NCBI RefSeq assembly: GCF_014250675.1
Contig: NZ_JACHTG010000004.1
Coordinates: forward strand, 496,001 to 560,000
Source: Cetobacterium sp. 8H
GTDB taxonomy: Bacteria > Fusobacteriota > Fusobacteriia > Fusobacteriales > Fusobacteriaceae
Direction: 5' to 3'
DNA: 64,000 bases
The notes beneath the pieces are model-generated. The model did not search any database and was not told the origin of the DNA. It saw nothing but the letters and a program-made list of their open reading frames with translations. This document shows positions 1 to 64,000 of this stretch, in pieces; the first letter of the stretch is position 1, and every line of letters begins with the position of its first letter. The position numbers were made by a program, and so were the translations under genes.

Positions 1-992
1 ACTTCTTGATCTTTTATTGGTGTTATTTTTTTTATCTTTAATATATTACTTTCATATTTAAATAGAGAGATATAAATTCTATAAAATAGCATTTTTTTTA
101 AGTTCTCTTCTATTTTGTTTATATTCAACTCTGCTATCAATTCTGCTATAATTTTATCCGTTTTATTCTTTAAAGTATTTTCTAAGCTTTCACCTTCATT
201 TAAATAGATTACAATATAGCTTATTATCTGCTTTTTATATTCTTCTTCGAATTCTTCTCCGAACTCTTCTACAATTTTTGTAATTTCATTCCAACAATCG
301 GTATCTCTATACTTTTGGCCACCCATTTCAAATTTTTTAAATACATCTAAATACACTTCTACAGAACATAAAAATGATAGAGTAAAATAATTTATTGAAA
401 TATTTGCTTTTTTTAATATCATATATAATTTTGTTATTCTAGACTTGGTATCAAATTTTTTTAAATCATTAAACATGTTTTTAAGGGGGGTGATTAGTAT
501 GTCTTCTTCTATGAAGAGTTTTATTATTTTTTTACAAAAACTTATTTTGTCATTCAACGATATTCTTTTTAGCTTTAGACCCTTTCCATGTATATATTCA
601 TACTCTGTTCCATTTTTATAAAAGTCCTCTTTAATAACTTTAAAGCATCTTAAAATTGTACTCCTAGACACAGATAAGGTTTCTTTTTCTTTTTCTAAGT
701 TTATAAACCCCTTGGCTATAAATTTTACATACAAATAATCAACTTTATCTTCAAAGGTCAATACGTCATATTTTGAATATAGATGCTCCCATTCCTCTTT
801 TTCTAAAGTTAGTCGATAGTTGTTGTCGTCTTTTTGAATTTTATTCAAGCTTATCGATTCTAAAAATTCATTGATTTGATTGATACTTTTTACAATAGCA
901 CTTTTTTCAATATCTAAATATAAGTACATCTCATCAATAGTTATCTCTGATTGAAATAGAATTTTTAAAATCTTAGCTGTCGTTGTATTCAT
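1..992 (-). CDS. BglG/Mga-like transcriptional regulator (3' end off the window)
   Basis: An open frame of about 330 codons runs from an ATG at 992 off the left edge without a stop. A good ribosome site (GGAGGTGAT) lies just upstream. The N-terminal ~60 residues look like a helix-turn-helix. A second one follows near residues 100-135 (LSVSRSTI...), ending in a GKGLKL-type wing as in BglG/Mga/MtlR regulators. The remainder is helical and Lys/Glu-rich; a PRD domain cannot be confirmed. It is divergent from the MBOAT-SGNH pair, so it may control it (inference). Family assignment rests on motif pattern only. Confidence 0.6.
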   Translation of the reverse strand, partial: MNTTTAKILKILFQSEITIDEMYLYLDIEKSAIVKSINQINEFLESISLNKIQKDDNNYRLTLEKEEWEHLYSKYDVLTFEDKVDYLYVKFIAKGFINLEKEKETLSVSRSTILRCFKVIKEDFYKNGTEYEYIHGKGLKLKRISLNDKISFCKKIIKLFIEEDILITPLKNMFNDLKKFDTKSRITKLYMILKKANISINYFTLSFLCSVEVYLDVFKKFEMGGQKYRDTDCWNEITKIVEEFGEEFEEEYKKQIISYIVIYLNEGESLENTLKNKTDKIIAELIAELNINKIEENLKKMLFYRIYISLFKYESNILKIKKITPIKDQE

Positions 993-1023
993 ATATCACC
1001 TCCAAATTTAGATTTTCCATTAA

Positions 1024-1051
1024 AGTATACTACATTTTTTTAGAGAGTAAA
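1024..1051 (-). promoter_or_regulatory. candidate promoter of the left-edge regulator
   Basis: On the minus strand TTTACT (-35, 1051-1046) and TATACT (-10, 1029-1024) are separated by 16 bp and lie about 30 bp upstream of the regulator start. The match is reasonable, but AT-rich DNA gives chance hits. Confidence 0.4.
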
Positions 1052-1116
1052 AGGATTTAAGTAACATTTTTGGTATCATCTTTTATTCTTGCAACATATT
1101 AGAGAGGAGAGTTGGT

Positions 1117-2529
1117 ATGCTTTTCAATAGTTTCTATTTTATATTTTTATTTTTCCCTATTACAATATTCGTATACTTCATTTTAAACAACTATGAACAT
1201 CAAAAATTAGCAAAATTTTGGTTAGTTTTAACTTCTCTATACTTCTATGGATACTTTAACTATTCCTACCTTATTTTGATTATTGCCTCTATTGTGGTTA
1301 ACTATTCCGCTGGCACCTGGATTACCAATAAAACCGCATTTAAAAAAGAGGTTTTTGTCCTCGGTATACTCTTTAATGTTTTAGGTCTTGGTTATTTTAA
1401 ATATTATGATTTTTTTATAAAAAATTTAAACTTTATTTTAAAAACAGATCTACCTATTTTAAACATACTCCTTCCTTTAGGAATAAGTTTTTTCACTTTT
1501 CAACAGCTCTCTTTTTTAATCGATAGTTACCGTGGCAAAAGCCAAAACTATGATTTTTTGAGCTACTGTCTTTTCGTGACATTCTTTCCACAACTAATAG
1601 CTGGACCAATAGTTTTACCTGACGAGATGCTTCCTCAATTTGAAACCCTCAATAATAAAAAAGTTAATTATGAGAATATCAATAGAGGTCTTTATCTATT
1701 TTCAATAGGGCTTGCTAAAAAAGTTGTTCTAGCCGATTCAATCTCTTATTTAGCTAACCTTGGATTTGATACAATGCCATCTCTAACCTTTGTAGAGGGA
1801 TGGATAACCTCAATTTCATATACACTACAACTTTATTTAGATTTTTCGGGTTATTGTGATATGGCAATGGGACTTGCACTGATGTTTAACATTATTCTTC
1901 CACTTAATTTTAACTCCCCTTATAAAGCTTTGAATATACAGGACTTTTGGCAACGATGGCATATGACTCTTGGCAGATTTTTAACAAACTATATCTATAT
2001 CCCTTTGGGTGGAAATAGAAAATCTGAACTAATTACTTTAAGAAATCTTCTTATAGTTTTTTTAATCAGTGGCGTGTGGCACGGAGCTGGATGGACCTTT
2101 ATTGTCTGGGGAGCCTTCCATGGTATAGCTATCCTTATCCACAGAGTTTGGAAAAATAAGAATCTATTTATGCCTAATTTTCTTGCTTGGCTGATAACTA
2201 TGTTCTTCGTAAATATATTTTGGATATTTTTTAGAGCTCAAAATTTCTCTTCAGCTATAAAAGTTCTAAAAAGTATGTTTGATATTGGCAGTCTAAATGA
2301 ACTCATAAGTGCCGGATATAAAGAACTAGCACAGCCATATCTAGGAAAAAAAATCACTTTAATTTTAATTGTTCTAAGCATCTATATTATTTTATTTTGT
2401 AAAAATTCTTTTGAAAAACAAGAGTGTTTTGAACTAACTACAAAAAATAGAATTGAAAAATTTATTTATTTCTTCTTAGGGTTACTTCTACTAAATAGAG
2501 TAGTTCCTTTTTTATATTTTAATTTTTAG
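1117..2529 (+). CDS. MBOAT-family membrane O-acyltransferase (AlgI/DltB-like)
   Basis: This 470-residue polytopic membrane protein has the MBOAT hallmarks: a QDFWQRWH stretch around residues 275-282 and a GVWHGAGW motif placing the invariant histidine at residue 322, followed by a second conserved WGAFHG. The family moves acyl groups, usually acetyl, across the membrane onto polysaccharide, teichoic acid or peptidoglycan acceptors. The start is supported by GAGAGGAGAG upstream. The next gene follows after 11 bp and encodes an SGNH-like partner, the usual arrangement for AlgI/AlgX- or PatA/PatB-type systems. The acceptor here is unknown; a surface glycan is likely given the neighbourhood. Confidence 0.88.
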   Translation: MLFNSFYFIFLFFPITIFVYFILNNYEHQKLAKFWLVLTSLYFYGYFNYSYLILIIASIVVNYSAGTWITNKTAFKKEVFVLGILFNVLGLGYFKYYDFFIKNLNFILKTDLPILNILLPLGISFFTFQQLSFLIDSYRGKSQNYDFLSYCLFVTFFPQLIAGPIVLPDEMLPQFETLNNKKVNYENINRGLYLFSIGLAKKVVLADSISYLANLGFDTMPSLTFVEGWITSISYTLQLYLDFSGYCDMAMGLALMFNIILPLNFNSPYKALNIQDFWQRWHMTLGRFLTNYIYIPLGGNRKSELITLRNLLIVFLISGVWHGAGWTFIVWGAFHGIAILIHRVWKNKNLFMPNFLAWLITMFFVNIFWIFFRAQNFSSAIKVLKSMFDIGSLNELISAGYKELAQPYLGKKITLILIVLSIYIILFCKNSFEKQECFELTTKNRIEKFIYFFLGLLLLNRVVPFLYFNF

Positions 2530-2540
2530 GAAGTGAATTT

Positions 2541-3452
2541 ATGACAGAACATAAAAAATATTTTAAAAATACAATTTTTACTTTTATTTTTGGTTTAGTC
2601 TTGATTGTTTTATTAGGTCAATTCTATAAAAAATATATCTTTGAAGAAAACAAATTTTTGCGGGTTCCAGATCATTTAAAGATAATAAACTTAGGTTCTT
2701 CTCATGGACAATATGGGTTTTTATACCCTGATGGTGAAGATGCATTTAATTTTGGTATCGAAAGCCAACCATACTATTACGATTTAAAAATTCTAAAAAA
2801 ATACTCTGATAAATTAGAACCAAATTCCATTGTTTTAATTCCTGTTTCAATTTTTAGTTTTTATGATGTCGAATGGTTAGATGAATTTAATGAAAGATAT
2901 TATGGGCTTTTAGATTTTAAAGATATTTATAACGGCAAAAAAGAGATGTACTATCTTTGGAATTTTTCACCACTGCTGTATTCTGGAAAAAAATTGCTGG
3001 AGATATTTCAATATCTCCAGCAGGCTATTATTAGAAAAGAGCTGTTTTTCAAAGAGAGTACCAGTCCAAATGATTTGAATTTTGAGGGAAAAGTAAAAGA
3101 GGCCCAAACTACTTCTAAAAGGCATCTATCTTCTACAAATCTTAACTTTACATATATAAACGAGATATTAGAGTTTTGTGAGGAGCAAAATTTTAAAGCT
3201 GTTATGGTGGTAATGCCTCAATCATACCTCTATAATGATCAAATAGGTGAATTTAATTATAGAGAACGAATCATATCTAAAATTGAACTACTTAAAATCA
3301 AACCAATATTTTTAGATTATTCTCATGACGATCGATTTGAAAGAGATTTAGATCTCTTTTTAGATGATGACCACTTGAATAAAAAAGGGGCTAAAAAATT
3401 TACAACTATCCTTTTAAATGATTTAAAACAACTAAATTTAAAAACATGGTAA
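2541..3452 (+). CDS. membrane-anchored SGNH-like protein, partner of the MBOAT acyltransferase
   Basis: The 303-residue protein has one N-terminal membrane segment (about residues 10-27) and then an extracytoplasmic domain. A GSSHG motif at 52-56 supplies the nucleophile-type serine, and D275/H278 in a DDDHLNKKG context near the C-terminus match the Asp-x-x-His of SGNH/GDSL folds such as DltD, AlgX/AlgJ and PatB. In known systems such a protein receives the acyl group from the MBOAT partner and places it on the polymer. It is the second gene of the operon, and its last codons lie inside a repeated terminator segment (see repeat at 3440). Confidence 0.6.
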   Translation: MTEHKKYFKNTIFTFIFGLVLIVLLGQFYKKYIFEENKFLRVPDHLKIINLGSSHGQYGFLYPDGEDAFNFGIESQPYYYDLKILKKYSDKLEPNSIVLIPVSIFSFYDVEWLDEFNERYYGLLDFKDIYNGKKEMYYLWNFSPLLYSGKKLLEIFQYLQQAIIRKELFFKESTSPNDLNFEGKVKEAQTTSKRHLSSTNLNFTYINEILEFCEEQNFKAVMVVMPQSYLYNDQIGEFNYRERIISKIELLKIKPIFLDYSHDDRFERDLDLFLDDDHLNKKGAKKFTTILLNDLKQLNLKTW

Positions 3453-3490
3453 TATAAAAAACTAGGTGATTTTCATTCACCTAGTTTTTT
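3440..3490. repeat. direct repeat A, left copy (gene end plus terminator)
   Basis: About 50 bp, almost identical to 7066-7115 (one single-base gap in the A-run). It contains the last codons and stop of the plus-strand SGNH-like gene (Lys-Thr-Trp-stop), an A-run, a 9-bp hairpin and a T-run. The flanking sequence on both sides is unrelated between the copies. Confidence 0.9.
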
Positions 3491-3491
3491 T
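3455..3491. terminator. bidirectional Rho-independent terminator
   Basis: A 9-bp perfect stem (3461-3469 with 3477-3485, ACTAGGTGA and its complement) with a 7-nt loop is bracketed by an A-run and a T-run. It serves both the plus-strand MBOAT-SGNH operon and the minus-strand flippase operon, whose stop codon lies within the stem. Confidence 0.9.
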
Positions 3492-4923
3492 GATTTTTAA
3501 ATACTATTTTTATCAAGTAGCTTAGACACTCTAGTTTTATTAAATATGCAATTAAAATATAGACTATCATTCCTAATAAAATTTGTAAAAATATTATACT
3601 AACTAAATTAATTTTTAATAATGATATCGGATAAATGATTCCACCCATAATTAAAGAGATTCCTATAGATGGAAATATATCTCTCATTTGTTCAATGTAT
3701 CCATAATCCAATATTTTTTTATTGGGAAAAGAATTTACAAAAGATGATATTATTCCACCTAATAGTGTTCCTACAGCTATCATATATACACCATATTTTA
3801 ATGACACTATCAATATTATTATTCCTATTATTTTTTTTATAATTTCTAACTTTAAAAAAATATCACTTCTTCCCATAGCATTTATAACTTGTAAATTTGC
3901 GGTATGTATTGGCCAAAGTGCATAAGAAAGGCAAAACACTCTTAAATATGGAACACACGGTGTCCACTTCTCCGTTAATAATAATTTTACTAAAGGTTCC
4001 CCTACTATAGCAAGACCAATCATTAATGGAAATATCACAAAAGAGCCTGTAACTATTGATCGTCTTAGCAACTCTTTTAATCTAACTTTATTATCTTGTT
4101 CTTGCACAAATACGGGAAATATAACAGATTGAATTGATCCATTAAAATTAGATACAATCAATAATGGAAATTGATCCCCTCTATTATAGTATCCTAACAT
4201 TGTTGGAGAATAAAACTTTCCTATAATTAAGCTCCTTAAATTCATATAAAGTGTATCTAATAATGATGAAAATAATATTTTTGAACCAAATGAAAACAGT
4301 GCTTTTACTTTAGTAAATGAAAATAATATTTTGGGTCTCCATTTAACAATAAAATATAAAATTATACACAGCATTGTCTGATTTATTAGCTGTTGATACA
4401 CTAGCGTCCAAATTCCAAAATTATTATACACCATAATTATCGATATTATACCTGATATAGTTGCAGCTCCTATACTACCTATGAACATTTTTTTAAATTC
4501 TAAATTTTTAATAATAATTACATTCTGTATAGAATTAAAGGTTCCTAAAAAAAGGGTTAATGATAGCACCCTTAATATATCTTTTAAAATAGCTATTTTA
4601 TAAAAATTGGCAATTAATGGTGCTGTTATAAATAGAATTAAATATATTACAACTGAAATGATTAAACTTAAATAAAATACAGATGAAAGATCCTTCTCAT
4701 CAATCTCTTTTTTTTGAATTAATGCTGTTCCAAATCCACTTTGAATAAATACATTTGCTAAGGATATAAAAATTGTTATTATTGCTATTATTCCATAATC
4801 ATTTGGTGTCAATATTCTAGCTAAAATGATTTGAATTATAAATTGAATCCCTTGAACTCCACCTCTTTCTAAAAGTTTCCACATTAAAGAAGTAAAAACT
4901 TTTGATTTTATATCACTTTTCAT
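3481..4923 (-). CDS. Wzx-type lipopolysaccharide/O-unit flippase (MOP superfamily)
   Basis: A 480-residue protein with about 12-14 predicted membrane segments resembles the Polysacc_synt/WzxC group. The N-terminal pattern (LARILTPNDYGIIAI, then FIQSGFGTALIQ) is characteristic of that family. It would flip undecaprenyl-linked oligosaccharide to the periplasmic face. It follows two GT2 genes with a 13-bp gap and is the last gene of a three-gene operon, ending inside the terminator hairpin of repeat A. A second, different flippase lies at 36813-38315, so this one probably serves a different glycan. Confidence 0.88.
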   Translation of the reverse strand: MKSDIKSKVFTSLMWKLLERGGVQGIQFIIQIILARILTPNDYGIIAIITIFISLANVFIQSGFGTALIQKKEIDEKDLSSVFYLSLIISVVIYLILFITAPLIANFYKIAILKDILRVLSLTLFLGTFNSIQNVIIIKNLEFKKMFIGSIGAATISGIISIIMVYNNFGIWTLVYQQLINQTMLCIILYFIVKWRPKILFSFTKVKALFSFGSKILFSSLLDTLYMNLRSLIIGKFYSPTMLGYYNRGDQFPLLIVSNFNGSIQSVIFPVFVQEQDNKVRLKELLRRSIVTGSFVIFPLMIGLAIVGEPLVKLLLTEKWTPCVPYLRVFCLSYALWPIHTANLQVINAMGRSDIFLKLEIIKKIIGIIILIVSLKYGVYMIAVGTLLGGIISSFVNSFPNKKILDYGYIEQMRDIFPSIGISLIMGGIIYPISLLKINLVSIIFLQILLGMIVYILIAYLIKLECLSYLIKIVFKNQKN

Positions 4924-4936
4924 TTGCTCCCCTTTT

Positions 4937-5914
4937 CTATTTCAATAATGGCCTATTATTTTCTTTTATCTCTTTTATTATTTTTATTTTCTTTAAAATG
5001 CTCTCAATAATTATCATTATCTTATTTTTATTTTGACACTTTCTGTATATCTCAATAAATGTTTTAATATTTTTTAATGTTGGAGATTTTACTGCAAATC
5101 TAAAAGATTCTCTTGTTAATAATTCTAAATTAGGCTCATAGTCTATATTTAATACCTCTTTTAACATGGTTTTTATTTCAAATAAGCCATTAAATAAATA
5201 CATACACGGATTTTGATTTTTCATTTTTGAGTTCCAGCTATCTGTATCAAATGTCAGTCTATAATGTGACATTATATCTTCAGAAAAATATATTTTTCCT
5301 ATTGAATTTAAAAACAGTGCCAATTTTGTATCTCCATTTGATTTACATTTACCAAACTTTTCTTTGCTCTCTTGATTTAGGTCTTTCCAAAAATTTCTGT
5401 AAACTAATGATGCTGTCTGTCCCGGAACATCCCCTGTATTTATATCTTCCGATTTTAGTGTATGTGTTTTATATAATTTATATATTTCTTGATCTTCTGA
5501 AAACTTATTTTTATTTCTATCTACTACAATAACATTGTGATAATATGCAGAATAATCTAAGTTTTTCTCTAAAAAATCTACCTGTTTTTGTAATTTATTT
5601 TCATCAACCCAGTAATCATCCCCCTCACATATTGCTAAATATTTAGCTCTTGATATATCATATAAAAATTTAGAGACAAAGTCTGATTTAGAGTATTGGT
5701 TTTCTGTTTGATAAATAACTTTTATTAACTTAGGATATTTTTGTTCATATCTTCTCAAAATTTCTGCAGTTCTATCTGTTGATGCATCCTCATGTATAAG
5801 AATTTCATAATTGAAATTAACCTTTTGATTTAAAAAACCTTTTAGAGCATCCTCAATAAACTCTTCGTGATTATACGTTATACAGCATATACTTACCAAT
5901 ATCTCTTCTTCCAT
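4937..5914 (-). CDS. GT2 family glycosyltransferase
   Basis: The 325-residue protein has a GT-A fold N-terminus: VSICCITYNHEEF at 7-19, HEDASTDRT at 41-49 (nucleotide-binding Asp) and EGDDYW at 97-102 (metal-binding DxD equivalent). Such enzymes transfer a sugar from a nucleotide sugar to a lipid-linked acceptor on the cytoplasmic side. Donor and acceptor cannot be read from the sequence. The gene is 1 bp from the upstream GT2 gene and 13 bp from the flippase, so the three are co-transcribed. The C-terminal ~60 residues are basic and helical. Confidence 0.85.
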   Translation of the reverse strand: MEEEILVSICCITYNHEEFIEDALKGFLNQKVNFNYEILIHEDASTDRTAEILRRYEQKYPKLIKVIYQTENQYSKSDFVSKFLYDISRAKYLAICEGDDYWVDENKLQKQVDFLEKNLDYSAYYHNVIVVDRNKNKFSEDQEIYKLYKTHTLKSEDINTGDVPGQTASLVYRNFWKDLNQESKEKFGKCKSNGDTKLALFLNSIGKIYFSEDIMSHYRLTFDTDSWNSKMKNQNPCMYLFNGLFEIKTMLKEVLNIDYEPNLELLTRESFRFAVKSPTLKNIKTFIEIYRKCQNKNKIMIIIESILKKIKIIKEIKENNRPLLK

Positions 5915-5915
5915 A

Positions 5916-6959
5916 TCATCGTTCTCCTATAAATTTTCTTTTTATTGTTCTGTAAAGAAAAATCAGATTCTCTGCTAACTCAAAATTTAAATCATACATT
6001 TTTAAAATTATCTTTTGTTTTAATGTTACATTTTCTAATATATTTTTATCTTTGATTATATTTTCTATATCTTGTTCAAATAATTTTTTTGTAATTAGGT
6101 AATCATTATTATTTTTATAATCATTTTTTATCTCTTTATAAGAAATGAGTATAATATTTTCATAAAAAGAAAAAAAAGTATGACTGGTTTTATATTTTTC
6201 AAAAAAATCTAAAATATTTTTTTCGTAAAAATATTTTTCTAAAATTTCAATTGATTTTTTATAATCCAATAATTTTTTACCTTTTGATTTCATCATTCCA
6301 TTTAAGTTAATTCTATAATTATAAACACTCGAATTTAATTTTATAATTTTTTCAGCATTTATCATTAATCTTGCTACTGTGTTCGAATCCTCTCCCAACG
6401 AAATCTCTGTTGGATGATATATCTTATTTTTTATATAGAGCTCTCTTCTCCACAATTTATTGCATGAAGAATAACAAGCTTTTCCTAAAAAAAAATACTT
6501 TTCTAAATAATCTTTTCCAGAATATATTTTATTCTCTTCCATGAGGCTATCTTTCCATATCTTTTTTTTATTTTCCCCATAAAAAAGCTCTAAATCTCCA
6601 ACAACAACATCTATGTTTTCTTTTGAATTAATAATTTTAGCAACCATATTTTCTATAGTATCTTTGTTTATAAAGTCATCTCCATCTACATGCATTATAT
6701 AATCTCCTGTTGAAACATCTATTCCTACATTTCTTGTAGATGATAATCCTCCATTTTTTTTCTTTATTATTTTTATTCTATTATCTTCTTTTAAATATTT
6801 TTCCATAATATTAGAACTATTATCTTCACTTCCGTCATTTACTAATATAACCTCTAAATTTTTATACGTTTGATTTAATATTGAAGAGATGCATTGATCT
6901 AAAAACTTTTCAACATTATATATAGGAACAATGATACTTACTTTGATATCTTTTTTCAT
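5916..6959 (-). CDS. GT2 family glycosyltransferase
   Basis: The 347-residue protein is a classic GT2: VSIIVPIYNVEKFL at 7-20, NDGSEDNS at 41-48 and DGDDF at 92-96, followed by a variable C-terminal acceptor half of about 200 residues. It is the first intact gene of the three-gene cassette. Its ATG overlaps the stop of a short upstream frame (ATGA overlap at 6956-6959), as if a gene once preceded it. Together with its neighbours it would build and export a small oligosaccharide; the sugar identity is unknown. Confidence 0.88.
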   Translation of the reverse strand: MKKDIKVSIIVPIYNVEKFLDQCISSILNQTYKNLEVILVNDGSEDNSSNIMEKYLKEDNRIKIIKKKNGGLSSTRNVGIDVSTGDYIMHVDGDDFINKDTIENMVAKIINSKENIDVVVGDLELFYGENKKKIWKDSLMEENKIYSGKDYLEKYFFLGKACYSSCNKLWRRELYIKNKIYHPTEISLGEDSNTVARLMINAEKIIKLNSSVYNYRINLNGMMKSKGKKLLDYKKSIEILEKYFYEKNILDFFEKYKTSHTFFSFYENIILISYKEIKNDYKNNNDYLITKKLFEQDIENIIKDKNILENVTLKQKIILKMYDLNFELAENLIFLYRTIKRKFIGER

Positions 6960-7060
6960 AACCTTACCCCTATTTTATTTTTTATCAATTCTATATCTTC
7001 ATACATATAATTTTAGATTCTTCCTTCAAAATATATTTCTTTTAAAGTTACATTTATATC
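6956..7060 (-). pseudogene. possible truncated 3' remnant of a lost upstream gene
   Basis: Reading the minus strand, an open stretch with one internal TAA ends in a TGA that overlaps the start of the GT2 gene (TTATGA), the coupling expected of an upstream cistron. Only about 34 codons remain, and the frame is lost at the border with repeat A (7066). The intact part is a 16-residue ORF (7006-6956) with no good ribosome site. This could be chance; it is recorded because its break coincides with the repeat. Confidence 0.2.
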
Positions 7061-7065
7061 TTATA

Positions 7066-7115
7066 AAAAACATGGTAATAAAAAAACTAGGTGATTTTCA
7101 TTCACCTAGTTTTTT
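7066..7115. repeat. direct repeat A, right copy
   Basis: Near-identical to 3440-3490. It includes a copy of the final codons and stop of the SGNH-like gene (AAAACATGGTAA) although no such gene precedes it here. That makes this copy look like a scar of duplication or recombination rather than an independent terminator. Confidence 0.9.
7080..7115. terminator. Rho-independent terminator of the LacI operon
   Basis: It has the same 9-bp stem as the left copy (7086-7094 with 7102-7110) between A- and T-runs. The stop codon of the minus-strand LacI gene (7106-7108) lies in the stem. Confidence 0.88.
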
Positions 7116-8101
7116 GTTGTCTCTCTATTAATAATCTCACTTTCAAATGTAAACTTAACATCTTTATTTTCTTTATTTTCTATTATATTAATCAAGTAGT
7201 TTAAGGCTCTTAACGTAATCTCTTCAAATTTTTGCTTTATGCTTGTCAATTTAGGATAAAAATAATCAATTAATTCTATATTATCATGTCCTATTATTTT
7301 CAAGTTTTCAGGTACTTTAATTCCATATTTTTCAATTAAACTTAGCATTCCTAGAGCCACTTTGTCTTGTTGAACAAAAATTCCATCAAACTTTTTCAAT
7401 AACTCCAATTGATTTAAGACTAATTCTCTTCCATCTTCAAATGTCATTCCACATTTATAAATATGAGTTTCATACCCTAAAAGTTTTTTTTCTTCCAAGT
7501 ACTTATAAAAACCTAAGGTTCTATCTTGATAGTCTGTTAACCCTTCATTTTCAGAAGTGATAGTTAAAAGGTTTTTACATCCATTTGAATGTAAAAACTT
7601 AGCGACATTATAACCACAATTTACATTGTCACTTTTAAAAACAATTGTCTCTTCTTCTAAAAAAGTTGGTTTATAAGCTACAAAAGTATGAGGAACTTTA
7701 TAATTCTTTAAAACTTCCAAATCATTTTTAGATATATCTCTATTAACAACTATAAGTCCATCTACATTTCCACTTTTTATAGTTTTTTCTAAAGATTTTG
7801 CTCTTATAATCAATATCTCATACTGATTTTTTTCAGAGTTTAATAAGAAATATTTTTCTAATTGTGAAAAGAAATCCCTTTTATTAAATTCATAGAAATC
7901 ATTTGGAAAAATTATCCCAATACGATAGCTTCTTTTTGTGGCTAAATTTCTAGCATGAGGATTTATTACAAAGTTATGCTCCTCTGCAACTTTCATAACA
8001 AGCTCCCTCGTTTTTTTAGCTATATTTGGATTGTTATTTAATGCACGTGAAACGGTGGATTCACTTAAATCAACAATTTTCGCTATATCTTTCAATGTCA
8101 T
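7106..8101 (-). CDS. LacI-family transcriptional regulator
   Basis: The 331-residue protein has an N-terminal LacI helix-turn-helix (TLKDIAKIVDLSESTVSRAL, residues 2-21), the hinge region, and a periplasmic-binding-protein-like effector domain with typical late motifs (IKVPENLKIIGHDNIELIDYFYP...). It is the last gene of the operon MFS - SnoaL-like - SSS - LacI, starting 37 bp after the symporter. LacI proteins bind palindromes with a central CG. The perfect palindrome at 12076-12091 beside the operon promoter is its likely operator, giving autoregulated induction by the transported substrate (inference). Confidence 0.9.
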   Translation of the reverse strand: MTLKDIAKIVDLSESTVSRALNNNPNIAKKTRELVMKVAEEHNFVINPHARNLATKRSYRIGIIFPNDFYEFNKRDFFSQLEKYFLLNSEKNQYEILIIRAKSLEKTIKSGNVDGLIVVNRDISKNDLEVLKNYKVPHTFVAYKPTFLEEETIVFKSDNVNCGYNVAKFLHSNGCKNLLTITSENEGLTDYQDRTLGFYKYLEEKKLLGYETHIYKCGMTFEDGRELVLNQLELLKKFDGIFVQQDKVALGMLSLIEKYGIKVPENLKIIGHDNIELIDYFYPKLTSIKQKFEEITLRALNYLINIIENKENKDVKFTFESEIINRETTKN

Positions 8102-8138
8102 CTATACACACCTTTTTTCCTTTATTTAAATTATAATT

Positions 8139-9668
8139 CTATATATTTAAAAAGTAAAGAACAAGAATTAAAAAAATAAAGTAAATAAGTAATATAGAAG
8201 ATTTTTTTTCAAAATACATCCTTTTCATTATATATCTTTTTTTCTCTTCTCTATACTCTGCACTACTAAAACTTAAAGCATATCCCACAATAATAGTTAT
8301 AAAGAACCCTACAAAATTGTTCCACATCCAGAAAATATTAAAGTTGTAAGATATAATTGCCGTTCCTAAGATTCCAAGTATAAATCCTATAACAACACCT
8401 AACTCATCAGCTTTTGTTGTAAACATTCCAAGTGTAAAAACTCCTAGCATAGCTCCTAAAAGATAAGATCCATACATGCTTATCAACTCAAGTATTGAGT
8501 TATTAGAAGAAGAAACATTAAATGCAAAATACATTATTAAAATTCCAAATAAAGTAGTTATAACTCTAGTCACAGTTATTTCTGACATATTTTTTACTTT
8601 TTCTTGAAAATGCACTTCATATATATCTTTCATGAATACTGTTGTCATCGAATTTAAAGACGAATCTATACTGCTCATTGTCGCTGCAAAAACAGCTGCT
8701 ATTATAACTCCTAAATATCCTTTTGGAATCTCTTCTAATGCAAATTTTATATATATTTCATTGGCATTATCAAAAGGTTGCCCCTTGTAGAATACAAAAA
8801 GAACTATTCCGATCATTAAAAATAAAAACATCTGAATAACTGAGAAAATACCACTAAACCATAGCGAGTATTTTGTATTATCAAGAGATTTTGCAGTTAA
8901 AACTCTTTGAACTTGAGTTTGATCAACTCCAAAGTATGCTAAATGCAATATTCCACCACCAAATAATCCTGCCCAAAAAGTATTTGCTGATCTTAAACTG
9001 GTATCAAAATCCATAGATACCAACTTTCCATTCTCTTTTGCTATTTCAAAAATTTCACTCACACTATAAGGTGTATTTTTAAATACTGTTATTACAGATA
9101 TCCCTATTCCTACCCAAAGAGCCAACATTTGAAATACATCCGTCCAAATAACTGTTTGAATTCCTCCAAGAACTGTATAAAATATTGAAATTACAATAAT
9201 TAAAGTTATTGTATAATTTATTGATAGCCCCGTAATTTTAGATAGTATTAAGGATGGTACATATACAATAGAACCTATCACAACTAGCATTTTTATAATA
9301 TATGTAAAAACTAATAATAGTCTCATTTTCTTTCCAAATCTTTTTTCTATATATTCATAAACAGAGATTATCTCTAAGTTATAAAAAAATGGTATAAATG
9401 TTCCACTCAATATCCACATCACTATTGGGATATTTAAATTTAAAACTAAGGGCTTTAATCCATTTTGATATGCCCATCCTGGAGCTCCTATAAATGTTAT
9501 TGCACTAATTTGAGTTGCCATAACAGAAAGTCCAATAGCCCACCATTTAAATTCTCTCCCTCCTGAAAAAAAGTCTGAAACATTTGTTGTTCTTTTACCT
9601 ATAAAAGCTCCTAGAGCTATTGTTAAAACGAAATAAGATATTAAAACTCCCCAATCTAAACTTGTCAT
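8139..9668 (-). CDS. sodium:solute symporter (SSS family)
   Basis: A 509-residue protein with about 13 membrane segments shows SSS signatures such as SDFFSGGREFKWWAIGLSVMA (residues 31-51) and a later AAVFAATMSSIDSSLNSM stretch. Family members couple Na+ to uptake of sugars, sialic acid, proline and similar solutes; the N-terminal pattern is closest to the sugar/sialic-acid branch (SglT/NanT-like), but the substrate is not determinable. AAGGAGG supports the ATG. It lies in one operon with an MFS transporter and a SnoaL-like protein, so two transporters may handle related compounds. Confidence 0.88.
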   Translation of the reverse strand: MTSLDWGVLISYFVLTIALGAFIGKRTTNVSDFFSGGREFKWWAIGLSVMATQISAITFIGAPGWAYQNGLKPLVLNLNIPIVMWILSGTFIPFFYNLEIISVYEYIEKRFGKKMRLLLVFTYIIKMLVVIGSIVYVPSLILSKITGLSINYTITLIIVISIFYTVLGGIQTVIWTDVFQMLALWVGIGISVITVFKNTPYSVSEIFEIAKENGKLVSMDFDTSLRSANTFWAGLFGGGILHLAYFGVDQTQVQRVLTAKSLDNTKYSLWFSGIFSVIQMFLFLMIGIVLFVFYKGQPFDNANEIYIKFALEEIPKGYLGVIIAAVFAATMSSIDSSLNSMTTVFMKDIYEVHFQEKVKNMSEITVTRVITTLFGILIMYFAFNVSSSNNSILELISMYGSYLLGAMLGVFTLGMFTTKADELGVVIGFILGILGTAIISYNFNIFWMWNNFVGFFITIIVGYALSFSSAEYREEKKRYIMKRMYFEKKSSILLIYFIFLILVLYFLNI

Positions 9669-9690
9669 CTATCCTCCTTACAAAATAGGG

Positions 9691-9716
9691 TTAGCGCAGT
9701 CAAAAAACTGCGCTAA
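9691..9716. other. intercistronic hairpin
   Basis: A perfect 10-bp inverted repeat (TTAGCGCAGT, 6-nt loop, complement) sits in the 68-bp gap between the SnoaL-like gene and the symporter. No T-run follows on either strand. It is therefore more likely an RNA-stability or processing element, or a weak attenuator, than a full terminator. Confidence 0.6.
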
Positions 9717-9736
9717 TGGAATTCTCTAAATTTTAA

Positions 9737-10750
9737 TTAGAATTTTGGATTCAAGATACTTGCTGTTCTTTCAAAAATATCTAATCCCTGTTGCTTTAAC
9801 CAGAATGGAATATCAATTAATACCCAGTTTTCAGATAATTTATCTCCATCTCTATAGTAAACATCTACAACTTGCATATCTGCTTTTACTTTTCCACCAG
9901 GTAATCCTAACCATCCACCAATCGGTGTATTTGATAGGTTTGGCCATCCGAAGAAACAACTGAAGTTTCCTTCAGCAAATCTACAAACATGTCCATTAAA
10001 TACCTTATCTGTTAGACTACTTCTAAATGGAAGTGAGTGCTGAGCTATATATCTTGGTATAGTGTAGCTTGCTCCAACTCCTGCCGGTCCATACCAGATC
10101 ATATTCTTAGACCATGATGGCTCTAATACATCTGGAGTTATTCCCATAGCTCCACTTTTATTTAAAGCTGATAGATCATCTACCATCTTATTTACAAGAG
10201 CTAATGTTTTTACTCCCTCTTCTTCAGGAGCATCTTCAAATAATAATCCATCATGATTTCTTGGTCCTGGATAAACAAAATATTGTCCTGTTGATGGTGG
10301 TAATGGATATACTCCCGCTTGGTGCATAAATCCTAATAGGTCCACAAATAAACCTGTCTTTACGATTTTACCATCTTCTATACATGAAAACTCTGCATAT
10401 CTAAGATTTATCATTTTCCCAGTAGGTCTAATTCCTAAATACTCCTCATCAAATAGTCCCATGAAGTGACCCATTGACATTACCCACTCTTCTCCTGCAA
10501 CCTCATTTGTTCCTGCTATGAAAACGTCTTGTCTTCTTTGAAGGTGTTTTACTGAAGTCATTAGTGGTTTCCAAAAAGTTTCTGCAGTTGCTACAGCTCC
10601 TTCTTGCTCTCTAAATGGATAAACTCCTCTCCATAAGTAGTTTTCAGTTGTATATTGTTTTAATACCTCTTCAACTGTCTCAGGAGTTGCATTTTCCATT
10701 GCAGCAAAGTATTCTCTTACTATTTTTTTACTCGTTTGATATTTAGACAT
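9737..10750 (-). CDS. duplicated SnoaL/NTF2-like domain protein of unknown substrate
   Basis: The 337-residue soluble protein reads as two NTF2/SnoaL-type cone domains, roughly residues 5-150 and 185-330. Each has the N-terminal helix followed by curved sheet and aromatic residues (ENYLWRGVYPF; MIWYGPAGVGASYTI). The family includes polyketide cyclases and isomerase/dehydratase-like enzymes, and also non-catalytic members. It is the only candidate enzyme in an operon with two transporters and a LacI regulator, so it probably acts on the imported compound, for example as an isomerase, epimerase or lactone/ester-processing protein. The reaction is not known. No signal peptide is seen. Confidence 0.7.
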   Translation of the reverse strand: MSKYQTSKKIVREYFAAMENATPETVEEVLKQYTTENYLWRGVYPFREQEGAVATAETFWKPLMTSVKHLQRRQDVFIAGTNEVAGEEWVMSMGHFMGLFDEEYLGIRPTGKMINLRYAEFSCIEDGKIVKTGLFVDLLGFMHQAGVYPLPPSTGQYFVYPGPRNHDGLLFEDAPEEEGVKTLALVNKMVDDLSALNKSGAMGITPDVLEPSWSKNMIWYGPAGVGASYTIPRYIAQHSLPFRSSLTDKVFNGHVCRFAEGNFSCFFGWPNLSNTPIGGWLGLPGGKVKADMQVVDVYYRDGDKLSENWVLIDIPFWLKQQGLDIFERTASILNPKF

Positions 10751-10771
10751 AATCTCTACCTTTCCTTTTTC

Positions 10772-12025
10772 TTATTTCTCTTTTTTATATAAAATTCCTG
10801 TTTCAAGAGTTTCTGGTAATGTTAACCAAAGTATTGCAGCTAGTGTAAATAATATTGGTGCACCCCACATTGCAGTTTGTAATGATGTTGCATTTCTCAC
10901 TGCCACAACAATACTAGGAGCAAATAAAGCTATTATTCTTCCACCGTGGAACAGTGAAGCTCCCATACTCTTTAAATGTCTTGGGAATAACTCTGTAAAA
11001 TATCCTCCCCATATTGCACTTGAAGAAAGTCCAATTCCGTATAAGAATCCACATATTGAAAGTATCATAACACTACTTGGTGCTACAAAGTACAGACCAA
11101 TCATTAAAGATGAAAGCATGAATCCAAAAGCATTAACTTTTCTTCCAAATTTATCTGCAACAAATCCCCATACGTATGCTCCTATTAAAGAACCTGAAGA
11201 TGCTGCTGAGAATAAAATTCCCATTGTTTTAGCGTCAAAATTTCTTACCTCTCTTAAATAAACAGTTACAAATCCACTAAAGAATTGATATCCTATAAAG
11301 TTTAATCCCGATAAAAGTATACATGTTATAGATATTTTAGCTAACTTTCCAGAGAACATCTCTTTCCAAGTTCCTCTTTTATCTTCTTCAACCTTGCTCT
11401 CATTATCGCCTTCTTTTTCACTGCCAAATGGAATATATTTTTTCTCATTTGGTACTAAAAATGCCATAGCTATTGCAGCTATTACTGGTGGTAATCCACC
11501 GATTACCATAAGCATCTCCCAATTACTTTCTCCTAATAAAGCTCCGTAAGCTCCCATTATTATTAAAGCTATTGAAAATAGACTCGATGCAAATGCTGTA
11601 ACTTTACCTCTTACTTTAGCAGTAAATAATCCTACCATGATAGTTACTGCAACTGTAAAATATCCACCTAAAGATATTCCAATTATGAATCTCATAATCA
11701 TCCAAGTTTCAAAAGATCTACTTGAAATGTTGATTAGAGTAGCCCCACCATTTAATAAAGTAATTAAAATAAGAATTTTCTTTCTTCCAAAATTTTCTGC
11801 AAACCATGCACAACTTAAAGCTCCTATTAGTGCTCCTATAGACTGTGCTGTATAAAACAGTGCCGTTTGTCCCAGTGTTATTCCATAATATTGAACTAAA
11901 AATGGTCTCACATAATCAATAACTACAAAGTTATAACAGTAGAAAAAATATCCAACTAAGATTACTAAATATGCCATAAGACGCTTTAATAATGATAGTT
12001 CACTCATATGTTTCACATTATTCAT
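10772..12025 (-). CDS. MFS transporter
   Basis: The 417-residue protein has 12 predicted membrane segments, a cytoplasmic loop at about residue 200-225 rich in Glu/Lys, and MFS signature motifs (FGRKKIL after TM2; GFVADKFGRKVNAFG after TM8). It resembles the aromatic-acid/sugar-acid H+ symporter group. It is the first gene of the operon, directly behind a strong promoter and a palindromic operator. Substrate unknown; the pairing with a SnoaL-like protein and a Na+ symporter suggests an organic acid or sugar derivative. Confidence 0.88.
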   Translation of the reverse strand: MNNVKHMSELSLLKRLMAYLVILVGYFFYCYNFVVIDYVRPFLVQYYGITLGQTALFYTAQSIGALIGALSCAWFAENFGRKKILILITLLNGGATLINISSRSFETWMIMRFIIGISLGGYFTVAVTIMVGLFTAKVRGKVTAFASSLFSIALIIMGAYGALLGESNWEMLMVIGGLPPVIAAIAMAFLVPNEKKYIPFGSEKEGDNESKVEEDKRGTWKEMFSGKLAKISITCILLSGLNFIGYQFFSGFVTVYLREVRNFDAKTMGILFSAASSGSLIGAYVWGFVADKFGRKVNAFGFMLSSLMIGLYFVAPSSVMILSICGFLYGIGLSSSAIWGGYFTELFPRHLKSMGASLFHGGRIIALFAPSIVVAVRNATSLQTAMWGAPILFTLAAILWLTLPETLETGILYKKEK

Positions 12026-12075
12026 AAAAATCCCCTTTTTCTATTTTATATTTTATTTTCAAACAAATTATTTTT

Positions 12076-12091
12076 TTGCAAGCGCTTGCAA
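12076..12091. promoter_or_regulatory. LacI-family operator (perfect 16-bp palindrome)
   Basis: TTGCAAGCGCTTGCAA is fully self-complementary with a central CG, the LacI/CcpA operator architecture. It lies just downstream of the -10 box of the MFS operon promoter, where a bound repressor would block transcription. The operon's own LacI gene is the natural candidate to bind it. Confidence 0.8.
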
Positions 12092-12107
12092 TTTATATTT
12101 CAAAAAC

Positions 12108-12136
12108 AATATAACATTAAAAAATCTATTTGTCAA
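12108..12136 (-). promoter_or_regulatory. sigma-70 type promoter of the MFS-SnoaL-SSS-LacI operon
   Basis: On the minus strand a perfect TTGACA (12136-12131), a 17-bp spacer and TATATT (12113-12108) lie about 85 bp upstream of the MFS start. The LacI-type palindrome follows 16 bp after the -10. Confidence 0.8.
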
Positions 12137-12143
12137 AATTTTT

Positions 12144-12181
12144 TTAATAAAAAAAAGAGCTAGATTTTTACTTCTAGCTCT
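12144..12181. repeat. direct repeat B, left copy (terminator of uxuB operon)
   Basis: 38 bp identical to 22168-22205: TTAAT, eight A, then an 8-bp stem GAGCTAGA / TCTAGCTC with an 8-nt loop. Flanks differ between the copies. The two copies sit at the ends of two successive minus-strand operons. Confidence 0.9.
12147..12181 (-). terminator. Rho-independent terminator after uxuB
   Basis: On the minus strand the hairpin (12173-12180 with 12157-12164) is followed by eight U, ideal for ending the sugar-acid operon about 20 bp after the uxuB stop. Confidence 0.88.
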
Positions 12182-12201
12182 CTTCCTATAGTTTATCTCT
12201 T

Positions 12202-13779
12202 TTATTTTATTTCTAAATGCTTATGTAGAGTGTTTCTTACTCCTCCAACCTCTTTAATCATCTCTAAGAAATATTCCTCTATTAATTCTGCCATCCCAAT
12301 CTGAACTAAATCTACTCCAAATATATCTTTATTAGAAAGTATTTTATCTAAACTTGATTTCTTATAACTACTTAAATTCAAATACTCAATCTCTTTGAAG
12401 CTTTCTTTTAATTCTTCTAACAATGGATCGCTACTTAAAGGCATGCTTGCACCTGCGTCATCTACTTCCATTAAGTATCTCATCCAACCAGCTATAACCA
12501 AAGGTATATATCTCAATCTTTTTACATCTAAATTTTCATTTTCAATATAAGCTTTGATAGTTTCTCCAAATCTAATTCCTACTTTTTGTGATGTATCTGT
12601 AGCTATTCTTTGTGGCTGATCTGGTATAAATGGATTTGAAAATCTCTCCTCTAAAACCTCTTCTAAAAACTTCTTTGGATTAATTATTTTAGGATCTTCA
12701 ACAACTATTAAAGATTCTTTATATCCAATTTTTCTCACTAATGTACTTAGCTCCAAATCTTGCATACAATCTGCAATACTTTTTTTATTTAACAAACAAC
12801 CATATATAGCTAAAGTTGTATGTAGAGGATTTAAGCATGTTGTTACCTTCATTCTTTCAACTTTTTCGACTAATTCTCTATTAGTTAAAATAACTCCCGC
12901 TTCTTCAAATTTTGGTCTTCCATTTGGAAACTTATCTTCAACAACAAAATACTCAGGTACTTCTGCATTTACAAAAGGTGCTGTAAAAGAATTCTTTTTA
13001 GTTATAATTATATCCATATTTTTCAATCCTAAACTCTCTAAAAACTCTTTAATTTCCAATGATGGTCTAGGTGTTATTTTATCTATCATCGTTATTGGAT
13101 AGCTTACTTTTTTTTCATTTTGCAAGTAATCTAAAAATGACTTATCTACCAGACTATTTTTTATCCATTCATTTACTATTATTTCTATAGCCTCTTTTAT
13201 TTTATCACCATTTGCCGAACAATTATCCATACTAAGTAAAGATATTGGGGCTTGATTTTTCTTATAACGTAAATATAATAAATAGGCTATTTTTGTCATC
13301 AAATGCTTTGGTTCTTTAATTCCATTTTTGAAATCTTCCTCTATAACATCTAAATATAAACCTTTGGTATTTTTTAAATTATAGCCTTTTTCTGTTATAG
13401 TAAAACTAATTATTTGTAAATTTTCATTTGTACATATCTCTTCTAATCTTTTGTTTTTATCAGTAGTTGCATCAATGCTTTCAACTATACTAGATATTAT
13501 TTCTGATTTAAACTCTCCCTTTTTATCTAAAGTAACTAATACAGTTTCATTATTATATGGATTAAATACCTTTTCAATAATTTCTCCATCAAAAGTTTCC
13601 GCAACAATAATTCCAGTATCCTCTAATCCTTTTTCTAGTAAAGTTTGCTGAACTTTTCCCATATATCCTCTAAATATATTTCCTGCTCCAAAATGTAGCC
13701 ATTTAGGAGACTTTGAAGTTTTTTCCTTTAACTTAATTATATCAAAATTTGGATGAGTAATATTTCTTATCATAAACAT
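12202..13779 (-). CDS. uxuB: mannitol dehydrogenase family oxidoreductase, probable D-fructuronate (mannonate) reductase
   Basis: At 525 residues it is the size of UxuB/UxaB polyol dehydrogenases. The N-terminal Rossmann segment has HFGAGNIFRGYMGK (about residue 30-43). A FPNGRP element and the TTCLNPLHTTLAIYG stretch typical of the long-chain mannitol dehydrogenase family follow. The expected reaction is NADH-dependent interconversion of D-fructuronate and D-mannonate. It directly follows uxuA (TAATG overlap), which fixes the pathway; tagaturonate reductase is the alternative but would be expected beside uxaA. A second ATG six bases on (13773) has better spacing from GAGGGG and may be the true start. 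Confidence 0.85.
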   Translation of the reverse strand: MFMIRNITHPNFDIIKLKEKTSKSPKWLHFGAGNIFRGYMGKVQQTLLEKGLEDTGIIVAETFDGEIIEKVFNPYNNETVLVTLDKKGEFKSEIISSIVESIDATTDKNKRLEEICTNENLQIISFTITEKGYNLKNTKGLYLDVIEEDFKNGIKEPKHLMTKIAYLLYLRYKKNQAPISLLSMDNCSANGDKIKEAIEIIVNEWIKNSLVDKSFLDYLQNEKKVSYPITMIDKITPRPSLEIKEFLESLGLKNMDIIITKKNSFTAPFVNAEVPEYFVVEDKFPNGRPKFEEAGVILTNRELVEKVERMKVTTCLNPLHTTLAIYGCLLNKKSIADCMQDLELSTLVRKIGYKESLIVVEDPKIINPKKFLEEVLEERFSNPFIPDQPQRIATDTSQKVGIRFGETIKAYIENENLDVKRLRYIPLVIAGWMRYLMEVDDAGASMPLSSDPLLEELKESFKEIEYLNLSSYKKSSLDKILSNKDIFGVDLVQIGMAELIEEYFLEMIKEVGGVRNTLHKHLEIK

Positions 13780-14852
13780 TATCCCCTCTTCTCTTGTCTA
13801 TTTAAACTATCCCATATCCCCCACATATACATTATTCCGAGAGCTCTATCATATAATCCATATCCTGGTCTACACTTCTCACCCCATATGTGTCTACCAT
13901 GATCCGGTCTAGCATATCCTTCAAATCCAGCTTCATGATAAGCTTTTACAACATCATATATATCAATAGATCCATCACATGTTCTATGTGAAGTTTCTAT
14001 AAAATCTCCATTTTCATATATCTTTACATTTCTAATATGAGTAAATGGTATTCTATCTGAAAATTCTCTTACAATAGCTGGAATATCGTTTTCTGGACTT
14101 GCACCTAAAGAACCTGAACAAAGAGTTAATCCATTTGATGGACTATCAACCAATTCTAATAATCTCTTTAAATTTTTTCCTGATGTCATAAGTCTAGGTA
14201 ATCCAAATATTGACCAAGGTGGATCATCTGGATGAATTGCCATTTTTATTCCATTTATTTCTGCTACTGGAATAATTTGTTCTAGGAAATATTTTAAATT
14301 CTCCCATAATTTTTCTTCATCTACTTCTTTATATGCTTCAAATAAGTTCTCTAATTTTTCAAATTTTTCAGGTTCCCAACCTGGCATTGTGTAGCCTTCA
14401 CTTCCCTTACTTACATTCTTTATAAGCTCCATTGGATCTACATTTTTTACTTTTGCATTTTCATAAAATAAAGCGGTTGATCCATCTTCTAATTCTTTAA
14501 ATAAGTCTGTTCTTGTCCAATCAAATACTGGCATAAAATTATAACAAATTACTTTAACTCCAACTTTAGACAAATTCTCAATAGTTTTTTTATAGTTTTC
14601 TATATATTTTTCTCTTGTTGGTAATCCTAATTTTATGTCTTCATGAACATTGACACTTTCAACTACATCTATATGTAATCCTGCTTTTTCAGCTTGATTT
14701 TTTATTTCTACTATTCTTTCCATCGGCCAAACATCTCCAACAGGAACATCATGCAATGCCCATACAACTCCTTCTACTCCTGGAATTTGTTTGATTTGAG
14801 ATAATTCAACACTATCATTACCTTCTCCATACCATCTAAATGTCATCTTCAT
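13779..14852 (-). CDS. uxuA: D-mannonate dehydratase
   Basis: The 357-residue protein matches UxuA throughout: FRWYGEGND at 5-13, HPDDPPWSIFGLPR at 207-220 (metal and substrate residues), then CSGSLGASPEND and HIRNVK, and a C-terminal YARPDHGRHIWGE. It is a TIM-barrel, metal-dependent enzyme converting D-mannonate to 2-keto-3-deoxy-D-gluconate. It is in operon with uxuB (overlap) and the upstream zinc dehydrogenase (17-bp gap). No KDG kinase or aldolase is visible in the window, so the final steps must be encoded elsewhere. Confidence 0.95.
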   Translation of the reverse strand: MKMTFRWYGEGNDSVELSQIKQIPGVEGVVWALHDVPVGDVWPMERIVEIKNQAEKAGLHIDVVESVNVHEDIKLGLPTREKYIENYKKTIENLSKVGVKVICYNFMPVFDWTRTDLFKELEDGSTALFYENAKVKNVDPMELIKNVSKGSEGYTMPGWEPEKFEKLENLFEAYKEVDEEKLWENLKYFLEQIIPVAEINGIKMAIHPDDPPWSIFGLPRLMTSGKNLKRLLELVDSPSNGLTLCSGSLGASPENDIPAIVREFSDRIPFTHIRNVKIYENGDFIETSHRTCDGSIDIYDVVKAYHEAGFEGYARPDHGRHIWGEKCRPGYGLYDRALGIMYMWGIWDSLNRQEKRG

Positions 14853-14869
14853 GATTTTTTCTCCCTCAT

Positions 14870-15886
14870 CTAAAATGTTAGTACTATTTTACAAATTTCA
14901 TTTGGTTTATTTTCTATTAAATCCATAGCCTTATCAACATCTTCAAAATGTATAACATTTGATATCAATTTCTTAGCTTGTAATTTTCTATTATTAAATA
15001 GTTGAACAACATTTTCAAATTTATGTGTTTGATGTCTTGATCCTCTAATATCTAGTTCTTTTATTGTTATACCTAATTGAGCAATTTCAGATGTATCTTT
15101 TGAAAATCCTAAACACATAACTCTTCCTGCAACAGATGTTATTTCAATAGCCTGTTCAAATGTTTTTGGTAAACAAACTGCATCTATAGTAACATTTGAT
15201 CCCATCCCTTTTGTTATATCTTTCACTTTAGCTAATGGATCTTCTAAATTTGGATTTATTACATAATCAGCACCTAACTCTTTAGCTACTTGTAACCTTT
15301 TTTCATTAAAATCTGATATTATGCATATCCCACCTTTTAATTTAGCCATCTCTAAAACACATAACCCTATCGGACCAGCACCAATTATGAAAACATAATC
15401 ATCCTTTCTTATATCGGCTCTCCAAGTTATTTGATCAGCTATTGTATACGGTTCTATCATCGCTGCTTCTTCCCAAGAAATTGAATCATCAAATTTAAAT
15501 ATATTTTTTCTTGGAGCTACATAATATTGCTGAAAACCACCATCTACATGGCATCCTCTAACTTTTAAGCTTGCACATGCATTTGGTCTTCCTGATTTAC
15601 ATGCATAACATTCTCCACATGCTATCATTGGTTCTATAACAACTTTATCTCCTATTTTTAAATCATCAACTTCCTTTCCAATATCTATAACTTCTCCAAC
15701 CATTTCATGTCCTATTACTCTTGGATAAGTTGCCACTGGAGAAGTCCCATGATATATATGAACATCTGATCCACATATTCCTGCTGCTTTTATTCTTACT
15801 AGAACATCTGTTGCTTCAGATATTTTAGGTATTTCTCTTTCTACTATTTGTAATTCTTTTGGTTTAGACACTATTATCGCTTTCAT
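14870..15886 (-). CDS. zinc-dependent alcohol dehydrogenase of the RspB/L-gulonate 5-dehydrogenase type
   Basis: A 338-residue medium-chain dehydrogenase with catalytic-zinc residues C38 (GICGSD) and H60/E61 (GHE), structural-zinc cysteines C90, C93, C96 and C104, and the NAD motif GAGPIG at 169-174. The overall pattern, including the C-terminal GITIKELDIRGSR and ICKIVLTF, follows E. coli RspB and the L-gulonate 5-dehydrogenases that oxidise L-gulonate to D-fructuronate. Sitting immediately before uxuA and uxuB, that activity would feed them. L-idonate 5-dehydrogenase or another sugar-acid oxidation is the alternative. Confidence 0.75.
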   Translation of the reverse strand: MKAIIVSKPKELQIVEREIPKISEATDVLVRIKAAGICGSDVHIYHGTSPVATYPRVIGHEMVGEVIDIGKEVDDLKIGDKVVIEPMIACGECYACKSGRPNACASLKVRGCHVDGGFQQYYVAPRKNIFKFDDSISWEEAAMIEPYTIADQITWRADIRKDDYVFIIGAGPIGLCVLEMAKLKGGICIISDFNEKRLQVAKELGADYVINPNLEDPLAKVKDITKGMGSNVTIDAVCLPKTFEQAIEITSVAGRVMCLGFSKDTSEIAQLGITIKELDIRGSRHQTHKFENVVQLFNNRKLQAKKLISNVIHFEDVDKAMDLIENKPNEICKIVLTF

Positions 15887-15895
15887 TTTTTCCTC

Positions 15896-16873
15896 CTATT
15901 GCTTAGCTTTTTGAACTTCTTCTATTAATTCAGTTCCATTTTTCTTACTAAATTCTTCCCAAATATATTTCGTTCTTTCAATAAAAGGTTCTATAGAATC
16001 AACTTTATTAAAAACAACTCCATGATTTTTTAAATTATCAATAATATCATTTTCTTTTTCTGTCCATAATTTTCTTTGGAAATTTTGAGCATCCTTAGCA
16101 GCATTTTTTACTATATTTTGCTCCTGAGGTGTTAATTTCGAATAAACTTTTTTAGACATTAATAAAACATCTGGAGCCATTAAGTGATTTGTTTCAGAAA
16201 AATACTTTGTTACTTCATATAATTTTAATGAATATAATGTTGTTGGACTATTTTCCCAACCATCTAAAACGCCTTGCTCTAAAGCTCCATAAACTTCGCC
16301 TTGCTCCATAGGAGTAGCAATTGCTCCCATAGCATTTCCAATAGCTATCGTTACATTTGATGGTTGAACTCTAATTTTTAGCCCCTTTAAATCTTCAGGT
16401 TTATAAATTGGTTTTTTATTATTCATTATACTTCTACTTCCACCATCTAACCAAAATAAAGGCACAAATCCTTTATCTTCAAGTTTTTCTCCAATCATTT
16501 CACCTGGTTTTCCATCAAGAGCGGCATGTAAATGCTCTGTACTTTGGAACATATATGGTAAAGAAACAATTTCTGCTTGAGGAACAAATTGAGCTAATGG
16601 TCCTGCAGTTACCATAACCATCTCTAAAGTTCCTAATAATAACCCTTCTAATCCATCTCTGTTACCACCAAGCTGAGAACTATTAAAAACTTTTACATCC
16701 AACTCTCCATTTGTTTCTGACTTTACTTTATCAGCAAAATATTGTAATGCTTCTACTGATGGATTATCACCTGGTAAAGTTGTTGATATTTTTAAAGTTT
16801 TTGCCGCAAATGACTCAATTGATAAAGCTAACATTAAAGTTGCTACTTTGATTATTGATAAATATTTTTTCAT
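15896..16873 (-). CDS. TRAP transporter substrate-binding protein (DctP family)
   Basis: The 325-residue protein begins with a signal peptide (residues 1-23, ending SFAA) and has the DctP fold. LPGDNPSVEALQYFADKV occurs near residue 34, and LKGLKIRVQPS contains the arginine that binds the ligand carboxylate. It captures a sugar acid in the periplasm and delivers it to the DctQM membrane pair encoded just upstream. YiaO, which binds 2,3-diketo-L-gulonate, is the most relevant relative given the yiaK and yiaL homologs in this operon; L-gulonate or mannonate are other candidates. Confidence 0.9.
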   Translation of the reverse strand: MKKYLSIIKVATLMLALSIESFAAKTLKISTTLPGDNPSVEALQYFADKVKSETNGELDVKVFNSSQLGGNRDGLEGLLLGTLEMVMVTAGPLAQFVPQAEIVSLPYMFQSTEHLHAALDGKPGEMIGEKLEDKGFVPLFWLDGGSRSIMNNKKPIYKPEDLKGLKIRVQPSNVTIAIGNAMGAIATPMEQGEVYGALEQGVLDGWENSPTTLYSLKLYEVTKYFSETNHLMAPDVLLMSKKVYSKLTPQEQNIVKNAAKDAQNFQRKLWTEKENDIIDNLKNHGVVFNKVDSIEPFIERTKYIWEEFSKKNGTELIEEVQKAKQ

Positions 16874-16898
16874 AAATATCCCCTCACTTTTTATTTTT

Positions 16899-18182
16899 TT
16901 ATTTTATATATCCTAATACTCTTGGTAAAAATGTTGTTATTGCTGGTATAAATGTTATTAAAATCAGTACAATTATCATAGTTAATATATATTTTAAATA
17001 AGTTCCTAAAACTTCACCTAAAGAAGCCTCTGATATTCCAGTTGATACAAATAAGGTTATACCTACAGGTGGAGTACATTGACCTATTGCCATATTTACT
17101 ATTGTCATAAGACCAAAGTGAATTGGATGAATACCTAATTTCATAATTATTGGAAATACTATAGGTATTACTATAATTATTATAGGTGTTATGTCTAAAA
17201 ATGTACCCATAAATAGCATTAATCCATTTACTAAAAATAAAATAACCCATTTATTCGTTGAAACTCCAAATATAAACTCTGATATTTTTGCTGGAATACT
17301 TTCAGCTGTTAATATCCACCCAAAACTTGAAGCTGCAGCAATACATAAAACTACTACTCCTGTTGTTGTTGCTGTTGATAATAGTATTTTAGGTAAATCT
17401 TTCATTTTCAACTCCTTATATATAAACATTCCAACAACAAATGCATATATTGCAGCTACTACTGATGCTTCACTTGGAGTAAAAATTCCACCTACTATTC
17501 CACCTACTATTATTACCATTGTCATAATTGCCAAAATTGCATCTTTAAATGCATTCCAAATCTCTTTTAATGATGCTTTCGGTTCTGGTTCTAATTTTCT
17601 AACCACAGCAAATATATAACTTGTTATCATTAGAGCTACTCCCATAAGAATTCCTGGTAATATTCCACCAGCAAATAAAGCTCCTATTGAAATATTCGCA
17701 GTTACTCCTAATAATATCATAGGTATACTCGGAGGAATTATTATCCCTATTGATCCCGCTGTTGCCATAACTGAAGTTGCAACATCTTTTCCATATCCTT
17801 TTTTTATCATAGCTGGAATTAATATACTACCTACAGCTGCAGTATCTGCAGCTGCAGCTCCTGAAATACCCGCAAAAAACATAGCTCCCAAAATACTTGC
17901 AAATGTTAATCCACCCCTAATATGTCCAACCATACAAGAGGCAAACTTAACTAATCGTCTTGATATACCACCATTCTCCATAAAGCCACCTGCCAATATA
18001 AAAAATGGAATCGCAACCAAAGTAAATGAACTACTAGAAGTATACATTCTTTGAATTATAGATATTAAGCTTATATCACTTGCAAAACCTAATGCAGTCA
18101 TAGAAGATATTGCTAAAGCAAAGGATACTGGCATTTGAAGTACTAAAAAAATAACAAATGATGAAAATAATAAAAAGGCCAT
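16899..18182 (-). CDS. TRAP transporter large permease (DctM/YiaN family)
   Basis: The 427-residue protein has about 12 membrane segments and characteristic DctM motifs (AIPFFILAGGFMENGGISRRL; GSIGIIIPPSIPMI; CTPPVGITLF). It is the ion-coupled transport subunit that works with the small DctQ subunit (2-bp gap) and the periplasmic binding protein. The gene order small-large-binding protein is the same as yiaMNO. Confidence 0.94.
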   Translation of the reverse strand: MAFLLFSSFVIFLVLQMPVSFALAISSMTALGFASDISLISIIQRMYTSSSSFTLVAIPFFILAGGFMENGGISRRLVKFASCMVGHIRGGLTFASILGAMFFAGISGAAAADTAAVGSILIPAMIKKGYGKDVATSVMATAGSIGIIIPPSIPMILLGVTANISIGALFAGGILPGILMGVALMITSYIFAVVRKLEPEPKASLKEIWNAFKDAILAIMTMVIIVGGIVGGIFTPSEASVVAAIYAFVVGMFIYKELKMKDLPKILLSTATTTGVVVLCIAAASSFGWILTAESIPAKISEFIFGVSTNKWVILFLVNGLMLFMGTFLDITPIIIIVIPIVFPIIMKLGIHPIHFGLMTIVNMAIGQCTPPVGITLFVSTGISEASLGEVLGTYLKYILTMIIVLILITFIPAITTFLPRVLGYIK

Positions 18183-18184
18183 AT

Positions 18185-18706
18185 TTATTCTCCTCCTTGT
18201 TTTATATTAGAATGTAAATCTGTTAACAAGTGAATAAACATAAAAAAACCAGATAATGGAACGACCATACAAGGCCAAAACATTGTAAATGGCATTACTG
18301 ACATCGTTTGAAATCTATTTATTGATGCAAATTCATATCCATCTTTCATCATTAAAATCGTAAAAATTATCATTAATATTTTTATAAAAATGAAAATTAT
18401 TCCTCTTATATTTGGAGATAACTTTGAAGTAAATAAATCTACTTCAAAGTGCTTATTTTTAGCTAATGCAAATGCGGCTCCTAAAAAACTTACCCAAATA
18501 AAAGAATATGTCAATAACTCCTCAGACCAAGATATTGGTTTTTTTATAACAAATCTTGATAAAATTTGAAGTGCAGCTAAAACTACCATCTCTAATATCA
18601 AAAACATTAATACTGTTTTTTCAAATCTTATTATTATAGAATTTAATCTCTCCAATAATGAAATTTTATTCTTAATCTCATTCAACAACAATACATCTTC
18701 AGTCAT
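18185..18706 (-). CDS. TRAP transporter small permease (DctQ/YiaM family)
   Basis: A 173-residue protein with four membrane segments after a cytoplasmic N-terminus of about 30 residues. The middle contains the DctQ pattern SWSEELLTYSFIWVSFLGAAFA and KNKHFEVDLF. It is essential for assembly of the TRAP transporter with the adjacent DctM subunit. It starts 15 bp after the YiaK homolog in the same operon. Confidence 0.92.
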   Translation of the reverse strand: MTEDVLLLNEIKNKISLLERLNSIIIRFEKTVLMFLILEMVVLAALQILSRFVIKKPISWSEELLTYSFIWVSFLGAAFALAKNKHFEVDLFTSKLSPNIRGIIFIFIKILMIIFTILMMKDGYEFASINRFQTMSVMPFTMFWPCMVVPLSGFFMFIHLLTDLHSNIKQGGE

Positions 18707-18721
18707 AAAATTTCTCCTTAA

Positions 18722-19726
18722 TTACATAGATTTTATTTTATTCCAAACCTCTTCATGAACAGGAATTCCTAATTGTAAATTTTCATTTCTTTTTATTTTT
18801 TCAAGTTCACCTGGATAAAAAATAGTTCCATCTTTTTCAACTGGGTCTGATCCTTTTATATAATCTATTGTACTATTTACTATATTTTCCATAGCTTCAG
18901 TTCCAGCTATTCTTTCAGCATCGATGGCTATTAAAACTTGTGACAAAGCAAACTCATCTCCGCCCAATTTTCCAACTTCTTCACAACTATTTCCGCCAGA
19001 TAATACTGCTGCTATCAAATCTAATAATATTGATAGTCCAGAACCTTTCCAAAATCCAATTGGTAAAACTCTCCAAGTCTTTTCTATTTCAACTGGATCA
19101 TTTGTTATATTTCCTGCCAAATCATATCCACCAGGAACAGGCAATTTTTCTCCTCTTAATTTTGCTGCTTCCATTTGTCCATATGAAAATTGAGCAACAG
19201 CTACATCTGCAACAATATGTCCATCTTTTCTTGGAACAGAAAAAATAATTGGATTATTTCCTATTCTTCTTTCACTTGCTCCCCAAGCTGGCATATTTGG
19301 TTGAGTATTTGTCCAACAAATTCCGATACATCCAGCTTCTGCAGCTTGCCATCCATATGTCCCACCTCTTAACCAATGGTTTGTATTTTGAATTGCAACT
19401 GCTCCTATTCCATATTGTTTTGCAAGTTCAATTGCTCTATCCATAGCCTTTTTAGCTGTTATATTTCCTAATCCTAAATTACCATTCCATCTTTCAAATG
19501 CTCCCATATTTGCAACTACATTCGGTTCTGCTACTGGATCTATATATCCTTTTTCTATATATTCAAAAATTCTTGGAAATCTATTTACTCCATGCGAATA
19601 AACCCCATCACAACTTGTTTCTGTAAATAATTGTGATGCGCTTTCTGCTTTCTCTTCTGAAAATCCTTTTTTTAATAAAACTCTCTTAAATTCAGTTTTC
19701 ATATCTTCAAATTTAACTCTTAACAT
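18722..19726 (-). CDS. yiaK: 2,3-diketo-L-gulonate reductase (YiaK/DlgD, LDH2/MDH2 family)
   Basis: The 334-residue protein aligns along its length with E. coli YiaK as I remember it: GVYSHGVNRFPR at 41-52 with catalytic H45, then NTNHWLRGGTYGWQAAE, GICWTNT, GNNPI, PIGFWKGSGLSI and a matching C-terminus. The known reaction is NADH-dependent reduction of 2,3-diketo-L-gulonate to 3-dehydro-L-gulonate. It lies directly before TRAP genes and after yiaL, as in the yia operon. Unlike the yia operon, no lyxose kinase-like or 3-keto-L-gulonate-6-phosphate decarboxylase gene is present. Confidence 0.88.
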   Translation of the reverse strand: MLRVKFEDMKTEFKRVLLKKGFSEEKAESASQLFTETSCDGVYSHGVNRFPRIFEYIEKGYIDPVAEPNVVANMGAFERWNGNLGLGNITAKKAMDRAIELAKQYGIGAVAIQNTNHWLRGGTYGWQAAEAGCIGICWTNTQPNMPAWGASERRIGNNPIIFSVPRKDGHIVADVAVAQFSYGQMEAAKLRGEKLPVPGGYDLAGNITNDPVEIEKTWRVLPIGFWKGSGLSILLDLIAAVLSGGNSCEEVGKLGGDEFALSQVLIAIDAERIAGTEAMENIVNSTIDYIKGSDPVEKDGTIFYPGELEKIKRNENLQLGIPVHEEVWNKIKSM

Positions 19727-19739
19727 CTCTATCGCTCCT

Positions 19740-20723
19740 TTAGTTTTTATTATATTTTTTTAAAACTTCATCTGATATTTCTTGAGCTCTTATAGAACTT
19801 TCCAAACTTCCTGAATGTTTTTTTCCACTCAACAATTCATTTACAATCTCTTGTATATATGGTTGCTGAACATGAATTAAATCAGCAAAAATAAACTCTT
19901 CTATACCTTGATGTGTTATTATCTTTACATTTCCATTATTAAAACAAGAAAATTCAATTTTACCTTCAGAACCAACTATTATTACTTCATCTTTCCATTC
20001 AAATGTTGAAAAGCACCATTTCCCAATACCTATAACGCCATTTTCAAAATCCATAATTGTTGTTACTATGTCTTCAACATCATAGTATCCACCTTGATTT
20101 TTTACCAAGGATTGAATATTTTTAATAGGACCAATTATATAATCTAAAATATCTATTGTGTGGATTCCCATATCTAAAAATATTCCTCCACCTGAAATAT
20201 CTTTTTTAAATCTCCAAGGTAAATCCTTACCATTTTTTATATCTATTGGAATTTGTTGATTTAAAGTAATATCTACATATCTGACATCTCCTATTTTTTT
20301 TAAATCAACTAACTCTTTTATTTTTTTAAATTTTTCCATCCCTCTTCTATAAAAAGCTGTAAAAACTTTAACATTATTTCTCTCTGCCGCTTCTTTAATT
20401 TCTAAACATTCTTCAAATGTTGTTGCTATTGGCTTTTCAATGTATACATCTTTTTTAGCTTCAATAGATTTTAATGCATAATATTTATGATATTTAGGTG
20501 GTGTTGCTATATAGACTGCATTTACTAAATCGCTTTTTATTAATTCTTCTGGATTTAAAAATACTTTTTCTACATTGTGCCTCTTAGCATAATCTTTCAC
20601 CTGCTCTAAATCAACCCCTGTAACTGCCACTAATTTTGAATTTCTGGCTTTATATAAACCTGGCCCACTTTTTACTTCTGTAACTTCACCTGTTCCAATC
20701 ATTCCCCATCTTACTTCAGTCAT
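19740..20723 (-). CDS. Gfo/Idh/MocA family NAD(P)-dependent oxidoreductase
   Basis: The 327-residue protein has an N-terminal Rossmann fold (GMIGTGEVTEV at 7-17), the EKP signature at 96-98 and the GIHTIDILD histidine/aspartate motif (near residue 180) of Gfo/Idh/MocA enzymes. These act on secondary hydroxyls of sugars, inositols and sugar acids. Its position between yiaL (4-bp overlap) and yiaK suggests it handles an intermediate of diketogulonate/gulonate catabolism. Reduction of 3-dehydro-L-gulonate to L-gulonate would link the two halves of the operon; this is a hypothesis. Confidence 0.85.
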   Translation of the reverse strand: MTEVRWGMIGTGEVTEVKSGPGLYKARNSKLVAVTGVDLEQVKDYAKRHNVEKVFLNPEELIKSDLVNAVYIATPPKYHKYYALKSIEAKKDVYIEKPIATTFEECLEIKEAAERNNVKVFTAFYRRGMEKFKKIKELVDLKKIGDVRYVDITLNQQIPIDIKNGKDLPWRFKKDISGGGIFLDMGIHTIDILDYIIGPIKNIQSLVKNQGGYYDVEDIVTTIMDFENGVIGIGKWCFSTFEWKDEVIIVGSEGKIEFSCFNNGNVKIITHQGIEEFIFADLIHVQQPYIQEIVNELLSGKKHSGSLESSIRAQEISDEVLKKYNKN

Positions 20724-21202
20724 TTTTTAATCTCCTCTAAAAGATTTTTATGAATTTTAATTACTATTTTTTTTATTATCTCTTTTTCAATTCCTATACA
20801 TCCTGGTCTGTGAACATCATTAGGAAAGAATACTGCAAAATCTCCAGGAATCATATTTATAAATGATTCCGAGCTACAGTTCTGATAGAATAATATATCT
20901 CGATTTTCATCATAATTTTTATAGACTACATTTTCATCACAATCTATTGAAAATCCTATTTTCTCTGAGCCTTTTGCTAAGAAGTGGACATCTAAATAAT
21001 TTTTATGAATTTCTGGTAGTTTTTTTTCAATTAAATCTGTTTCTAAATCAATTACTTGGATGTACATTTCATCATTTTTTAGCTTATAAGTTCCACACTT
21101 TAATTGTTCTAAATTAGTTTCTAAAAGATAATTTAAAGCTTCTCTTAACACTCCTGGATAAATACTTAAACTTCCTAAATTATGAATATTTCCAAATATC
21201 AT
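20720..21202 (-). CDS. yiaL: YhcH/YjgK/YiaL family cupin-like protein
   Basis: The 160-residue protein contains the DUF386 features: a conserved LPEIHKNYLDVHFLAKGSEKI segment (two histidines and an acid), and a later PGDFAVFFPNDVHRPGC metal-site strand. The family is a small metal-binding beta-barrel found with sialic-acid, gulonate and uronate operons and proposed to be an anomerase/isomerase or lactone-processing protein; its reaction in yia operons is unsettled. It is the first gene of the sugar-acid operon, 17 bp downstream of a GntR-type operator. Confidence 0.85.
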   Translation of the reverse strand: MIFGNIHNLGSLSIYPGVLREALNYLLETNLEQLKCGTYKLKNDEMYIQVIDLETDLIEKKLPEIHKNYLDVHFLAKGSEKIGFSIDCDENVVYKNYDENRDILFYQNCSSESFINMIPGDFAVFFPNDVHRPGCIGIEKEIIKKIVIKIHKNLLEEIKK

Positions 21203-21218
21203 ATACCCTCCATACGCT

Positions 21219-21236
21219 TGTTGTATACTTCATTAA
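21219..21236. promoter_or_regulatory. GntR-type operator 1 (sugar-acid operon)
   Basis: TGTTGTATACTTCATTAA matches 21368-21385 at 17 of 18 positions and has a GTATAC core. It lies directly after the -10 of the minus-strand operon promoter. Confidence 0.7.
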
Positions 21237-21239
21237 CTA

Positions 21240-21268
21240 TATATACCTCTTAAATTTTAAATTGTCAA
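21240..21268 (-). promoter_or_regulatory. sigma-70 promoter of the sugar-acid operon
   Basis: On the minus strand TTGACA (21268-21263), a 17-bp spacer and TATATA (21245-21240) lie about 40 bp upstream of yiaL. The GntR-type operator overlaps the expected transcription start. Confidence 0.75.
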
Positions 21269-21308
21269 ATTTATTTTTATGCTTTTTATTCTTTTTTTTT
21301 ACTTTTAT

Positions 21309-21321
21309 CACTATAATAGTG
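21309..21321. promoter_or_regulatory. inverted repeat with TATAAT in the gntR leader region
   Basis: CACTAT-A-ATAGTG is a perfect 13-bp palindrome that contains TATAAT at 21312-21317, a possible -10 for the plus-strand regulator. No good -35 is apparent in the T-rich DNA upstream. Confidence 0.3.
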
Positions 21322-21367
21322 CGATATATTGTTTTTTATTTTATTTTTATTTTATTTTTTATAAAAA

Positions 21368-21385
21368 TGTTGTATACTTTATTAA
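21368..21385. promoter_or_regulatory. GntR-type operator 2 (gntR leader)
   Basis: Second copy of the 18-bp element, ending 26 bp before the regulator start codon. It suggests autoregulation. Confidence 0.65.
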
Positions 21386-21411
21386 AAGATTTTTTAATTG
21401 AGGTGTTATTT

Positions 21412-22089
21412 ATGGATGAAAATAAATATAATGGAAATATGATTTATAATATCTTAAAGAAAGATATTATAAGCTTAAAATTAAAACCAGGTGAAAGCAT
21501 AAAAGAAACTGAAATTTCTAAAAGACTTAATGTTAGTCGAACCCCTGTTAGAGAAGCTTTCATTAAATTAGCAACTGAAAATTTAGTTAAAGTAACTCCT
21601 AAAAGAGGAAGTTACGTTTCTCTTATTTCTACATCCCAAATTTTAGAGGGGTTTTTTCTACGACTTACTATGGAAAAAGCTATACTTCTTTCAGCTTGTA
21701 AAAATTTTCCTCCTGAGTACTTGATAAGATTAAAAGAAAATTTAAAAATTCAAAAATTACTTTTAGAAAGTAGTCAAGATTATATTAATTTTCATAAATT
21801 TGATAATCTTTTTCACTCTATTATATATGAAGGATGTGGAATGAAAGGTATTTGGGATTTAATTGAGCAGCATTGTTCTCATTATCATCGACTAAGAGTT
21901 CTATGGGATTCATCTATCGAAACTGTAAATTTGAATAAAACTATTCAAGGTCATGAAAAAATTATTGAACTTATTGAATTTTCTAAAGATAATGAAATAG
22001 AAACTGTTGTTAATAACCACATAAAAACTCTTGTTGACACACTAGATGAACTCAAATCAAATTTCCCATTTTTTTTTGAAAAGCAATAA
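21412..22089 (+). CDS. GntR-family regulator (FadR/FCD subfamily)
   Basis: The 225-residue protein has a winged helix at its N-terminus (LKPGESIKETEISKRLNVSR, then TPVREAFIKL) and an all-helical FCD effector domain with metal-site histidines (FDNLFHSIIYEG; HCSHYHRLR; NNHIKTLV). The ATG at 21412 is preceded by GAGGTG at proper spacing. An upstream in-frame extension to 21262 encodes only a Phe-rich nonsense stretch and is rejected. It is divergent from the yia/uxu operon and lies inside the same repeat-bounded block, so it is the probable local repressor, responding to a sugar acid. Confidence 0.92.
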   Translation: MDENKYNGNMIYNILKKDIISLKLKPGESIKETEISKRLNVSRTPVREAFIKLATENLVKVTPKRGSYVSLISTSQILEGFFLRLTMEKAILLSACKNFPPEYLIRLKENLKIQKLLLESSQDYINFHKFDNLFHSIIYEGCGMKGIWDLIEQHCSHYHRLRVLWDSSIETVNLNKTIQGHEKIIELIEFSKDNEIETVVNNHIKTLVDTLDELKSNFPFFFEKQ

Positions 22090-22101
22090 AAAATATTCCA
22101 G

Positions 22102-22135
22102 TGGCTAGAGTTTCATCCTGAAGAAGCTCTAGCCA
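22102..22135 (+). terminator. hairpin after gntR
   Basis: A 9-bp stem TGGCTAGAG / CTCTAGCCA with a 16-nt loop starts 12 bp after the gntR stop. The following T-run is weak, so it may act together with the next hairpin. Confidence 0.5.
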
Positions 22136-22167
22136 TTAACTAAAATCTTTATTTGATCTTATACAAA

Positions 22168-22205
22168 TTAATAAAAAAAAGAGCTAGATTTTTACTTCTA
22201 GCTCT
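22168..22205. repeat. direct repeat B, right copy (terminator of xyl operon)
   Basis: Identical to 12144-12181 over 38 bp. On the minus strand the hairpin is followed by eight U, so it terminates the xylose operon that ends at 22250. Confidence 0.9.
22172..22205 (-). terminator. Rho-independent terminator after xylB
   Basis: Stem 22197-22204 with 22181-22188 and a U8 run on the minus strand, about 45 bp after the xylB stop. Confidence 0.85.
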
Positions 22206-22249
22206 TCTCTTCATAATAAAATCCTTAACATCACTTATCTAACTAAAGC

Positions 22250-23710
22250 TTATATTTCTTTTAAAGCAGGATACAATCTCTTAAACTTCAAATATTTCTC
22301 ATCATAAATTTTCCTATTGTTTTCATTCGGATACTTTGTATCTACAACTTTTATCAGTGCCTCACATGCGGCATTTACATCTTTATATAACCCATCTCCA
22401 ACCATAGCTAAAATTGCTGCTCCATAAGCGGGTCCCTCTGTTGAATTAACAGTATCGACTCTCAAATTAAATATATCCGCTATCATTTGCTTCCAAAATT
22501 CACTTTTTGAACCTCCGCCACTCACTCTAACTATATCTGTAGAGATGCCCATAGATTTTATTAGCTCTAACGAGTCTCTAAGTGCAAATGTTATCCCTTC
22601 CACAATACATCTTGTTATATCCCCTCTCCTATGCTGAATATTTAAACCTGTCAGCGTTCCTTTAGCATTAGGATCATTATGTGGTGTTCGTTCACCCATT
22701 AAATATGGTAAGAAAAACAAATTTTTATCTATCTGTGAGCTCATGGCCTCTTTTTCTAAAAATATATCATAGTCTTTAGAGTGATTTATATCCTCTACCC
22801 ACCACTTCAATGAAGCTGCAGCTGAAAGCATAACCCCCATCTGATGATATCCTCCATTGGCATGACAAAACGAATGCAGTCTCGCTTCTTCATCTGCAAA
22901 ATATTTAGAACTATTTGCAAATACAACTCCTGAAGTTCCAAGTGCAACTGAGAGAACTCCCTCTTTTACAACTCCAACTCCCACTGCTCCTACTGCTTGA
23001 TCACCACCACCAGCTATAATCTTAACCTTATTATTTATTCCCAACTCTTTTTTTGCTTTTTCCGATAGCTCTCCCACCACTTCAAATGATTCATGTAACT
23101 TTGGTAACTGCAGCTCACTTAATTCCAACTCCTTTAGCAGTTCTGTTGCCCACTCCCTTTTTTCAACATTTAAAAGTAGCATTCCAGAAGCGTCAGAAAC
23201 ATCTGTCGAATAATCTCCACTCAACTTAAAAGTTATATAATCTTTAGGAAGCATTATTTTATTGATTTTCTTAAAATTTTCACTTTCATTTTCTTTTAAC
23301 CAAAGTAGTTTTGGAGCTGTAAATCCTGTTAAAGCTTTATTTCCTGTAAGTTCTATTATTTTCTTTCCATACCGACTATTTAACGTCTCACATTGTGATG
23401 AAGTTCTTTGATCACACCACAGTATAGCCGGTCTGATCACTTTATCCTCTTTATCTAAAACTACCATCCCATGCATTTGTCCACTAAAACTTATAGCTTT
23501 TATATCATTCTCATATCCTTTTATAAGTTCTTTTAATCCATCAAAAGTCGATTTTTCCCAATCCTCTGGATTTTGCTCCATCCAGTTTTCTTTTGGATAC
23601 TGTAATGAATACTCTTTTACAACACTCTTTACAATCTCTCCCTTAGAGTTAACTAAAAGCAACTTTACAGAAGATGTTCCTAAATCTATACCTATATACA
23701 ACTCAATCAC
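22250..23710 (-). CDS. xylB: xylulokinase
   Basis: The 486-residue FGGY-family kinase opens with the ATP-site IGIDLGTSSVKLLLV, has FSGQMHGMVVLD near residue 77 and AILWCDQRTSSQ near 95 (substrate region), and the second nucleotide motif RVSGGGSKSEFWKQM. It phosphorylates D-xylulose to xylulose 5-phosphate for the pentose phosphate pathway. It is the last gene of the xylose operon, 11 bp after the permease gene. Confidence 0.95.
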   Translation of the reverse strand: MIELYIGIDLGTSSVKLLLVNSKGEIVKSVVKEYSLQYPKENWMEQNPEDWEKSTFDGLKELIKGYENDIKAISFSGQMHGMVVLDKEDKVIRPAILWCDQRTSSQCETLNSRYGKKIIELTGNKALTGFTAPKLLWLKENESENFKKINKIMLPKDYITFKLSGDYSTDVSDASGMLLLNVEKREWATELLKELELSELQLPKLHESFEVVGELSEKAKKELGINNKVKIIAGGGDQAVGAVGVGVVKEGVLSVALGTSGVVFANSSKYFADEEARLHSFCHANGGYHQMGVMLSAAASLKWWVEDINHSKDYDIFLEKEAMSSQIDKNLFFLPYLMGERTPHNDPNAKGTLTGLNIQHRRGDITRCIVEGITFALRDSLELIKSMGISTDIVRVSGGGSKSEFWKQMIADIFNLRVDTVNSTEGPAYGAAILAMVGDGLYKDVNAACEALIKVVDTKYPNENNRKIYDEKYLKFKRLYPALKEI

Positions 23711-23721
23711 CTCTAAGTTTT

Positions 23722-24864
23722 TTATTTTTTATTTTTGCTCATGATATCAAATAGTACAGCTAGTAAAAGAATCATCCCTTTAACTACATATTGCCACGAT
23801 GGCTCTACATTCATCATACTCATTCCATTATCTAAACTTGCCATAACAAGAGCACCTAATATCGCACCAAAAACAGTTCCTACTCCTCCAGAAGTACTAG
23901 CTCCTCCTATATAACAAGCTGCTATTGCATCTAGCTCAGCATTTGTCCCTGCCGAAACTGAAGCTGCAGCCAATCTAGATGTTAGAATTAAACCTGCTAT
24001 CGCTACAAGCATTCCGTGAACAACATATATTGAAATTTTTATTTTATCCACATTTATTCCTGATAGTCTTACGGCCTCTTTATTTCCTCCAATAGCATAC
24101 ATCAATCTTCCAAAAACTGTCTTTTTTGAAACAAATGAAAAAATTGCTATGAATATTGCTAAAATCATTACTGGTGTCGGTACTCCATAATATTGATTCA
24201 ATAAAAAAACTCCTACCAATAAAGAACATGATTTCAATCCTAATTTTAAATAATTTTCTGACTCATTTCCTACCTTAATTCCATTTTCAATCTTATTTTT
24301 TCTATCTAAGATACTTGTAAAAAACATAGCAAAAATTAAAACTCCTACAATCAGATAGCTTAAATAGTTAGGAAGATAACTTTGTCCAATAATTTTGAAA
24401 GTTGGTGTTACAGGTGCTATTGTTCTCCCTCCTGTAATCCCTACAAGAATTCCTCTAAAGGCAAGCATTCCAGCTAGTGTTACAATAAACGATGGAATTT
24501 TTAAAGAAACCCAAAATCCATTCCAAAGTCCTATTAACATCCCTAGTAACAAGGTTATTACTATTACAGAGAACACACCAAATCCTAACTTAACATTTAA
24601 GATGGCAGCTATTCCACCTAGCAAAGCCATAGCAGATCCAGCGGATAGATCTATCTCATTAGAAATTATTACAAATATCATTCCAATAGATATCATCCCT
24701 GTTATAGACATCTGTCTAAAAAGATTGGATATATTTCTTGCTGTTAAAAATTTTCCGTCTGTCAAAAAATAAAATGTTATCCAAATAACTGCTATCGATA
24801 CTAAAATCATAAATATATTCTGTTTCATTAAATCTTTTAAAGTAGATCCTTTACTTTCACTCAT
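23722..24864 (-). CDS. xylH: xylose ABC transporter permease
   Basis: The 380-residue polytopic protein has about 10 membrane segments and shows the BPD_transp_2 pattern of sugar ABC permeases (EIDLSAGSAMALLGGIAAI; GGNKEAVRLSGINVDKIK; GGASTSGGVGTVFGA). It forms the membrane channel with XylG and the periplasmic XylF, encoded next to it. It is one base from xylG, so the two are translationally linked. Confidence 0.94.
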   Translation of the reverse strand: MSESKGSTLKDLMKQNIFMILVSIAVIWITFYFLTDGKFLTARNISNLFRQMSITGMISIGMIFVIISNEIDLSAGSAMALLGGIAAILNVKLGFGVFSVIVITLLLGMLIGLWNGFWVSLKIPSFIVTLAGMLAFRGILVGITGGRTIAPVTPTFKIIGQSYLPNYLSYLIVGVLIFAMFFTSILDRKNKIENGIKVGNESENYLKLGLKSCSLLVGVFLLNQYYGVPTPVMILAIFIAIFSFVSKKTVFGRLMYAIGGNKEAVRLSGINVDKIKISIYVVHGMLVAIAGLILTSRLAAASVSAGTNAELDAIAACYIGGASTSGGVGTVFGAILGALVMASLDNGMSMMNVEPSWQYVVKGMILLLAVLFDIMSKNKK

Positions 24865-24865
24865 T

Positions 24866-26383
24866 TTAGCCTCCTATGGCTGTTTCCATTATTTTTTCTT
24901 GAGTTAACCCAGTATTTTCAAGAATTCCCTTCACTTCACCTTCATGCATAACCATCACTCTATCACTTAGTCCTAAAACTTCTGGAAGCTCTGATGAAAT
25001 CATTATTATTGATATTCCTTGATTAACCAATTCAAACATATATTTATATATCTCATATTTTGCACCTACATCTATTCCCCTTGTAGGTTCATCCAATATT
25101 AAAATTTTTGGAAGTGTCAACAGATTCTTTCCAATAACAACCTTTTGTTGATTACCACCACTTAAATTTTTTATTAAACTATCTATGTTAGGAGCTTTAA
25201 CTTTCATTGTTTTCATCATTGATACAATATCTTTAAGCTCTTCATTTTCTTTTATAAAAAAGTTCCATTTACTATATTTTTCAATATTTGATAGACTCAT
25301 GTTCTCTTTTACAGATAGCATACCAACTATCCCATACTTCTTTCTATCTTCTGGGACCATTGCGATACCTTTCTTTACAGCCTCATTAGCATTTTTTATA
25401 TTTATTTTCTCTCCAAAATATACTATCTCTCCCGAATAGTTCCCTCTATATGAACCGTATATGCTCGAAACCAGCTCTGTTCTTCCTGCACCTATCAGTC
25501 CAGCTATTCCTAATATTTCCCCTTTTCTCAAGTTAAAATTAGCATCCTTAACTCTATATTTAGTAGATGAAAATATATCAAAAACATTAAAATTTTTAAC
25601 TTCTAATATCACTTCACCCACTTCATGCTCTTCATACGGAAATAGATTATTCAACTCTCTTCCAACCATCATTTTTATAATTTCCTCTTGAGTTAGACCA
25701 TTTTTATCTTTGATTCCAACCATTTTTCCATCTCTTATTACGGCTACTTGGTCTGATAGTTCCATAACCTCATTCAACTTATGACTTATATAGATACAAG
25801 TAACTCCCTTAGCCTTTAAATCTTTTAAAATTTCAAAAAGAATTTCAACCTCTTTATTTGTAAGTGGAGCGGTAGGCTCATCTAAAATCAAAAGTTTTAC
25901 ATTTTTTAAAAGTGCTTTTCCTATCTCTACAAGTTGTTGCTCTCCAACGCCTAAATCCTTAATTTTTATCAATGGATCTTTATTTAAATTCAACTGATTT
26001 AAAATTCCTTTTGATATTTTGTACATCTCATTATAGCTCATAACTCCGTACTTCGATTTAAAGTTCCCCAGGAATAGGTTTTCTAAAATACTCAACTCCT
26101 GTATCAGATTAAGTTCTTGGTGAATTATTGCTATTCCCAAACTTTCAGAATCTTTTATACCTAAATTTTTTATCTCTTTTCCTTCAAAAATAATCTCTCC
26201 ACTATAAGTTCCATAAGGATATATTCCACTCAAAACTTTCATCAAAGTTGACTTACCTGCTCCGTTCTCACCGCAAAGAGAGAGAATATCTCCCTCTCTT
26301 ACAGTAAGATTCATCTTATCTAAAGCTTTTACTCCTGAGAACTCCTTAGTGATATTCTTCATATCCAATATGTTTTTTTTCAA
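24866..26383 (-). CDS. xylG: xylose ABC transporter ATPase, double-domain
   Basis: A roughly 505-residue sugar ABC ATPase with two nucleotide-binding domains. The first has GENGAGKSTLM and GVGEQQLVEIGKAL. The second has the degenerate Walker A GLIGAGRTEL and an intact LSGGNQQKVVIGKNL signature, as usual in the XylG/RbsA/MglA family. I place the start at the TTG at 26383, 6 nt after GGGGTG; the frame extends to a GTG at 26392 that lies inside that ribosome site. It energises xylose import with XylH and XylF. Confidence 0.93.
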   Translation of the reverse strand: MKKNILDMKNITKEFSGVKALDKMNLTVREGDILSLCGENGAGKSTLMKVLSGIYPYGTYSGEIIFEGKEIKNLGIKDSESLGIAIIHQELNLIQELSILENLFLGNFKSKYGVMSYNEMYKISKGILNQLNLNKDPLIKIKDLGVGEQQLVEIGKALLKNVKLLILDEPTAPLTNKEVEILFEILKDLKAKGVTCIYISHKLNEVMELSDQVAVIRDGKMVGIKDKNGLTQEEIIKMMVGRELNNLFPYEEHEVGEVILEVKNFNVFDIFSSTKYRVKDANFNLRKGEILGIAGLIGAGRTELVSSIYGSYRGNYSGEIVYFGEKINIKNANEAVKKGIAMVPEDRKKYGIVGMLSVKENMSLSNIEKYSKWNFFIKENEELKDIVSMMKTMKVKAPNIDSLIKNLSGGNQQKVVIGKNLLTLPKILILDEPTRGIDVGAKYEIYKYMFELVNQGISIIMISSELPEVLGLSDRVMVMHEGEVKGILENTGLTQEKIMETAIGG

Positions 26384-26404
26384 GATTATCACCCCAAGAT
26401 TTTT

Positions 26405-27409
26405 TTATTTTCCAAATACATCTTTTTCACTATGAAATCCATCTTTTACAATTGTCTCTTTAACATTATTTTTAGTTACAGCAATAGGCTCTAATAGAAG
26501 TGATGGTACTTCTTTATATCCATTGTTCACTGTCATATTCATATTTAACTTTTCATTATTTGCCATTTTTACAGCTAATGCTGCTGCTTCTTTTGCTAAT
26601 TTTGGAATAGGTTTATAAACTGTAACTGTCTGTGTTCCATCTACAACCCTCTTCACTGCTGCTAAGTCTGCATCTTGTCCAGAAATTGGCACTTTCCCTG
26701 ATAAGTTTTGAGCTGCTAAAGCTTGGATTGCTCCACCGGCAGTACTGTCATTTGATGCCACTACCGCATCAATTTTATTGTCATTAGCTGTCAATGCGTT
26801 TTCCATTATTTTCATAGCTTCTTCAGGTAACCAATCTTTTACCCACTGATCTCCAACTATAACGATATCCCCTTTATCCACTAAAGGTTGAACAGCTTTC
26901 ATTTGACCCGCTCTAAACATCTTTGCATTGTTATCTGTTGGCGACCCTCCCATCATAAAATATCTTCCCTTAGGCATAGCCTCAACAATTGCTTTTCCTT
27001 GTAACTCTCCAACTTTTTCATTGTCAAAAGATATATATGCATCCACATCAGAATTAGTAAGCAATCTGTCATAAGCTAAAACTTTAATTCCATCTTGATG
27101 AGCTTGATCTACAATCGCTCCCATTACATCCCCGTTATTTGGAATCACTACCAATATATCTATTCCTTGAGATATTAAGTTCTCAGCATCTCTCATCTGT
27201 TTGTCTGAGTCTCCATTTGCCGAAACTGCAACAACATCTGCTCCTAACTTATTTGCTTCCGCCGTAAATATATCTCTATCTCTTTGCCATCTCTCCAGTC
27301 TTAAATCATCTACTGTCATACCTATCTTTACTTTTGCTGCTTCCGCTGTATTTCCTAATAAAGTCCCCATTAAAAGAATTGATCCCAATGATAAAAATAC
27401 TTTTTTCAT
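26405..27409 (-). CDS. xylF: D-xylose periplasmic binding protein
   Basis: The 334-residue protein has a signal peptide (1-24, ending EAA) and the periplasmic sugar-binding fold: VKIGMTVDDLRLERWQRDRD at the N-terminus, GADVVAVSANGDSDKQ and GQDADLAAVKRVVDGTQTVT near the end, all typical of XylF. It delivers D-xylose to XylGH. It lies between a transsulfuration-type PLP enzyme gene (20-bp gap) and xylG. Confidence 0.95.
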   Translation of the reverse strand: MKKVFLSLGSILLMGTLLGNTAEAAKVKIGMTVDDLRLERWQRDRDIFTAEANKLGADVVAVSANGDSDKQMRDAENLISQGIDILVVIPNNGDVMGAIVDQAHQDGIKVLAYDRLLTNSDVDAYISFDNEKVGELQGKAIVEAMPKGRYFMMGGSPTDNNAKMFRAGQMKAVQPLVDKGDIVIVGDQWVKDWLPEEAMKIMENALTANDNKIDAVVASNDSTAGGAIQALAAQNLSGKVPISGQDADLAAVKRVVDGTQTVTVYKPIPKLAKEAAALAVKMANNEKLNMNMTVNNGYKEVPSLLLEPIAVTKNNVKETIVKDGFHSEKDVFGK

Positions 27410-27429
27410 AACTCTCCTCCCATATTTTT

Positions 27430-28605
27430 TTATATATTGTATAATGCCTCTTCCAAGTCCTCTATTAAATCCTCAGGATCCTCTAATCCTATAGATACTC
27501 TCATCGTTCCAAGAGATATTCCCATATTCTTAAATTGCTCTTCTGGAAGTTCTTTTAAATAACTTATGGCAGGAGCATATATTAAACTTTCATGCCCTCC
27601 CCAGCTGACACCAATACTAAAATATTTTAAAGAATTGAAAAACTTTTTAATATTTTCTAAATTATCACTTTTAATTTCAAATGCGAAAAGTCCACTATAA
27701 CCTTCCATTTGAAGTTTTCCTAAATCGTATTGTGGAAAACTTTCAAGGCCCGGATGCATAACTTTTGATATTTTAGGGTGATTTTCTAAAAACTTTGCAA
27801 CCTTTAATCCATTCTCTTCATGAGCTTTCATTCTATATGGTAAAGTTCTTAAACTTCTCTGGATTAACCAAGCTTCAAACGGCGAAAGCTTAGCCCCTAA
27901 AAAAGCATGCTCTTTATCAAAGATATCTCTTATATCTTTTTCTTTTCCAATCACAACTCCAGCCACAACATCGCTATGACCTCCAAAATATTTTGAACAT
28001 GAATGAACTTCTAAATCTACTCCCATTTCTAATGGTCTTTGAAATAAAGGTGTTGCCCATGTATTATCGATTACTGTTTTTATATTGTGTTTTTTTGCTA
28101 TCTTCACTATCTCTTTTATGTTCTGTAAAGAAAATACTGCTGAAGATGGTGATTCAAGATATATTAACTTTGTATTGGGACGAATATTTTTTTCAAATTC
28201 TGTAGCATCTTCACCTGAGATAAATGTTGTTTCAACGTTCATCTTCTCCTTTAAATAGCTATTCATAAAATTATTTGCCGGTCCATATACATTTTTTATT
28301 GTAATGATGTGATCTCCACATTTTAAATAATGCAGTATTGCAGAAGTTATTGCTGCCATACCGCTTGAAAACATCTTAGCACTTTCTCCACCTGCTAATT
28401 TTGCTAGCTTCTTTTCCACCATTGCAACAGATGGATTATTCCCACGAGTGTAGATACTATTTTCAAAAGGATCGTTGAAAGCTTTATCTATATCCTCCCA
28501 ACTAGAAAAAGTAAATAGTGAATTTTGATATATTGGTGGTACCACTGCTCCTCTATTTTTTTGTCTGTCCTCTTTATAATGTGACAACATTGTTTTTGTT
28601 CTCAT
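27430..28605 (-). CDS. Cys/Met-metabolism PLP-dependent enzyme (transsulfuration family)
   Basis: The 391-residue fold-type I enzyme has a PLP-lysine motif HSCSKYFGGHSDVVAG near residue 200, a phosphate-binding SSGMAAI near residue 80, and a Tyr-Thr-Arg-Gly-Asn motif near residue 52. The active-site tyrosine sits in VYGPANNF, so the Cys of methionine gamma-lyases (YGCT) is replaced by Pro. Cystathionine beta/gamma-lyase or a related desulfhydrase is possible; the exact activity cannot be assigned. Its place inside the xylose operon, 3 bp after nhaC, is unusual. Confidence 0.8.
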   Translation of the reverse strand: MRTKTMLSHYKEDRQKNRGAVVPPIYQNSLFTFSSWEDIDKAFNDPFENSIYTRGNNPSVAMVEKKLAKLAGGESAKMFSSGMAAITSAILHYLKCGDHIITIKNVYGPANNFMNSYLKEKMNVETTFISGEDATEFEKNIRPNTKLIYLESPSSAVFSLQNIKEIVKIAKKHNIKTVIDNTWATPLFQRPLEMGVDLEVHSCSKYFGGHSDVVAGVVIGKEKDIRDIFDKEHAFLGAKLSPFEAWLIQRSLRTLPYRMKAHEENGLKVAKFLENHPKISKVMHPGLESFPQYDLGKLQMEGYSGLFAFEIKSDNLENIKKFFNSLKYFSIGVSWGGHESLIYAPAISYLKELPEEQFKNMGISLGTMRVSIGLEDPEDLIEDLEEALYNI

Positions 28606-28608
28606 TTA

Positions 28609-30078
28609 TTATCCCTCCACTAAAGTTTTTTCAACTTCATCTGCATCATCATCATTTTCTTTCACTTCATTATAGAAACACCCTTTTCCAGTGATAGCTA
28701 GTACAACCGCTACAACCACATTGAATAGTGTCAATAGCTGCCATCTGTTATAATCCATAACTGGCACTCCTAAAGTGGCTGACATAAATAGTCCTGTTGT
28801 TGTCCAAGGTAACATACTCTCTATCATTGTTCCTGTATCTTCAAGCGATCTTGAAAGAACTTTTCTTGGAATTTTTAATTGATTAAATTTTGGTTTAAAT
28901 GCTTCAGCAACTATAAAACTTGTTGCAAATTGGTTTGATGTCATTGCATTTGTTATTCCTGTTGCTCCTAAAGCTGCTAAAATAGCTACACTTCTAGTTT
29001 TTACAAATCCAAAAACATGATTTACTATCATTGGTAAAGCATTTATTCTATCTAAAGTTCCTATATATATAAAAACTATAAATGTTACAATAACTGGGCT
29101 AGCCATACTGTATAGTCCACCTCTATTTAAAATCCTGATCACATTTTCAGGCATATTAGAAACCCAAGTGATCATACTTACATTAAATCCACCATGTAAT
29201 ACAGATATGATATCTCCTAATGTAAATTTTTGGAAAATAGCTGCCATTATAATACTTACTATTGATGAAGCTATCAGCGTTGGAACTGTTGGTTTTCTAG
29301 TCAATGAACCATATAGTACTATCAGTGTTGGAATCAGCAGTAATATATTAAAATTAAATGCTGAGTTTAAACCGTTTAATGTTTCAGAAACCATATTTAA
29401 ATCTACATCTGCTGTACTCGGTGCATATACAATTCCTATTACTCCATAAGCTATACAAGCCATTATTGCTGCTGGAATAGTTGTATTCATCATAGATCTT
29501 ATATGATCATATAAATCTACATCCGCTGCTAGTGCCGCTATATTTGTGGTGTCTGATAGTGGTGACATTTTATCTCCAAAGTAAGCTCCACCTACAATAG
29601 CTCCAGCTACTATCGAAAGGTCTGCACCTATTACCTCTGCAATTCCTATAATAACTATTCCTATTGTTCCTACAGAACCCCATGATGTTCCTGTCAATGT
29701 AGAAAAAACAATGGGAACTATAAATGCAACTAAATAAATATAACTTGGATTTATAATTTTAATTCCATGATATATAAGCATCGGTATTGTTCCACATACA
29801 ATCCAAGCTCCTACAACTACACCTATTGAAAATAAAATCATCATAGCCGGAAGTCCTTGATTCAACTTTTTTACCATTGATTCCTGTATCTCATCCCAGC
29901 TAAACCCTAAATAAAATAAATTTGCTGTTCCTATAGCACTGGCTAATAAAAAAATCATCTCTAAAGACATATCGTTCATCTTTAAAATTTTGGGCTGTAT
30001 TATCAATCCATAAACCAATACCGATAGTAATCCAAATACTGGAATTATTGTATTTTTCACAGTTATATTTTTTTTCAT
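28609..30078 (-). CDS. NhaC-family Na+/H+ (or amino-/organic-acid) antiporter
   Basis: A 489-residue protein with about 12 membrane segments and NhaC/MleN motifs (TGTSWGSVGTIGIV; GAYFGDKMSPLSDTTNIAA; LPWTTTGLF). Family members exchange Na+ with H+ or organic acids such as malate/lactate. Its tight linkage (3 bp) to a transsulfuration-type PLP enzyme suggests transport of that enzyme's amino-acid substrate or product; such pairing is inference. It starts 9 bp downstream of xylA in the same transcript. Confidence 0.86.
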   Translation of the reverse strand: MKKNITVKNTIIPVFGLLSVLVYGLIIQPKILKMNDMSLEMIFLLASAIGTANLFYLGFSWDEIQESMVKKLNQGLPAMMILFSIGVVVGAWIVCGTIPMLIYHGIKIINPSYIYLVAFIVPIVFSTLTGTSWGSVGTIGIVIIGIAEVIGADLSIVAGAIVGGAYFGDKMSPLSDTTNIAALAADVDLYDHIRSMMNTTIPAAIMACIAYGVIGIVYAPSTADVDLNMVSETLNGLNSAFNFNILLLIPTLIVLYGSLTRKPTVPTLIASSIVSIIMAAIFQKFTLGDIISVLHGGFNVSMITWVSNMPENVIRILNRGGLYSMASPVIVTFIVFIYIGTLDRINALPMIVNHVFGFVKTRSVAILAALGATGITNAMTSNQFATSFIVAEAFKPKFNQLKIPRKVLSRSLEDTGTMIESMLPWTTTGLFMSATLGVPVMDYNRWQLLTLFNVVVAVVLAITGKGCFYNEVKENDDDADEVEKTLVEG

Positions 30079-30087
30079 AGTTACCTC

Positions 30088-31395
30088 CTAATAGATATAG
30101 CTATTCAATATATTTTCTAAAACTTCTTGTCTTCCCGAACAATTTTTAATTTCTTTTAATTTTAAAGCGTAATCCGATAGATCTTTTAAGCTTACTTTCT
30201 CCTCTACAATCTCTTTTCCAATTCCAACTTTATAGCTTTCGTATCTCTTTTCAATAAAGTTCTCAAAAACTTTCTCCTCTATCAACTTTGCTGCAACTTT
30301 TAATCCTTTTGCAAATGTATCCATTCCACCAATATAAGCATAAAATAAATCTATACTATCCAGTGATGCTCTTCTTACTTTAGCATCAAAATTTAATCCT
30401 CCCTCTTTGAATCCACCTGCCATAAGTATCTCATACATAGCTAAAGTTGCATCATATACATCTGTAGGGAACTGATCTGTATCCCATCCTAAAAGTAGGT
30501 CTCCTCTATTTGCATCCACACTTCCAAAGACACCATTTATTCTTGCTAAACGTAGCTCATGTTGAAAAGTATGTCCCGCTAATGTTGCATGGTTTGCCTC
30601 AATATTCATTTTAAATTTTTTCTCTAATCCATAAGTTCTTAAAAAATTCATAACTGTTGCCACATCAAAATCATATTGATGCTTTGTTGGTTCTTTTGGT
30701 TTTGGCTCTATATAGAATTGTCCTTCAAATCCTATCTCTTTTGCATACTCTACCGATAGTTTTAACAATCTAGCCAAATTATCCAGCTCTAATTTCATAT
30801 CTGTATTTAAAAGAGTTTCATATCCCTCTCTTCCTCCCCAAAATACATATCCCTCTCCATTTAATCTTTTAGTTATATCCAGAGCATTTTTAACTTGAGC
30901 TGCTGCCCAAGCAAACACATCCGCATTACAAGATGTCCCTGCACCATGAACAAATCTTGGATTTGAAAACATATTACTTGTTCCCCATAAAAGCTTTATT
31001 CCTGTTCTTTTCATTTCAACTTCTATCAAATCTACTATTTCATTTAAATTTTTAAAATATTCCTCTAATGTATCAGCTTCTGGAGCTATATCCTTATCAT
31101 GAAAACAAAAATACTCTATCCCTAACTTTTCCATAAACTCAAATCCAGCTTTTACTCTAGCTTTAGATTTTTCCATAGGTGACAAGTTGTCCCACTCTCT
31201 AATTAAAGTTGCATCTCCAAATTGATCTGTTCCTCCCGCTGTTAAAGTATGCCAATAAGACATTGCAAATTTTAAATGATCTTTCATTTTTTTACCCAAT
31301 ATTATTTCTTCTGGATTATAGTGCTTAAATGACAATAGGTTTTTACTATCCTTCCCCATATAATTAATTTTCTTTACATCTGAAAAATATTCCAT
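30088..31395 (-). CDS. xylA: xylose isomerase
   Basis: The 435-residue protein is a class II-length xylose isomerase with all signatures: [13 protein letters not shown] (catalytic histidine and aspartate), [32 protein letters not shown] (metal ligands) and the [12 protein letters not shown] segment. It converts D-xylose to D-xylulose. AGGAGGAATTTAA precedes the ATG. It is the first gene of the operon, under a strong promoter with a ROK-type operator downstream of the -10. Confidence 0.97.
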
Positions 31396-31417
31396 TTAAA
31401 TTCCTCCTCAGTTTAAA

Positions 31418-31432
31418 TTAAATTGACTTTAA
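31418..31432. promoter_or_regulatory. XylR operator A (xylA leader)
   Basis: The 15-bp element TTAAATTGACTTTAA occurs identically at 31506-31520. This copy lies 12 bp downstream of the xylA -10 box, a repression position. Confidence 0.75.
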
Positions 31433-31444
31433 CTTGATAGGCTT

Positions 31445-31473
31445 TTATTACCTCTTTTTTTTTATTTTGTCAA
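31445..31473 (-). promoter_or_regulatory. xylA promoter
   Basis: On the minus strand TTGACA (31473-31468), a 17-bp spacer and TAATAA (31450-31445) stand about 50 bp upstream of the xylA start. Confidence 0.75.
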
Positions 31474-31505
31474 TTTTTTTTGAATATTAAAACAATAAAA
31501 TTACT

Positions 31506-31520
31506 TTAAATTGACTTTAA
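31506..31520. promoter_or_regulatory. XylR operator B (overlaps xylR -35)
   Basis: Identical 15-bp copy of operator A. It covers the -35 hexamer of the plus-strand regulator promoter, so binding here would give autoregulation. Confidence 0.72.
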
Positions 31521-31539
31521 TTACGTTAAGTAATATACT
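31511..31539 (+). promoter_or_regulatory. xylR promoter
   Basis: TTGACT (31511-31516), 17-bp spacer, TATACT (31534-31539); transcription would start about 30 bp before the regulator ATG at 31574. Confidence 0.7.
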
Positions 31540-31573
31540 GAGAATATAAATTAACTTTTCAAAGGAGTCCTCT

Positions 31574-32707
31574 ATGTTCTATCAGAAAAAAGAAAAATTA
31601 AAAAATAAAAATAAGATTTTTAAATTTATATCTTCTCATAAAGAGTTTAATAAACAATCTATAGCTGAGGCTTTAGACTTTAGTTTTCCAACTGTCACTA
31701 AGTTTATTGATGAATTTTTAAAACTAGAAATTATTAATGAAATTGGATTCATAGAAGGGAAGTCTGGTAGAAAATCTTTAACTTATAGATTTAATCCCAA
31801 CAATCTTTTATCTGTTGGTATTAAAGTTGAAGTGAATAGAATAAATCTTATTCTAATTAATTTGAATGGACAAGAGATAAAAAAATCTGAAATATATAAC
31901 AATTTTTTTAATGATGTTAACTTTGTTAATTTTATAGTTACTGAACTTAAAAAGTTTCTATATAATTTTTCAGATTACAAAAAAATTCGTGGGATTGGAA
32001 TTTCACTTCCTGGAATTGTTAATGATATTACAAAGCAATTTGAAATTGGAACTAATTTCCAACTTTTTTCAAAAGATATGAAGTTTATAGAAGATGAGAT
32101 GCAACTCCCTGTGTATTTGATCAACGAAGCTAATGCTGGTGTTTTTGCAGAATATATTCTAAGCAATTATATTCATGATAATCTAGCATATATCTCTATT
32201 GATACCGGTGTTGGAGCTGGAATTATTATAAACGGGAAACTATATCAAGGCAGTCATTCACAAGCTGGAGAAATAGGGCATATCTCTGTTATTCCAAATG
32301 GTAAAAAGTGTTCTTGTGGTAATTTTGGGTGTCTGGAAAGATATTGTTCGAATACATCTCTTGTTGAAAGTTTTAAAAATGAGTTTAAATTGGAGTCTTT
32401 AAAGCTATATGAAATCTTTTCTTTAAAGCTTCATGAAACAGAGCAGGGAAAGGAAATTTTAAATACATATATATCCTATTTAGGTAGTGCTATTAGAACC
32501 TTTCAGTTAATTTTTGATTTAAATAAAATAATTGTAGGTGGAGAAATTTGTTATTTCACAGATGAGTTTAATTTTAAAGAAAGATTAAAAGCTGAAGTTT
32601 TTAACAATATCTTTTGCAAAGATGACACTATCCTAGAATTTTCTAGACATGGAGACCTCTCAAATCTTTTTGGAGCTGCTCTTCTCCCTTTTAAAGAATT
32701 TCTTTAA
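31574..32707 (+). CDS. xylR: ROK-family xylose repressor
   Basis: The 377-residue protein has an N-terminal winged helix (EFNKQSIAEALDFSFPTVTKFID, residues ~17-39, here abbreviated by position) and a ROK sugar-kinase-like domain with DTGVGAGIIING and the zinc motif CSCGNFGCLERYC. This is the architecture of XylR/NagC repressors. It is divergent from xylA, with two identical operator candidates between them; D-xylose or a phosphosugar is the likely inducer. AAAGGAGTCC supports the start. Confidence 0.92.
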   Translation: MFYQKKEKLKNKNKIFKFISSHKEFNKQSIAEALDFSFPTVTKFIDEFLKLEIINEIGFIEGKSGRKSLTYRFNPNNLLSVGIKVEVNRINLILINLNGQEIKKSEIYNNFFNDVNFVNFIVTELKKFLYNFSDYKKIRGIGISLPGIVNDITKQFEIGTNFQLFSKDMKFIEDEMQLPVYLINEANAGVFAEYILSNYIHDNLAYISIDTGVGAGIIINGKLYQGSHSQAGEIGHISVIPNGKKCSCGNFGCLERYCSNTSLVESFKNEFKLESLKLYEIFSLKLHETEQGKEILNTYISYLGSAIRTFQLIFDLNKIIVGGEICYFTDEFNFKERLKAEVFNNIFCKDDTILEFSRHGDLSNLFGAALLPFKEFL

Positions 32708-32737
32708 AAAATTTAATAAAAAAGAGGTTTTAATAAA

Positions 32738-33172
32738 ATGAAAAAATTGATTATTATTTTACTTTTAATTGTTTCAACAGTAATATTTGGTTTTTCTAAA
32801 GATCAAGAGACAATTTTAAAACTCGTTAATAAAGAAAGACAACACAAAGGTTTAGCACCAATAAAATTGAGTAAAAAATTAAATGCTTTAGCTAAAATAA
32901 AATCGGATGACATGTCTAATAATCACTATTTTAGTCATAACTCGCCAAAATATGGTTCTCCTTTTAAGTTGATGAAAAAACATAATATAAAATATATGAC
33001 TGCTGCTGAAAATATAGCAAAAGGTCAAAATACACCTGAATATGTAGTTAAATGTTGGATAAAATCAAAAGGGCATAGAAAAAATATACTCAATCCAAGA
33101 TTTCAAGAGATGGGTATTTCAAGAGATCAATACGGAAATAACATTTGGACTCAAATGTTCATAGGAAGTTAA
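32738..33172 (+). CDS. secreted CAP/SCP-domain protein
   Basis: The 144-residue protein has a signal peptide (1-20: MKKLIIILLLIVSTVIFGFS) and one CAP domain. It contains the family histidines and acid (NHYFSHNSP near residue 66; AAENIAKGQN; WIKSKGHRKNILNPRF with HRKNI; the terminal strand NNIWTQMF). Bacterial CAP proteins of the YkwD type are extracytoplasmic with mostly unknown roles. It follows xylR by 30 bp and may share its transcript, without an obvious functional link. Confidence 0.9.
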   Translation: MKKLIIILLLIVSTVIFGFSKDQETILKLVNKERQHKGLAPIKLSKKLNALAKIKSDDMSNNHYFSHNSPKYGSPFKLMKKHNIKYMTAAENIAKGQNTPEYVVKCWIKSKGHRKNILNPRFQEMGISRDQYGNNIWTQMFIGS

Positions 33173-33183
33173 TTTTTCTTAAT

Positions 33184-33231
33184 AAAATAGATAAGGTTCT
33201 AACCAATAGAAGAAAGAACCATATCTATTTT
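33184..33231. terminator. bidirectional terminator hairpin between convergent operons
   Basis: A 17-bp stem with one mismatch (33184-33200 with 33215-33231) and a 14-nt loop, with AAAA and TTTT forming the stem base. It separates the plus-strand CAP gene from the minus-strand lic-type genes. Confidence 0.75.
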
Positions 33232-33272
33232 ATAACAAACAAAAGACTCAAAACTCTGACTCAAAATTATCT

Positions 33273-33965
33273 TTATTTTTTAAATATTTTTTTTACTTCT
33301 TCCAATTCTTTTAAATTATCAATTTCATACCAGTCATTTGATGATATTTTTTCTATATATACATCTAGTTTATCTAAATTTTCTTTTACTACATCATCCC
33401 AATATAAATTTTTTAATTCTTTGCTCTCAAATTTTTCTGTAAATGAATTTAATATATTTTTTATTATATTAGCATCCTTATTACTCCAATAAGAAATTCC
33501 TGATAAAATATAATTTTTTCCTGAGACAACTTCTATATTAGAAATTTTATTTTGATCATTATAATTAATTTTCCATTCTTTTTCTAAAGTATCTTTTATC
33601 CCAGAGAAATAAGAAGATTTTTCTATATCTCTTCTCAAAAAATTTCTAGTTAAATAAACATCTGCATCAATTACATATGAATCACCTAAAAAATCTTTAG
33701 CTAAAAACATACTATAAATATTATTGTATTTATTATAGTATTCATTGTAAATTAAGTTAATATTATATTTTTCTTTTAAATATTCAAACTTCTCTGCTAA
33801 ATAACCAGTTATAACATATATCTCATCTACTCCAATTTCTTTTAAAAATTTTACTTGTCTTTCTAATAAAGGTTCATCATTAATTTTTATTAGAGACTTT
33901 GGTGTATCTTCTGTTAAAGGTCTTAATCTTGTCCCCATTCCTGCGGCTAATAAAATTGCTTTCAT
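33273..33965 (-). CDS. licC: LicC-type CTP:phosphocholine cytidylyltransferase
   Basis: The roughly 230-residue nucleotidyltransferase starts MKAILLAAGMGTRLRPLTED and continues TPKSLIKI, the full nucleotide-binding signature, with a DADVY metal motif near residue 100. The length and the NKYNNIYSM element match LicC, which activates phosphocholine as CDP-choline. I start at the ATG at 33965, 5 bp after the upstream stop; the frame also allows GTG at 33977 and TTG at 33974. It is the last gene of a licA-licB-licC-like set. A different nucleotidyl transfer (e.g. phosphoethanolamine) is possible. Confidence 0.82.
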   Translation of the reverse strand: MKAILLAAGMGTRLRPLTEDTPKSLIKINDEPLLERQVKFLKEIGVDEIYVITGYLAEKFEYLKEKYNINLIYNEYYNKYNNIYSMFLAKDFLGDSYVIDADVYLTRNFLRRDIEKSSYFSGIKDTLEKEWKINYNDQNKISNIEVVSGKNYILSGISYWSNKDANIIKNILNSFTEKFESKELKNLYWDDVVKENLDKLDVYIEKISSNDWYEIDNLKELEEVKKIFKK

Positions 33966-33970
33966 CTTAT

Positions 33971-34969
33971 TCAACACTCTCCTGCTTCTTTTAAATTATT
34001 ATTTTTTATTTTTAACATTTCTTTTGGATTTCCTATTACTAATATAACTCCCAATATTATTAGTGTGCTAAATAAAATGAAATTAAGTGATATTTTGGTT
34101 CCAAAAACTATTACCTGTAGAATTATTGCCCAAACCATATACGTTATATTTAATACTGTTGCTCTAGCAGCTCCTATCATTTCAATTGATCTATACCATA
34201 AAAGATATGATATTGTTCCTGATATAGCAACAACCGCTATTAAAAATATCATTTTAGATTTAAATATTTCAATTACTAATTGTTGTCCTGATATTAAAGG
34301 TACGATTAATATTCCATAAACTAAAAATGATATTGTTTGTCTTATAAACATTGCTACCTCTGGCTCTATATCTCCATATTTCATTCCATAAGCTATTATA
34401 ACAGTTTCTAAAGACCATCCTATTATACATAATAAAATATAAAAGATTCCAATCTTAAAATCGGGATAATCTACAATATTTATAGGTGTATAGCCTAATC
34501 CCACGACTCCCATTACCCCCACCAGAATTCCAACCCAAGCTCTTTTAGAAAGCTGCTCTTTTAATAAAAAATGTGCAAAAAAAGCTCCTATAGCTGGATA
34601 AATTGCTGAAAAAGTTGCTGTATATGCTGGGCCAGAATATTTTATACCCATTAAATATCCCGTCATTCCAACAGGCCCACCCATTATTGAAGCCAATACA
34701 ATTATTATTCCTGGTTTTGTGAATATTGTTTTTATTGCTTTTTTTAAAATATTTTTCTTTTTCATATAAGCAATCATAAAAATTGAAGATGACATATCAT
34801 GAAAAAACGCTCCTATTATAAATCCTATAAGTAAAAAGAATTCAGTATCTATAAAAGGAGACATTGATAAAAGTAATCCTAAAAAAACTGTATCTGCACC
34901 CCAAGTTAAACCCGAAAGCCCACCACACACTATTCCTTTTTTTATATCAGATATTGTTTCAAACTTCAT
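33971..34969 (-). CDS. licB: LicB-like choline/amine permease (EamA/DMT family)
   Basis: The 332-residue protein has 10 membrane segments in two EamA repeats. A central segment (SGPAYTATFSAIYPAIGAFFAHFLL) matches the DMT fold, and the N-terminal GGLSGLTWGADTV is typical of LicB-type transporters. In lic loci it imports choline for the adjacent kinase and cytidylyltransferase. It is 2 bp after the LicA-type fusion gene. Confidence 0.8.
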   Translation of the reverse strand: MKFETISDIKKGIVCGGLSGLTWGADTVFLGLLLSMSPFIDTEFFLLIGFIIGAFFHDMSSSIFMIAYMKKKNILKKAIKTIFTKPGIIIVLASIMGGPVGMTGYLMGIKYSGPAYTATFSAIYPAIGAFFAHFLLKEQLSKRAWVGILVGVMGVVGLGYTPINIVDYPDFKIGIFYILLCIIGWSLETVIIAYGMKYGDIEPEVAMFIRQTISFLVYGILIVPLISGQQLVIEIFKSKMIFLIAVVAISGTISYLLWYRSIEMIGAARATVLNITYMVWAIILQVIVFGTKISLNFILFSTLIILGVILVIGNPKEMLKIKNNNLKEAGEC

Positions 34970-34971
34970 AA

Positions 34972-36756
34972 TTATACAATCTCCTTTAATATTTTTTTAC
35001 TTCTATTATATCTTTCTAACCCATAAGAACCAAAATCATCTCCATTTTCTTCTTTTAGTATTGTCCAAACACTCCATAAAAAATCTTGCAAAACTTTATA
35101 GATTTTTATTCTTAATACATCTTCTTTTTTTATTGTATTATTAAAATAATATTTTAATAATAACTGCTCTTCAACTTTTGAAAAATTAGATTCTAAAGAG
35201 TGTGCAGCCAAATCCCACATAGGATCATTCATCCCAGAATATTCCCAATCTATTAAAAATATTTCGCCTTTATCATTTTTTATAAAATTTTCTGGAACAG
35301 TGTCATTATGACATGCTGTTATTTTATATCCATTTTCTAAAAGTTTTTGTTTTAAATTAAATATTTCTTTTCTCACTTCTAAATAATTTGAATACTTATC
35401 ATATAATAATTCTCTATTTTTTATTAAGTTTTCGTACTTATTAATCTCAGAAAAAACATCAAATTTATTTTCAAATTGAATATTACTCGTATGTAATTTT
35501 CTTAATAAATTAGATGTTAATAGTATATTTTCTATTTTTTTGCTTGTTTCAGGATTTAATGTTTCAGCTTTTTCAATATATTCTGATACCTTTATTCCTG
35601 TTTTATCATTAAAATATACTAATTCCTTATCTATTCCTATTATCGATACATGTTTTGCATTTATTTTTTCAGAATATCTATTTATCATATTCTCTGTTCC
35701 AAATCCTGGGATTCTTAACACATATTTTTTTCTATTTATAGTTACTAAATAATTCTTATTAGTCATCCCTCCTAAAACTTCAACCTCATCAATATCTACT
35801 AACTTTATATCCAATATTGAAATTAACAATTTTTTAATTTCTTGTATCTTTTCCAACTCTTCATTTTTCTTTATTCTAGGATAAATTTCTCTTAAAATTC
35901 TTTGATACTGTTCTTTATTATCAACTTCTCCCCAAACCAATTCATTTATTTTCAAAACTTTTAATGGAATTTTTTTTGCAATATCTGCTATTGCATATTC
36001 ATAAGAATAATATGGATTTTTCACTTCTAATTCCATCATATTTTTGAAATATTCATATGAAATTTTACTTATTCCTAGCATTTCTCCATCAATTTTTTTA
36101 AGTTCGCTTTTATCTTTTGACATTTTTATTAAATGCTCATTTTCAACACATATATATGCTTCATCTCTTGATCCAGTTTCTGAACTAGCTAAAATTATAT
36201 TTTTTTCAGGAGAATCTAATATTTTTTTTATTGCTTTTTTTTCATAAATTATATCACTGTCTAAAAGTAAAAAATCATTTTTTATGTATTCTTTTAGCTT
36301 ACTAAAGGAATAGAAACTGGAATAGCTTCCATAATCATCATTTTCTATTAAACTTATTTCTTTATATTTTTGAGACAACCTTTTATAATATTCTTTTCTG
36401 TACCCTACCACAATATAAATTGTTTCTATTTTTAGATCTAAAAGAATTCTTATACTTCTTTCAATTAATGCTTCTGTATCTATTTCTAAAAATCCATTTG
36501 GAAAATTAAAGTCTTTTGATCTACCTGCTGCTAATATAACTACAGAATTAATTTTTTCTAATTCTAATTTTTTTAATTCTATTTTTCCTTTTTCTGTTAA
36601 ATAATAACCGTTTCTTTTTATTATTATTTCATCGTTTTCTAGTTCTTTAATCATTAAATTAATTTTTCCTAGTGAAACATCCAATTTTTCAGCTAATTTT
36701 CTTTGAGTAATATCTTGAAATTCATTTATTAAATTTAAAACTATTCTTTTGTTCAT
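34972..36756 (-). CDS. HTH - nucleotidyltransferase-like - LicA choline kinase fusion
   Basis: 594 residues in three parts: a winged-helix DNA-binding-like segment (1-60), a GT-A nucleotidyltransferase-like domain (about 70-300), and an aminoglycoside-phosphotransferase/choline kinase domain (about 325-594). The kinase has HNDTVPEN at 483-490 (catalytic Asp) and IDWE at 502-505, so it should be active. The nucleotidyltransferase signature is degenerate (AAGRSKDFNFPNGF near 77 instead of GxGTRLxPLT...PK), though a DSD metal motif remains. It is first in the lic-like set; a complete LicC follows. Confidence 0.8.
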   Translation of the reverse strand: MNKRIVLNLINEFQDITQRKLAEKLDVSLGKINLMIKELENDEIIIKRNGYYLTEKGKIELKKLELEKINSVVILAAGRSKDFNFPNGFLEIDTEALIERSIRILLDLKIETIYIVVGYRKEYYKRLSQKYKEISLIENDDYGSYSSFYSFSKLKEYIKNDFLLLDSDIIYEKKAIKKILDSPEKNIILASSETGSRDEAYICVENEHLIKMSKDKSELKKIDGEMLGISKISYEYFKNMMELEVKNPYYSYEYAIADIAKKIPLKVLKINELVWGEVDNKEQYQRILREIYPRIKKNEELEKIQEIKKLLISILDIKLVDIDEVEVLGGMTNKNYLVTINRKKYVLRIPGFGTENMINRYSEKINAKHVSIIGIDKELVYFNDKTGIKVSEYIEKAETLNPETSKKIENILLTSNLLRKLHTSNIQFENKFDVFSEINKYENLIKNRELLYDKYSNYLEVRKEIFNLKQKLLENGYKITACHNDTVPENFIKNDKGEIFLIDWEYSGMNDPMWDLAAHSLESNFSKVEEQLLLKYYFNNTIKKEDVLRIKIYKVLQDFLWSVWTILKEENGDDFGSYGLERYNRSKKILKEIV

Positions 36757-36805
36757 TTTTCCTCCTTTTTATTTTTTTTTGAACTTATTTTTATTTTTAT
36801 TTTTA

Positions 36806-36825
36806 AAGAGACCTAAAGGTCTCTT
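36806..36825. terminator. hairpin at the end of the wzx gene
   Basis: A perfect 8-bp stem AAGAGACC / GGTCTCTT with a 4-nt loop overlaps the wzx stop (36813). Only a short U-run follows on the minus strand, so termination is probably partial and the lic-like genes may be transcribed by read-through. Confidence 0.55.
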
Positions 36826-38315
36826 GATTTTAATATCTCAATAATAAAATTTCTAAAAAATTTATCTATTGAAAATATCATAAAAGCTATAATTAATGAT
36901 ATGATTCCTAATAGAAAAGATTTATATACCATAGTGCTCCAACTTAAAATATTTTCAAAATTTAATCCCAATATTTTCAAAGTATATTCAACAACAATAA
37001 AAGTCATTACTGTTAATAAAATTAATTTTGATAAATCTTTAATATAAATACTCCAATTTTTATCAAAACATCTTTTAAATACTAAAATTGGTTTTAATAA
37101 AAGTATTATTAAAATATTCGATACTACTGTTCCTATTATAACTCCATTTAATCCATATTTTTGAACTAAAACCAATGATATTATTAAATTTAAAAAACTT
37201 TCTATAATTGGTGCATGTGTATCATCAAAAAAACCACAACTAAATTTAAATGAATCTGTTATTAATTTTGATAAATTAATAAATAAATTTATTAAAATTA
37301 ATACTACAGTCACTTTAGGTAGTATAAAAGAATTCCCTAGCCATAAAAGAACAAATGGTAATATTAATTTATATGTACAAATAATACAAACTGTAGATAT
37401 AAAGATATAGACTACCTGGAGTTTTCTCCAATATATATATATATCATTTTTTGCATTTTTAACTACAAATAATCCAATTTTAGGTGTTATTACTGGTGTT
37501 ATTATATTTACAATAGTTATTATTATTTGATAAATCATTAAATAACTTGAATATATTCCAACAATTGAAAGAGAAACAAATTTTGATAAAATTATATAAT
37601 CTGTATTATGTACAATTAATCCTCCAATTTTATGCCAGAATAAACTTCTAATATCTTTAATAATATTTTTATCTCTATCTTTTATTTTTTTTATATAATT
37701 ATAGTTTTTTTGATAATGCCTTCTATAAAAATAATAACTATATACATTTTCAAGTATCATTATAGTAATAAATATAATAAATGATTGAATTTTAACCAAA
37801 CAAATAATTTGAATACATTGAAAAAGTAACTTTCCTAATCCTTGAACTTTTCTAACAAAACCATATTCTTGATTTGCTGTAAATAAAATTGAATACTTTG
37901 CAAACAAATATCCTATTGACGTATTAACTACATATAATATCCAATAAAGATATATTTTATTTCCATATGATTCCAAGTCTATAAAATAACAAAGAGAAAA
38001 ACTTAATAATAACCCTAATACAAAAATAATACTCGCTATTTTTTTATAAAATGAATCTATTGTTGAAACTATTAAATTTATTTTTGAAATATCTTTGTCT
38101 GCTAATGGTTTATATAAAGCATATGATGATGCACTACTTATCCCTAAATCAACTAAACTTAAATAAGCCACCATTTGAGTAAATAATTTCATCAATCCAA
38201 GAATATCTATTCCCATATAATCTGCAAAATATTTATTTATAACAAATCCTAAAATACCTGTCCCTAATGTTATAATGAAATTAATCTGTAGGTTTTTAGA
38301 TATTTTTTCACTCAT
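36813..38315 (-). CDS. wzx: Wzx-type O-antigen/capsule flippase
   Basis: The 500-residue protein has about 14 membrane segments with the MOP/Wzx N-terminus (residues 1-90 with ...GFVINKYFADYMGIDILGL...LSLVDLGISSASSYALY, shown only in part). It would flip the completed undecaprenyl-linked repeat unit for Wzy polymerisation. It overlaps the upstream manC gene by 8 bp and is the last core gene of the O-antigen operon. It is unlike the flippase at 3481-4923 in sequence. Confidence 0.88.
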   Translation of the reverse strand: MSEKISKNLQINFIITLGTGILGFVINKYFADYMGIDILGLMKLFTQMVAYLSLVDLGISSASSYALYKPLADKDISKINLIVSTIDSFYKKIASIIFVLGLLLSFSLCYFIDLESYGNKIYLYWILYVVNTSIGYLFAKYSILFTANQEYGFVRKVQGLGKLLFQCIQIICLVKIQSFIIFITIMILENVYSYYFYRRHYQKNYNYIKKIKDRDKNIIKDIRSLFWHKIGGLIVHNTDYIILSKFVSLSIVGIYSSYLMIYQIIITIVNIITPVITPKIGLFVVKNAKNDIYIYWRKLQVVYIFISTVCIICTYKLILPFVLLWLGNSFILPKVTVVLILINLFINLSKLITDSFKFSCGFFDDTHAPIIESFLNLIISLVLVQKYGLNGVIIGTVVSNILIILLLKPILVFKRCFDKNWSIYIKDLSKLILLTVMTFIVVEYTLKILGLNFENILSWSTMVYKSFLLGIISLIIAFMIFSIDKFFRNFIIEILKSRDL

Positions 38316-39405
38316 CTATTCTCCTTTTTAATTCATTATATTTAACAACTATTTTTTTTATATCCTGAGCTCTTTCTTTATGAGAAATTAAAATATTATC
38401 CCCATTTTTTATAACAATTAAATTTTTTACACCCAATAACGATATTATACAATCTTCAGCAATCACTATATTATTACTTGCCTCATGTAATATAATATTA
38501 GTGTCTTTTACTATATTTCCTTCTTGATCCGATTCAAAAACTTCTGATAATGCTGTAAAGCTTCCAATATCATTCCATCCTATTGAAACAGGTATAACCT
38601 TAATATTTTTAGAATACTCCATTATCCCAAAATCTATTGAGATTTTTTCAAATTTTTCAAATAATCTTTTCACTGAATTACTTAATTCTTCACCTATTAA
38701 TCGTTTTGAAACTTCTTTTTTAATTTCATTAAATATTTCTGTATGTTCTGGCATTAAAACTTCAAAATTTTTAAAAATTGTTTCTGTTGTGAACAAAAAC
38801 ATTCCTGAGTTCCATAAATATTTTCCTGATGCTACATATTGTTCGGCAGTTTCTTTATTCGGCTTTTCTCTAAATCTTCTAACTTTATATATATCATCTA
38901 AAACTATTTCTTCATTAACTCCAACTTCAATGTATCCATATCCTGTTTCAGGTTTATCTGGCTTTATTCCTAAAGTTACAATAGTTGAATTTTCGCGAAC
39001 TTCTTTTGCACCCTTTAAAATTATTTCTCTAAAAACTTTATCATTTCTTATAAGATGATCTGAAGCAAGAACAATTACTTCTATCTTTTCATCCATATTC
39101 TTAAATCTTTCTTCTATAATTAAGGATGTATAGCCGATAGCCGCTGCAGTATCTTTAAATAGTGGTTCAATAATTATATTTTCTTCGGGAATATCAAATA
39201 ATTCTTTTTTTATCTCTTTAGCTTGAAGTATATTAGTTGCAATAAATATTTTATCTTTTTCTATAATTGGTAATATTCTATCTACAGTCTCTCTTATCAT
39301 AGATTTATCTGAAAAAAGAGAAAGTAACTGTTTTGGTTTTTCTGGAGTTGATAGTGGCCAAAATCTTTCACCACTTCCTCCAGCCATTATAACTGCGGTT
39401 AGCAT
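38308..39405 (-). CDS. manC: mannose-1-phosphate guanylyltransferase
   Basis: The 365-residue protein opens TAVIMAGGSGERFWPLS and EKPKQLLSL (residues 3-30), the GDP-mannose pyrophosphorylase signature, with the later MFLFTTE and GWNDIGSF motifs. It makes GDP-mannose from mannose 1-phosphate and GTP. It lacks the C-terminal phosphomannose isomerase domain of long ManC/AlgA proteins. No GMD/fucose-synthase gene is near, so mannose itself is the expected donor sugar. Confidence 0.93.
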   Translation of the reverse strand: MLTAVIMAGGSGERFWPLSTPEKPKQLLSLFSDKSMIRETVDRILPIIEKDKIFIATNILQAKEIKKELFDIPEENIIIEPLFKDTAAAIGYTSLIIEERFKNMDEKIEVIVLASDHLIRNDKVFREIILKGAKEVRENSTIVTLGIKPDKPETGYGYIEVGVNEEIVLDDIYKVRRFREKPNKETAEQYVASGKYLWNSGMFLFTTETIFKNFEVLMPEHTEIFNEIKKEVSKRLIGEELSNSVKRLFEKFEKISIDFGIMEYSKNIKVIPVSIGWNDIGSFTALSEVFESDQEGNIVKDTNIILHEASNNIVIAEDCIISLLGVKNLIVIKNGDNILISHKERAQDIKKIVVKYNELKRRIDE

Positions 39406-39416
39406 CTCTCCTCCTT

Positions 39417-40550
39417 TTATTTTCTTATGTTAAACAATCCACTTTCAACTATTTGATATTTCCAATTTAAACTTTTTTTTATTGCTGCCTTTCCATTTTC
39501 AGAATACTCTGAAAGATTTTTTTCTAACATTTTATTTATTAATTGCATACAATTTTCATTAGAATTTCCTTTGTATACCTCCCCTACACCATATTTTTCT
39601 ATTAAATTTTTTAATGAAGGATTATCGCTACATAGTATTGGTAGACCTATTTGCATATAATCATAAATTTTATTTGGAATTGTGTAGTCTGTAGCAGAAT
39701 TTCTACAATGTGGGACTAATCCTATCTTATGTTCTGATAAAATATTTAACAACATATCTTTTGGTACTGCTTCATTAAAAAAAATCAAATCTTCTATTTG
39801 CATTTCTTTAGATAATTCTTTATAATATTTTTTTATTTCAATTTGATGCTTAAAATAATAAATACTTAATGTTACTTTTTTATTTTCTCTTTTTAATTTT
39901 TTTATGGCTTCAAACACCACTTCTAAATTCCTTATTTTTTTATTTATTGTTCCCAAATACACCAAATCTTTTTTATTTCTTATTTCTAGTATTTCTTCTA
40001 AATTATTTTCTAATAAAGGAACATTTTCTATAGTTGTTCCTTTTACCTCAAAAGAATATTTAGATTTTAAAAAGTCAATAGCTTCACAAGAGACAAATAT
40101 TTTTTCATCATATTCTAACAATGCTTTTTTTTCAATTATATTTGCTATTTTTTTAAAAATTTTACCTTTTTTTCCATAGAGAACTTCTAAAACCTCTGGA
40201 AAATGATCACAAAAATCTAAATAATATTTTCTTTTTTCTGTTTTATTTTTTTTAAAAGTACTTATAAAGATATCTCTAACAAGGACAATATCAGGATTTA
40301 TTTTATCTATCTCTTTTGATATCTTAATATCTCTAAATATATTAAATGGTAAATTACCTGGTAAAAAACTACTAATATCAAAGTTTTTAAAGGTTTTAAC
40401 ATCTAAATCTTTAAAAATATTACTTTTTTCCAAAAGTCCATTTGATAAAATAAATATTTCATAATTCAAACTTAAAATTTTTATAAATTTATATAATCTT
40501 ATATCAATAATTTTACTTGGATAAACAATTACAATTTTATTTTTCATCAT
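39417..40550 (-). CDS. GT4-type glycosyltransferase
   Basis: The 377-residue protein has the GT-B C-terminal half with the sugar-nucleotide site near the end (GLVPHCRNSATDYTIPNKIYDYMQIGLPILCSDNP, abbreviated: the E/N-x7-E region is replaced by PNKIYDYM). Its N-terminus IVIVYPSKIIDIRLYKF is the acceptor Rossmann fold. It is one of three processive-type GT-B enzymes of the operon. Its start overlaps the wecB end by 14 bp. Specificity unknown. Confidence 0.8.
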   Translation of the reverse strand: MMKNKIVIVYPSKIIDIRLYKFIKILSLNYEIFILSNGLLEKSNIFKDLDVKTFKNFDISSFLPGNLPFNIFRDIKISKEIDKINPDIVLVRDIFISTFKKNKTEKRKYYLDFCDHFPEVLEVLYGKKGKIFKKIANIIEKKALLEYDEKIFVSCEAIDFLKSKYSFEVKGTTIENVPLLENNLEEILEIRNKKDLVYLGTINKKIRNLEVVFEAIKKLKRENKKVTLSIYYFKHQIEIKKYYKELSKEMQIEDLIFFNEAVPKDMLLNILSEHKIGLVPHCRNSATDYTIPNKIYDYMQIGLPILCSDNPSLKNLIEKYGVGEVYKGNSNENCMQLINKMLEKNLSEYSENGKAAIKKSLNWKYQIVESGLFNIRK

Positions 40551-41643
40551 AGTCCTTCTTTATTACATCTAGTATTTTTGAGCTTGCATTTCCATCACCG
40601 TAAGGGTTATTTGCTGTTGACATTTCTTTGTACATATCACCTTCTAATAAGTACATATATTCTAAAACTTTTTGTTCGGATGTCCCTATTAATTTAGCTG
40701 TCCCACCTATCAAAGCTTCTGGTCTTTCAGTTGTATCTCTTAAAACTAAGGTTGGTTTTCCCAAAGTAGGTGCTTCTTCTTGAACACCTCCAGAGTCTGT
40801 CATTATATACTCACAATTATCCATAAAACTTATAAATTCCAAATACCCTGCTGGTTCTGTTAAAATTTTATTTTTTAAATCTTTTAATTCTTCAAAAATT
40901 ATATCTCTAACATTAGGATTCATATGCATTGGAAATAATAAGAATATATTCGGTTTCTTTTCTAAATATTTTTTTACTGCTCGTAATACATTTTTTAGAG
41001 GTTCGCCTATATTTTCTCTTCTATGCATTGTCATTAATATATATTTTTTATTTTTCAATTCATACTTTTTTTCTATTTGCTTTAATTCTTTTTTCTTATT
41101 TTCTTTTACCCATTTCAATGCATCTATAACAGTATTTCCTGTTATGATTATATTTTTTGGTTTATAATTCTCTTTCTCTAAATTTTCCTTAGTTATATTT
41201 GTTGGTGTAAAATGAATTTGAGTTAATGATCCTATTAGTTTTCTATTTGCTTCTTCTGGAAAAGGAGAATAAATATCACCTGTCCTTAAGCCTGCTTCAA
41301 CATGACATATTGGAACTTTATTATAAAATCCAACAAGTGCTCCAACAAATGCACTTGTTGTATCTCCTTGCACTAAGATATAATCAAATGATTCATTTTT
41401 TATAATTTCATCTAATTTTTTTATTAGTCTAGATGTTAATTCTGATAAACTTTGATTTTGTTTCATAATATTTAAATTATAATCCTCTTTTATATCAAAT
41501 ATATTTAACACTTGATCTAGCATCTCTTTATGCTGACCAGTTAATATTACTTTTGTCTCTATATTATTTTCTTTAAGCTTATGATATATTGGAGCCATTT
41601 TTATTGCTTCTGGCCTAGTTCCAAATATTAATCCTACTTTCAT
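40537..41643 (-). CDS. wecB: UDP-N-acetylglucosamine 2-epimerase (non-hydrolysing)
   Basis: The 368-residue protein follows WecB: KVGLIFGTRPEAIKMAPI at the start, GDTTSAFVGALVGFY, HVEAGLRTGD and FPEEANRK (active-site Asp/Glu/His region), MHRRENIG and TDSGGVQEEAP near the end. It interconverts UDP-GlcNAc and UDP-ManNAc. A second epimerase of the CapG type lies at 45419-46546. Since FucNAc synthesis needs only one, this one probably supplies ManNAc for the repeat unit. Confidence 0.92.
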   Translation of the reverse strand: MKVGLIFGTRPEAIKMAPIYHKLKENNIETKVILTGQHKEMLDQVLNIFDIKEDYNLNIMKQNQSLSELTSRLIKKLDEIIKNESFDYILVQGDTTSAFVGALVGFYNKVPICHVEAGLRTGDIYSPFPEEANRKLIGSLTQIHFTPTNITKENLEKENYKPKNIIITGNTVIDALKWVKENKKKELKQIEKKYELKNKKYILMTMHRRENIGEPLKNVLRAVKKYLEKKPNIFLLFPMHMNPNVRDIIFEELKDLKNKILTEPAGYLEFISFMDNCEYIMTDSGGVQEEAPTLGKPTLVLRDTTERPEALIGGTAKLIGTSEQKVLEYMYLLEGDMYKEMSTANNPYGDGNASSKILDVIKKDYDEK

Positions 41644-41646
41644 GAA

Positions 41647-42876
41647 CTAATTCCCCCTTTTCGTTAATTTACTTAGTAGAACACTTATATAATAAGGAAC
41701 CCTTTTAACTTTTAAACTTTTTAATCTCTCTTTATTAAATTGATTTCTTTCCGAATTATCCGAATATCTATAATGATAATTTAAAACTTCATAATACCTT
41801 TCTATTGATTTTAATTCTTTTTCTTTAACTTCATAATTGACTGTTTCCTCTTTTAAAACTTTTATAAATTTTTCTTCTTCTTCTTTATCTATATTTATTT
41901 CTTTATAATCTACAGGACTTCTTACTTGGTACATTTTTTTATAATTCTGATTAGTTAAATAAAAATAATCTTTAGACCTACACCCCCATAAATTTAATGG
42001 AGATAAATGAAGAAATTCTGAATATGATTCCATCGAAATTATTCTTTCATCTGTTACTTTTTGATTTAAAGAAACTCCACATACTTTTCTATTTTGAAGT
42101 TCAAAACTTTCAATTATCGTGGGAAAAACATCCAAAATACTTCTTAATTCATTATTTAGTTTAAACTCTTGATTTTTTTTAGTTACTCTATATAGTAAAA
42201 TTTTTGTTCTATCATCATTCAATAAATTTAATATTCTTGAATCTTTAAATCCATACTTATGTACATTACCATGATCCGATAATATAATTATTTCATCAAA
42301 GTCATTTTTATCTAATACAGTAAATAGCTTTTCAAATATATTAAATAATTTTTCCTTTCCAACATCATCTGATTTCATACTTGCACCATAATCATCAGCT
42401 GCAACATGATAATCATCTAAACAAATCCAAGTAAATGTTTTATCAAATTTTTTTAATTTTTCATTTAAAATTAAAAATGATTTTTCGTATGTTTGTATTT
42501 TAAAATCTATTAATATCTTATTTTTTACTTTTTTAGAAAATACCCCTGATAGATCATTTCTTTTTGTCCCAATATAAGTTGTTTCAATATCTTCTTTTAA
42601 TAAAATTTCATCTAATATTTCTATATCTTCTTTTAAAAAAAACTCTGGATATTTCCAAACATCATCACAACCATTTTTTTTACAACTTAATCCTGTTTGT
42701 AGCATTGAATATGCTCTTCCTGTATCAGGTGCAGGCGTATACGCATTTGTATATAGAGTTCCACCTAAATTTTCTAAAAATAAATCAAATTTACTTTTTT
42801 TTATATTTTTATTTATATTATGCAATAAATTTCCTCTTACCATATCACAAAAAATAAGTAACGTGTGCTTTTTCAT
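41647..42876 (-). CDS. sulfatase-like (alkaline phosphatase superfamily) protein
   Basis: The 409-residue cytoplasmic-looking protein (no signal peptide or membrane segment) has the alkaline-phosphatase superfamily pattern: FCDMVRGN with a metal-site aspartate near residue 11, a nucleophile region TPAPDTGRAYSML near 46-58, and LSDHGNVHKYG with the second metal site near 195. The canonical C/S-x-P-S-R sulfatase motif is absent; Thr in APDTGR or TPAP would be the nucleophile. It may transfer or remove a phospho- or sulfo-group on the glycan, or a precursor. Sits between wecB and a glycosyltransferase. Confidence 0.65.
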   Translation of the reverse strand: MKKHTLLIFCDMVRGNLLHNINKNIKKSKFDLFLENLGGTLYTNAYTPAPDTGRAYSMLQTGLSCKKNGCDDVWKYPEFFLKEDIEILDEILLKEDIETTYIGTKRNDLSGVFSKKVKNKILIDFKIQTYEKSFLILNEKLKKFDKTFTWICLDDYHVAADDYGASMKSDDVGKEKLFNIFEKLFTVLDKNDFDEIIILSDHGNVHKYGFKDSRILNLLNDDRTKILLYRVTKKNQEFKLNNELRSILDVFPTIIESFELQNRKVCGVSLNQKVTDERIISMESYSEFLHLSPLNLWGCRSKDYFYLTNQNYKKMYQVRSPVDYKEINIDKEEEEKFIKVLKEETVNYEVKEKELKSIERYYEVLNYHYRYSDNSERNQFNKERLKSLKVKRVPYYISVLLSKLTKRGN

Positions 42877-42892
42877 ATTTTCCCCTTTCTTT

Positions 42893-43987
42893 TTAAAGTT
42901 CTAGTATTTTTTCTATTAATATCTTTGATTTTTTTTCAAGATAATAATTTTCTAAAAATATTCTTCTCGATATTTTTTTTTCTTCATATGTATTCTTTTT
43001 TAAAAGTTCATCTTTTAGAAAAGTTATAAATTCTTCAGCTGTATTTACCTCTATTAAAACCCTACTGTCTCTTACATATCCTTCAAAAGCTTCTTTTGTT
43101 CCTAATATTCTTTTCCCAAACATTAAAGCTTCAGCTATTTTAACCTTCATTCCTCCACCATAAAAAATAGGAGCAATTATTAATTTTGCTTTATAATAAT
43201 ACTCTGATATATCTTCTACAGTTCCTAAAACTTTTACATTTTTATTCTCCAATATTTCTTTCTCTATTTCCATTCCTTTTCCTATTATATATGTTTTAAT
43301 CGATATTTTTTCACTAATATTCTCAACAAACCACTTTATCCCACTTAAATTACCAAAAAAATTACTACCCACAAAAAGTATAAAATTTTCCTCTTCCAGA
43401 TCATTTTCTTTATATAGGTCCTTCATAGTTACATTTAACAATAAATCGCTATCCCTATTATATTTTTTTTTTAATAATCTTGAATCTCTTTCATTTAAAA
43501 CTATTACTAAATCTGAATACCTAACTGATAAGTATTCATTTAACCATGTAGAAAAAAATGTATATGCATATCTTTTAAAATTTTTTCTCATTCCACTAAT
43601 TGAATAATAATATTCTATATTATGAAAAAATGTTATTATTTTTATTTTATTAAATGTATTTTTTATTTTAAAAGCCAATTTTCCAAAATAAGAACCATCT
43701 ATATAAACATATTCATATTTTTCTTCTTCTATTAATTCTAAAATTTGTTTTACTCTCTCTTCACTCATTCCACCTATATAACCAAACAAATTATTAATTA
43801 TATTTTTTTTTCGGTTATGTTCAAAATGTATTTTTAAATTTTGAATGTTTTTATTTGAGAATAATCCAATTACAACTAAATCAACTTTAAATTTTTTTTC
43901 TAGCATTTGATAATTTGAATTTGACACAATCCCACCACCTGAATTTTTTTCTCCTATTCCAGATGAGATATATAATAATTTTTTAAT
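42893..43987 (-). CDS. GT4-type glycosyltransferase, apparently starting at ATT
   Basis: Open reading begins at an ATT at 43987 that overlaps the stop of wzy (ATTAA), nine bases after GGAGAG, and gives an N-terminus KKLLYISSGIGEKNSGGG... This is the expected first beta-strand and glycine loop of a GT-B enzyme. The first standard start is a GTG at 43927, which would delete that element. The C-terminal half has the nucleotide-sugar site (PIFYGGGMKVKIAEALMFGK near residue 270 of the long form). The ATT start is an inference; a base error for ATG is possible. Sugar specificity unknown. Confidence 0.75.
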   Translation of the reverse strand: MKKLLYISSGIGEKNSGGGIVSNSNYQMLEKKFKVDLVVIGLFSNKNIQNLKIHFEHNRKKNIINNLFGYIGGMSEERVKQILELIEEEKYEYVYIDGSYFGKLAFKIKNTFNKIKIITFFHNIEYYYSISGMRKNFKRYAYTFFSTWLNEYLSVRYSDLVIVLNERDSRLLKKKYNRDSDLLLNVTMKDLYKENDLEEENFILFVGSNFFGNLSGIKWFVENISEKISIKTYIIGKGMEIEKEILENKNVKVLGTVEDISEYYYKAKLIIAPIFYGGGMKVKIAEALMFGKRILGTKEAFEGYVRDSRVLIEVNTAEEFITFLKDELLKKNTYEEKKISRRIFLENYYLEKKSKILIEKILEL

Positions 43988-45434
43988 TATAATTCACTCT
44001 CCTTTTATTTAATAGTTGTCTTATAATTTTAAATATTATGAAAAATATTGTTAATCTTAAAATTTCATTATATCCTATTGCTAACAAATTATATCTAGAT
44101 ACCCAATATAAATAATTTAAATATGAAAATATATATAATTTTCCATATTTCTTATTTAAACATATGTATACAATATAATTTATCAAATAACCTACTAAAA
44201 TAAATAAAATTATTTGTACTAAATATGGATAGTATAATATTTCTGCTACAAAACTTCCTCCTAATCCATTTCCTTGTAAGCTTAATTCTTTATTTAATAT
44301 TAAAGATAACTCGGAAGATAAGGTTGGTACAAGATTAAAAAATTCAATACTTGATTGCCCTTTTAAATATATTTCTGGATATAATTTTGAATTAATAAAC
44401 TCCAAAATTGGTCCTAATAAATAATTACTAGAACTGATTTTTTCTCTAAAATCTTTCAAATACCCAATCAATAATGATGTTGTTCCTTGCGAATAGAAAA
44501 AATATGATATTTCTTCACTTAATATTTTAGATCCTATACTTTTTGTCCTAATATTTATAATTTTATTACTAAAATACATTAATGAAAACCCTAGAAATAA
44601 ATATATTTTTATACTGATTTTTTTATAAAAATAAGCATATAATGATACAAAGATTAAAATACTCTTTATTAAATAACCTCTTCCACCTTTTAAAGAATCA
44701 ATAAATAAATATATTAAATATAATATAGAATATATTTTAAATCGTTTTATATTTATATTTGAAAATAATAAAAATGAAAAACCAATAATTAAAAAAATTG
44801 TTGAACTTTTTTCAAACAAATTTAACCCAATTTCCATTTTTATATCTGTAGTATAAACAGCTAAATAACCTATTTTTTTTATTAGTATAACTTCTTTTAT
44901 TTTTCTAATAACTCCAAATATAAAACCAACAATAAAAAAAATTTGACCTATTTTAAAAAAATATATATCTTGTTCTATTTTACTTTGATTTTCAACTTTA
45001 GTTTTTTTAAAAATAAAGTTGAATTGTGCCCCTAAATTAATAAAAAATAATGCTGTTAAATTTGAAAATAACATATATTGTTGAGTATCTAGTGAAAATA
45101 TATAATTGGCAAAATAATCGGCATATGATATCGATTTATAACCTAAAATATCTGCTATTAATCTTCCACAATTAAATAACACATATGTTATTAAAAATAC
45201 TATGTAAAATATTACTCTTTTTTGTTTTAAATATTTTATATAATTTTCTCCAAAAATATATAAAATATATATTGAAAGAAGGACTTTTAATCCAGATATT
45301 CTAGTTTCAATTACACCTATATTTATATATATAACACAACATAGATAAAATATAATTTGAAATACTAAATCTAAGATTTCAAGATTTAAATTTTTTTTAT
45401 ATATATTTTTTATACTCACTAATTTTTTCTCCAT
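43983..45434 (-). CDS. wzy: O-antigen polymerase (Wzy)
   Basis: The 483-residue protein has about 12 membrane segments and a larger periplasmic loop near residues 290-380. There is little sequence identity to any well-known family, as usual for Wzy. KGGRGYLIKSI near residue 250 resembles the 'oligosaccharide repeat unit polymerase' group. Its role is inferred from topology and from being the only unassigned polytopic protein in a locus with Wzx, Wzz and glycosyltransferases. It overlaps the capG-like gene by 16 bp. Confidence 0.75.
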   Translation of the reverse strand: MEKKLVSIKNIYKKNLNLEILDLVFQIIFYLCCVIYINIGVIETRISGLKVLLSIYILYIFGENYIKYLKQKRVIFYIVFLITYVLFNCGRLIADILGYKSISYADYFANYIFSLDTQQYMLFSNLTALFFINLGAQFNFIFKKTKVENQSKIEQDIYFFKIGQIFFIVGFIFGVIRKIKEVILIKKIGYLAVYTTDIKMEIGLNLFEKSSTIFLIIGFSFLLFSNINIKRFKIYSILYLIYLFIDSLKGGRGYLIKSILIFVSLYAYFYKKISIKIYLFLGFSLMYFSNKIINIRTKSIGSKILSEEISYFFYSQGTTSLLIGYLKDFREKISSSNYLLGPILEFINSKLYPEIYLKGQSSIEFFNLVPTLSSELSLILNKELSLQGNGLGGSFVAEILYYPYLVQIILFILVGYLINYIVYICLNKKYGKLYIFSYLNYLYWVSRYNLLAIGYNEILRLTIFFIIFKIIRQLLNKRRVNYN

Positions 45435-46546
45435 ACAACTCTATTTATATAATCCGTATAAGACAGTATTATTCTTAATACTTTATCCGATACATTTGGC
45501 ATAGAATAGTCTGCTACTTTTCTAAGTGTTGTTTTATCTTGAGTTTCTAAAACTGCTAATCCTTGCATTATTCTTTCTTTTTGAAGACCAACCATCATAA
45601 CAGAGGCTTCTTCCATAGCTTCTGGTCTTTCGTGAGCTTCTCTTATATTAAGTGCTGGAAACCCTAAACATGATGATTCTTCACTAATTGTTCCTGAATC
45701 ACTTAGTACTGCTTTAGCTTCTTTTTGAAGTTTCACATAATCATTAAATCCTAATGGTTTCATAAGATTAACTAATGAATGAAATTCTACTCCAAGCTCT
45801 TCAATTCTTTTTCTTGTTCTAGGATGAGTAGAAACTATTATTGGCATATTATATTTTTCTGCCACCGCATTCAAACTTTCAACTAAATTTAAAAAATTTC
45901 TATCTGATCCAACATTTTCTTCTCTATGAGCAGAAACTACGAAAAATTTACCTTTTTCCAATCCAAGTCTACTTAAAATATCTGAAGCTTCAATGTCTTT
46001 TAGTTTCATATTAACAACTTCAAATATTGGACTTCCTGTTTTTATTATTCTATCTGCTGGTAGTCCTTCTCTTAAAAGATATTCTCTAGCTATATCACTA
46101 TAAGTTAGATTTATATCCGCCGTATGATCTACTATCTTTCTATTCGTTTCCTCTGGAACTCTTTGATCAAAACATCTATTTCCTGCTTCCATATGGAATA
46201 TAGGGATTTTCTTTTTCTTAGCAACTATAGCTGCTAAACATGAATTTGTATCTCCTAAAACTAAAAATGCTTCTGGCTTAACTTCATCTAATAATGAATC
46301 CATTTTTATTAAAATATTTCCTATTGTTTCACTTGGCTTTCCTGTAGCTGTATCTAAGAAATAGTCTGGTTTTCTCATATTAAAATCTTTAAAAAAAACT
46401 TCATTTAACTCATAATCATAATTTTGCCCAGTGTGAACAATTACATGATCTATCGCTTCTGATTTCTCTAATTTATCTATTACTGCTGCTAATCTAATTA
46501 TCTCAGGTCTTGTTCCCACAACAGTCATTACCTTTAATCTTTTCAT
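45419..46546 (-). CDS. capG: UDP-2-acetamido-2,6-dideoxy-L-talose 2-epimerase (CapG/FnlC type)
   Basis: The 375-residue WecB-fold epimerase has KVMTVVGTRPEIIRLAAVID, GDTNSCLAAI, HMEAGNRCFDQRVPEETNR and SAHREENVG. The NRCFD(Q/E)RVPEE variation is diagnostic for the CapG/WbjD/FnlC branch, which forms UDP-L-FucNAc. It lies with capF (4-bp gap) and capE, completing the three-enzyme route UDP-GlcNAc to UDP-L-FucNAc. Confidence 0.9.
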   Translation of the reverse strand: MKRLKVMTVVGTRPEIIRLAAVIDKLEKSEAIDHVIVHTGQNYDYELNEVFFKDFNMRKPDYFLDTATGKPSETIGNILIKMDSLLDEVKPEAFLVLGDTNSCLAAIVAKKKKIPIFHMEAGNRCFDQRVPEETNRKIVDHTADINLTYSDIAREYLLREGLPADRIIKTGSPIFEVVNMKLKDIEASDILSRLGLEKGKFFVVSAHREENVGSDRNFLNLVESLNAVAEKYNMPIIVSTHPRTRKRIEELGVEFHSLVNLMKPLGFNDYVKLQKEAKAVLSDSGTISEESSCLGFPALNIREAHERPEAMEEASVMMVGLQKERIMQGLAVLETQDKTTLRKVADYSMPNVSDKVLRIILSYTDYINRVVWRKN

Positions 46547-46549
46547 TTT

Positions 46550-47662
46550 TTAAACCTCCAAGTAATATGTATCTGGGTTTTCTTTATCAAATTGCTCATT
46601 TGCCCATAATACAAGAACCATATCTTTTTTTCCGGTATTTGTTATATTATGAGTATACCCTGTTGGGATATCTACAACCTCTAATTTTTTATCAGATACT
46701 GGATACTCTATAATTTCATCACTAAATATATGTCTAAATCTTAGTGTAGCTTCACCTTTTATAACTAAAAACTTTTCATTTTTAGTATTATGATAGTGAT
46801 TACCTCTGGTTACACCTGGTCTTGAAGTTGATATAGAAAATTGTCCACTATCCAATGTTCTTAATATTTCAACAAAACTTCCTCTAGGATCAGAATGCTC
46901 CACTAATTTGTAAGAAAACTTATCTTTTGGAAGATATGATAGATATGTTGCATATAAAGCTCTTTCAAACCCTGTTCCTACTTTGGGAATTGTCAAAGTT
47001 TTCCTATTCTCTTTAAAAGACTCTAATAAATCTGCAACTTCTCCAAGAGTTTTATGGTAAGTTTTTTCTACCATATAATATAATTTATTTTCTTTATTTT
47101 CTTCATTTAAATGAGATACAATAGCATTTATTACATCATCTATATATACAAATTCTATCAATGTATCTCTTCCATTTATTGATATTTCAATATCATTTGC
47201 AGTATTGTAACACCATGTTGCTATAACTGAGTTATAGTTAGGTTTACACCATTTTCCAAAAACATTTTGTAATCTATAAATATACACAGCTGAACTATTT
47301 TTCTCTGCATACTCTTTTAATAGATTTTCTCCCGCTAACTTGCTTTTTCCATAATCATTTTCTTTATCAGCATGGATTGAAGATGTTATTAATACTGGTA
47401 TTTTTTTATTATTTTTTTCTAATAAATTAATTAAATTTCCAACTAAATCAGTATTTCCTTTATAAAAATCTTCTGGATTTTCTGGTCTATTGATTCCTGC
47501 TAAATGGAATATAAAATCTACATTTTTTATGCTTTCTTCTAGTTCTTCCATAGTATTTTCCATATCAAATGTTAATATCTCTACATTCTCTGTTCTTAAA
47601 AGTCTTTCTTTTAAATTTTTTCCAATGAAACCATTAGAGCCTGTAATTAATATTTTTTTCAT
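46550..47662 (-). CDS. capF: CapF-type bifunctional epimerase/reductase with cupin domain
   Basis: The 370-residue protein combines an N-terminal SDR (TGSNGFIGKNL at 7-17) with a C-terminal cupin (about 250-370) carrying the metal-site GNHYHNTKNEKFLVIKGEA. This is the CapF/WbjC/FnlB architecture, in which the cupin epimerises and the SDR reduces the 4-keto intermediate of UDP-L-FucNAc synthesis. It starts 1 bp after capE. Confidence 0.93.
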   Translation of the reverse strand: MKKILITGSNGFIGKNLKERLLRTENVEILTFDMENTMEELEESIKNVDFIFHLAGINRPENPEDFYKGNTDLVGNLINLLEKNNKKIPVLITSSIHADKENDYGKSKLAGENLLKEYAEKNSSAVYIYRLQNVFGKWCKPNYNSVIATWCYNTANDIEISINGRDTLIEFVYIDDVINAIVSHLNEENKENKLYYMVEKTYHKTLGEVADLLESFKENRKTLTIPKVGTGFERALYATYLSYLPKDKFSYKLVEHSDPRGSFVEILRTLDSGQFSISTSRPGVTRGNHYHNTKNEKFLVIKGEATLRFRHIFSDEIIEYPVSDKKLEVVDIPTGYTHNITNTGKKDMVLVLWANEQFDKENPDTYYLEV

Positions 47663-47663
47663 A

Positions 47664-48698
47664 CTATTTCACTCCAAACTCTCTTAAATCATCTTGAATC
47701 TCAGGAAGTTCCAATAACATAGATTTTAACTCTTCTTCATTTAATCTATATGTATTATGAGAGTTATACTCATCAGCTTCAGTTATAACTTTTTCTCCAT
47801 CTTCAAAGAATTTTGAATAATTTAAATCTCTTTCATCTGCAGGTATTCTATAATAATTACCCATGTCAATTGATTTAACTTTTTCTTCTTTTGTCATTAA
47901 AGCTTCATATAGTTTTTCACCATGTCTTGTTCCTATAACTTTTACTTCATGATTCGGTCTGTTGAAAAGATTTTTCATAGTTGTTGCTAGTAATTCTACA
48001 GTTGCTGCTGGTGATTTTTGAATAAATAAATCTCCATTCTGTCCATGTTCAAAAGCAAAAAGTACTAAATCTACAGCTTGATCTAAACTCATCATAAATC
48101 TAGTCATCTCAGGGTCAGTAAGAGTCATTGGATTTCCAGCTCTCATCTGATCAATAAATAAAGGAATTACAGACCCTCTTGATGCCATAACATTTCCATA
48201 TCTAGTGACACATATTGTAGTCTCATGCTCTCCTAGATTTCTACCTTTAGCTATTGCAACTTTCTCCATCATAGCTTTTGACATTCCCATAGCATTTATT
48301 GGATAAGCAGCTTTATCTGTACTTAAACAAATAACCTTTTTTACTCCTGCATTTATGGCAGCATTTAAAACATTATCTGTTCCCATAACATTAGTTTTTA
48401 CTGCTTGCATTGGATAAAACTCACACGATGGAACTTGTTTTAATGCTGCTGCATGAAAAACATAATCTACACCTCTCATTGCATCCGTAATAGAGTTATA
48501 ATCTCTAACATCACCAATATAAAATTTTAGTTTAGGATTATTATAATGTTTTCTCATATCATCTTGTTTCTTTTCATCTCTTGAGAATATCCTAATCTCT
48601 TTTATCTCTGTATTTAAAAATCCTTTTAATACAGTATTTCCAAATGATCCTGTTCCACCTGTTATAAGTAGTGTTTTCCCTTTAAACATTCTCTTCAT
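47664..48698 (-). CDS. capE: UDP-GlcNAc 4,6-dehydratase/5-epimerase (CapE/WbjB/FnlA)
   Basis: The 344-residue SDR has GGTGSFG at 14-20 and the catalytic region LSTDKAAYPINAMGMSKAMMEK, where Met replaces the usual catalytic Tyr, a hallmark of this dehydratase family. It starts UDP-L-FucNAc synthesis. The CapE-CapF-CapG order and spacing (1-4 bp) are those of known FucNAc loci. Confidence 0.93.
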   Translation of the reverse strand: MKRMFKGKTLLITGGTGSFGNTVLKGFLNTEIKEIRIFSRDEKKQDDMRKHYNNPKLKFYIGDVRDYNSITDAMRGVDYVFHAAALKQVPSCEFYPMQAVKTNVMGTDNVLNAAINAGVKKVICLSTDKAAYPINAMGMSKAMMEKVAIAKGRNLGEHETTICVTRYGNVMASRGSVIPLFIDQMRAGNPMTLTDPEMTRFMMSLDQAVDLVLFAFEHGQNGDLFIQKSPAATVELLATTMKNLFNRPNHEVKVIGTRHGEKLYEALMTKEEKVKSIDMGNYYRIPADERDLNYSKFFEDGEKVITEADEYNSHNTYRLNEEELKSMLLELPEIQDDLREFGVK

Positions 48699-48701
48699 CT
48701 C

Positions 48702-49901
48702 CTAATCTAAATTTATAATTGTTTGTTGAATAGTCTCCAAATGAATTTTTTTTGTAAAATTTTTTAGATAATATTTTTTTCCATTTTCTCCATATTCTTT
48801 ACAATTTTCCTTATTATCTATAAGTTCTTTTATTATTTTTGCGAGTCCTTTCCAATTTCCAGCGCTTACACATAACCCACATTTTGATTCATTTATTACT
48901 TCTGCTGCTGCACCATTTATTGCACCTATTACCATTTTACCTGCAGCCATATATCCTTGTAATTTTAACGGCATTGTTTCTCCTAAATATCCATCGTCTC
49001 GTAATGTAATTAAACAAGCATCAGCTATTTTATAAAAATCCTCCATTTTTTCTACTGGATATTGTCCATGAAAAACAATTTTGTCCTCTAGTTGTTTTTC
49101 TTTAACAAAGTTTTTAGCTTTTTCCAAATAAGAACCTACCCCAACAAAATGAACTCTAAAATTTTCTACACTCTTTATTTCCTCAACAGCTTTAAGTATT
49201 GTATTAATATCTTGGGCAATTCCAATATTTCCCATAAAAACTAGATCTATATCCTGGCTTTCTTCTTTTGTAAAATCTTTTTCTAAATAGGAATCACTAG
49301 AATTTTGAGGAATATATATCATCTTTTTTTCAGGAATATTATGTTCTTTTATAAAATATTCTTTAAAAGGCTTTGAAGTGATCCCTATCTTATCAGCTTT
49401 TAAATATATCGATGAACTGAATTTTTTTATCATTTTATAAATTATAGATTCTTTATTCTTTATTATATTTCCAACTGACTCTGGCCAAATATCTAAACAG
49501 TATAAAAAAATAGGTTTTTTATACAATACTTTATATAATATTCCAGGTAAAGCCATTGTTATTGGGGATAATTGATATATAAAAATCAGATCAAAATCCT
49601 TATCCATTTTTAATATTTTTAATATTGATGCAAATAGAAAACTTAAATAATTTAAAATTAATCTAAGCGTACCTTTTTTTCTTGCAATTTCAAAAACTCT
49701 CCAAATTTTTACTCCATTAATAATTTCAAATCTATTTTTATTATTTTTATATTTTAATGGAATATCATCTAGATTATAATTTGGTAATCCTGTTAAAACA
49801 GTAACATCATTTCCAATTTTTGCTAACTCTTCACAAATGTCAGTTACTTTAAATTGTTCAGGATAGTAATACTGGCAAATTACAAGTATTTTTTTTGCCA
49901 T
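48702..49901 (-). CDS. wbuB: GT4 glycosyltransferase, WbuB-like (probable L-FucNAc transferase)
   Basis: The 399-residue GT-B enzyme begins KILVICQYYYPEQFKVTDIC and has VLTGLPNYNLD, typical of WbuB. The C-terminal half has the donor-site ETMPLKLQGYMAAGKMVIGA (Glu/Lys motif). In other species WbuB transfers L-FucNAc and lies directly beside the FucNAc synthesis genes, as here. It is 3 bp from capE and shares a base with the initiating transferase gene. Confidence 0.82.
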   Translation of the reverse strand: MAKKILVICQYYYPEQFKVTDICEELAKIGNDVTVLTGLPNYNLDDIPLKYKNNKNRFEIINGVKIWRVFEIARKKGTLRLILNYLSFLFASILKILKMDKDFDLIFIYQLSPITMALPGILYKVLYKKPIFLYCLDIWPESVGNIIKNKESIIYKMIKKFSSSIYLKADKIGITSKPFKEYFIKEHNIPEKKMIYIPQNSSDSYLEKDFTKEESQDIDLVFMGNIGIAQDINTILKAVEEIKSVENFRVHFVGVGSYLEKAKNFVKEKQLEDKIVFHGQYPVEKMEDFYKIADACLITLRDDGYLGETMPLKLQGYMAAGKMVIGAINGAAAEVINESKCGLCVSAGNWKGLAKIIKELIDNKENCKEYGENGKKYYLKNFTKKIHLETIQQTIINLD

Positions 49902-50575
49902 TAATACTCAACTCCTATCAGAGAAACCATCTTCTCTTTTTGTTTTAAAAGCTCTTTATCTTTTACAACATCCTCATTATTTACTCTATTTACTATTTTT
50001 AAAAGTGTTGCTACTATAAGCCAAATATCTCCTAAGAAACTTTGGTTTTTAATATAATAAAGATTCAATTCTATTTTATATGGCATTATCTGCTCAATAT
50101 AAAATTTTTCAGGATCTTTTACTTGATTCATCAGATACTCTTCATCTGAGAACACTATACTTGCAGGTGAAGAGATTCCACTTCTAACTTGAAATATTCC
50201 CATCTGTCTTTCATCATAATATTTTAGTCTTCTAGGTAGTTCTGGTCTTGGCCCTATGAAACTCATATCACCTATCAAAATATTCCAAAACTGAGGCAAT
50301 TCATCAAGTTTAGTTTTTCTCATAAACTTTCCAATCGATGTTATTTCATTTGAGCTACCTTTAATTTGAACTGTATTTTTTTCTCTCTGTTCATTACTTA
50401 CCATACTTCTAAATTTATATATGCTAAACTCTTTAGCTCCTTTAGTCAGCCTTTTTTGAGAAAAAAGAACTGGACCAGGAGATGTTATTTTTACTATTAT
50501 TGCAACTACCAACATTACAGGAAAAAACAATATCAATCCTATTGCTGCAGCCACAATATCAAACAATCTTTTCAT
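49901..50575 (-). CDS. undecaprenyl-phosphate sugar-1-phosphate transferase (PglC-like)
   Basis: The 224-residue small-form polyprenyl phosphotransferase has one N-terminal membrane hairpin (about 8-28), KRLTKGAKEFSIYKFRSM, the catalytic pair D91-E92 in KLDELPQ, and IGPRPE. It starts the repeat unit by moving a sugar phosphate (often GlcNAc-, FucNAc4N- or QuiNAc-type) to undecaprenyl phosphate. The final ~20 residues form a charged tail. It overlaps the CapD-type gene by 17 bp. Confidence 0.9.
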   Translation of the reverse strand: MKRLFDIVAAAIGLILFFPVMLVVAIIVKITSPGPVLFSQKRLTKGAKEFSIYKFRSMVSNEQREKNTVQIKGSSNEITSIGKFMRKTKLDELPQFWNILIGDMSFIGPRPELPRRLKYYDERQMGIFQVRSGISSPASIVFSDEEYLMNQVKDPEKFYIEQIMPYKIELNLYYIKNQSFLGDIWLIVATLLKIVNRVNNEDVVKDKELLKQKEKMVSLIGVEY

Positions 50576-52406
50576 ACTCTGGCTCCTTATACGTTACTAC
50601 AAACTCTTTCATAAGAGTCTTTATCTCATCCTTTATAGGATTTCTTACCGCTTTTGCTAACTTCTCTAAATGATACTCAAGAACTATATTCTCTTTATCT
50701 ATATGTGTTATAAATATCTTGTTATTCTCTGTTTTTATAGCTTTTGTAACATCATATAAAAGCTCCTCATATAGCTTCTCTCCAGGACGAAGACCCACAA
50801 TCTCTATCTCTACATCTGCATGCGACAATTTTATCATTGTCTTAGCTAAATCTATAATCTTCACAGGCTCTCCCATATCAAGTATAAAGAGCTCTCCACC
50901 CTCTCCTAAACTTCCAGCTTCTATAACAAGCTGTGCGGCCTCAGGTATCGTCATAAAGTATCTTGTGATATCTGGGTGAGTCAGTGTCAAATTTTTACCT
51001 TCACTTATAAGCTTTTTAAATATTGGTATAACTGAACCATTACTTCCAAGAACATTTCCAAATCTAACTGCCATAAACTTAGTTTTAGATTTTGCGTTCA
51101 TATCCTCAATTACCATCTCACAAGCTCTTTTTGTAGCTCCCATAACGTTAGTTGGATTTACTGCTTTATCTGTAGAGATAAGTACAAATCTTTCTACACC
51201 ATATTTAGATGCCATCTCAGCAACCTTTTTAGTTCCAAATATATTATTTTTTATAGCTTCTTCGGGGTTGTGCTCCATAAGAGGTACATGTTTATGAGCT
51301 GCTGCATGGAAAACAATATTTGGTCTATATCTATCAAACAGTAACTCCACCTTATCTTGTTCTCTAATATTACAGATTTCACTTGTTATATCTAACTTTT
51401 TAAAGGTTCTTTTAAGCTCCAGTTCCAAGAAATAAAGGTCATTCTCATTCACATCTATAGTTACAAGTTTTTTAGGATTGTACCTAGCTATTTGACGAGC
51501 TAGCTCACTACCTATACTTCCTGCTCCTCCAGTTACAAATACCACCTTATTTCCAATAAGTTCTTTTATATTGTCCCCATTTACAAGGACTTGCTCTCTT
51601 CCTAAAAGGTCTTCAATACTAACATCTCTTACTTGATTAGCTATATTTTCATCCTGTAGTATCTCATCAATCCCTGGAAGAATTTTTACCTTCACATGCT
51701 CACAAGATTTTGTAATATCTATAATCTCTTTTATTCTATCCCTTTTTATTGTTGGGATAGCAATTATAACCATCTCAATACTCTGCTCTTTTATAACCTG
51801 TTCAAGATCATAAAAATCTCCATAAACTTTCACACTATTTATATAGGTTCCTATTTTACGCCTATCATCATCTATTATTCCTGATATATAATATGGATAG
51901 TTAGGATTTGTAAGTGCATCTCTTAAAAGTGCAACTCCAGCTTCTCCTGCTCCATATACAAGCGTATTCGGTCTAAGCTTATTTTTTCCTGAAACTACTC
52001 TATAAGACATATTTAGTCTGAAACAAAATCTCCATAATAACTGCAGAATTGTTGTAAGCACAAAGCATAGAAACACAACTGTTCTTGCATACTGCCCTCT
52101 TGATATTGCAAAGTATGCCATTGTTACTACAAACGCCATAAAGTTTGTAGTCGTAAGGCTTAGTACATCTAACGAGTTTGTGTAACTCCAACTTTTGAGT
52201 GCATTTTTTCTAAATATATAGAAACACAGAAAAGCCACTCCATAAACTATGAAGTAGCTGCTATGTATATTCTTAATCCAATTCGCTTCAAATCTTACTA
52301 AAAGCCCTAGAAAGATTCCAATAAAAATTGTAGATACATCTATCGCCATTTTAACTAGATTTCTCTTATTTGAAAGCAGCTCTGTTATCGCATTCTCTCT
52401 AAACAC
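50559..52406 (-). CDS. membrane-anchored nucleotide-sugar dehydratase (CapD/WbpM family)
   Basis: A roughly 615-residue protein with four N-terminal membrane segments, a first Rossmann domain (VYGAGEAGVALLRDA) and a C-terminal SDR with FVTGGAGSIGSELAR and STDKAVNPTNVMGATKR (Ser/Met/Lys catalytic set). It is the UDP-GlcNAc 4,6-dehydratase type that leads to UDP-QuiNAc/bacillosamine-like sugars. I start at the GTG at 52406, nine bases after AGGGGG and after the wzz stop. The frame extends to an ATG at 52454 inside wzz without a ribosome site. Probably provides the first sugar for the adjacent PglC-like enzyme. Confidence 0.88.
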   Translation of the reverse strand: MFRENAITELLSNKRNLVKMAIDVSTIFIGIFLGLLVRFEANWIKNIHSSYFIVYGVAFLCFYIFRKNALKSWSYTNSLDVLSLTTTNFMAFVVTMAYFAISRGQYARTVVFLCFVLTTILQLLWRFCFRLNMSYRVVSGKNKLRPNTLVYGAGEAGVALLRDALTNPNYPYYISGIIDDDRRKIGTYINSVKVYGDFYDLEQVIKEQSIEMVIIAIPTIKRDRIKEIIDITKSCEHVKVKILPGIDEILQDENIANQVRDVSIEDLLGREQVLVNGDNIKELIGNKVVFVTGGAGSIGSELARQIARYNPKKLVTIDVNENDLYFLELELKRTFKKLDITSEICNIREQDKVELLFDRYRPNIVFHAAAHKHVPLMEHNPEEAIKNNIFGTKKVAEMASKYGVERFVLISTDKAVNPTNVMGATKRACEMVIEDMNAKSKTKFMAVRFGNVLGSNGSVIPIFKKLISEGKNLTLTHPDITRYFMTIPEAAQLVIEAGSLGEGGELFILDMGEPVKIIDLAKTMIKLSHADVEIEIVGLRPGEKLYEELLYDVTKAIKTENNKIFITHIDKENIVLEYHLEKLAKAVRNPIKDEIKTLMKEFVVTYKEPEYEKIV

Positions 52407-52419
52407 TTTTTTCTTCCCC

Positions 52420-53334
52420 CTAATTTGCTTTCTTGTATCTTTTTTTATATCCATCGATAAACTCTTTTAAAAACGCCATCATTATTCCCAAGAAAACTCC
52501 CATAACTGCCCCCACAGCTAATATAAGTTTTGCTTTTGTTTCACCTTTTACAAAATATGTATCTGAAATTGCTCTCACTCTTTTTTCATTTTCATCAATA
52601 GAATTTAATTCCACCAGATTATCTGTATATCCCTTATAATACTTTTCAAGACCTGTTCTTTCTAATGATAATTCAGGATATTTATACTGAATATATACTA
52701 TCTGTTCTTCTGGTTTTAATCCATTTAATATTCTATCATTTTTAAAAATCTCTGAAATTTTAGATTCTACAACCTTCATTTGATTTTTTAACTCTTCAAT
52801 TTGAGCTATTCTCATATTTTTATTTTGTCTTACAACTTGAGTAAGATTATCTATTTCATTTAGCATATTTACATATGTATTTAAAATATCTTGTGTTGAT
52901 TTTTCATCCAAAATAAATTTTGTCTTTACTGTTAAAACCTTCTCATTTTTTGATGTTTTTATCATTTCTTGTAAAAACTTTCTTTTGCTAGAGATATCTT
53001 GTTCTGCTTGAGGTATCTCCTTTTTATATTCATTATTTAAAGCCTCTATTTGATAAAAAGCCTCTATTCTTTCATCTCTTAAAAAAATATCATCTGGATT
53101 TATTGTATTTAACCCATTTATTTTATAATCATTCTTTTCAATTAAAATATTTTTTACAAGATAGTCCTCTCTATTTGATCTTACATACAGAGCTGCTCCT
53201 AAAGAGATAAAAAAACACAGTATAAAAGTTACAATTACTGTCTTTTTATTCCTCACTAAAATCTCAATCAATTCATAAAGATCGATCTCATCATCATATC
53301 TGTTTTGCTCTACCATCCTTAACTCCTGACTCAT
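52420..53334 (-). CDS. wzz: Wzz-type chain-length determinant / polysaccharide co-polymerase
   Basis: The 304-residue protein has the Wzz layout: an N-terminal EIDLYELIEILVRNKK segment leading into TM1 (about 34-52), a long helical periplasmic part (about 55-265), and TM2 (about 270-288) with the Gly-rich LILAVGAVMGVFLGIMMAF, ending in a short cytoplasmic KKRYKK tail. No tyrosine-kinase domain is attached. It sets O-chain length with Wzy. It is the first gene of the long minus-strand glycan operon; GGGGGAAAAA precedes the ATG. Confidence 0.92.
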   Translation of the reverse strand: MSQELRMVEQNRYDDEIDLYELIEILVRNKKTVIVTFILCFFISLGAALYVRSNREDYLVKNILIEKNDYKINGLNTINPDDIFLRDERIEAFYQIEALNNEYKKEIPQAEQDISSKRKFLQEMIKTSKNEKVLTVKTKFILDEKSTQDILNTYVNMLNEIDNLTQVVRQNKNMRIAQIEELKNQMKVVESKISEIFKNDRILNGLKPEEQIVYIQYKYPELSLERTGLEKYYKGYTDNLVELNSIDENEKRVRAISDTYFVKGETKAKLILAVGAVMGVFLGIMMAFLKEFIDGYKKRYKKAN

Positions 53335-53398
53335 TTTTTCCCCCTACCCCTTTACTTTTATATTACTTTTTTTATTAATTTTTTATTTTTTTAATTTA

Positions 53399-53407
53399 AT
53401 TATATCA
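53399..53407 (-). promoter_or_regulatory. candidate extended -10 for the O-antigen operon
   Basis: TGATATAAT on the minus strand is a perfect extended -10 (TGnTATAAT) about 65 bp before wzz. No good -35 is visible in the surrounding A/T-runs. I saw no JUMPstart/ops element. Confidence 0.4.
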
Positions 53408-53474
53408 TTTTTTTTTTAATAAAAAAAGTATATATTCTATATTCAATACAAGTTTTTTATTTTTTAAACATAAT

Positions 53475-53504
53475 AAAAGCCCAGAGAATTATCTCTGGGC
53501 TTTT
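53475..53504. terminator. Rho-independent terminator between the small-gene island and the O-antigen operon
   Basis: A perfect 13-bp stem (53475-53487 with 53492-53504, GCCCAGAGA core) with a 4-nt loop, starting with A4 and ending in T4. On the minus strand it ends the small two-gene transcript about 20 bp after its stop. The 53335-53474 gap is otherwise AT-rich leader DNA. Confidence 0.88.
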
Positions 53505-53523
53505 AATCGGGGGACTTTTCTAC

Positions 53524-53682
53524 TTAATTTATATTTATCTGTGAGTGCGATGTTACTTTAGGAACAGATGACAGATTTTGAACTCTTTCACCCATATCTC
53601 GTAATACAAAGGTATTATTTCCTGTTACTATCATTCCTGTTAAAGTTAGTAACGTATATATTATTTTCAAGATATTTTTCAT
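53524..53682 (-). CDS. small exported or membrane peptide, unknown function
   Basis: The 52-residue protein has an N-terminal Lys-rich hydrophobic segment (MKNILKIIYTLLTLTGMIVTG, given here by its first 21 positions only in part: residues 1-20) that could be a signal peptide or membrane anchor, followed by a polar tail with Ser/Val/Gln. The ATG at 53682 has GAGGAG seven bases upstream. It starts 4 bp after the preceding gene's stop, so the two form an operon that ends at a strong terminator. I do not recognise the family. Confidence 0.55.
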   Translation of the reverse strand: MKNILKIIYTLLTLTGMIVTGNNTFVLRDMGERVQNLSSVPKVTSHSQININ

Positions 53683-53686
53683 ATTC

Positions 53687-53998
53687 TTACTCCTCTGGAG
53701 CAGTCTCCACAAAGTATTCGAATGCCATTAGTTCCGCCTTCTCAACAGATATTCTATTGATTGAGTTATCACTAGATTTTATCTCTTTTTCTATCTGATC
53801 TCTCCACTCATCATACGAAGCATATGGACATCCTACTGGTAATGGTTCTGACTCAAGTTCTAATCTTCCTATGTGAGCTAATGTTGCCTGGTCATCCATC
53901 AATTCTTTTAAAAATGTGTCCTCTCTTTCAATTGATTTTTTTGTTTTTGAAATCACATCCGCTAATACATTCTTTGCTATCGAAACTGTTAAATCCAT
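53687..53998 (-). CDS. 103-residue hypothetical protein
   Basis: A soluble, acidic, helical-looking protein (many Glu/Asp, single Cys) with an excellent ribosome site (AGAGGAGGTAAC) and an extended -10 (TGTTATACT, 54055-54047) upstream. It is first in a two-gene operon with the small hydrophobic peptide. No recognisable domain. The pair sits between two glycan operons and is divergent from a mobile-element-type replication gene, so it may be plasmid- or phage-derived (inference). Confidence 0.6.
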   Translation of the reverse strand: MDLTVSIAKNVLADVISKTKKSIEREDTFLKELMDDQATLAHIGRLELESEPLPVGCPYASYDEWRDQIEKEIKSSDNSINRISVEKAELMAFEYFVETAPEE

Positions 53999-54321
53999 TT
54001 TGTTACCTCCTCTAATTTTTTTATTTTCTTCTCCTAGGATGTTTTAAGTATAACAGTTTTTTAAAAAATATTCGTCCCCTCAGATACCAGTCTATAACTC
54101 TATTTTTTTCACCTCGCTATACCAGTGTATACGGGTTTTTTAAAAATTCTTTGATTTCTTATAGAATATATCGTATCATTACAGTATGAAGAAATTACAC
54201 AAAAGAAACCCTCTATAAAAAATTACAAAGCAATACAATAAAAGCTACTAAAGATCATGGCTTTTGGGTAATTGATGTTCAAGACTTTTTTTATTATTTT
54301 TTCAAGATTCGGAGGAGGATT
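53999..54321. promoter_or_regulatory. divergent regulatory region with two 13-bp direct repeats
   Basis: A region without a clear gene. It holds the extended -10 of the minus-strand small operon (54047-54055), two near-identical elements ATACCAGTSTATA at 54084-54096 and 54119-54131 (35-bp period, each preceded by a C/T-rich CCTC), and a good plus-strand promoter: TTGATT 54151-54156, 17-bp spacer, TATCAT 54174-54179. The repeats could be operators or iteron-like sites. The segment 54186-54310 downstream of the promoter is untranslated leader with only very short frames. Confidence 0.55.
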
Positions 54322-54399
54322 ATGAAGAGTGTTAAAAATGGATACAAGGAACAGGTTACAAATATTAAAAATGATTCTAAATGTTGTGAAACTATATGA
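54322..54399 (+). CDS. 25-residue ORF translationally coupled to the replication-type gene
   Basis: ATG at 54322 follows GGAGGAGGAT, the strongest ribosome site in this region, while the next gene has none of its own. The peptide (charged, Lys/Asn-rich, with Cys-Cys near the end) stops at a TGA that overlaps the next ATG (ATGA, 54396-54399). Translation of the downstream gene therefore probably depends on this ORF, as in plasmid rep leader peptides. Confidence 0.6.
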   Translation: MKSVKNGYKEQVTNIKNDSKCCETI

Positions 54400-55259
54400 C
54401 ATATATTCTAAAAAACAAATCTAAATCAAATTTTACTATTATTGACAATAATTTTTTAAATGATTCCAACCTTTCCCTTGCTGCTAAGGGATTGGGGTCA
54501 TTTCTTCTTGCTAAGCCTTCAAACTGGATTATAAATCCTACACAGATATCAAAAGAGGCTGGAATTGGAAGGGATGCATTAAAAAAAATCATGAATGATC
54601 TTATAATAAATGGATATATGTATAAAAGTCGTCATGTGATTTTTGCAAAAAAGGGTGAACAATCTGTTTTCTACCATATCTCTGACTGTAAGGATAAACT
54701 TTATAACGAAGTTATCCTTAAAGAGATTGAAATCCAGTCTTCACAACTTCCTTTACCTGCAATAGAGAATCCGTTAACGGAACTTCCAACAACGGAAAAC
54801 CCGATCTATACTAATGATATTATTTATAAAGAAGATTTTAATAAAGAAAATAAAAAAACTACTAACTCTAATTTGCATGATTACTTGGATACATATCTTG
54901 ATATCTCAACTAAGGAGAATTTATTAAAGATTAGACCCAATATCACAAGTGATGAGTTTGTTAGTCTTTATAATCGTTGTTTAGAAGAGGAAAAAGGCGG
55001 TTATACTAGAAGTGCTAATGCCTGTCTAATTCTAGCTCTTAAAAATAGATGGAATTTTAGAACAAAAGAAAAAAATCCAGCCTCAGTTGATGAGAAAATA
55101 CATAAGGCTTTAAAATCTAAAGTCTCATACTATTTTGCTCTACACAAAGAGGCCGGAGTTAATTTAGAAGATGTTGTTGAGCTTTTTCGTAAAGAGTGCT
55201 CAAGATACTCTCCCGATATTGTTTCTACCTATGAGAAGTTGCTTGTAGCACCTCATTAA
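54396..55259 (+). CDS. winged-helix replication-type protein of mobile elements
   Basis: The 287-residue protein has an N-terminal winged helix (about 15-100: IDNNFLNDSNLSLAAKGL..., WIINPTQISKEAGIGRDALKK...NGYMYK), then a linker with repeated ENPLTELPTTENP units, and a C-terminal helical domain. The pattern IDN-FLND-LS-AKGL plus a T/E/N/P repeat linker is what I know from phage/plasmid replication-initiator or replisome-organiser (DnaD-like) proteins. It lies alone on the plus strand between two minus-strand glycan operons, and its last 35 bp overlap the end of rmlB. No integrase or relaxase is visible nearby. Confidence 0.65.
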   Translation: MTYILKNKSKSNFTIIDNNFLNDSNLSLAAKGLGSFLLAKPSNWIINPTQISKEAGIGRDALKKIMNDLIINGYMYKSRHVIFAKKGEQSVFYHISDCKDKLYNEVILKEIEIQSSQLPLPAIENPLTELPTTENPIYTNDIIYKEDFNKENKKTTNSNLHDYLDTYLDISTKENLLKIRPNITSDEFVSLYNRCLEEEKGGYTRSANACLILALKNRWNFRTKEKNPASVDEKIHKALKSKVSYYFALHKEAGVNLEDVVELFRKECSRYSPDIVSTYEKLLVAPH

Positions 55260-56394
55260 CCCAAGTTTGGTTATCCAGATACCATCTAATAGTTTTCTCT
55301 ATTCCAACTGTAAATGGTGTCTCTGGGTACCAACCAAGTTCTGTTACAATCTTAGTGGGATCAATTGCATAGCGAGCATCATGCCCTAATCTATCTTGAA
55401 CATAAGTTATAAGGTCATAGTTGATATTAGCTAAATCTGTTGTTAAAACCTTTTGATACTCTGGCTCTTCTGACATAATTTTAGCTATTGTATCTATTGT
55501 TAGCTTAACTATATTGATATTTTGCTCCTCGTTGAAACCACCAATATTATATATTTCACCTGTAGGTGCATTAGATACAACCATATCTATACCTTTGCAA
55601 TGGTCATCCACATACAGCCAGTCTCTAACATTATCCCCTTTTCCATAAACCGGAAGCTTTTTTCCAGCTAGTATATTTTTAATGATAAGAGGTATTAGCT
55701 TTTCTGGGAAGTGGTATGGTCCATAGTTATTTGAACATCTTGTTATATTGAATGGAAACTTATATGTCTCTCCATATGCCATAACAATCATATCTGATGC
55801 TGTCTTTGATGCTGAGTATGGACTTCTTGGATCCAGTGGAGTTTTTTCTGTGAACATAGTATCTCCATATGTTTGAAGATTTGTTCTACCACTTGCAATT
55901 TTTGCAACCTTCTCATCTAAAACTAGCTCAACTGGCTGGGAATAATCCTTAGCTAAAGAACCATAAACCTCATCTGTAGAAACATGATGGAATTTCTTCC
56001 CCTCTTTATAGATTGGGTATCCGTTACCATCTTTACCTACTGTCCAAAATTGTTTTGCAACTTCCATAAGATTTTGTGTTCCTAATATATTTGTCTCTAA
56101 GAATATTCCAGGATTTTCAATACTTCTATCCACATGAGATTCAGCTGCAAAATTCACAACAAAATCTATCTCATGTTGCATAAATATATTTTCAACAAGC
56201 TCACGATTACAGATATCCCCTTTAAAAAAAGATACACGATTATCTTTTAAATCCGCTCTAATTGTTCCAAGATTTCCTGCATAGGTAAGTTTATCTAAAA
56301 TGATTATTTTTATATCTTCATGCTTTTTAAGCATGTATTTTACAAAGTTAGCACCTATAAATCCAGCTGCTCCTGTAACTAAATAAGTTTTCAT
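55225..56394 (-). CDS. rmlB: dTDP-glucose 4,6-dehydratase
   Basis: The 389-residue SDR has TGAAGFIGANFVKY at 7-20, the HVSTDEVYG active-site motif and YSASKTASD (Tyr-x3-Lys), and the WLYVDDHCKGI element, as in RmlB. It converts dTDP-glucose to dTDP-4-keto-6-deoxyglucose. It is the last gene of the rml operon (order A-C-D-B). Its 3' end runs 35 bp into the convergent replication-type gene, with no terminator visible between them. Confidence 0.95.
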   Translation of the reverse strand: MKTYLVTGAAGFIGANFVKYMLKKHEDIKIIILDKLTYAGNLGTIRADLKDNRVSFFKGDICNRELVENIFMQHEIDFVVNFAAESHVDRSIENPGIFLETNILGTQNLMEVAKQFWTVGKDGNGYPIYKEGKKFHHVSTDEVYGSLAKDYSQPVELVLDEKVAKIASGRTNLQTYGDTMFTEKTPLDPRSPYSASKTASDMIVMAYGETYKFPFNITRCSNNYGPYHFPEKLIPLIIKNILAGKKLPVYGKGDNVRDWLYVDDHCKGIDMVVSNAPTGEIYNIGGFNEEQNINIVKLTIDTIAKIMSEEPEYQKVLTTDLANINYDLITYVQDRLGHDARYAIDPTKIVTELGWYPETPFTVGIEKTIRWYLDNQTWVNEVLQATSHR

Positions 56395-57248
56395 TAAAGC
56401 TCCCCCTTCTCTTTCATCTCGTTTAAAAATCTATCTATTCCACTCTGCCAACTAGGTATCTTTTCTCCTAAAACTCTCTCAATTTTAGATGAATCTAATT
56501 TTGAATATTCCGCTCTTTTAGCTGGAAGTTTAAAATCACTACTTTTAGCTCTATTTAATGTTCCGTTCCAACCTATTGAATCTAAAACATACTTTGCCTG
56601 ATCATATTTTGAAGCTATCCCACTATTGCTTAAATTATATAGCCCATAAGCCTTAGTTTGAATAAGCTTCCAAGAATATAGTGCTAGATCATAAGAGTAT
56701 GTAGGTGCAGATACTTGATCATCAACTATCGCTAGTGTGTCTCTACCTTTACTCCAGTTTATAACTTGACGATTAAAATTGTTGTTTGCTATCCCAAAAA
56801 CCCAAGAGGTTCTTATTACAAAGCTTTTTTCATATGCTTCTAAAACAAGTTTTTCTCCTAAGGCTTTAGCTTCAGAATAAACTGATAGTGGTGACACTTT
56901 ATCATCCTCTGTATATGGGCTTTTTTTACTTCCATCAAAGACAAAATCTGTTGAATAAGTTATATACTCAGCGCCGATCTCTTTAGCAACTATTGCAAGA
57001 TCTCTTGGTGCATACGCATTTAACTTATAGCACATCTCATTTTCCTCTTCAGCTTTATCTACATTATTATATGCGGCACAGTTTATAATTAAATCTATAT
57101 TCTTATCTTTAACAAATGATCTTATAGAATCTATATTTGTTATATCTAGTTCTTTATGGTCAGTTGCTATATATGCTATACTTTTTTCAGTAAAAATTCT
57201 TTGAAAGTCATGTCCTAATTGTCCATTAGCTCCTGTGATTAGAATCAT
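56394..57248 (-). CDS. rmlD: dTDP-4-dehydrorhamnose reductase
   Basis: The 284-residue protein is typical RmlD: ITGANGQLGHDF at 4-15, STDFVFDG, YSEAKALGE (Tyr/Lys catalytic pair) and RTSWVFG. It reduces dTDP-4-keto-L-rhamnose to dTDP-L-rhamnose with NAD(P)H. It shares one base with rmlB and overlaps rmlC by 4 bp. Confidence 0.95.
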   Translation of the reverse strand: MILITGANGQLGHDFQRIFTEKSIAYIATDHKELDITNIDSIRSFVKDKNIDLIINCAAYNNVDKAEEENEMCYKLNAYAPRDLAIVAKEIGAEYITYSTDFVFDGSKKSPYTEDDKVSPLSVYSEAKALGEKLVLEAYEKSFVIRTSWVFGIANNNFNRQVINWSKGRDTLAIVDDQVSAPTYSYDLALYSWKLIQTKAYGLYNLSNSGIASKYDQAKYVLDSIGWNGTLNRAKSSDFKLPAKRAEYSKLDSSKIERVLGEKIPSWQSGIDRFLNEMKEKGEL

Positions 57249-57826
57249 CCTATCACTACTCCACTCTCAACAAACTCTTTTAATGTCTGTTGTTTCTTAT
57301 CTTTTTCAGAAAGTAAAATCTCTTCTACAGACAGATTATATTTTTCAAAATTCCACTCTATACCTATATCAGAATCATTCCATAACACTCCTGAGTCAAA
57401 CTCTGGGGCATAATAATCCGTACATTTGTATAAGAACTCTGTATTATCCTCTAGCGTTAAAAAGCCATGTGCAAATCCTGGTGGAATATAAAACATTTTT
57501 TTGTTTTCAGCAGTCAGTTCTGCTAAAAAATATTTCCCAAAAGTTTCACTACCTTCTCTTAAGTCTACCGCTACATCCAAAACAGATCCCGCTGTAACTC
57601 TAACTAACTTTCCTTGAACATGCTCTGTCTGAAAGTGTAGACCTCTCAATACACCTTTTTTAGATTTGGAGTGGTTATCCTGAACAAACTCCATATCTAA
57701 TCCAATTTCAGAAAAATCCTTTTTAGAGTAACTTTCCATAAAAAAGCCTCTATTATCTCCAAACACTGTTGGCTCTATAACTATTAAATCTTTAATTCCT
57801 GTTTCTACTCTTTTAAATTTTGACAT
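57245..57826 (-). CDS. rmlC: dTDP-4-dehydrorhamnose 3,5-epimerase
   Basis: The 193-residue cupin has FGDNRGFFMESY near 21, the conserved QDNHSKSKKGVLRGLHFQ (catalytic histidine) and FAHGFLTLED motifs of RmlC. It epimerises C3 and C5 of dTDP-4-keto-6-deoxyglucose. It starts 3 bp after rmlA. Confidence 0.95.
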   Translation of the reverse strand: MSKFKRVETGIKDLIVIEPTVFGDNRGFFMESYSKKDFSEIGLDMEFVQDNHSKSKKGVLRGLHFQTEHVQGKLVRVTAGSVLDVAVDLREGSETFGKYFLAELTAENKKMFYIPPGFAHGFLTLEDNTEFLYKCTDYYAPEFDSGVLWNDSDIGIEWNFEKYNLSVEEILLSEKDKKQQTLKEFVESGVVIG

Positions 57827-57829
57827 CTG

Positions 57830-58696
57830 CTACTCCTTCACTAAACTCATTAAATATTTTCCATATTCTGATTTCAGAAGGGGTTTTGCTAGTTCTATAA
57901 CTTTAGCTCTATCTATCCAACCGTTGTTATATGCAATCTCTTCTAAGCAAGCTACCATTATTCCTTGTCTACTTTGAATAGTTTTAACAAAATTAGATGC
58001 CTCTAGTAGGCCATCATGAGTTCCTGTATCAAGCCATGCCATTCCTCTTCCTAAGCTTAAAACATTTAAAGTATCCTCTTTTAGATACATCTCATTTAGA
58101 GTTGTAATTTCAAGTTCTCCTCTACGAGAAGGTTTCACTGCTTTAGCTTTCTCTACAACAGTATTATCATAAAAATATAGCCCTGGAATTGCAAAGTTAG
58201 ATTTAGGTTTTTCTGGTTTTTCTTCTAAAGATATAGCCTTTCCATTTTCATCAAACTCTACTACCCCAAATGATTTTGGATCACTTACATAGTAACCAAA
58301 AATTGTAGCTCCTTTATCTCTTTCAGCAGCCTCTTTAACTTTTCCTGTAAGTCCATAGCCGTAAAAAAGATTGTCCCCAAGAACTAGTGCACATGAATCT
58401 TTTCCTATAAAATTTTCTCCTATAATGAATGCTTCAGCAAGTCCATTTGGATGCTCTTGAATAGCATACTCTATTTTAAGCCCTAAATCACTACCATTAC
58501 CTAACAACTCTTCAAAAGTTCCTATATCTCTTGGTGTTGATATAACTAGAATATCCTTTATTCCTGCTAACATTAAAACCGATAGTGGGTAATAGATAAG
58601 CGGTTTATCAAAAATCGGTGTTATTTGTTTACTTATTGCTTTTGTTACAGGGTAAAGTCTTGTTCCAGACCCTCCCGCTAAAATAATTCCTTTCAT
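57830..58696 (-). CDS. rmlA: glucose-1-phosphate thymidylyltransferase
   Basis: The 288-residue nucleotidyltransferase begins [18 protein letters not shown] and has [15 protein letters not shown] and VLGDNLFYG, the RmlA signatures. It makes dTDP-glucose. It is first in the rml operon, under its own promoter (58757-58786), with GGGAGAG before the ATG. Confidence 0.96.
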
Positions 58697-58756
58697 ATTT
58701 CACTCTCCCTAAATCATATTTCAACGAAATTATATTTTCCACATTTATATCATAAT

Positions 58757-58786
58757 ACTATATTTTTTTATAATTCCTTTTGTAAA
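58757..58786 (-). promoter_or_regulatory. rml operon promoter
   Basis: On the minus strand TTTACA (58786-58781), an 18-bp spacer and TATAGT (58762-58757) lie about 60 bp upstream of rmlA, directly after the terminator of the LPS-core block. Confidence 0.65.
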
Positions 58787-58815
58787 AAAAAGACCAAGAG
58801 AACGCTCGTGGTCTT
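58787..58815 (-). terminator. Rho-independent terminator of the LPS-core operon
   Basis: A 9-bp stem with one mismatch (58792-58800 with 58805-58813, GACCA/TGGTC core), a 4-nt loop and A/T-runs on both sides. It lies directly after the O-antigen ligase stop on the minus strand. Confidence 0.85.
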
Positions 58816-58822
58816 TTTTAAA

Positions 58823-60070
58823 CTAAATTTTTTCTATAACCTCTTCTTTTTGGTATATTGATATCAACAATATTAAAAACAGTATCCAAAAATATACTTG
58901 TTCTGGGGTTCTCCAAAGCATCCAAAAAGCTCCAATTGTTAAAAATGATACTATACCACCAATTGATGCTATTAAATATCTTTTTTCTTTTATTTTTTTC
59001 AAATACTTTAATGATAAGTACCCGGGTATCATAAACCAAAATATTACAAGCACTACTGTGAATAATCCATTGTCTACAATTGTATTTATATACATATTAT
59101 GTGCATCGTTAAATCCACTATTTAATAGAGTATATTTATAATATTTATCCACTTCAGTCTTTTCTGGAAGTTTCTCTACTAATTTTCTAAAAAGATTATT
59201 CTTATCAAATTTTGTTCCTGAACCAAAAATAGGATTTTCCCTTATTCTTAAAATTCCTATCTTCCACATCTCTATTCTTAGTCCATTAGATGAATTATTT
59301 ACTGTTTTCTCTGTTTCAAATGTTGTTTTAAATCTACCTAAATGACTTTCAGGTATATATTTTAAGCCCACTATACCTAATAAGAAAACTAAACTTAAAC
59401 TTATTACTATCTTTTTTAAATCAAAGTTTGCATAAATCTCTAATCCTATCATAATAATTGTTGAAACAACTATACTTAAAAGTGGTGCTCTTCCTTGAGT
59501 TGCAATTGTTATAAATATCCCTGACCCATATATCAATATATATATTAGTTTCTTCCAAACTTTTTTCTCTTCCAATGCTAATCCAAAGACAAAACAGGCA
59601 ACTATTGCCCCTATATTTCCTGTTGTACTTATCCCATCTATCCCTTCAACACGTTGTAATGGATTTTTAATATATTGAGTTATAACTTTGTACATTAAAA
59701 ATATATAACTTATAAAAGAACAAAATAAGAACTTTTTCAAAAGGTCTTTTTTTCTTTCAATTATTGGATAGATAAAAAATATAATTGGTATATACCTTGA
59801 TATTTTTAAAAAATTTCTAGCTGGCTTATAACTCATTCCACCTAGAAAATTCCAAAACACACCTACAATAATATACATCAGTATAAAATTTTTAAGTTTT
59901 TCATTCCCACATACCAACTTTTCCTTAAATAAAATTTTTCTTAAAATTAATAGCACTATAACTACTGGCACTAGATTTTTTAATAATTTATAGTCTAAAA
60001 ATAAAAATAATCCCAATATATAGAGAACTATTTCTTCTATTTTTTCAAATCTATCTCTATTTAAAATCAT
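58823..60070 (-). CDS. waaL: O-antigen ligase (WaaL family)
   Basis: A 415-residue protein with about 10-12 membrane segments. It shows the Wzy_C/WaaL pattern: GRAPLLSIVVSTIIM near residue 205, a periplasmic loop, and GSGTKFDKNN...NDAHNMYINTIVDNGL with the essential histidine. It would join the completed O-chain to lipid A-core in the periplasm. The ATG at 60070 has GGAGGGGG five bases upstream; the frame extends to a TTG at 60085 inside the upstream gene without support. Last gene of the core block. Confidence 0.85.
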   Translation of the reverse strand: MILNRDRFEKIEEIVLYILGLFLFLDYKLLKNLVPVVIVLLILRKILFKEKLVCGNEKLKNFILMYIIVGVFWNFLGGMSYKPARNFLKISRYIPIIFFIYPIIERKKDLLKKFLFCSFISYIFLMYKVITQYIKNPLQRVEGIDGISTTGNIGAIVACFVFGLALEEKKVWKKLIYILIYGSGIFITIATQGRAPLLSIVVSTIIMIGLEIYANFDLKKIVISLSLVFLLGIVGLKYIPESHLGRFKTTFETEKTVNNSSNGLRIEMWKIGILRIRENPIFGSGTKFDKNNLFRKLVEKLPEKTEVDKYYKYTLLNSGFNDAHNMYINTIVDNGLFTVVLVIFWFMIPGYLSLKYLKKIKEKRYLIASIGGIVSFLTIGAFWMLWRTPEQVYFWILFLILLISIYQKEEVIEKI

Positions 60071-61280
60071 TTTCCCCCTCCACAATAGAATTTATAAGTT
60101 TTTCTATTTCTTTCTTTATGATTTCTCCGCTGAAATCAAGACTTTTTTTATAACCTATTTCTTCTAATTGCTCTCTTTTATTTAAATCTTTATCTAAATC
60201 TAAAATAGATTTTGAAAGCTCTAAATAATCACCAACTTCAAATAAAACCCCATATTTACCATTCCCCAATATCTCTTTTGGCCCAACTTTACAATCTGAA
60301 ACTATCGTTGCTTTTTTTAAACTCATAGCTTCTACAATTACAAGTCCAAACCCTTCATACTTTGAACTATGAACAAAAAATTCACAATTCTTCATCCAAA
60401 TATACGGATTTTTTTTTCTTCCTAAAAAAACGACTTTATTTTCCAGATTAAAATCTTTAGATATTTTTTTTATTTCGTCACTATTCGGACCATCTCCAAG
60501 TATATATAACTTTTTACTAAAACCATTATCTAAAGCTTTTTTAAACCCTTTTAAAAGTGTTTGATAATCTTTTTGAACAGTATCAAGTCTAGATACCGCT
60601 AATATATAACTATCTTTTAATAGCCCCTGTTCTTCAAGTGAAAGTTTCTCTTTATCTTTAGACATTCTTTCTATTTTTTCAAAATCAAAAGGATTATAAA
60701 CTCTTTTTACTTTACGCTTTAAAAATGGATATATCTCTTCTATTTCCTCTTTCATCTCATCACATATACTTACTACACAGTCATATTTTTTTAATCTTTT
60801 ACCAAATCTTTCTATTTTAGACTTCTTTTTCATTAAATTTGAAACTGAATTATGAATCCAAACTATCTTATTTTTAAGATTTAACTTATCAATATATCTA
60901 GTTGCTCCCCAATCATAATCTATAAATAAATCAATCTCTCCATTTTTTTCTTCTATTAAACTTAAAATTTTCTTTGTATTTTCATAACATAGTCTATGCT
61001 CTAAATGCATATTCCAGTTATAAAGAACTCTTGATATAAAACTCTTTTTTCTATTTTCTCTATACTTATGAGTTTTATCTATAACTGATTTAGGTTTTAT
61101 AAAATATATTTGTATATCTTTTGGAACATCATTCTGGAAAATATTCTGTTCCTCACAATCATCCTCTATAATTAAAGATACTTTATATTTACTTGTATCC
61201 AGTAAGTTCAATGTATCAATTAACACTCTTTCAAGTCCACCCATACGAAGGCTTCCACTTCTAATAACTAAATTTTTCAT
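60057..61280 (-). CDS. GT4 glycosyltransferase (LPS core)
   Basis: The 407-residue GT-B enzyme has an N-terminal SGSLRMGGLERVLIDTLN (acceptor domain glycine loop) and a C-terminal donor site VHSSKYEGFGLVIVEAMSLKKATIVSDCKVGPKEIL (abbreviated: E-G-F-G-L-V-x2-E-A). It resembles the partial gene at the right edge. It acts with the heptose-kinase-like and GT9 genes in core oligosaccharide assembly (inference). Overlaps the O-antigen ligase start region. Confidence 0.87.
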   Translation of the reverse strand: MKNLVIRSGSLRMGGLERVLIDTLNLLDTSKYKVSLIIEDDCEEQNIFQNDVPKDIQIYFIKPKSVIDKTHKYRENRKKSFISRVLYNWNMHLEHRLCYENTKKILSLIEEKNGEIDLFIDYDWGATRYIDKLNLKNKIVWIHNSVSNLMKKKSKIERFGKRLKKYDCVVSICDEMKEEIEEIYPFLKRKVKRVYNPFDFEKIERMSKDKEKLSLEEQGLLKDSYILAVSRLDTVQKDYQTLLKGFKKALDNGFSKKLYILGDGPNSDEIKKISKDFNLENKVVFLGRKKNPYIWMKNCEFFVHSSKYEGFGLVIVEAMSLKKATIVSDCKVGPKEILGNGKYGVLFEVGDYLELSKSILDLDKDLNKREQLEEIGYKKSLDFSGEIIKKEIEKLINSIVEGENDFK

Positions 61281-61289
61281 AAAACCTCC

Positions 61290-62030
61290 CTATATTTTAA
61301 ATCCTTTATTTCTCAAATATACCTTAAACTCTCTTATTTTATGAACAATTGTTAACTTCTTAAAGTTTTTAATGATATATGCTAACCCATACCCTAAATC
61401 CCTTGGAACTCTATAGTTCTTCTCAACATCATATTTTAATAATAAAACTAACAAATCATTTTTCATAGTCAAGATATCATATCCTCTTTTAAAATACCAA
61501 CCTCTCTCACTTTTAGCCTGAGTATCTATGATCTTTATACCACTCGAAGTTTTTATAAAGTTTGATGTATTTAAATCTCCATGATATGTTCCTTTGGCAT
61601 GAATCTTTTTTACCATATCCATAATTATATCTATATCTTCAGTAGTTCTTATGATATCCCCATCTACATAATCCATAAGAATTAAACTTTCTTCAAGAAA
61701 CAATCCTCTTTTAACTATTACAGCAAGTGGTTCTATAAAAAAGTCTAAACCCTTTGAGATAGCACTATCTATATTTATAAAGCTTGTGAGTCCCTCTCCT
61801 TTTTTAAACATAGTTTGAAATTTTCTTTGAGGTATTATTGTTTCAGCTTTAGGAGATTTTAAAACATAACTTTTCCCATCTATATCAATTTTAGCTACAT
61901 AGTTTCTTTCTGTATTTTTATACTCTTCTAAAACCTTATAACTTTTATCTAAAATCTTTTTAGCTAAAATTCTATTACTTTCATTTTTATAATAGATTTT
62001 ATAACTATCGTATTTTTCCTCTTTTATCAT
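61290..62030 (-). CDS. LPS core heptose kinase-like protein (RfaY/WaaY type)
   Basis: The 246-residue protein has a small kinase fold: YVLKSPKAE with the ATP-site lysine near residue 57, MDYVDGDII as the hinge, YHGDLNTSNF with the catalytic Asp, and IIDTQAK as a DxQ variant of DFG. The family phosphorylates heptose in the inner core. It lies 2 bp after a GT9 heptosyltransferase-like gene, supporting that role. Confidence 0.8.
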   Translation of the reverse strand: MIKEEKYDSYKIYYKNESNRILAKKILDKSYKVLEEYKNTERNYVAKIDIDGKSYVLKSPKAETIIPQRKFQTMFKKGEGLTSFINIDSAISKGLDFFIEPLAVIVKRGLFLEESLILMDYVDGDIIRTTEDIDIIMDMVKKIHAKGTYHGDLNTSNFIKTSSGIKIIDTQAKSERGWYFKRGYDILTMKNDLLVLLLKYDVEKNYRVPRDLGYGLAYIIKNFKKLTIVHKIREFKVYLRNKGFKI

Positions 62031-62032
62031 TT

Positions 62033-63100
62033 TTACTCTCTTTCTCTATAAAGTTTTGAAAACTTTTCTAAGCTCTCTTCTAAAGAAAAACCTTTTATAT
62101 TATTTCCCTCTTCTTTTCCTTTTACAATCTCATACTTTGAACTTCTTGGTTCAAATAATTTGAAATTTTTTTCTTCCATTGGATATATTCCTAAAATAGG
62201 CTTATCATAAACTGAAGCTATATGAACAACACCTGTATCAACACTTATAAACATATCACAATATTTTATCAATCCTGCAGCTTCCGAAATCGTTTCTGTT
62301 TTAGGTAAGCCTTTAACTCTATCTAAATCTAGTTTTTCTAAAAGTTTTCCTACTTTTTCATACTCACTTGGAATAGACATTATGTGGAGCTTTATTTTTT
62401 TGTCTATTTTAGGCAGATTTTCGATAAAATACTCTAATTCTTCCTGTTTTAGAGTTCTTCCTTCTGAGCTTCCTTTGTAATTTAAAATAACATTTACATA
62501 ATTCTTATCAAAGTAATTTTCAAATCTATTCTCATCTAAACCTAAATATAGCTTATATTTTCTATCTGAAATATCGATATCGAAATCTTTTATAAAATCC
62601 ATATTTATATCTGTGGCATGTGAATCCTTTTTCACATCTACATATTTATCAAATAGTGTAAGCTCATCTTTTTTTATACCAAACTTTTCTGCTCTATGGC
62701 ATCCTACAATATATCTTGGTGACAAAATTTTTAAACTTAAAAGATGAAGAAATCTAGGATTATTGGTAAAATCAAAATATAGATCATACTTACCTCTATT
62801 TTTAATTGCAAACTTCATTTGTTTCCAAATTTTTATAATTTTAGCTTTACTCTCTTTTTTATCTGCTTCTATAATTTTATTTATGTATGGAATAGTCTCC
62901 ACTAAGCTCTTAACACCTCTTGCTATTCCTATATCTATCTTTACATCGCTATTCATTTTTGATAAAGCTTCTAACATAGGAGTTTTTACAACAACATCCC
63001 CAACTCTTCCACCAGGTACATATATTCTTTTTATTTTTGATATATCTAAATCCTCTCTTCTTTTATTCCCAACTAATCTTATGCAAGCCCCTCTTAACAA
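62033..63100 (-). CDS. GT9 family heptosyltransferase-like protein
   Basis: The 355-residue GT-B protein has IKRIYVPGGRVGDVVVKTPMLEAL near residue 23 (N-terminal glycine-rich acceptor loop with the catalytic Asp) and FISVDTGVVHIASVYDKPILGIYP (C-terminal ADP-heptose site), both hallmarks of GT9 enzymes. It would add heptose to the LPS core. The internal position in a core operon agrees. Whether it is heptosyltransferase I, II or III cannot be read from sequence. Confidence 0.88.
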   Translation of the reverse strand: MLRGACIRLVGNKRREDLDISKIKRIYVPGGRVGDVVVKTPMLEALSKMNSDVKIDIGIARGVKSLVETIPYINKIIEADKKESKAKIIKIWKQMKFAIKNRGKYDLYFDFTNNPRFLHLLSLKILSPRYIVGCHRAEKFGIKKDELTLFDKYVDVKKDSHATDINMDFIKDFDIDISDRKYKLYLGLDENRFENYFDKNYVNVILNYKGSSEGRTLKQEELEYFIENLPKIDKKIKLHIMSIPSEYEKVGKLLEKLDLDRVKGLPKTETISEAAGLIKYCDMFISVDTGVVHIASVYDKPILGIYPMEEKNFKLFEPRSSKYEIVKGKEEGNNIKGFSLEESLEKFSKLYRERE

Positions 63101-63113
63101 TTATATCTCCCCT

Positions 63114-64000
63114 TTATTTTAAAACATTCAGTAAATCTTTTCTTATATACTCATATGTAAACTCATCCATTTTTTTGTACATCTCTTCTTTTATAGACTT
63201 TTGAAGCACTTCATTTTCAAGTATCTCCATAACTTTATCTTCAAACGCCTTTTTATCATTTAAAGCTATAAGACCACCAGCTTTTCCATCAACTAAAATC
63301 TCTCTAGGCCCAGTAGGACAATCATAAGCTACAACAATTGTATCGCAAACCATCGCTTCTACCAAAACAAGACCAAACCCCTCTCCCATAGATGTATGTA
63401 AAAATAATTTTGCATTTTTCATCCAAGGAAATGGATTCTTTTTTTGCCCTAAAAGTAAAACATCCTTTTCTAGATTCAATTCTTTTATCTTTTTTTCTAT
63501 ATTTTCTCTATCAGGTCCATCTCCTAGAATATATAGTTTTTCTTTTCGTCCTCTTTTTTTGAGTTCAGAATATATCTCAACCATAGCTACTCTATTTTTT
63601 CCACCCACAAGTCTTGAAACTCCTATAAAGTAATTTTCTTTTAATAGGTCTAGCTCCTCTTTTGAAAGCTCCTTTATGTCCTCAGATTTTTTTAAAATTG
63701 TAATGAAATCCATTGGGTTATATATTCTAATACCTTTCTCTTTAAATTCTGGATACATCTCTTCAAATTCAGTTTTCATATCATCACAAATAAGAACAAT
63801 ATTTCTATATCTTTTAAACTTAGTTTTATACATCTCTTGACGTTTTTTCTTCTTTCCTTTTAAAGTAAAATGAGCCCAAGTAATTATGTCTTGATTCTTT
63901 ATTTCATCCACATATTTCATTAAACTCATATCAAAATCCACAATAACATCAAATCTATTTTTCTCAAAATATTCCTTTACCCATTTTCTAGTCACAACTC
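63114..64000 (-). CDS. GT4 glycosyltransferase (5' end off the window)
   Basis: About 295 residues are visible and the frame continues past the right edge. The visible part has the GT-B donor half (SRLVGGKNRVAMVEIY, YILGDGPDREN, SMGEGFGLVLVEAMVCDTIVVAYD). The GTG at 63995 is not a credible start because the acceptor-side beta-alpha elements would be missing. It resembles the GT4 at 60057-61280, suggesting paralogues adding successive core sugars. Confidence 0.85.
   Translation of the reverse strand, partial: VVTRKWVKEYFEKNRFDVIVDFDMSLMKYVDEIKNQDIITWAHFTLKGKKKKRQEMYKTKFKRYRNIVLICDDMKTEFEEMYPEFKEKGIRIYNPMDFITILKKSEDIKELSKEELDLLKENYFIGVSRLVGGKNRVAMVEIYSELKKRGRKEKLYILGDGPDRENIEKKIKELNLEKDVLLLGQKKNPFPWMKNAKLFLHTSMGEGFGLVLVEAMVCDTIVVAYDCPTGPREILVDGKAGGLIALNDKKAFEDKVMEILENEVLQKSIKEEMYKKMDEFTYEYIRKDLLNVLK

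Follow-up and report, generated by a model that had tools for sequence, protein, structure and literature searches.

The question raised by this locus is what an operon might consume that joins yia-type genes to genes of L-gulonate breakdown. It lies in the genome of Cetobacterium sp. 8H, in a stretch of 64,000 nucleotides (the window). The operon probably imports an oxidized sugar acid, which may derive from the degradation of vitamin C and would be converted by way of L-gulonate to KDG.

Nine ORFs, all intact and all on the minus strand, occupy positions 12202-21202 in the order YiaL, Gfo/Idh, YiaK, TRAP DctQ-DctM-DctP, GulD/RspB-type dehydrogenase, UxuA and UxuB-like protein (Table 1), with overlaps of no more than 4 bases or gaps of 2 to 26 bases. 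A sequence-only reading of this DNA had placed yia-type genes, a Gfo/Idh enzyme, a GulD/RspB-type dehydrogenase and UxuA/UxuB in one operon lacking the classical kinase and decarboxylase, and it is borne out on both counts: neither LyxK nor SgbH/UlaD is among the nine genes. The FGGY kinase encoded next door (22250-23710) is the xylulokinase XylB, within a xylose operon, and is ruled out as the missing kinase. A classical yia/ula route with its decarboxylase encoded elsewhere is likewise ruled out, since a UlaD query over the whole (99%-complete) genome retrieves no relative. Features that the sequence-only reading did not bring up are the divergent GntR gene, the two putative operators, the lack of UxaC and a KdgA-KdgK operon at a distance.

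Table 1. Features of the operon and of the adjoining divergent region (positions within the window).
Feature	Position	Strand	Evidence
YiaL/YhcH-type DUF386 protein, at the head of the operon	20720..21202	-	PF04074 141 bits; TIGR00022 152 bits (cut-off 45.5)
Gfo/Idh/MocA oxidoreductase	19740..20723	-	PF01408 + PF22725, above cut-off
YiaK-type Ldh_2 oxidoreductase	18722..19726	-	PF02615; NCBIfam NF009750 460 bits (cut-off 316)
TRAP small permease DctQ	18185..18706	-	PF04290 107 bits
TRAP large permease DctM	16899..18182	-	PF06808 408 bits
TRAP solute-binding protein DctP	15896..16873	-	PF03480
GulD/RspB-type Zn-dependent dehydrogenase	14870..15886	-	nearest RspB, 336 bits (cut-off 376)
UxuA D-mannonate dehydratase	13779..14852	-	PF03786 571 bits; NF003027 513 bits (cut-off 191)
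UxuB-like long-chain mannitol dehydrogenase family protein	12202..13779	-	PF01232/PF08125
Divergent GntR/FCD regulator	21412..22089	+	PF00392 + PF07729
Putative operator copy 1, TTGTTGTATACTTCATTAA, upstream of YiaL	21218..21236	+	pattern search
Putative operator copy 2, ATGTTGTATACTTTATTAA, upstream of GntR	21367..21385	+	pattern search

The TRAP transporter would import a C6 sugar acid more oxidized than L-gulonate, most likely 2,3-diketo-L-gulonate; YiaL would make the cyclic keto acid available in open-chain form, YiaK would reduce C2 and the Gfo/Idh enzyme C3, yielding L-gulonate. The GulD-type enzyme would then oxidize C5 to give D-fructuronate, which the UxuB-like enzyme would reduce to D-mannonate and UxuA would dehydrate to KDG, and KdgK and KdgA, encoded elsewhere, would carry KDG to pyruvate and glyceraldehyde 3-phosphate. 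(Such a route would dispense with decarboxylation, and with phosphorylation until KDG has formed.) The scheme, as yet unproven, is chemically consistent and assigns a job to every enzyme of the operon; for the operon as a whole we propose it tentatively, with confidence somewhat short of even.

Gene content, close packing, conserved linkage, active-site motifs and the lack of alternative enzymes are read directly from the sequence, whereas each reaction is a prediction for this organism. The steps from L-gulonate onward are assigned by homology to a tested pathway. The L-gulonate pathway of H. influenzae (GulPQM, GulD, UxuB, UxuA, KdgK and KdgA) has been proven from L-gulonate to KDG (PMC5788505), and the corresponding steps of the scheme match it: a TRAP transporter and a mannonate dehydratase, followed by KdgK and KdgA, are common to both, and the window operon encodes a probable L-gulonate 5-dehydrogenase type enzyme and a probable fructuronate reductase. 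The window operon differs in adding YiaL, Gfo/Idh and YiaK, in having a binding protein that is not of the GulP type and a very divergent UxuB-like enzyme, and in leaving KdgK-KdgA outside: a KdgA-KdgK operon lies ~90 kb away (G000:C4 ~606.6-608.2 kb), its KdgA recognized by PF01081 and the adjacent sugar kinase scoring below the curated cut-offs for specificity. The earlier description of the route as phosphorylation-free fits as far as KDG and fails beyond it, since KDG kinase follows.

The GulD/RspB-type protein shares 42% identity with E. coli RspB, 35% with LgoD and 28% with IdnD. It retains structural-zinc cysteines at positions 90, 93, 96 and 104, and is a probable L-gulonate 5-dehydrogenase. 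The identity of UxuA is firm by its family score (Table 1). The UxuB-like protein falls below all curated cut-offs (for fructuronate reductase it scores only 120 of the 603 bits required). It carries the K-N-H motif KVTTCLNPLH at 311, adjoins UxuA, is 53% identical to the enzyme beside UxuA in related loci L035, L047 and L168, and is probably, judging by sequence, a D-fructuronate reductase.

The part of the scheme ahead of L-gulonate, assigned to YiaK and the Gfo/Idh enzyme, is argued from gene context. YiaL, 43% identical to its E. coli namesake, is a probable sugar-acid anomerase; the DUF386 member YhcH is an anomerase that delivers a keto acid in its open form (PMC8141875). YiaK (46% identical to E. 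coli YiaK, with catalytic His45 and His117) is predicted to act on a 2-keto or 2-hydroxy acid, at C2. It passes the NCBIfam model for 3-dehydro-L-gulonate 2-dehydrogenase (Table 1), but the YiaKs that belong to YiaL-Gfo/Idh-YiaK triads form a clade of their own, with a long branch between them and E. coli-type YiaK, so that the curated name is a poor guide to the substrate; genes bearing that enzyme name fall into at least three clades, each with different neighbors.

The Gfo/Idh enzyme is proposed from its context as a 3-dehydro-L-gulonate reductase, an assignment that is unproven. An EKP motif at 96-98 (with K97), D184 and H188 are invariant across 15 aligned homologues. The AlphaFold2 model has a pLDDT of 87, and the nearest PDB folds found by Foldseek, 1,5-AF reductase and glucose-fructose oxidoreductase at ~20% identity, indicate the general Gfo/Idh fold only. 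Relatives of known function are all distant (best PDB match 7e-22). The Gfo/Idh tree fails to identify the substrate: its nearest members outside the triads mostly stand alone (Trichococcus, Methylomonas) or adjoin an aldose-epimerase-like gene (Caldilineaceae), and are of little help. The window protein itself sits on a long branch (1.39), which leaves its own position in the Gfo/Idh tree unsure. The proposed reaction is the reverse of that of animal L-gulonate 3-dehydrogenase (CRYL1, EC 1.1.1.45), an enzyme of the 3-hydroxyacyl-CoA dehydrogenase type (PMC12435205) rather than of the Gfo/Idh type.

A YiaK-type reductase, YiaL and a TRAP transporter are shared with the E. coli yiaKLMNO-lyxK-sgbHUE operon for 2,3-diketogulonate. 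The window operon differs in lacking kinase, decarboxylase and epimerases, the route being proposed to lead instead to L-gulonate and KDG; its YiaK is of another clade, and its transporter is not of the YiaMNO type, the permeases scoring well short of the cut-offs for YiaM and YiaN (DctM 287 of 800 bits for the YiaN equivalog, DctQ 29 of 260 bits) and DctP being 34% identical to YiaO.

The linkage is real, conserved and wider than the sequence-only reading knew. The YiaL-Gfo/Idh-YiaK triad is found at 17 loci in four phyla (Fusobacteriota, Bacillota, Spirochaetota and Pseudomonadota), usually accompanied by TRAP genes and GulD, UxuA or a fructuronate reductase, and this recurrence of the gene set rules out chance clustering. 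The full window gene set is found again in two Bacillota genomes (L035 and L047). Locus L033 (genome G043) and Acidaminobacter locus L040 combine the triad with TRAP genes, a GulD-type enzyme, UxuA, an SDR-type D-mannonate oxidoreductase (450 bits at L033, cut-off 281) and KdgA-KdgK. A UxuA gene occurs in 13 of 14 genomes with a triad, and lies within the cluster itself at six of the related loci (L033, L035, L038, L040, L041 and L047). No triad locus has LyxK, SgbH or UxaC nearby, and a UlaD relative is missing from 11 of 12 triad genomes, the remaining one yielding a weak 22% match. The binding protein beside the triad at L034 shares 56% identity with YiaO, which binds 2,3-diketogulonate in E. 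coli. The whole operon is probably controlled by the divergent GntR regulator. The putative operator pattern, allowing up to 3 mismatches, has 3 matches in the 64 kb, against 0.36 expected, two of them in the YiaL-GntR intergenic region; L033 has two GTATAC sites in the corresponding divergent region, and GntR relatives adjoin the operon in L033, L038 and L040.

Several observations count against the diketogulonate scheme. Besides the separate YiaK clade and the distance of the known Gfo/Idh relatives, these are YiaL-Gfo pairs without YiaK (L042 and L048), a YiaK-YiaL-RspB-UxuB-ManD assemblage without Gfo/Idh, a DctP nearer to D-glucuronate binders, and IdnD-like neighbors in L034 and L084. 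The assemblage is a Klebsiella pneumoniae plasmid cluster (NZ_CP031793; ManD-RspB-MFS-YiaK-YiaL-UxuB-GntR), which, like the window operon, joins YiaK and YiaL to an RspB-type enzyme, a UxuB or UxuB-like protein and a dehydratase for mannonate and lacks kinase and decarboxylase, but differs in its MFS transporter in place of TRAP and enolase-type ManD in place of UxuA. It implies that YiaK and the L-gulonate route can stand without Gfo/Idh, as they would if a 2-keto acid (2-keto-L-gulonate, for example) were the entry compound: YiaK alone would generate L-gulonate for GulD, UxuB and UxuA, YiaL would open the ring, and Gfo/Idh would act alongside on another carbonyl or anhydro form. The YiaL-Gfo pairs point the same way, as does the Gfo/Idh protein YjhC, which is reported to act on anhydro or dehydrated sialic acid (PMC7315737). 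However, the Klebsiella YiaK (45% identical to that of the window) belongs to a different clade and may have another substrate, and Gfo/Idh is left with no clear role, though it adjoins YiaL and YiaK in 17 of 17 triad loci. We regard a 2-keto acid as an unlikely entry compound.

The binding protein argues for a hexuronate (D-glucuronate or a relative). The best PDB matches of DctP are 4x8r, 4pf8 and 4n8y; it matches 4mhf, whose ligand is D-glucuronate (PMC7660916), at 6e-57, and the L-gulonate binder GulP (4pbq) at 1e-33, far below the hexuronate binders (6e-67), and is 34% identical to E. coli YiaO. It is, that is, closer to D-glucuronate/hexuronate binders than to either of the latter; a search for the solved structure of a diketogulonate binder for comparison found none. 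Gfo/Idh would then reduce the aldehyde to L-gulonate and GulD would reoxidize it to D-fructuronate, replacing the missing isomerase UxaC, with YiaL serving as uronate anomerase and YiaK acting on a side compound. A PF02614 search of the 99%-complete genome has no match, which rules out UxaC encoded elsewhere in it, and UxaC is also missing from genomes G043, G100 and G102. Against this, the other 8 of 12 triad genomes have UxaC and would not need the bypass, YiaK has no necessary role yet is nearly always present, and the binding protein type of most triad clusters is only ~30% identical to DctP of the window. With at least three different binding proteins among triad clusters, assignment of a substrate from this subunit fails. 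The hexuronate interpretation is improbable.

That the triad yields, instead of L-gulonate, L-idonate or a different gulonate epimer, with a route via 5-keto-gluconate or gluconate, is very doubtful indeed: an L-idonate-dehydrogenase-like enzyme that would suit L-idonate follows the triad in L034 and L084 (344-357 bits, cut-off 469), L034 also has an IdnO-like SDR, and the fungal glucuronate route runs through L-gulonate, 2-keto-L-gulonate, L-idonate and 5-keto-gluconate (PMC6353982), but neither the IdnD-like nor the IdnO-like proteins reach their curated cut-offs, and the window operon, like the six clusters named above, includes UxuA, whose substrate is D-mannonate.

The initial interpretation of the operon is, overall, partly supported. 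Its extension to the family is more speculative than the scheme for the operon itself: the widespread YiaL-Gfo/Idh-YiaK module may be an undescribed entry into the L-gulonate pathway, in which 2,3-diketogulonate, formed when vitamin C breaks down, would be reduced at C2 by YiaK and then at C3 by Gfo/Idh and passed on to KDG without phosphorylation or carbon loss, providing fermenting anaerobes with a carbon source and an electron sink. If this is true, a recurrent, uncharacterized Gfo/Idh subfamily would acquire a function and a bacterial 3-dehydro-L-gulonate reductase a name; the annotation of genes called 3-dehydro-L-gulonate 2-dehydrogenase would be corrected; and breakdown products of ascorbate would enter central metabolism with all six carbons kept, unlike in the ula and yia routes.

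The nine genes of the operon (12202-21202) are all intact, all on the minus strand and closely packed, with overlaps of at most 4 bases or gaps of 2-26 bases. Pfam and NCBIfam place their products in families that are all known already. GulD-type and UxuB-like are family-level names, since both proteins score under the curated cut-offs.

Genes of the operon and features of its regulatory region
Feature	Positions	Strand	Remarks
YiaL	20720-21202	-	gene 1 in transcription order
Gfo/Idh	19740-20723	-	gene 2
YiaK	18722-19726	-	gene 3; above curated cut-off
DctQ	18185-18706	-	gene 4
DctM	16899-18182	-	gene 5
DctP	15896-16873	-	gene 6
GulD/RspB-type dehydrogenase	14870-15886	-	gene 7; 336 bits, cut-off 376
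UxuA	13779-14852	-	gene 8; above curated cut-off
UxuB-like enzyme	12202-13779	-	gene 9; 120 bits, cut-off 603
TTGTTGTATACTTYATTAA, putative operator	21218-21236		between operon and GntR gene
TTGTTGTATACTTYATTAA, putative operator	21367-21385		between operon and GntR gene
GntR/FCD regulator gene	21412-22089		divergent from operon

With up to 3 mismatches, TTGTTGTATACTTYATTAA has 3 matches in the whole window (0.36 expected), and the counterpart divergent region of L033, the cluster of genome G043, also has two GTATAC sites; the copies are probably GntR operators. Directly downstream of the UxuB-like gene, across a gap of 176 bases with a promoter-like site (12136-12108, 11/12 matches), lie genes for a SnoaL-like domain protein (337 aa; 9737-10750) and an MFS transporter (10772-12025), both on the minus strand. 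Beyond the GntR gene is an operon for xylulokinase and a xylose-type ABC transporter (22250-26392, minus strand); its FGGY kinase is this xylulokinase, which rules it out as the kinase of the classical route.

The linkage of yia-type genes, through a Gfo/Idh enzyme, to GulD-type, UxuB-like and UxuA genes, noted in the sequence-only reading, is confirmed and recurs across phyla. Scanning 84,980 species genomes with two Gfo/Idh proteins yielded 59 loci. By neighbour count, the YiaL-Gfo/Idh-YiaK triad is present in 17 loci of Fusobacteriota, Bacillota, Spirochaetota and Pseudomonadota (the window, L033, L034, L035, L036, L037, L038, L039, L040, L041, L045, L047, L056, L084, L087, L121 and L157). 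As several of them are closely related (L087 with L157; L035 and L036 with L047), the 17 do not count as independent events. The Bacillota loci L035 and L047 match the window's nine gene kinds exactly. L033 has GntR, GulD, the triad, DctPQM, UxuA and an SDR above the D-mannonate oxidoreductase cut-off (450 bits versus 281), with KdgK and KdgA nearby; Acidaminobacter L040 joins the triad to TRAP, UxuA, SDR, KdgA, KdgK and a GulD-type gene. TRAP and GulD accompany the triad in L039, L056 and L157, UxuA precedes it in L041, and UxuA occurs in 13 of the 14 triad genomes tested. The YiaL-Gfo/Idh pair is found without YiaK in L042 and L048. The Acidaminobacter loci L038 and L040 have a second YiaK upstream (in L040 with a GulD-type gene), and L038 has another TRAP system, closer to YiaO than the first. 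L180 (G050) has YiaK close to a TRAP transporter of triad-cluster type in which DctQ and DctM are fused, the rest of the cluster being hidden by the contig end.

In H. influenzae, enzyme assays, knock-outs, transcript measurements and isotope experiments have proven the L-gulonate to KDG pathway (PMC5788505). The lower part of the present route corresponds to it, GulD, the UxuB-like enzyme and UxuA probably carrying L-gulonate through D-mannonate to KDG, and the triad must therefore supply L-gulonate or a precursor of it. The substrates of YiaK-type enzymes are alpha-keto or alpha-hydroxy acids, which react at C2, and E. coli YiaK converts 2,3-diketogulonate to 3-dehydro-L-gulonate. The window YiaK would likewise reduce 2,3-diketogulonate at C2, and Gfo/Idh, given the C3 step because it is the sole oxidoreductase left over, would reduce 3-dehydro-L-gulonate to L-gulonate. 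Activity of the enzyme is probable, since K97, D184, H188 and many more residues are invariant among 15 aligned relatives (13 from triads). The DUF386 member YhcH works as an anomerase, presenting a cyclic keto acid to an aldolase in its open form (PMC8141875); YiaL could similarly open the ring of 3-dehydro-L-gulonate, the compound that YiaK would share with Gfo/Idh here and shares with LyxK in the classical operon. A binding protein with 56% identity to E. coli YiaO adjoins the triad in L034. Every enzyme of the operon thus has a role in the scheme as predicted from sequence.

That scheme, as already put forward, is partly supported: its half from L-gulonate to KDG matches the H. influenzae pathway. 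The upper half is opposed by the triad YiaKs, which form one side of a fully supported branch, ~1.5 changes per column from E. coli-type YiaK, and by DctP, which best matches hexuronate-type binders (4x8r, 6e-67; 4mhf, 6e-57) and is farther from YiaO (34% identity) and 4pbq (1e-33). The ligands of 4mhf and 4pbq are D-glucuronate (PMC7660916) and L-gulonate (PMC5788505), respectively. Most triad clusters have a third kind of binding protein. We consider passage through L-gulonate and D-mannonate to KDG likely; the joint assignment of Gfo/Idh as 3-dehydro-L-gulonate reductase and of diketogulonate as substrate is tentative, with somewhat less than an even chance.

In L034 and L084, IdnD-like genes under the curated cut-off follow the triad (L034 also has an IdnO-like SDR), and there the triad possibly leads to L-idonate, or the route includes an L-gulonate-active IdnD. 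Gfo/Idh might instead be a D-glucuronate reductase where UxaC is missing, as in 4 of 12 triad genomes, but UxaC is present in the other 8 and YiaK would have no work. A Klebsiella pneumoniae plasmid cluster (NZ_CP031793) encodes ManD, RspB-type dehydrogenase, MFS, YiaK, YiaL, UxuB and GntR and no Gfo/Idh, so that a YiaK of another clade can join the same lower route without Gfo/Idh. The ManD and RspB-type enzyme of the plasmid share 93% and 77% identity with RspA and RspB of E. coli, respectively, which suggests a place for RspAB in a route of gulonate or idonate type. A YiaK of this plasmid clade in L182 (G051; 3710-6853) lies beside RraA-like, enolase-superfamily and tripartite-tricarboxylate-transporter-like genes, a hint of a different substrate for the clade.

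The classical kinase and decarboxylase are missing from the operon, as had been noted. LyxK, SgbH and UxaC were not found within 11 kb of any triad locus, nor UlaD/SgbH relatives or UxaC in the Cetobacterium sp. 8H genome (2.57 Mb, 99% complete). The genes had also been called yia-type; this holds for YiaK, but the TRAP transporter is not of the YiaMNO type. With two defining yia features absent (kinase plus decarboxylase, and YiaMNO-type transporter), the operon is not classed as a yia operon but as a new form of L-gulonate pathway, in the sense of working like it rather than of strict membership, since it differs in having no GulP-type binding protein. In the open-access literature no paper was found that describes the triad module or connects it with the L-gulonate pathway. 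The B. subtilis yjmC-yjmD-uxuA-yjmF genes are presumably similar to operons with YiaK, UxuA and YiaL-family proteins. Such operons have been seen before: Ruminococcus gnavus genes induced by agaro-oligosaccharide, mostly in one operon, include all three (PMC11581127).

KDG can be finished in this organism, since ~90 kb from the operon the genome has its one KDPG aldolase gene and, next after it, a gene for a KDG-kinase-type sugar kinase. Among 98 genomes of the phylum, a close Gfo/Idh homologue occurs only here and in G043, and YiaK in five; neither occurs in the remaining 11 genomes of the genus. This patchy distribution means that the operon was either gained or often lost. In the Gfo/Idh tree (where the window protein has a long branch and an unsure placement) triad members form separated groups, one of Pseudomonadota and one of Bacillota, Spirochaetota and Fusobacteriota, with non-triad homologues between them; the association thus either dates far back or arose repeatedly.
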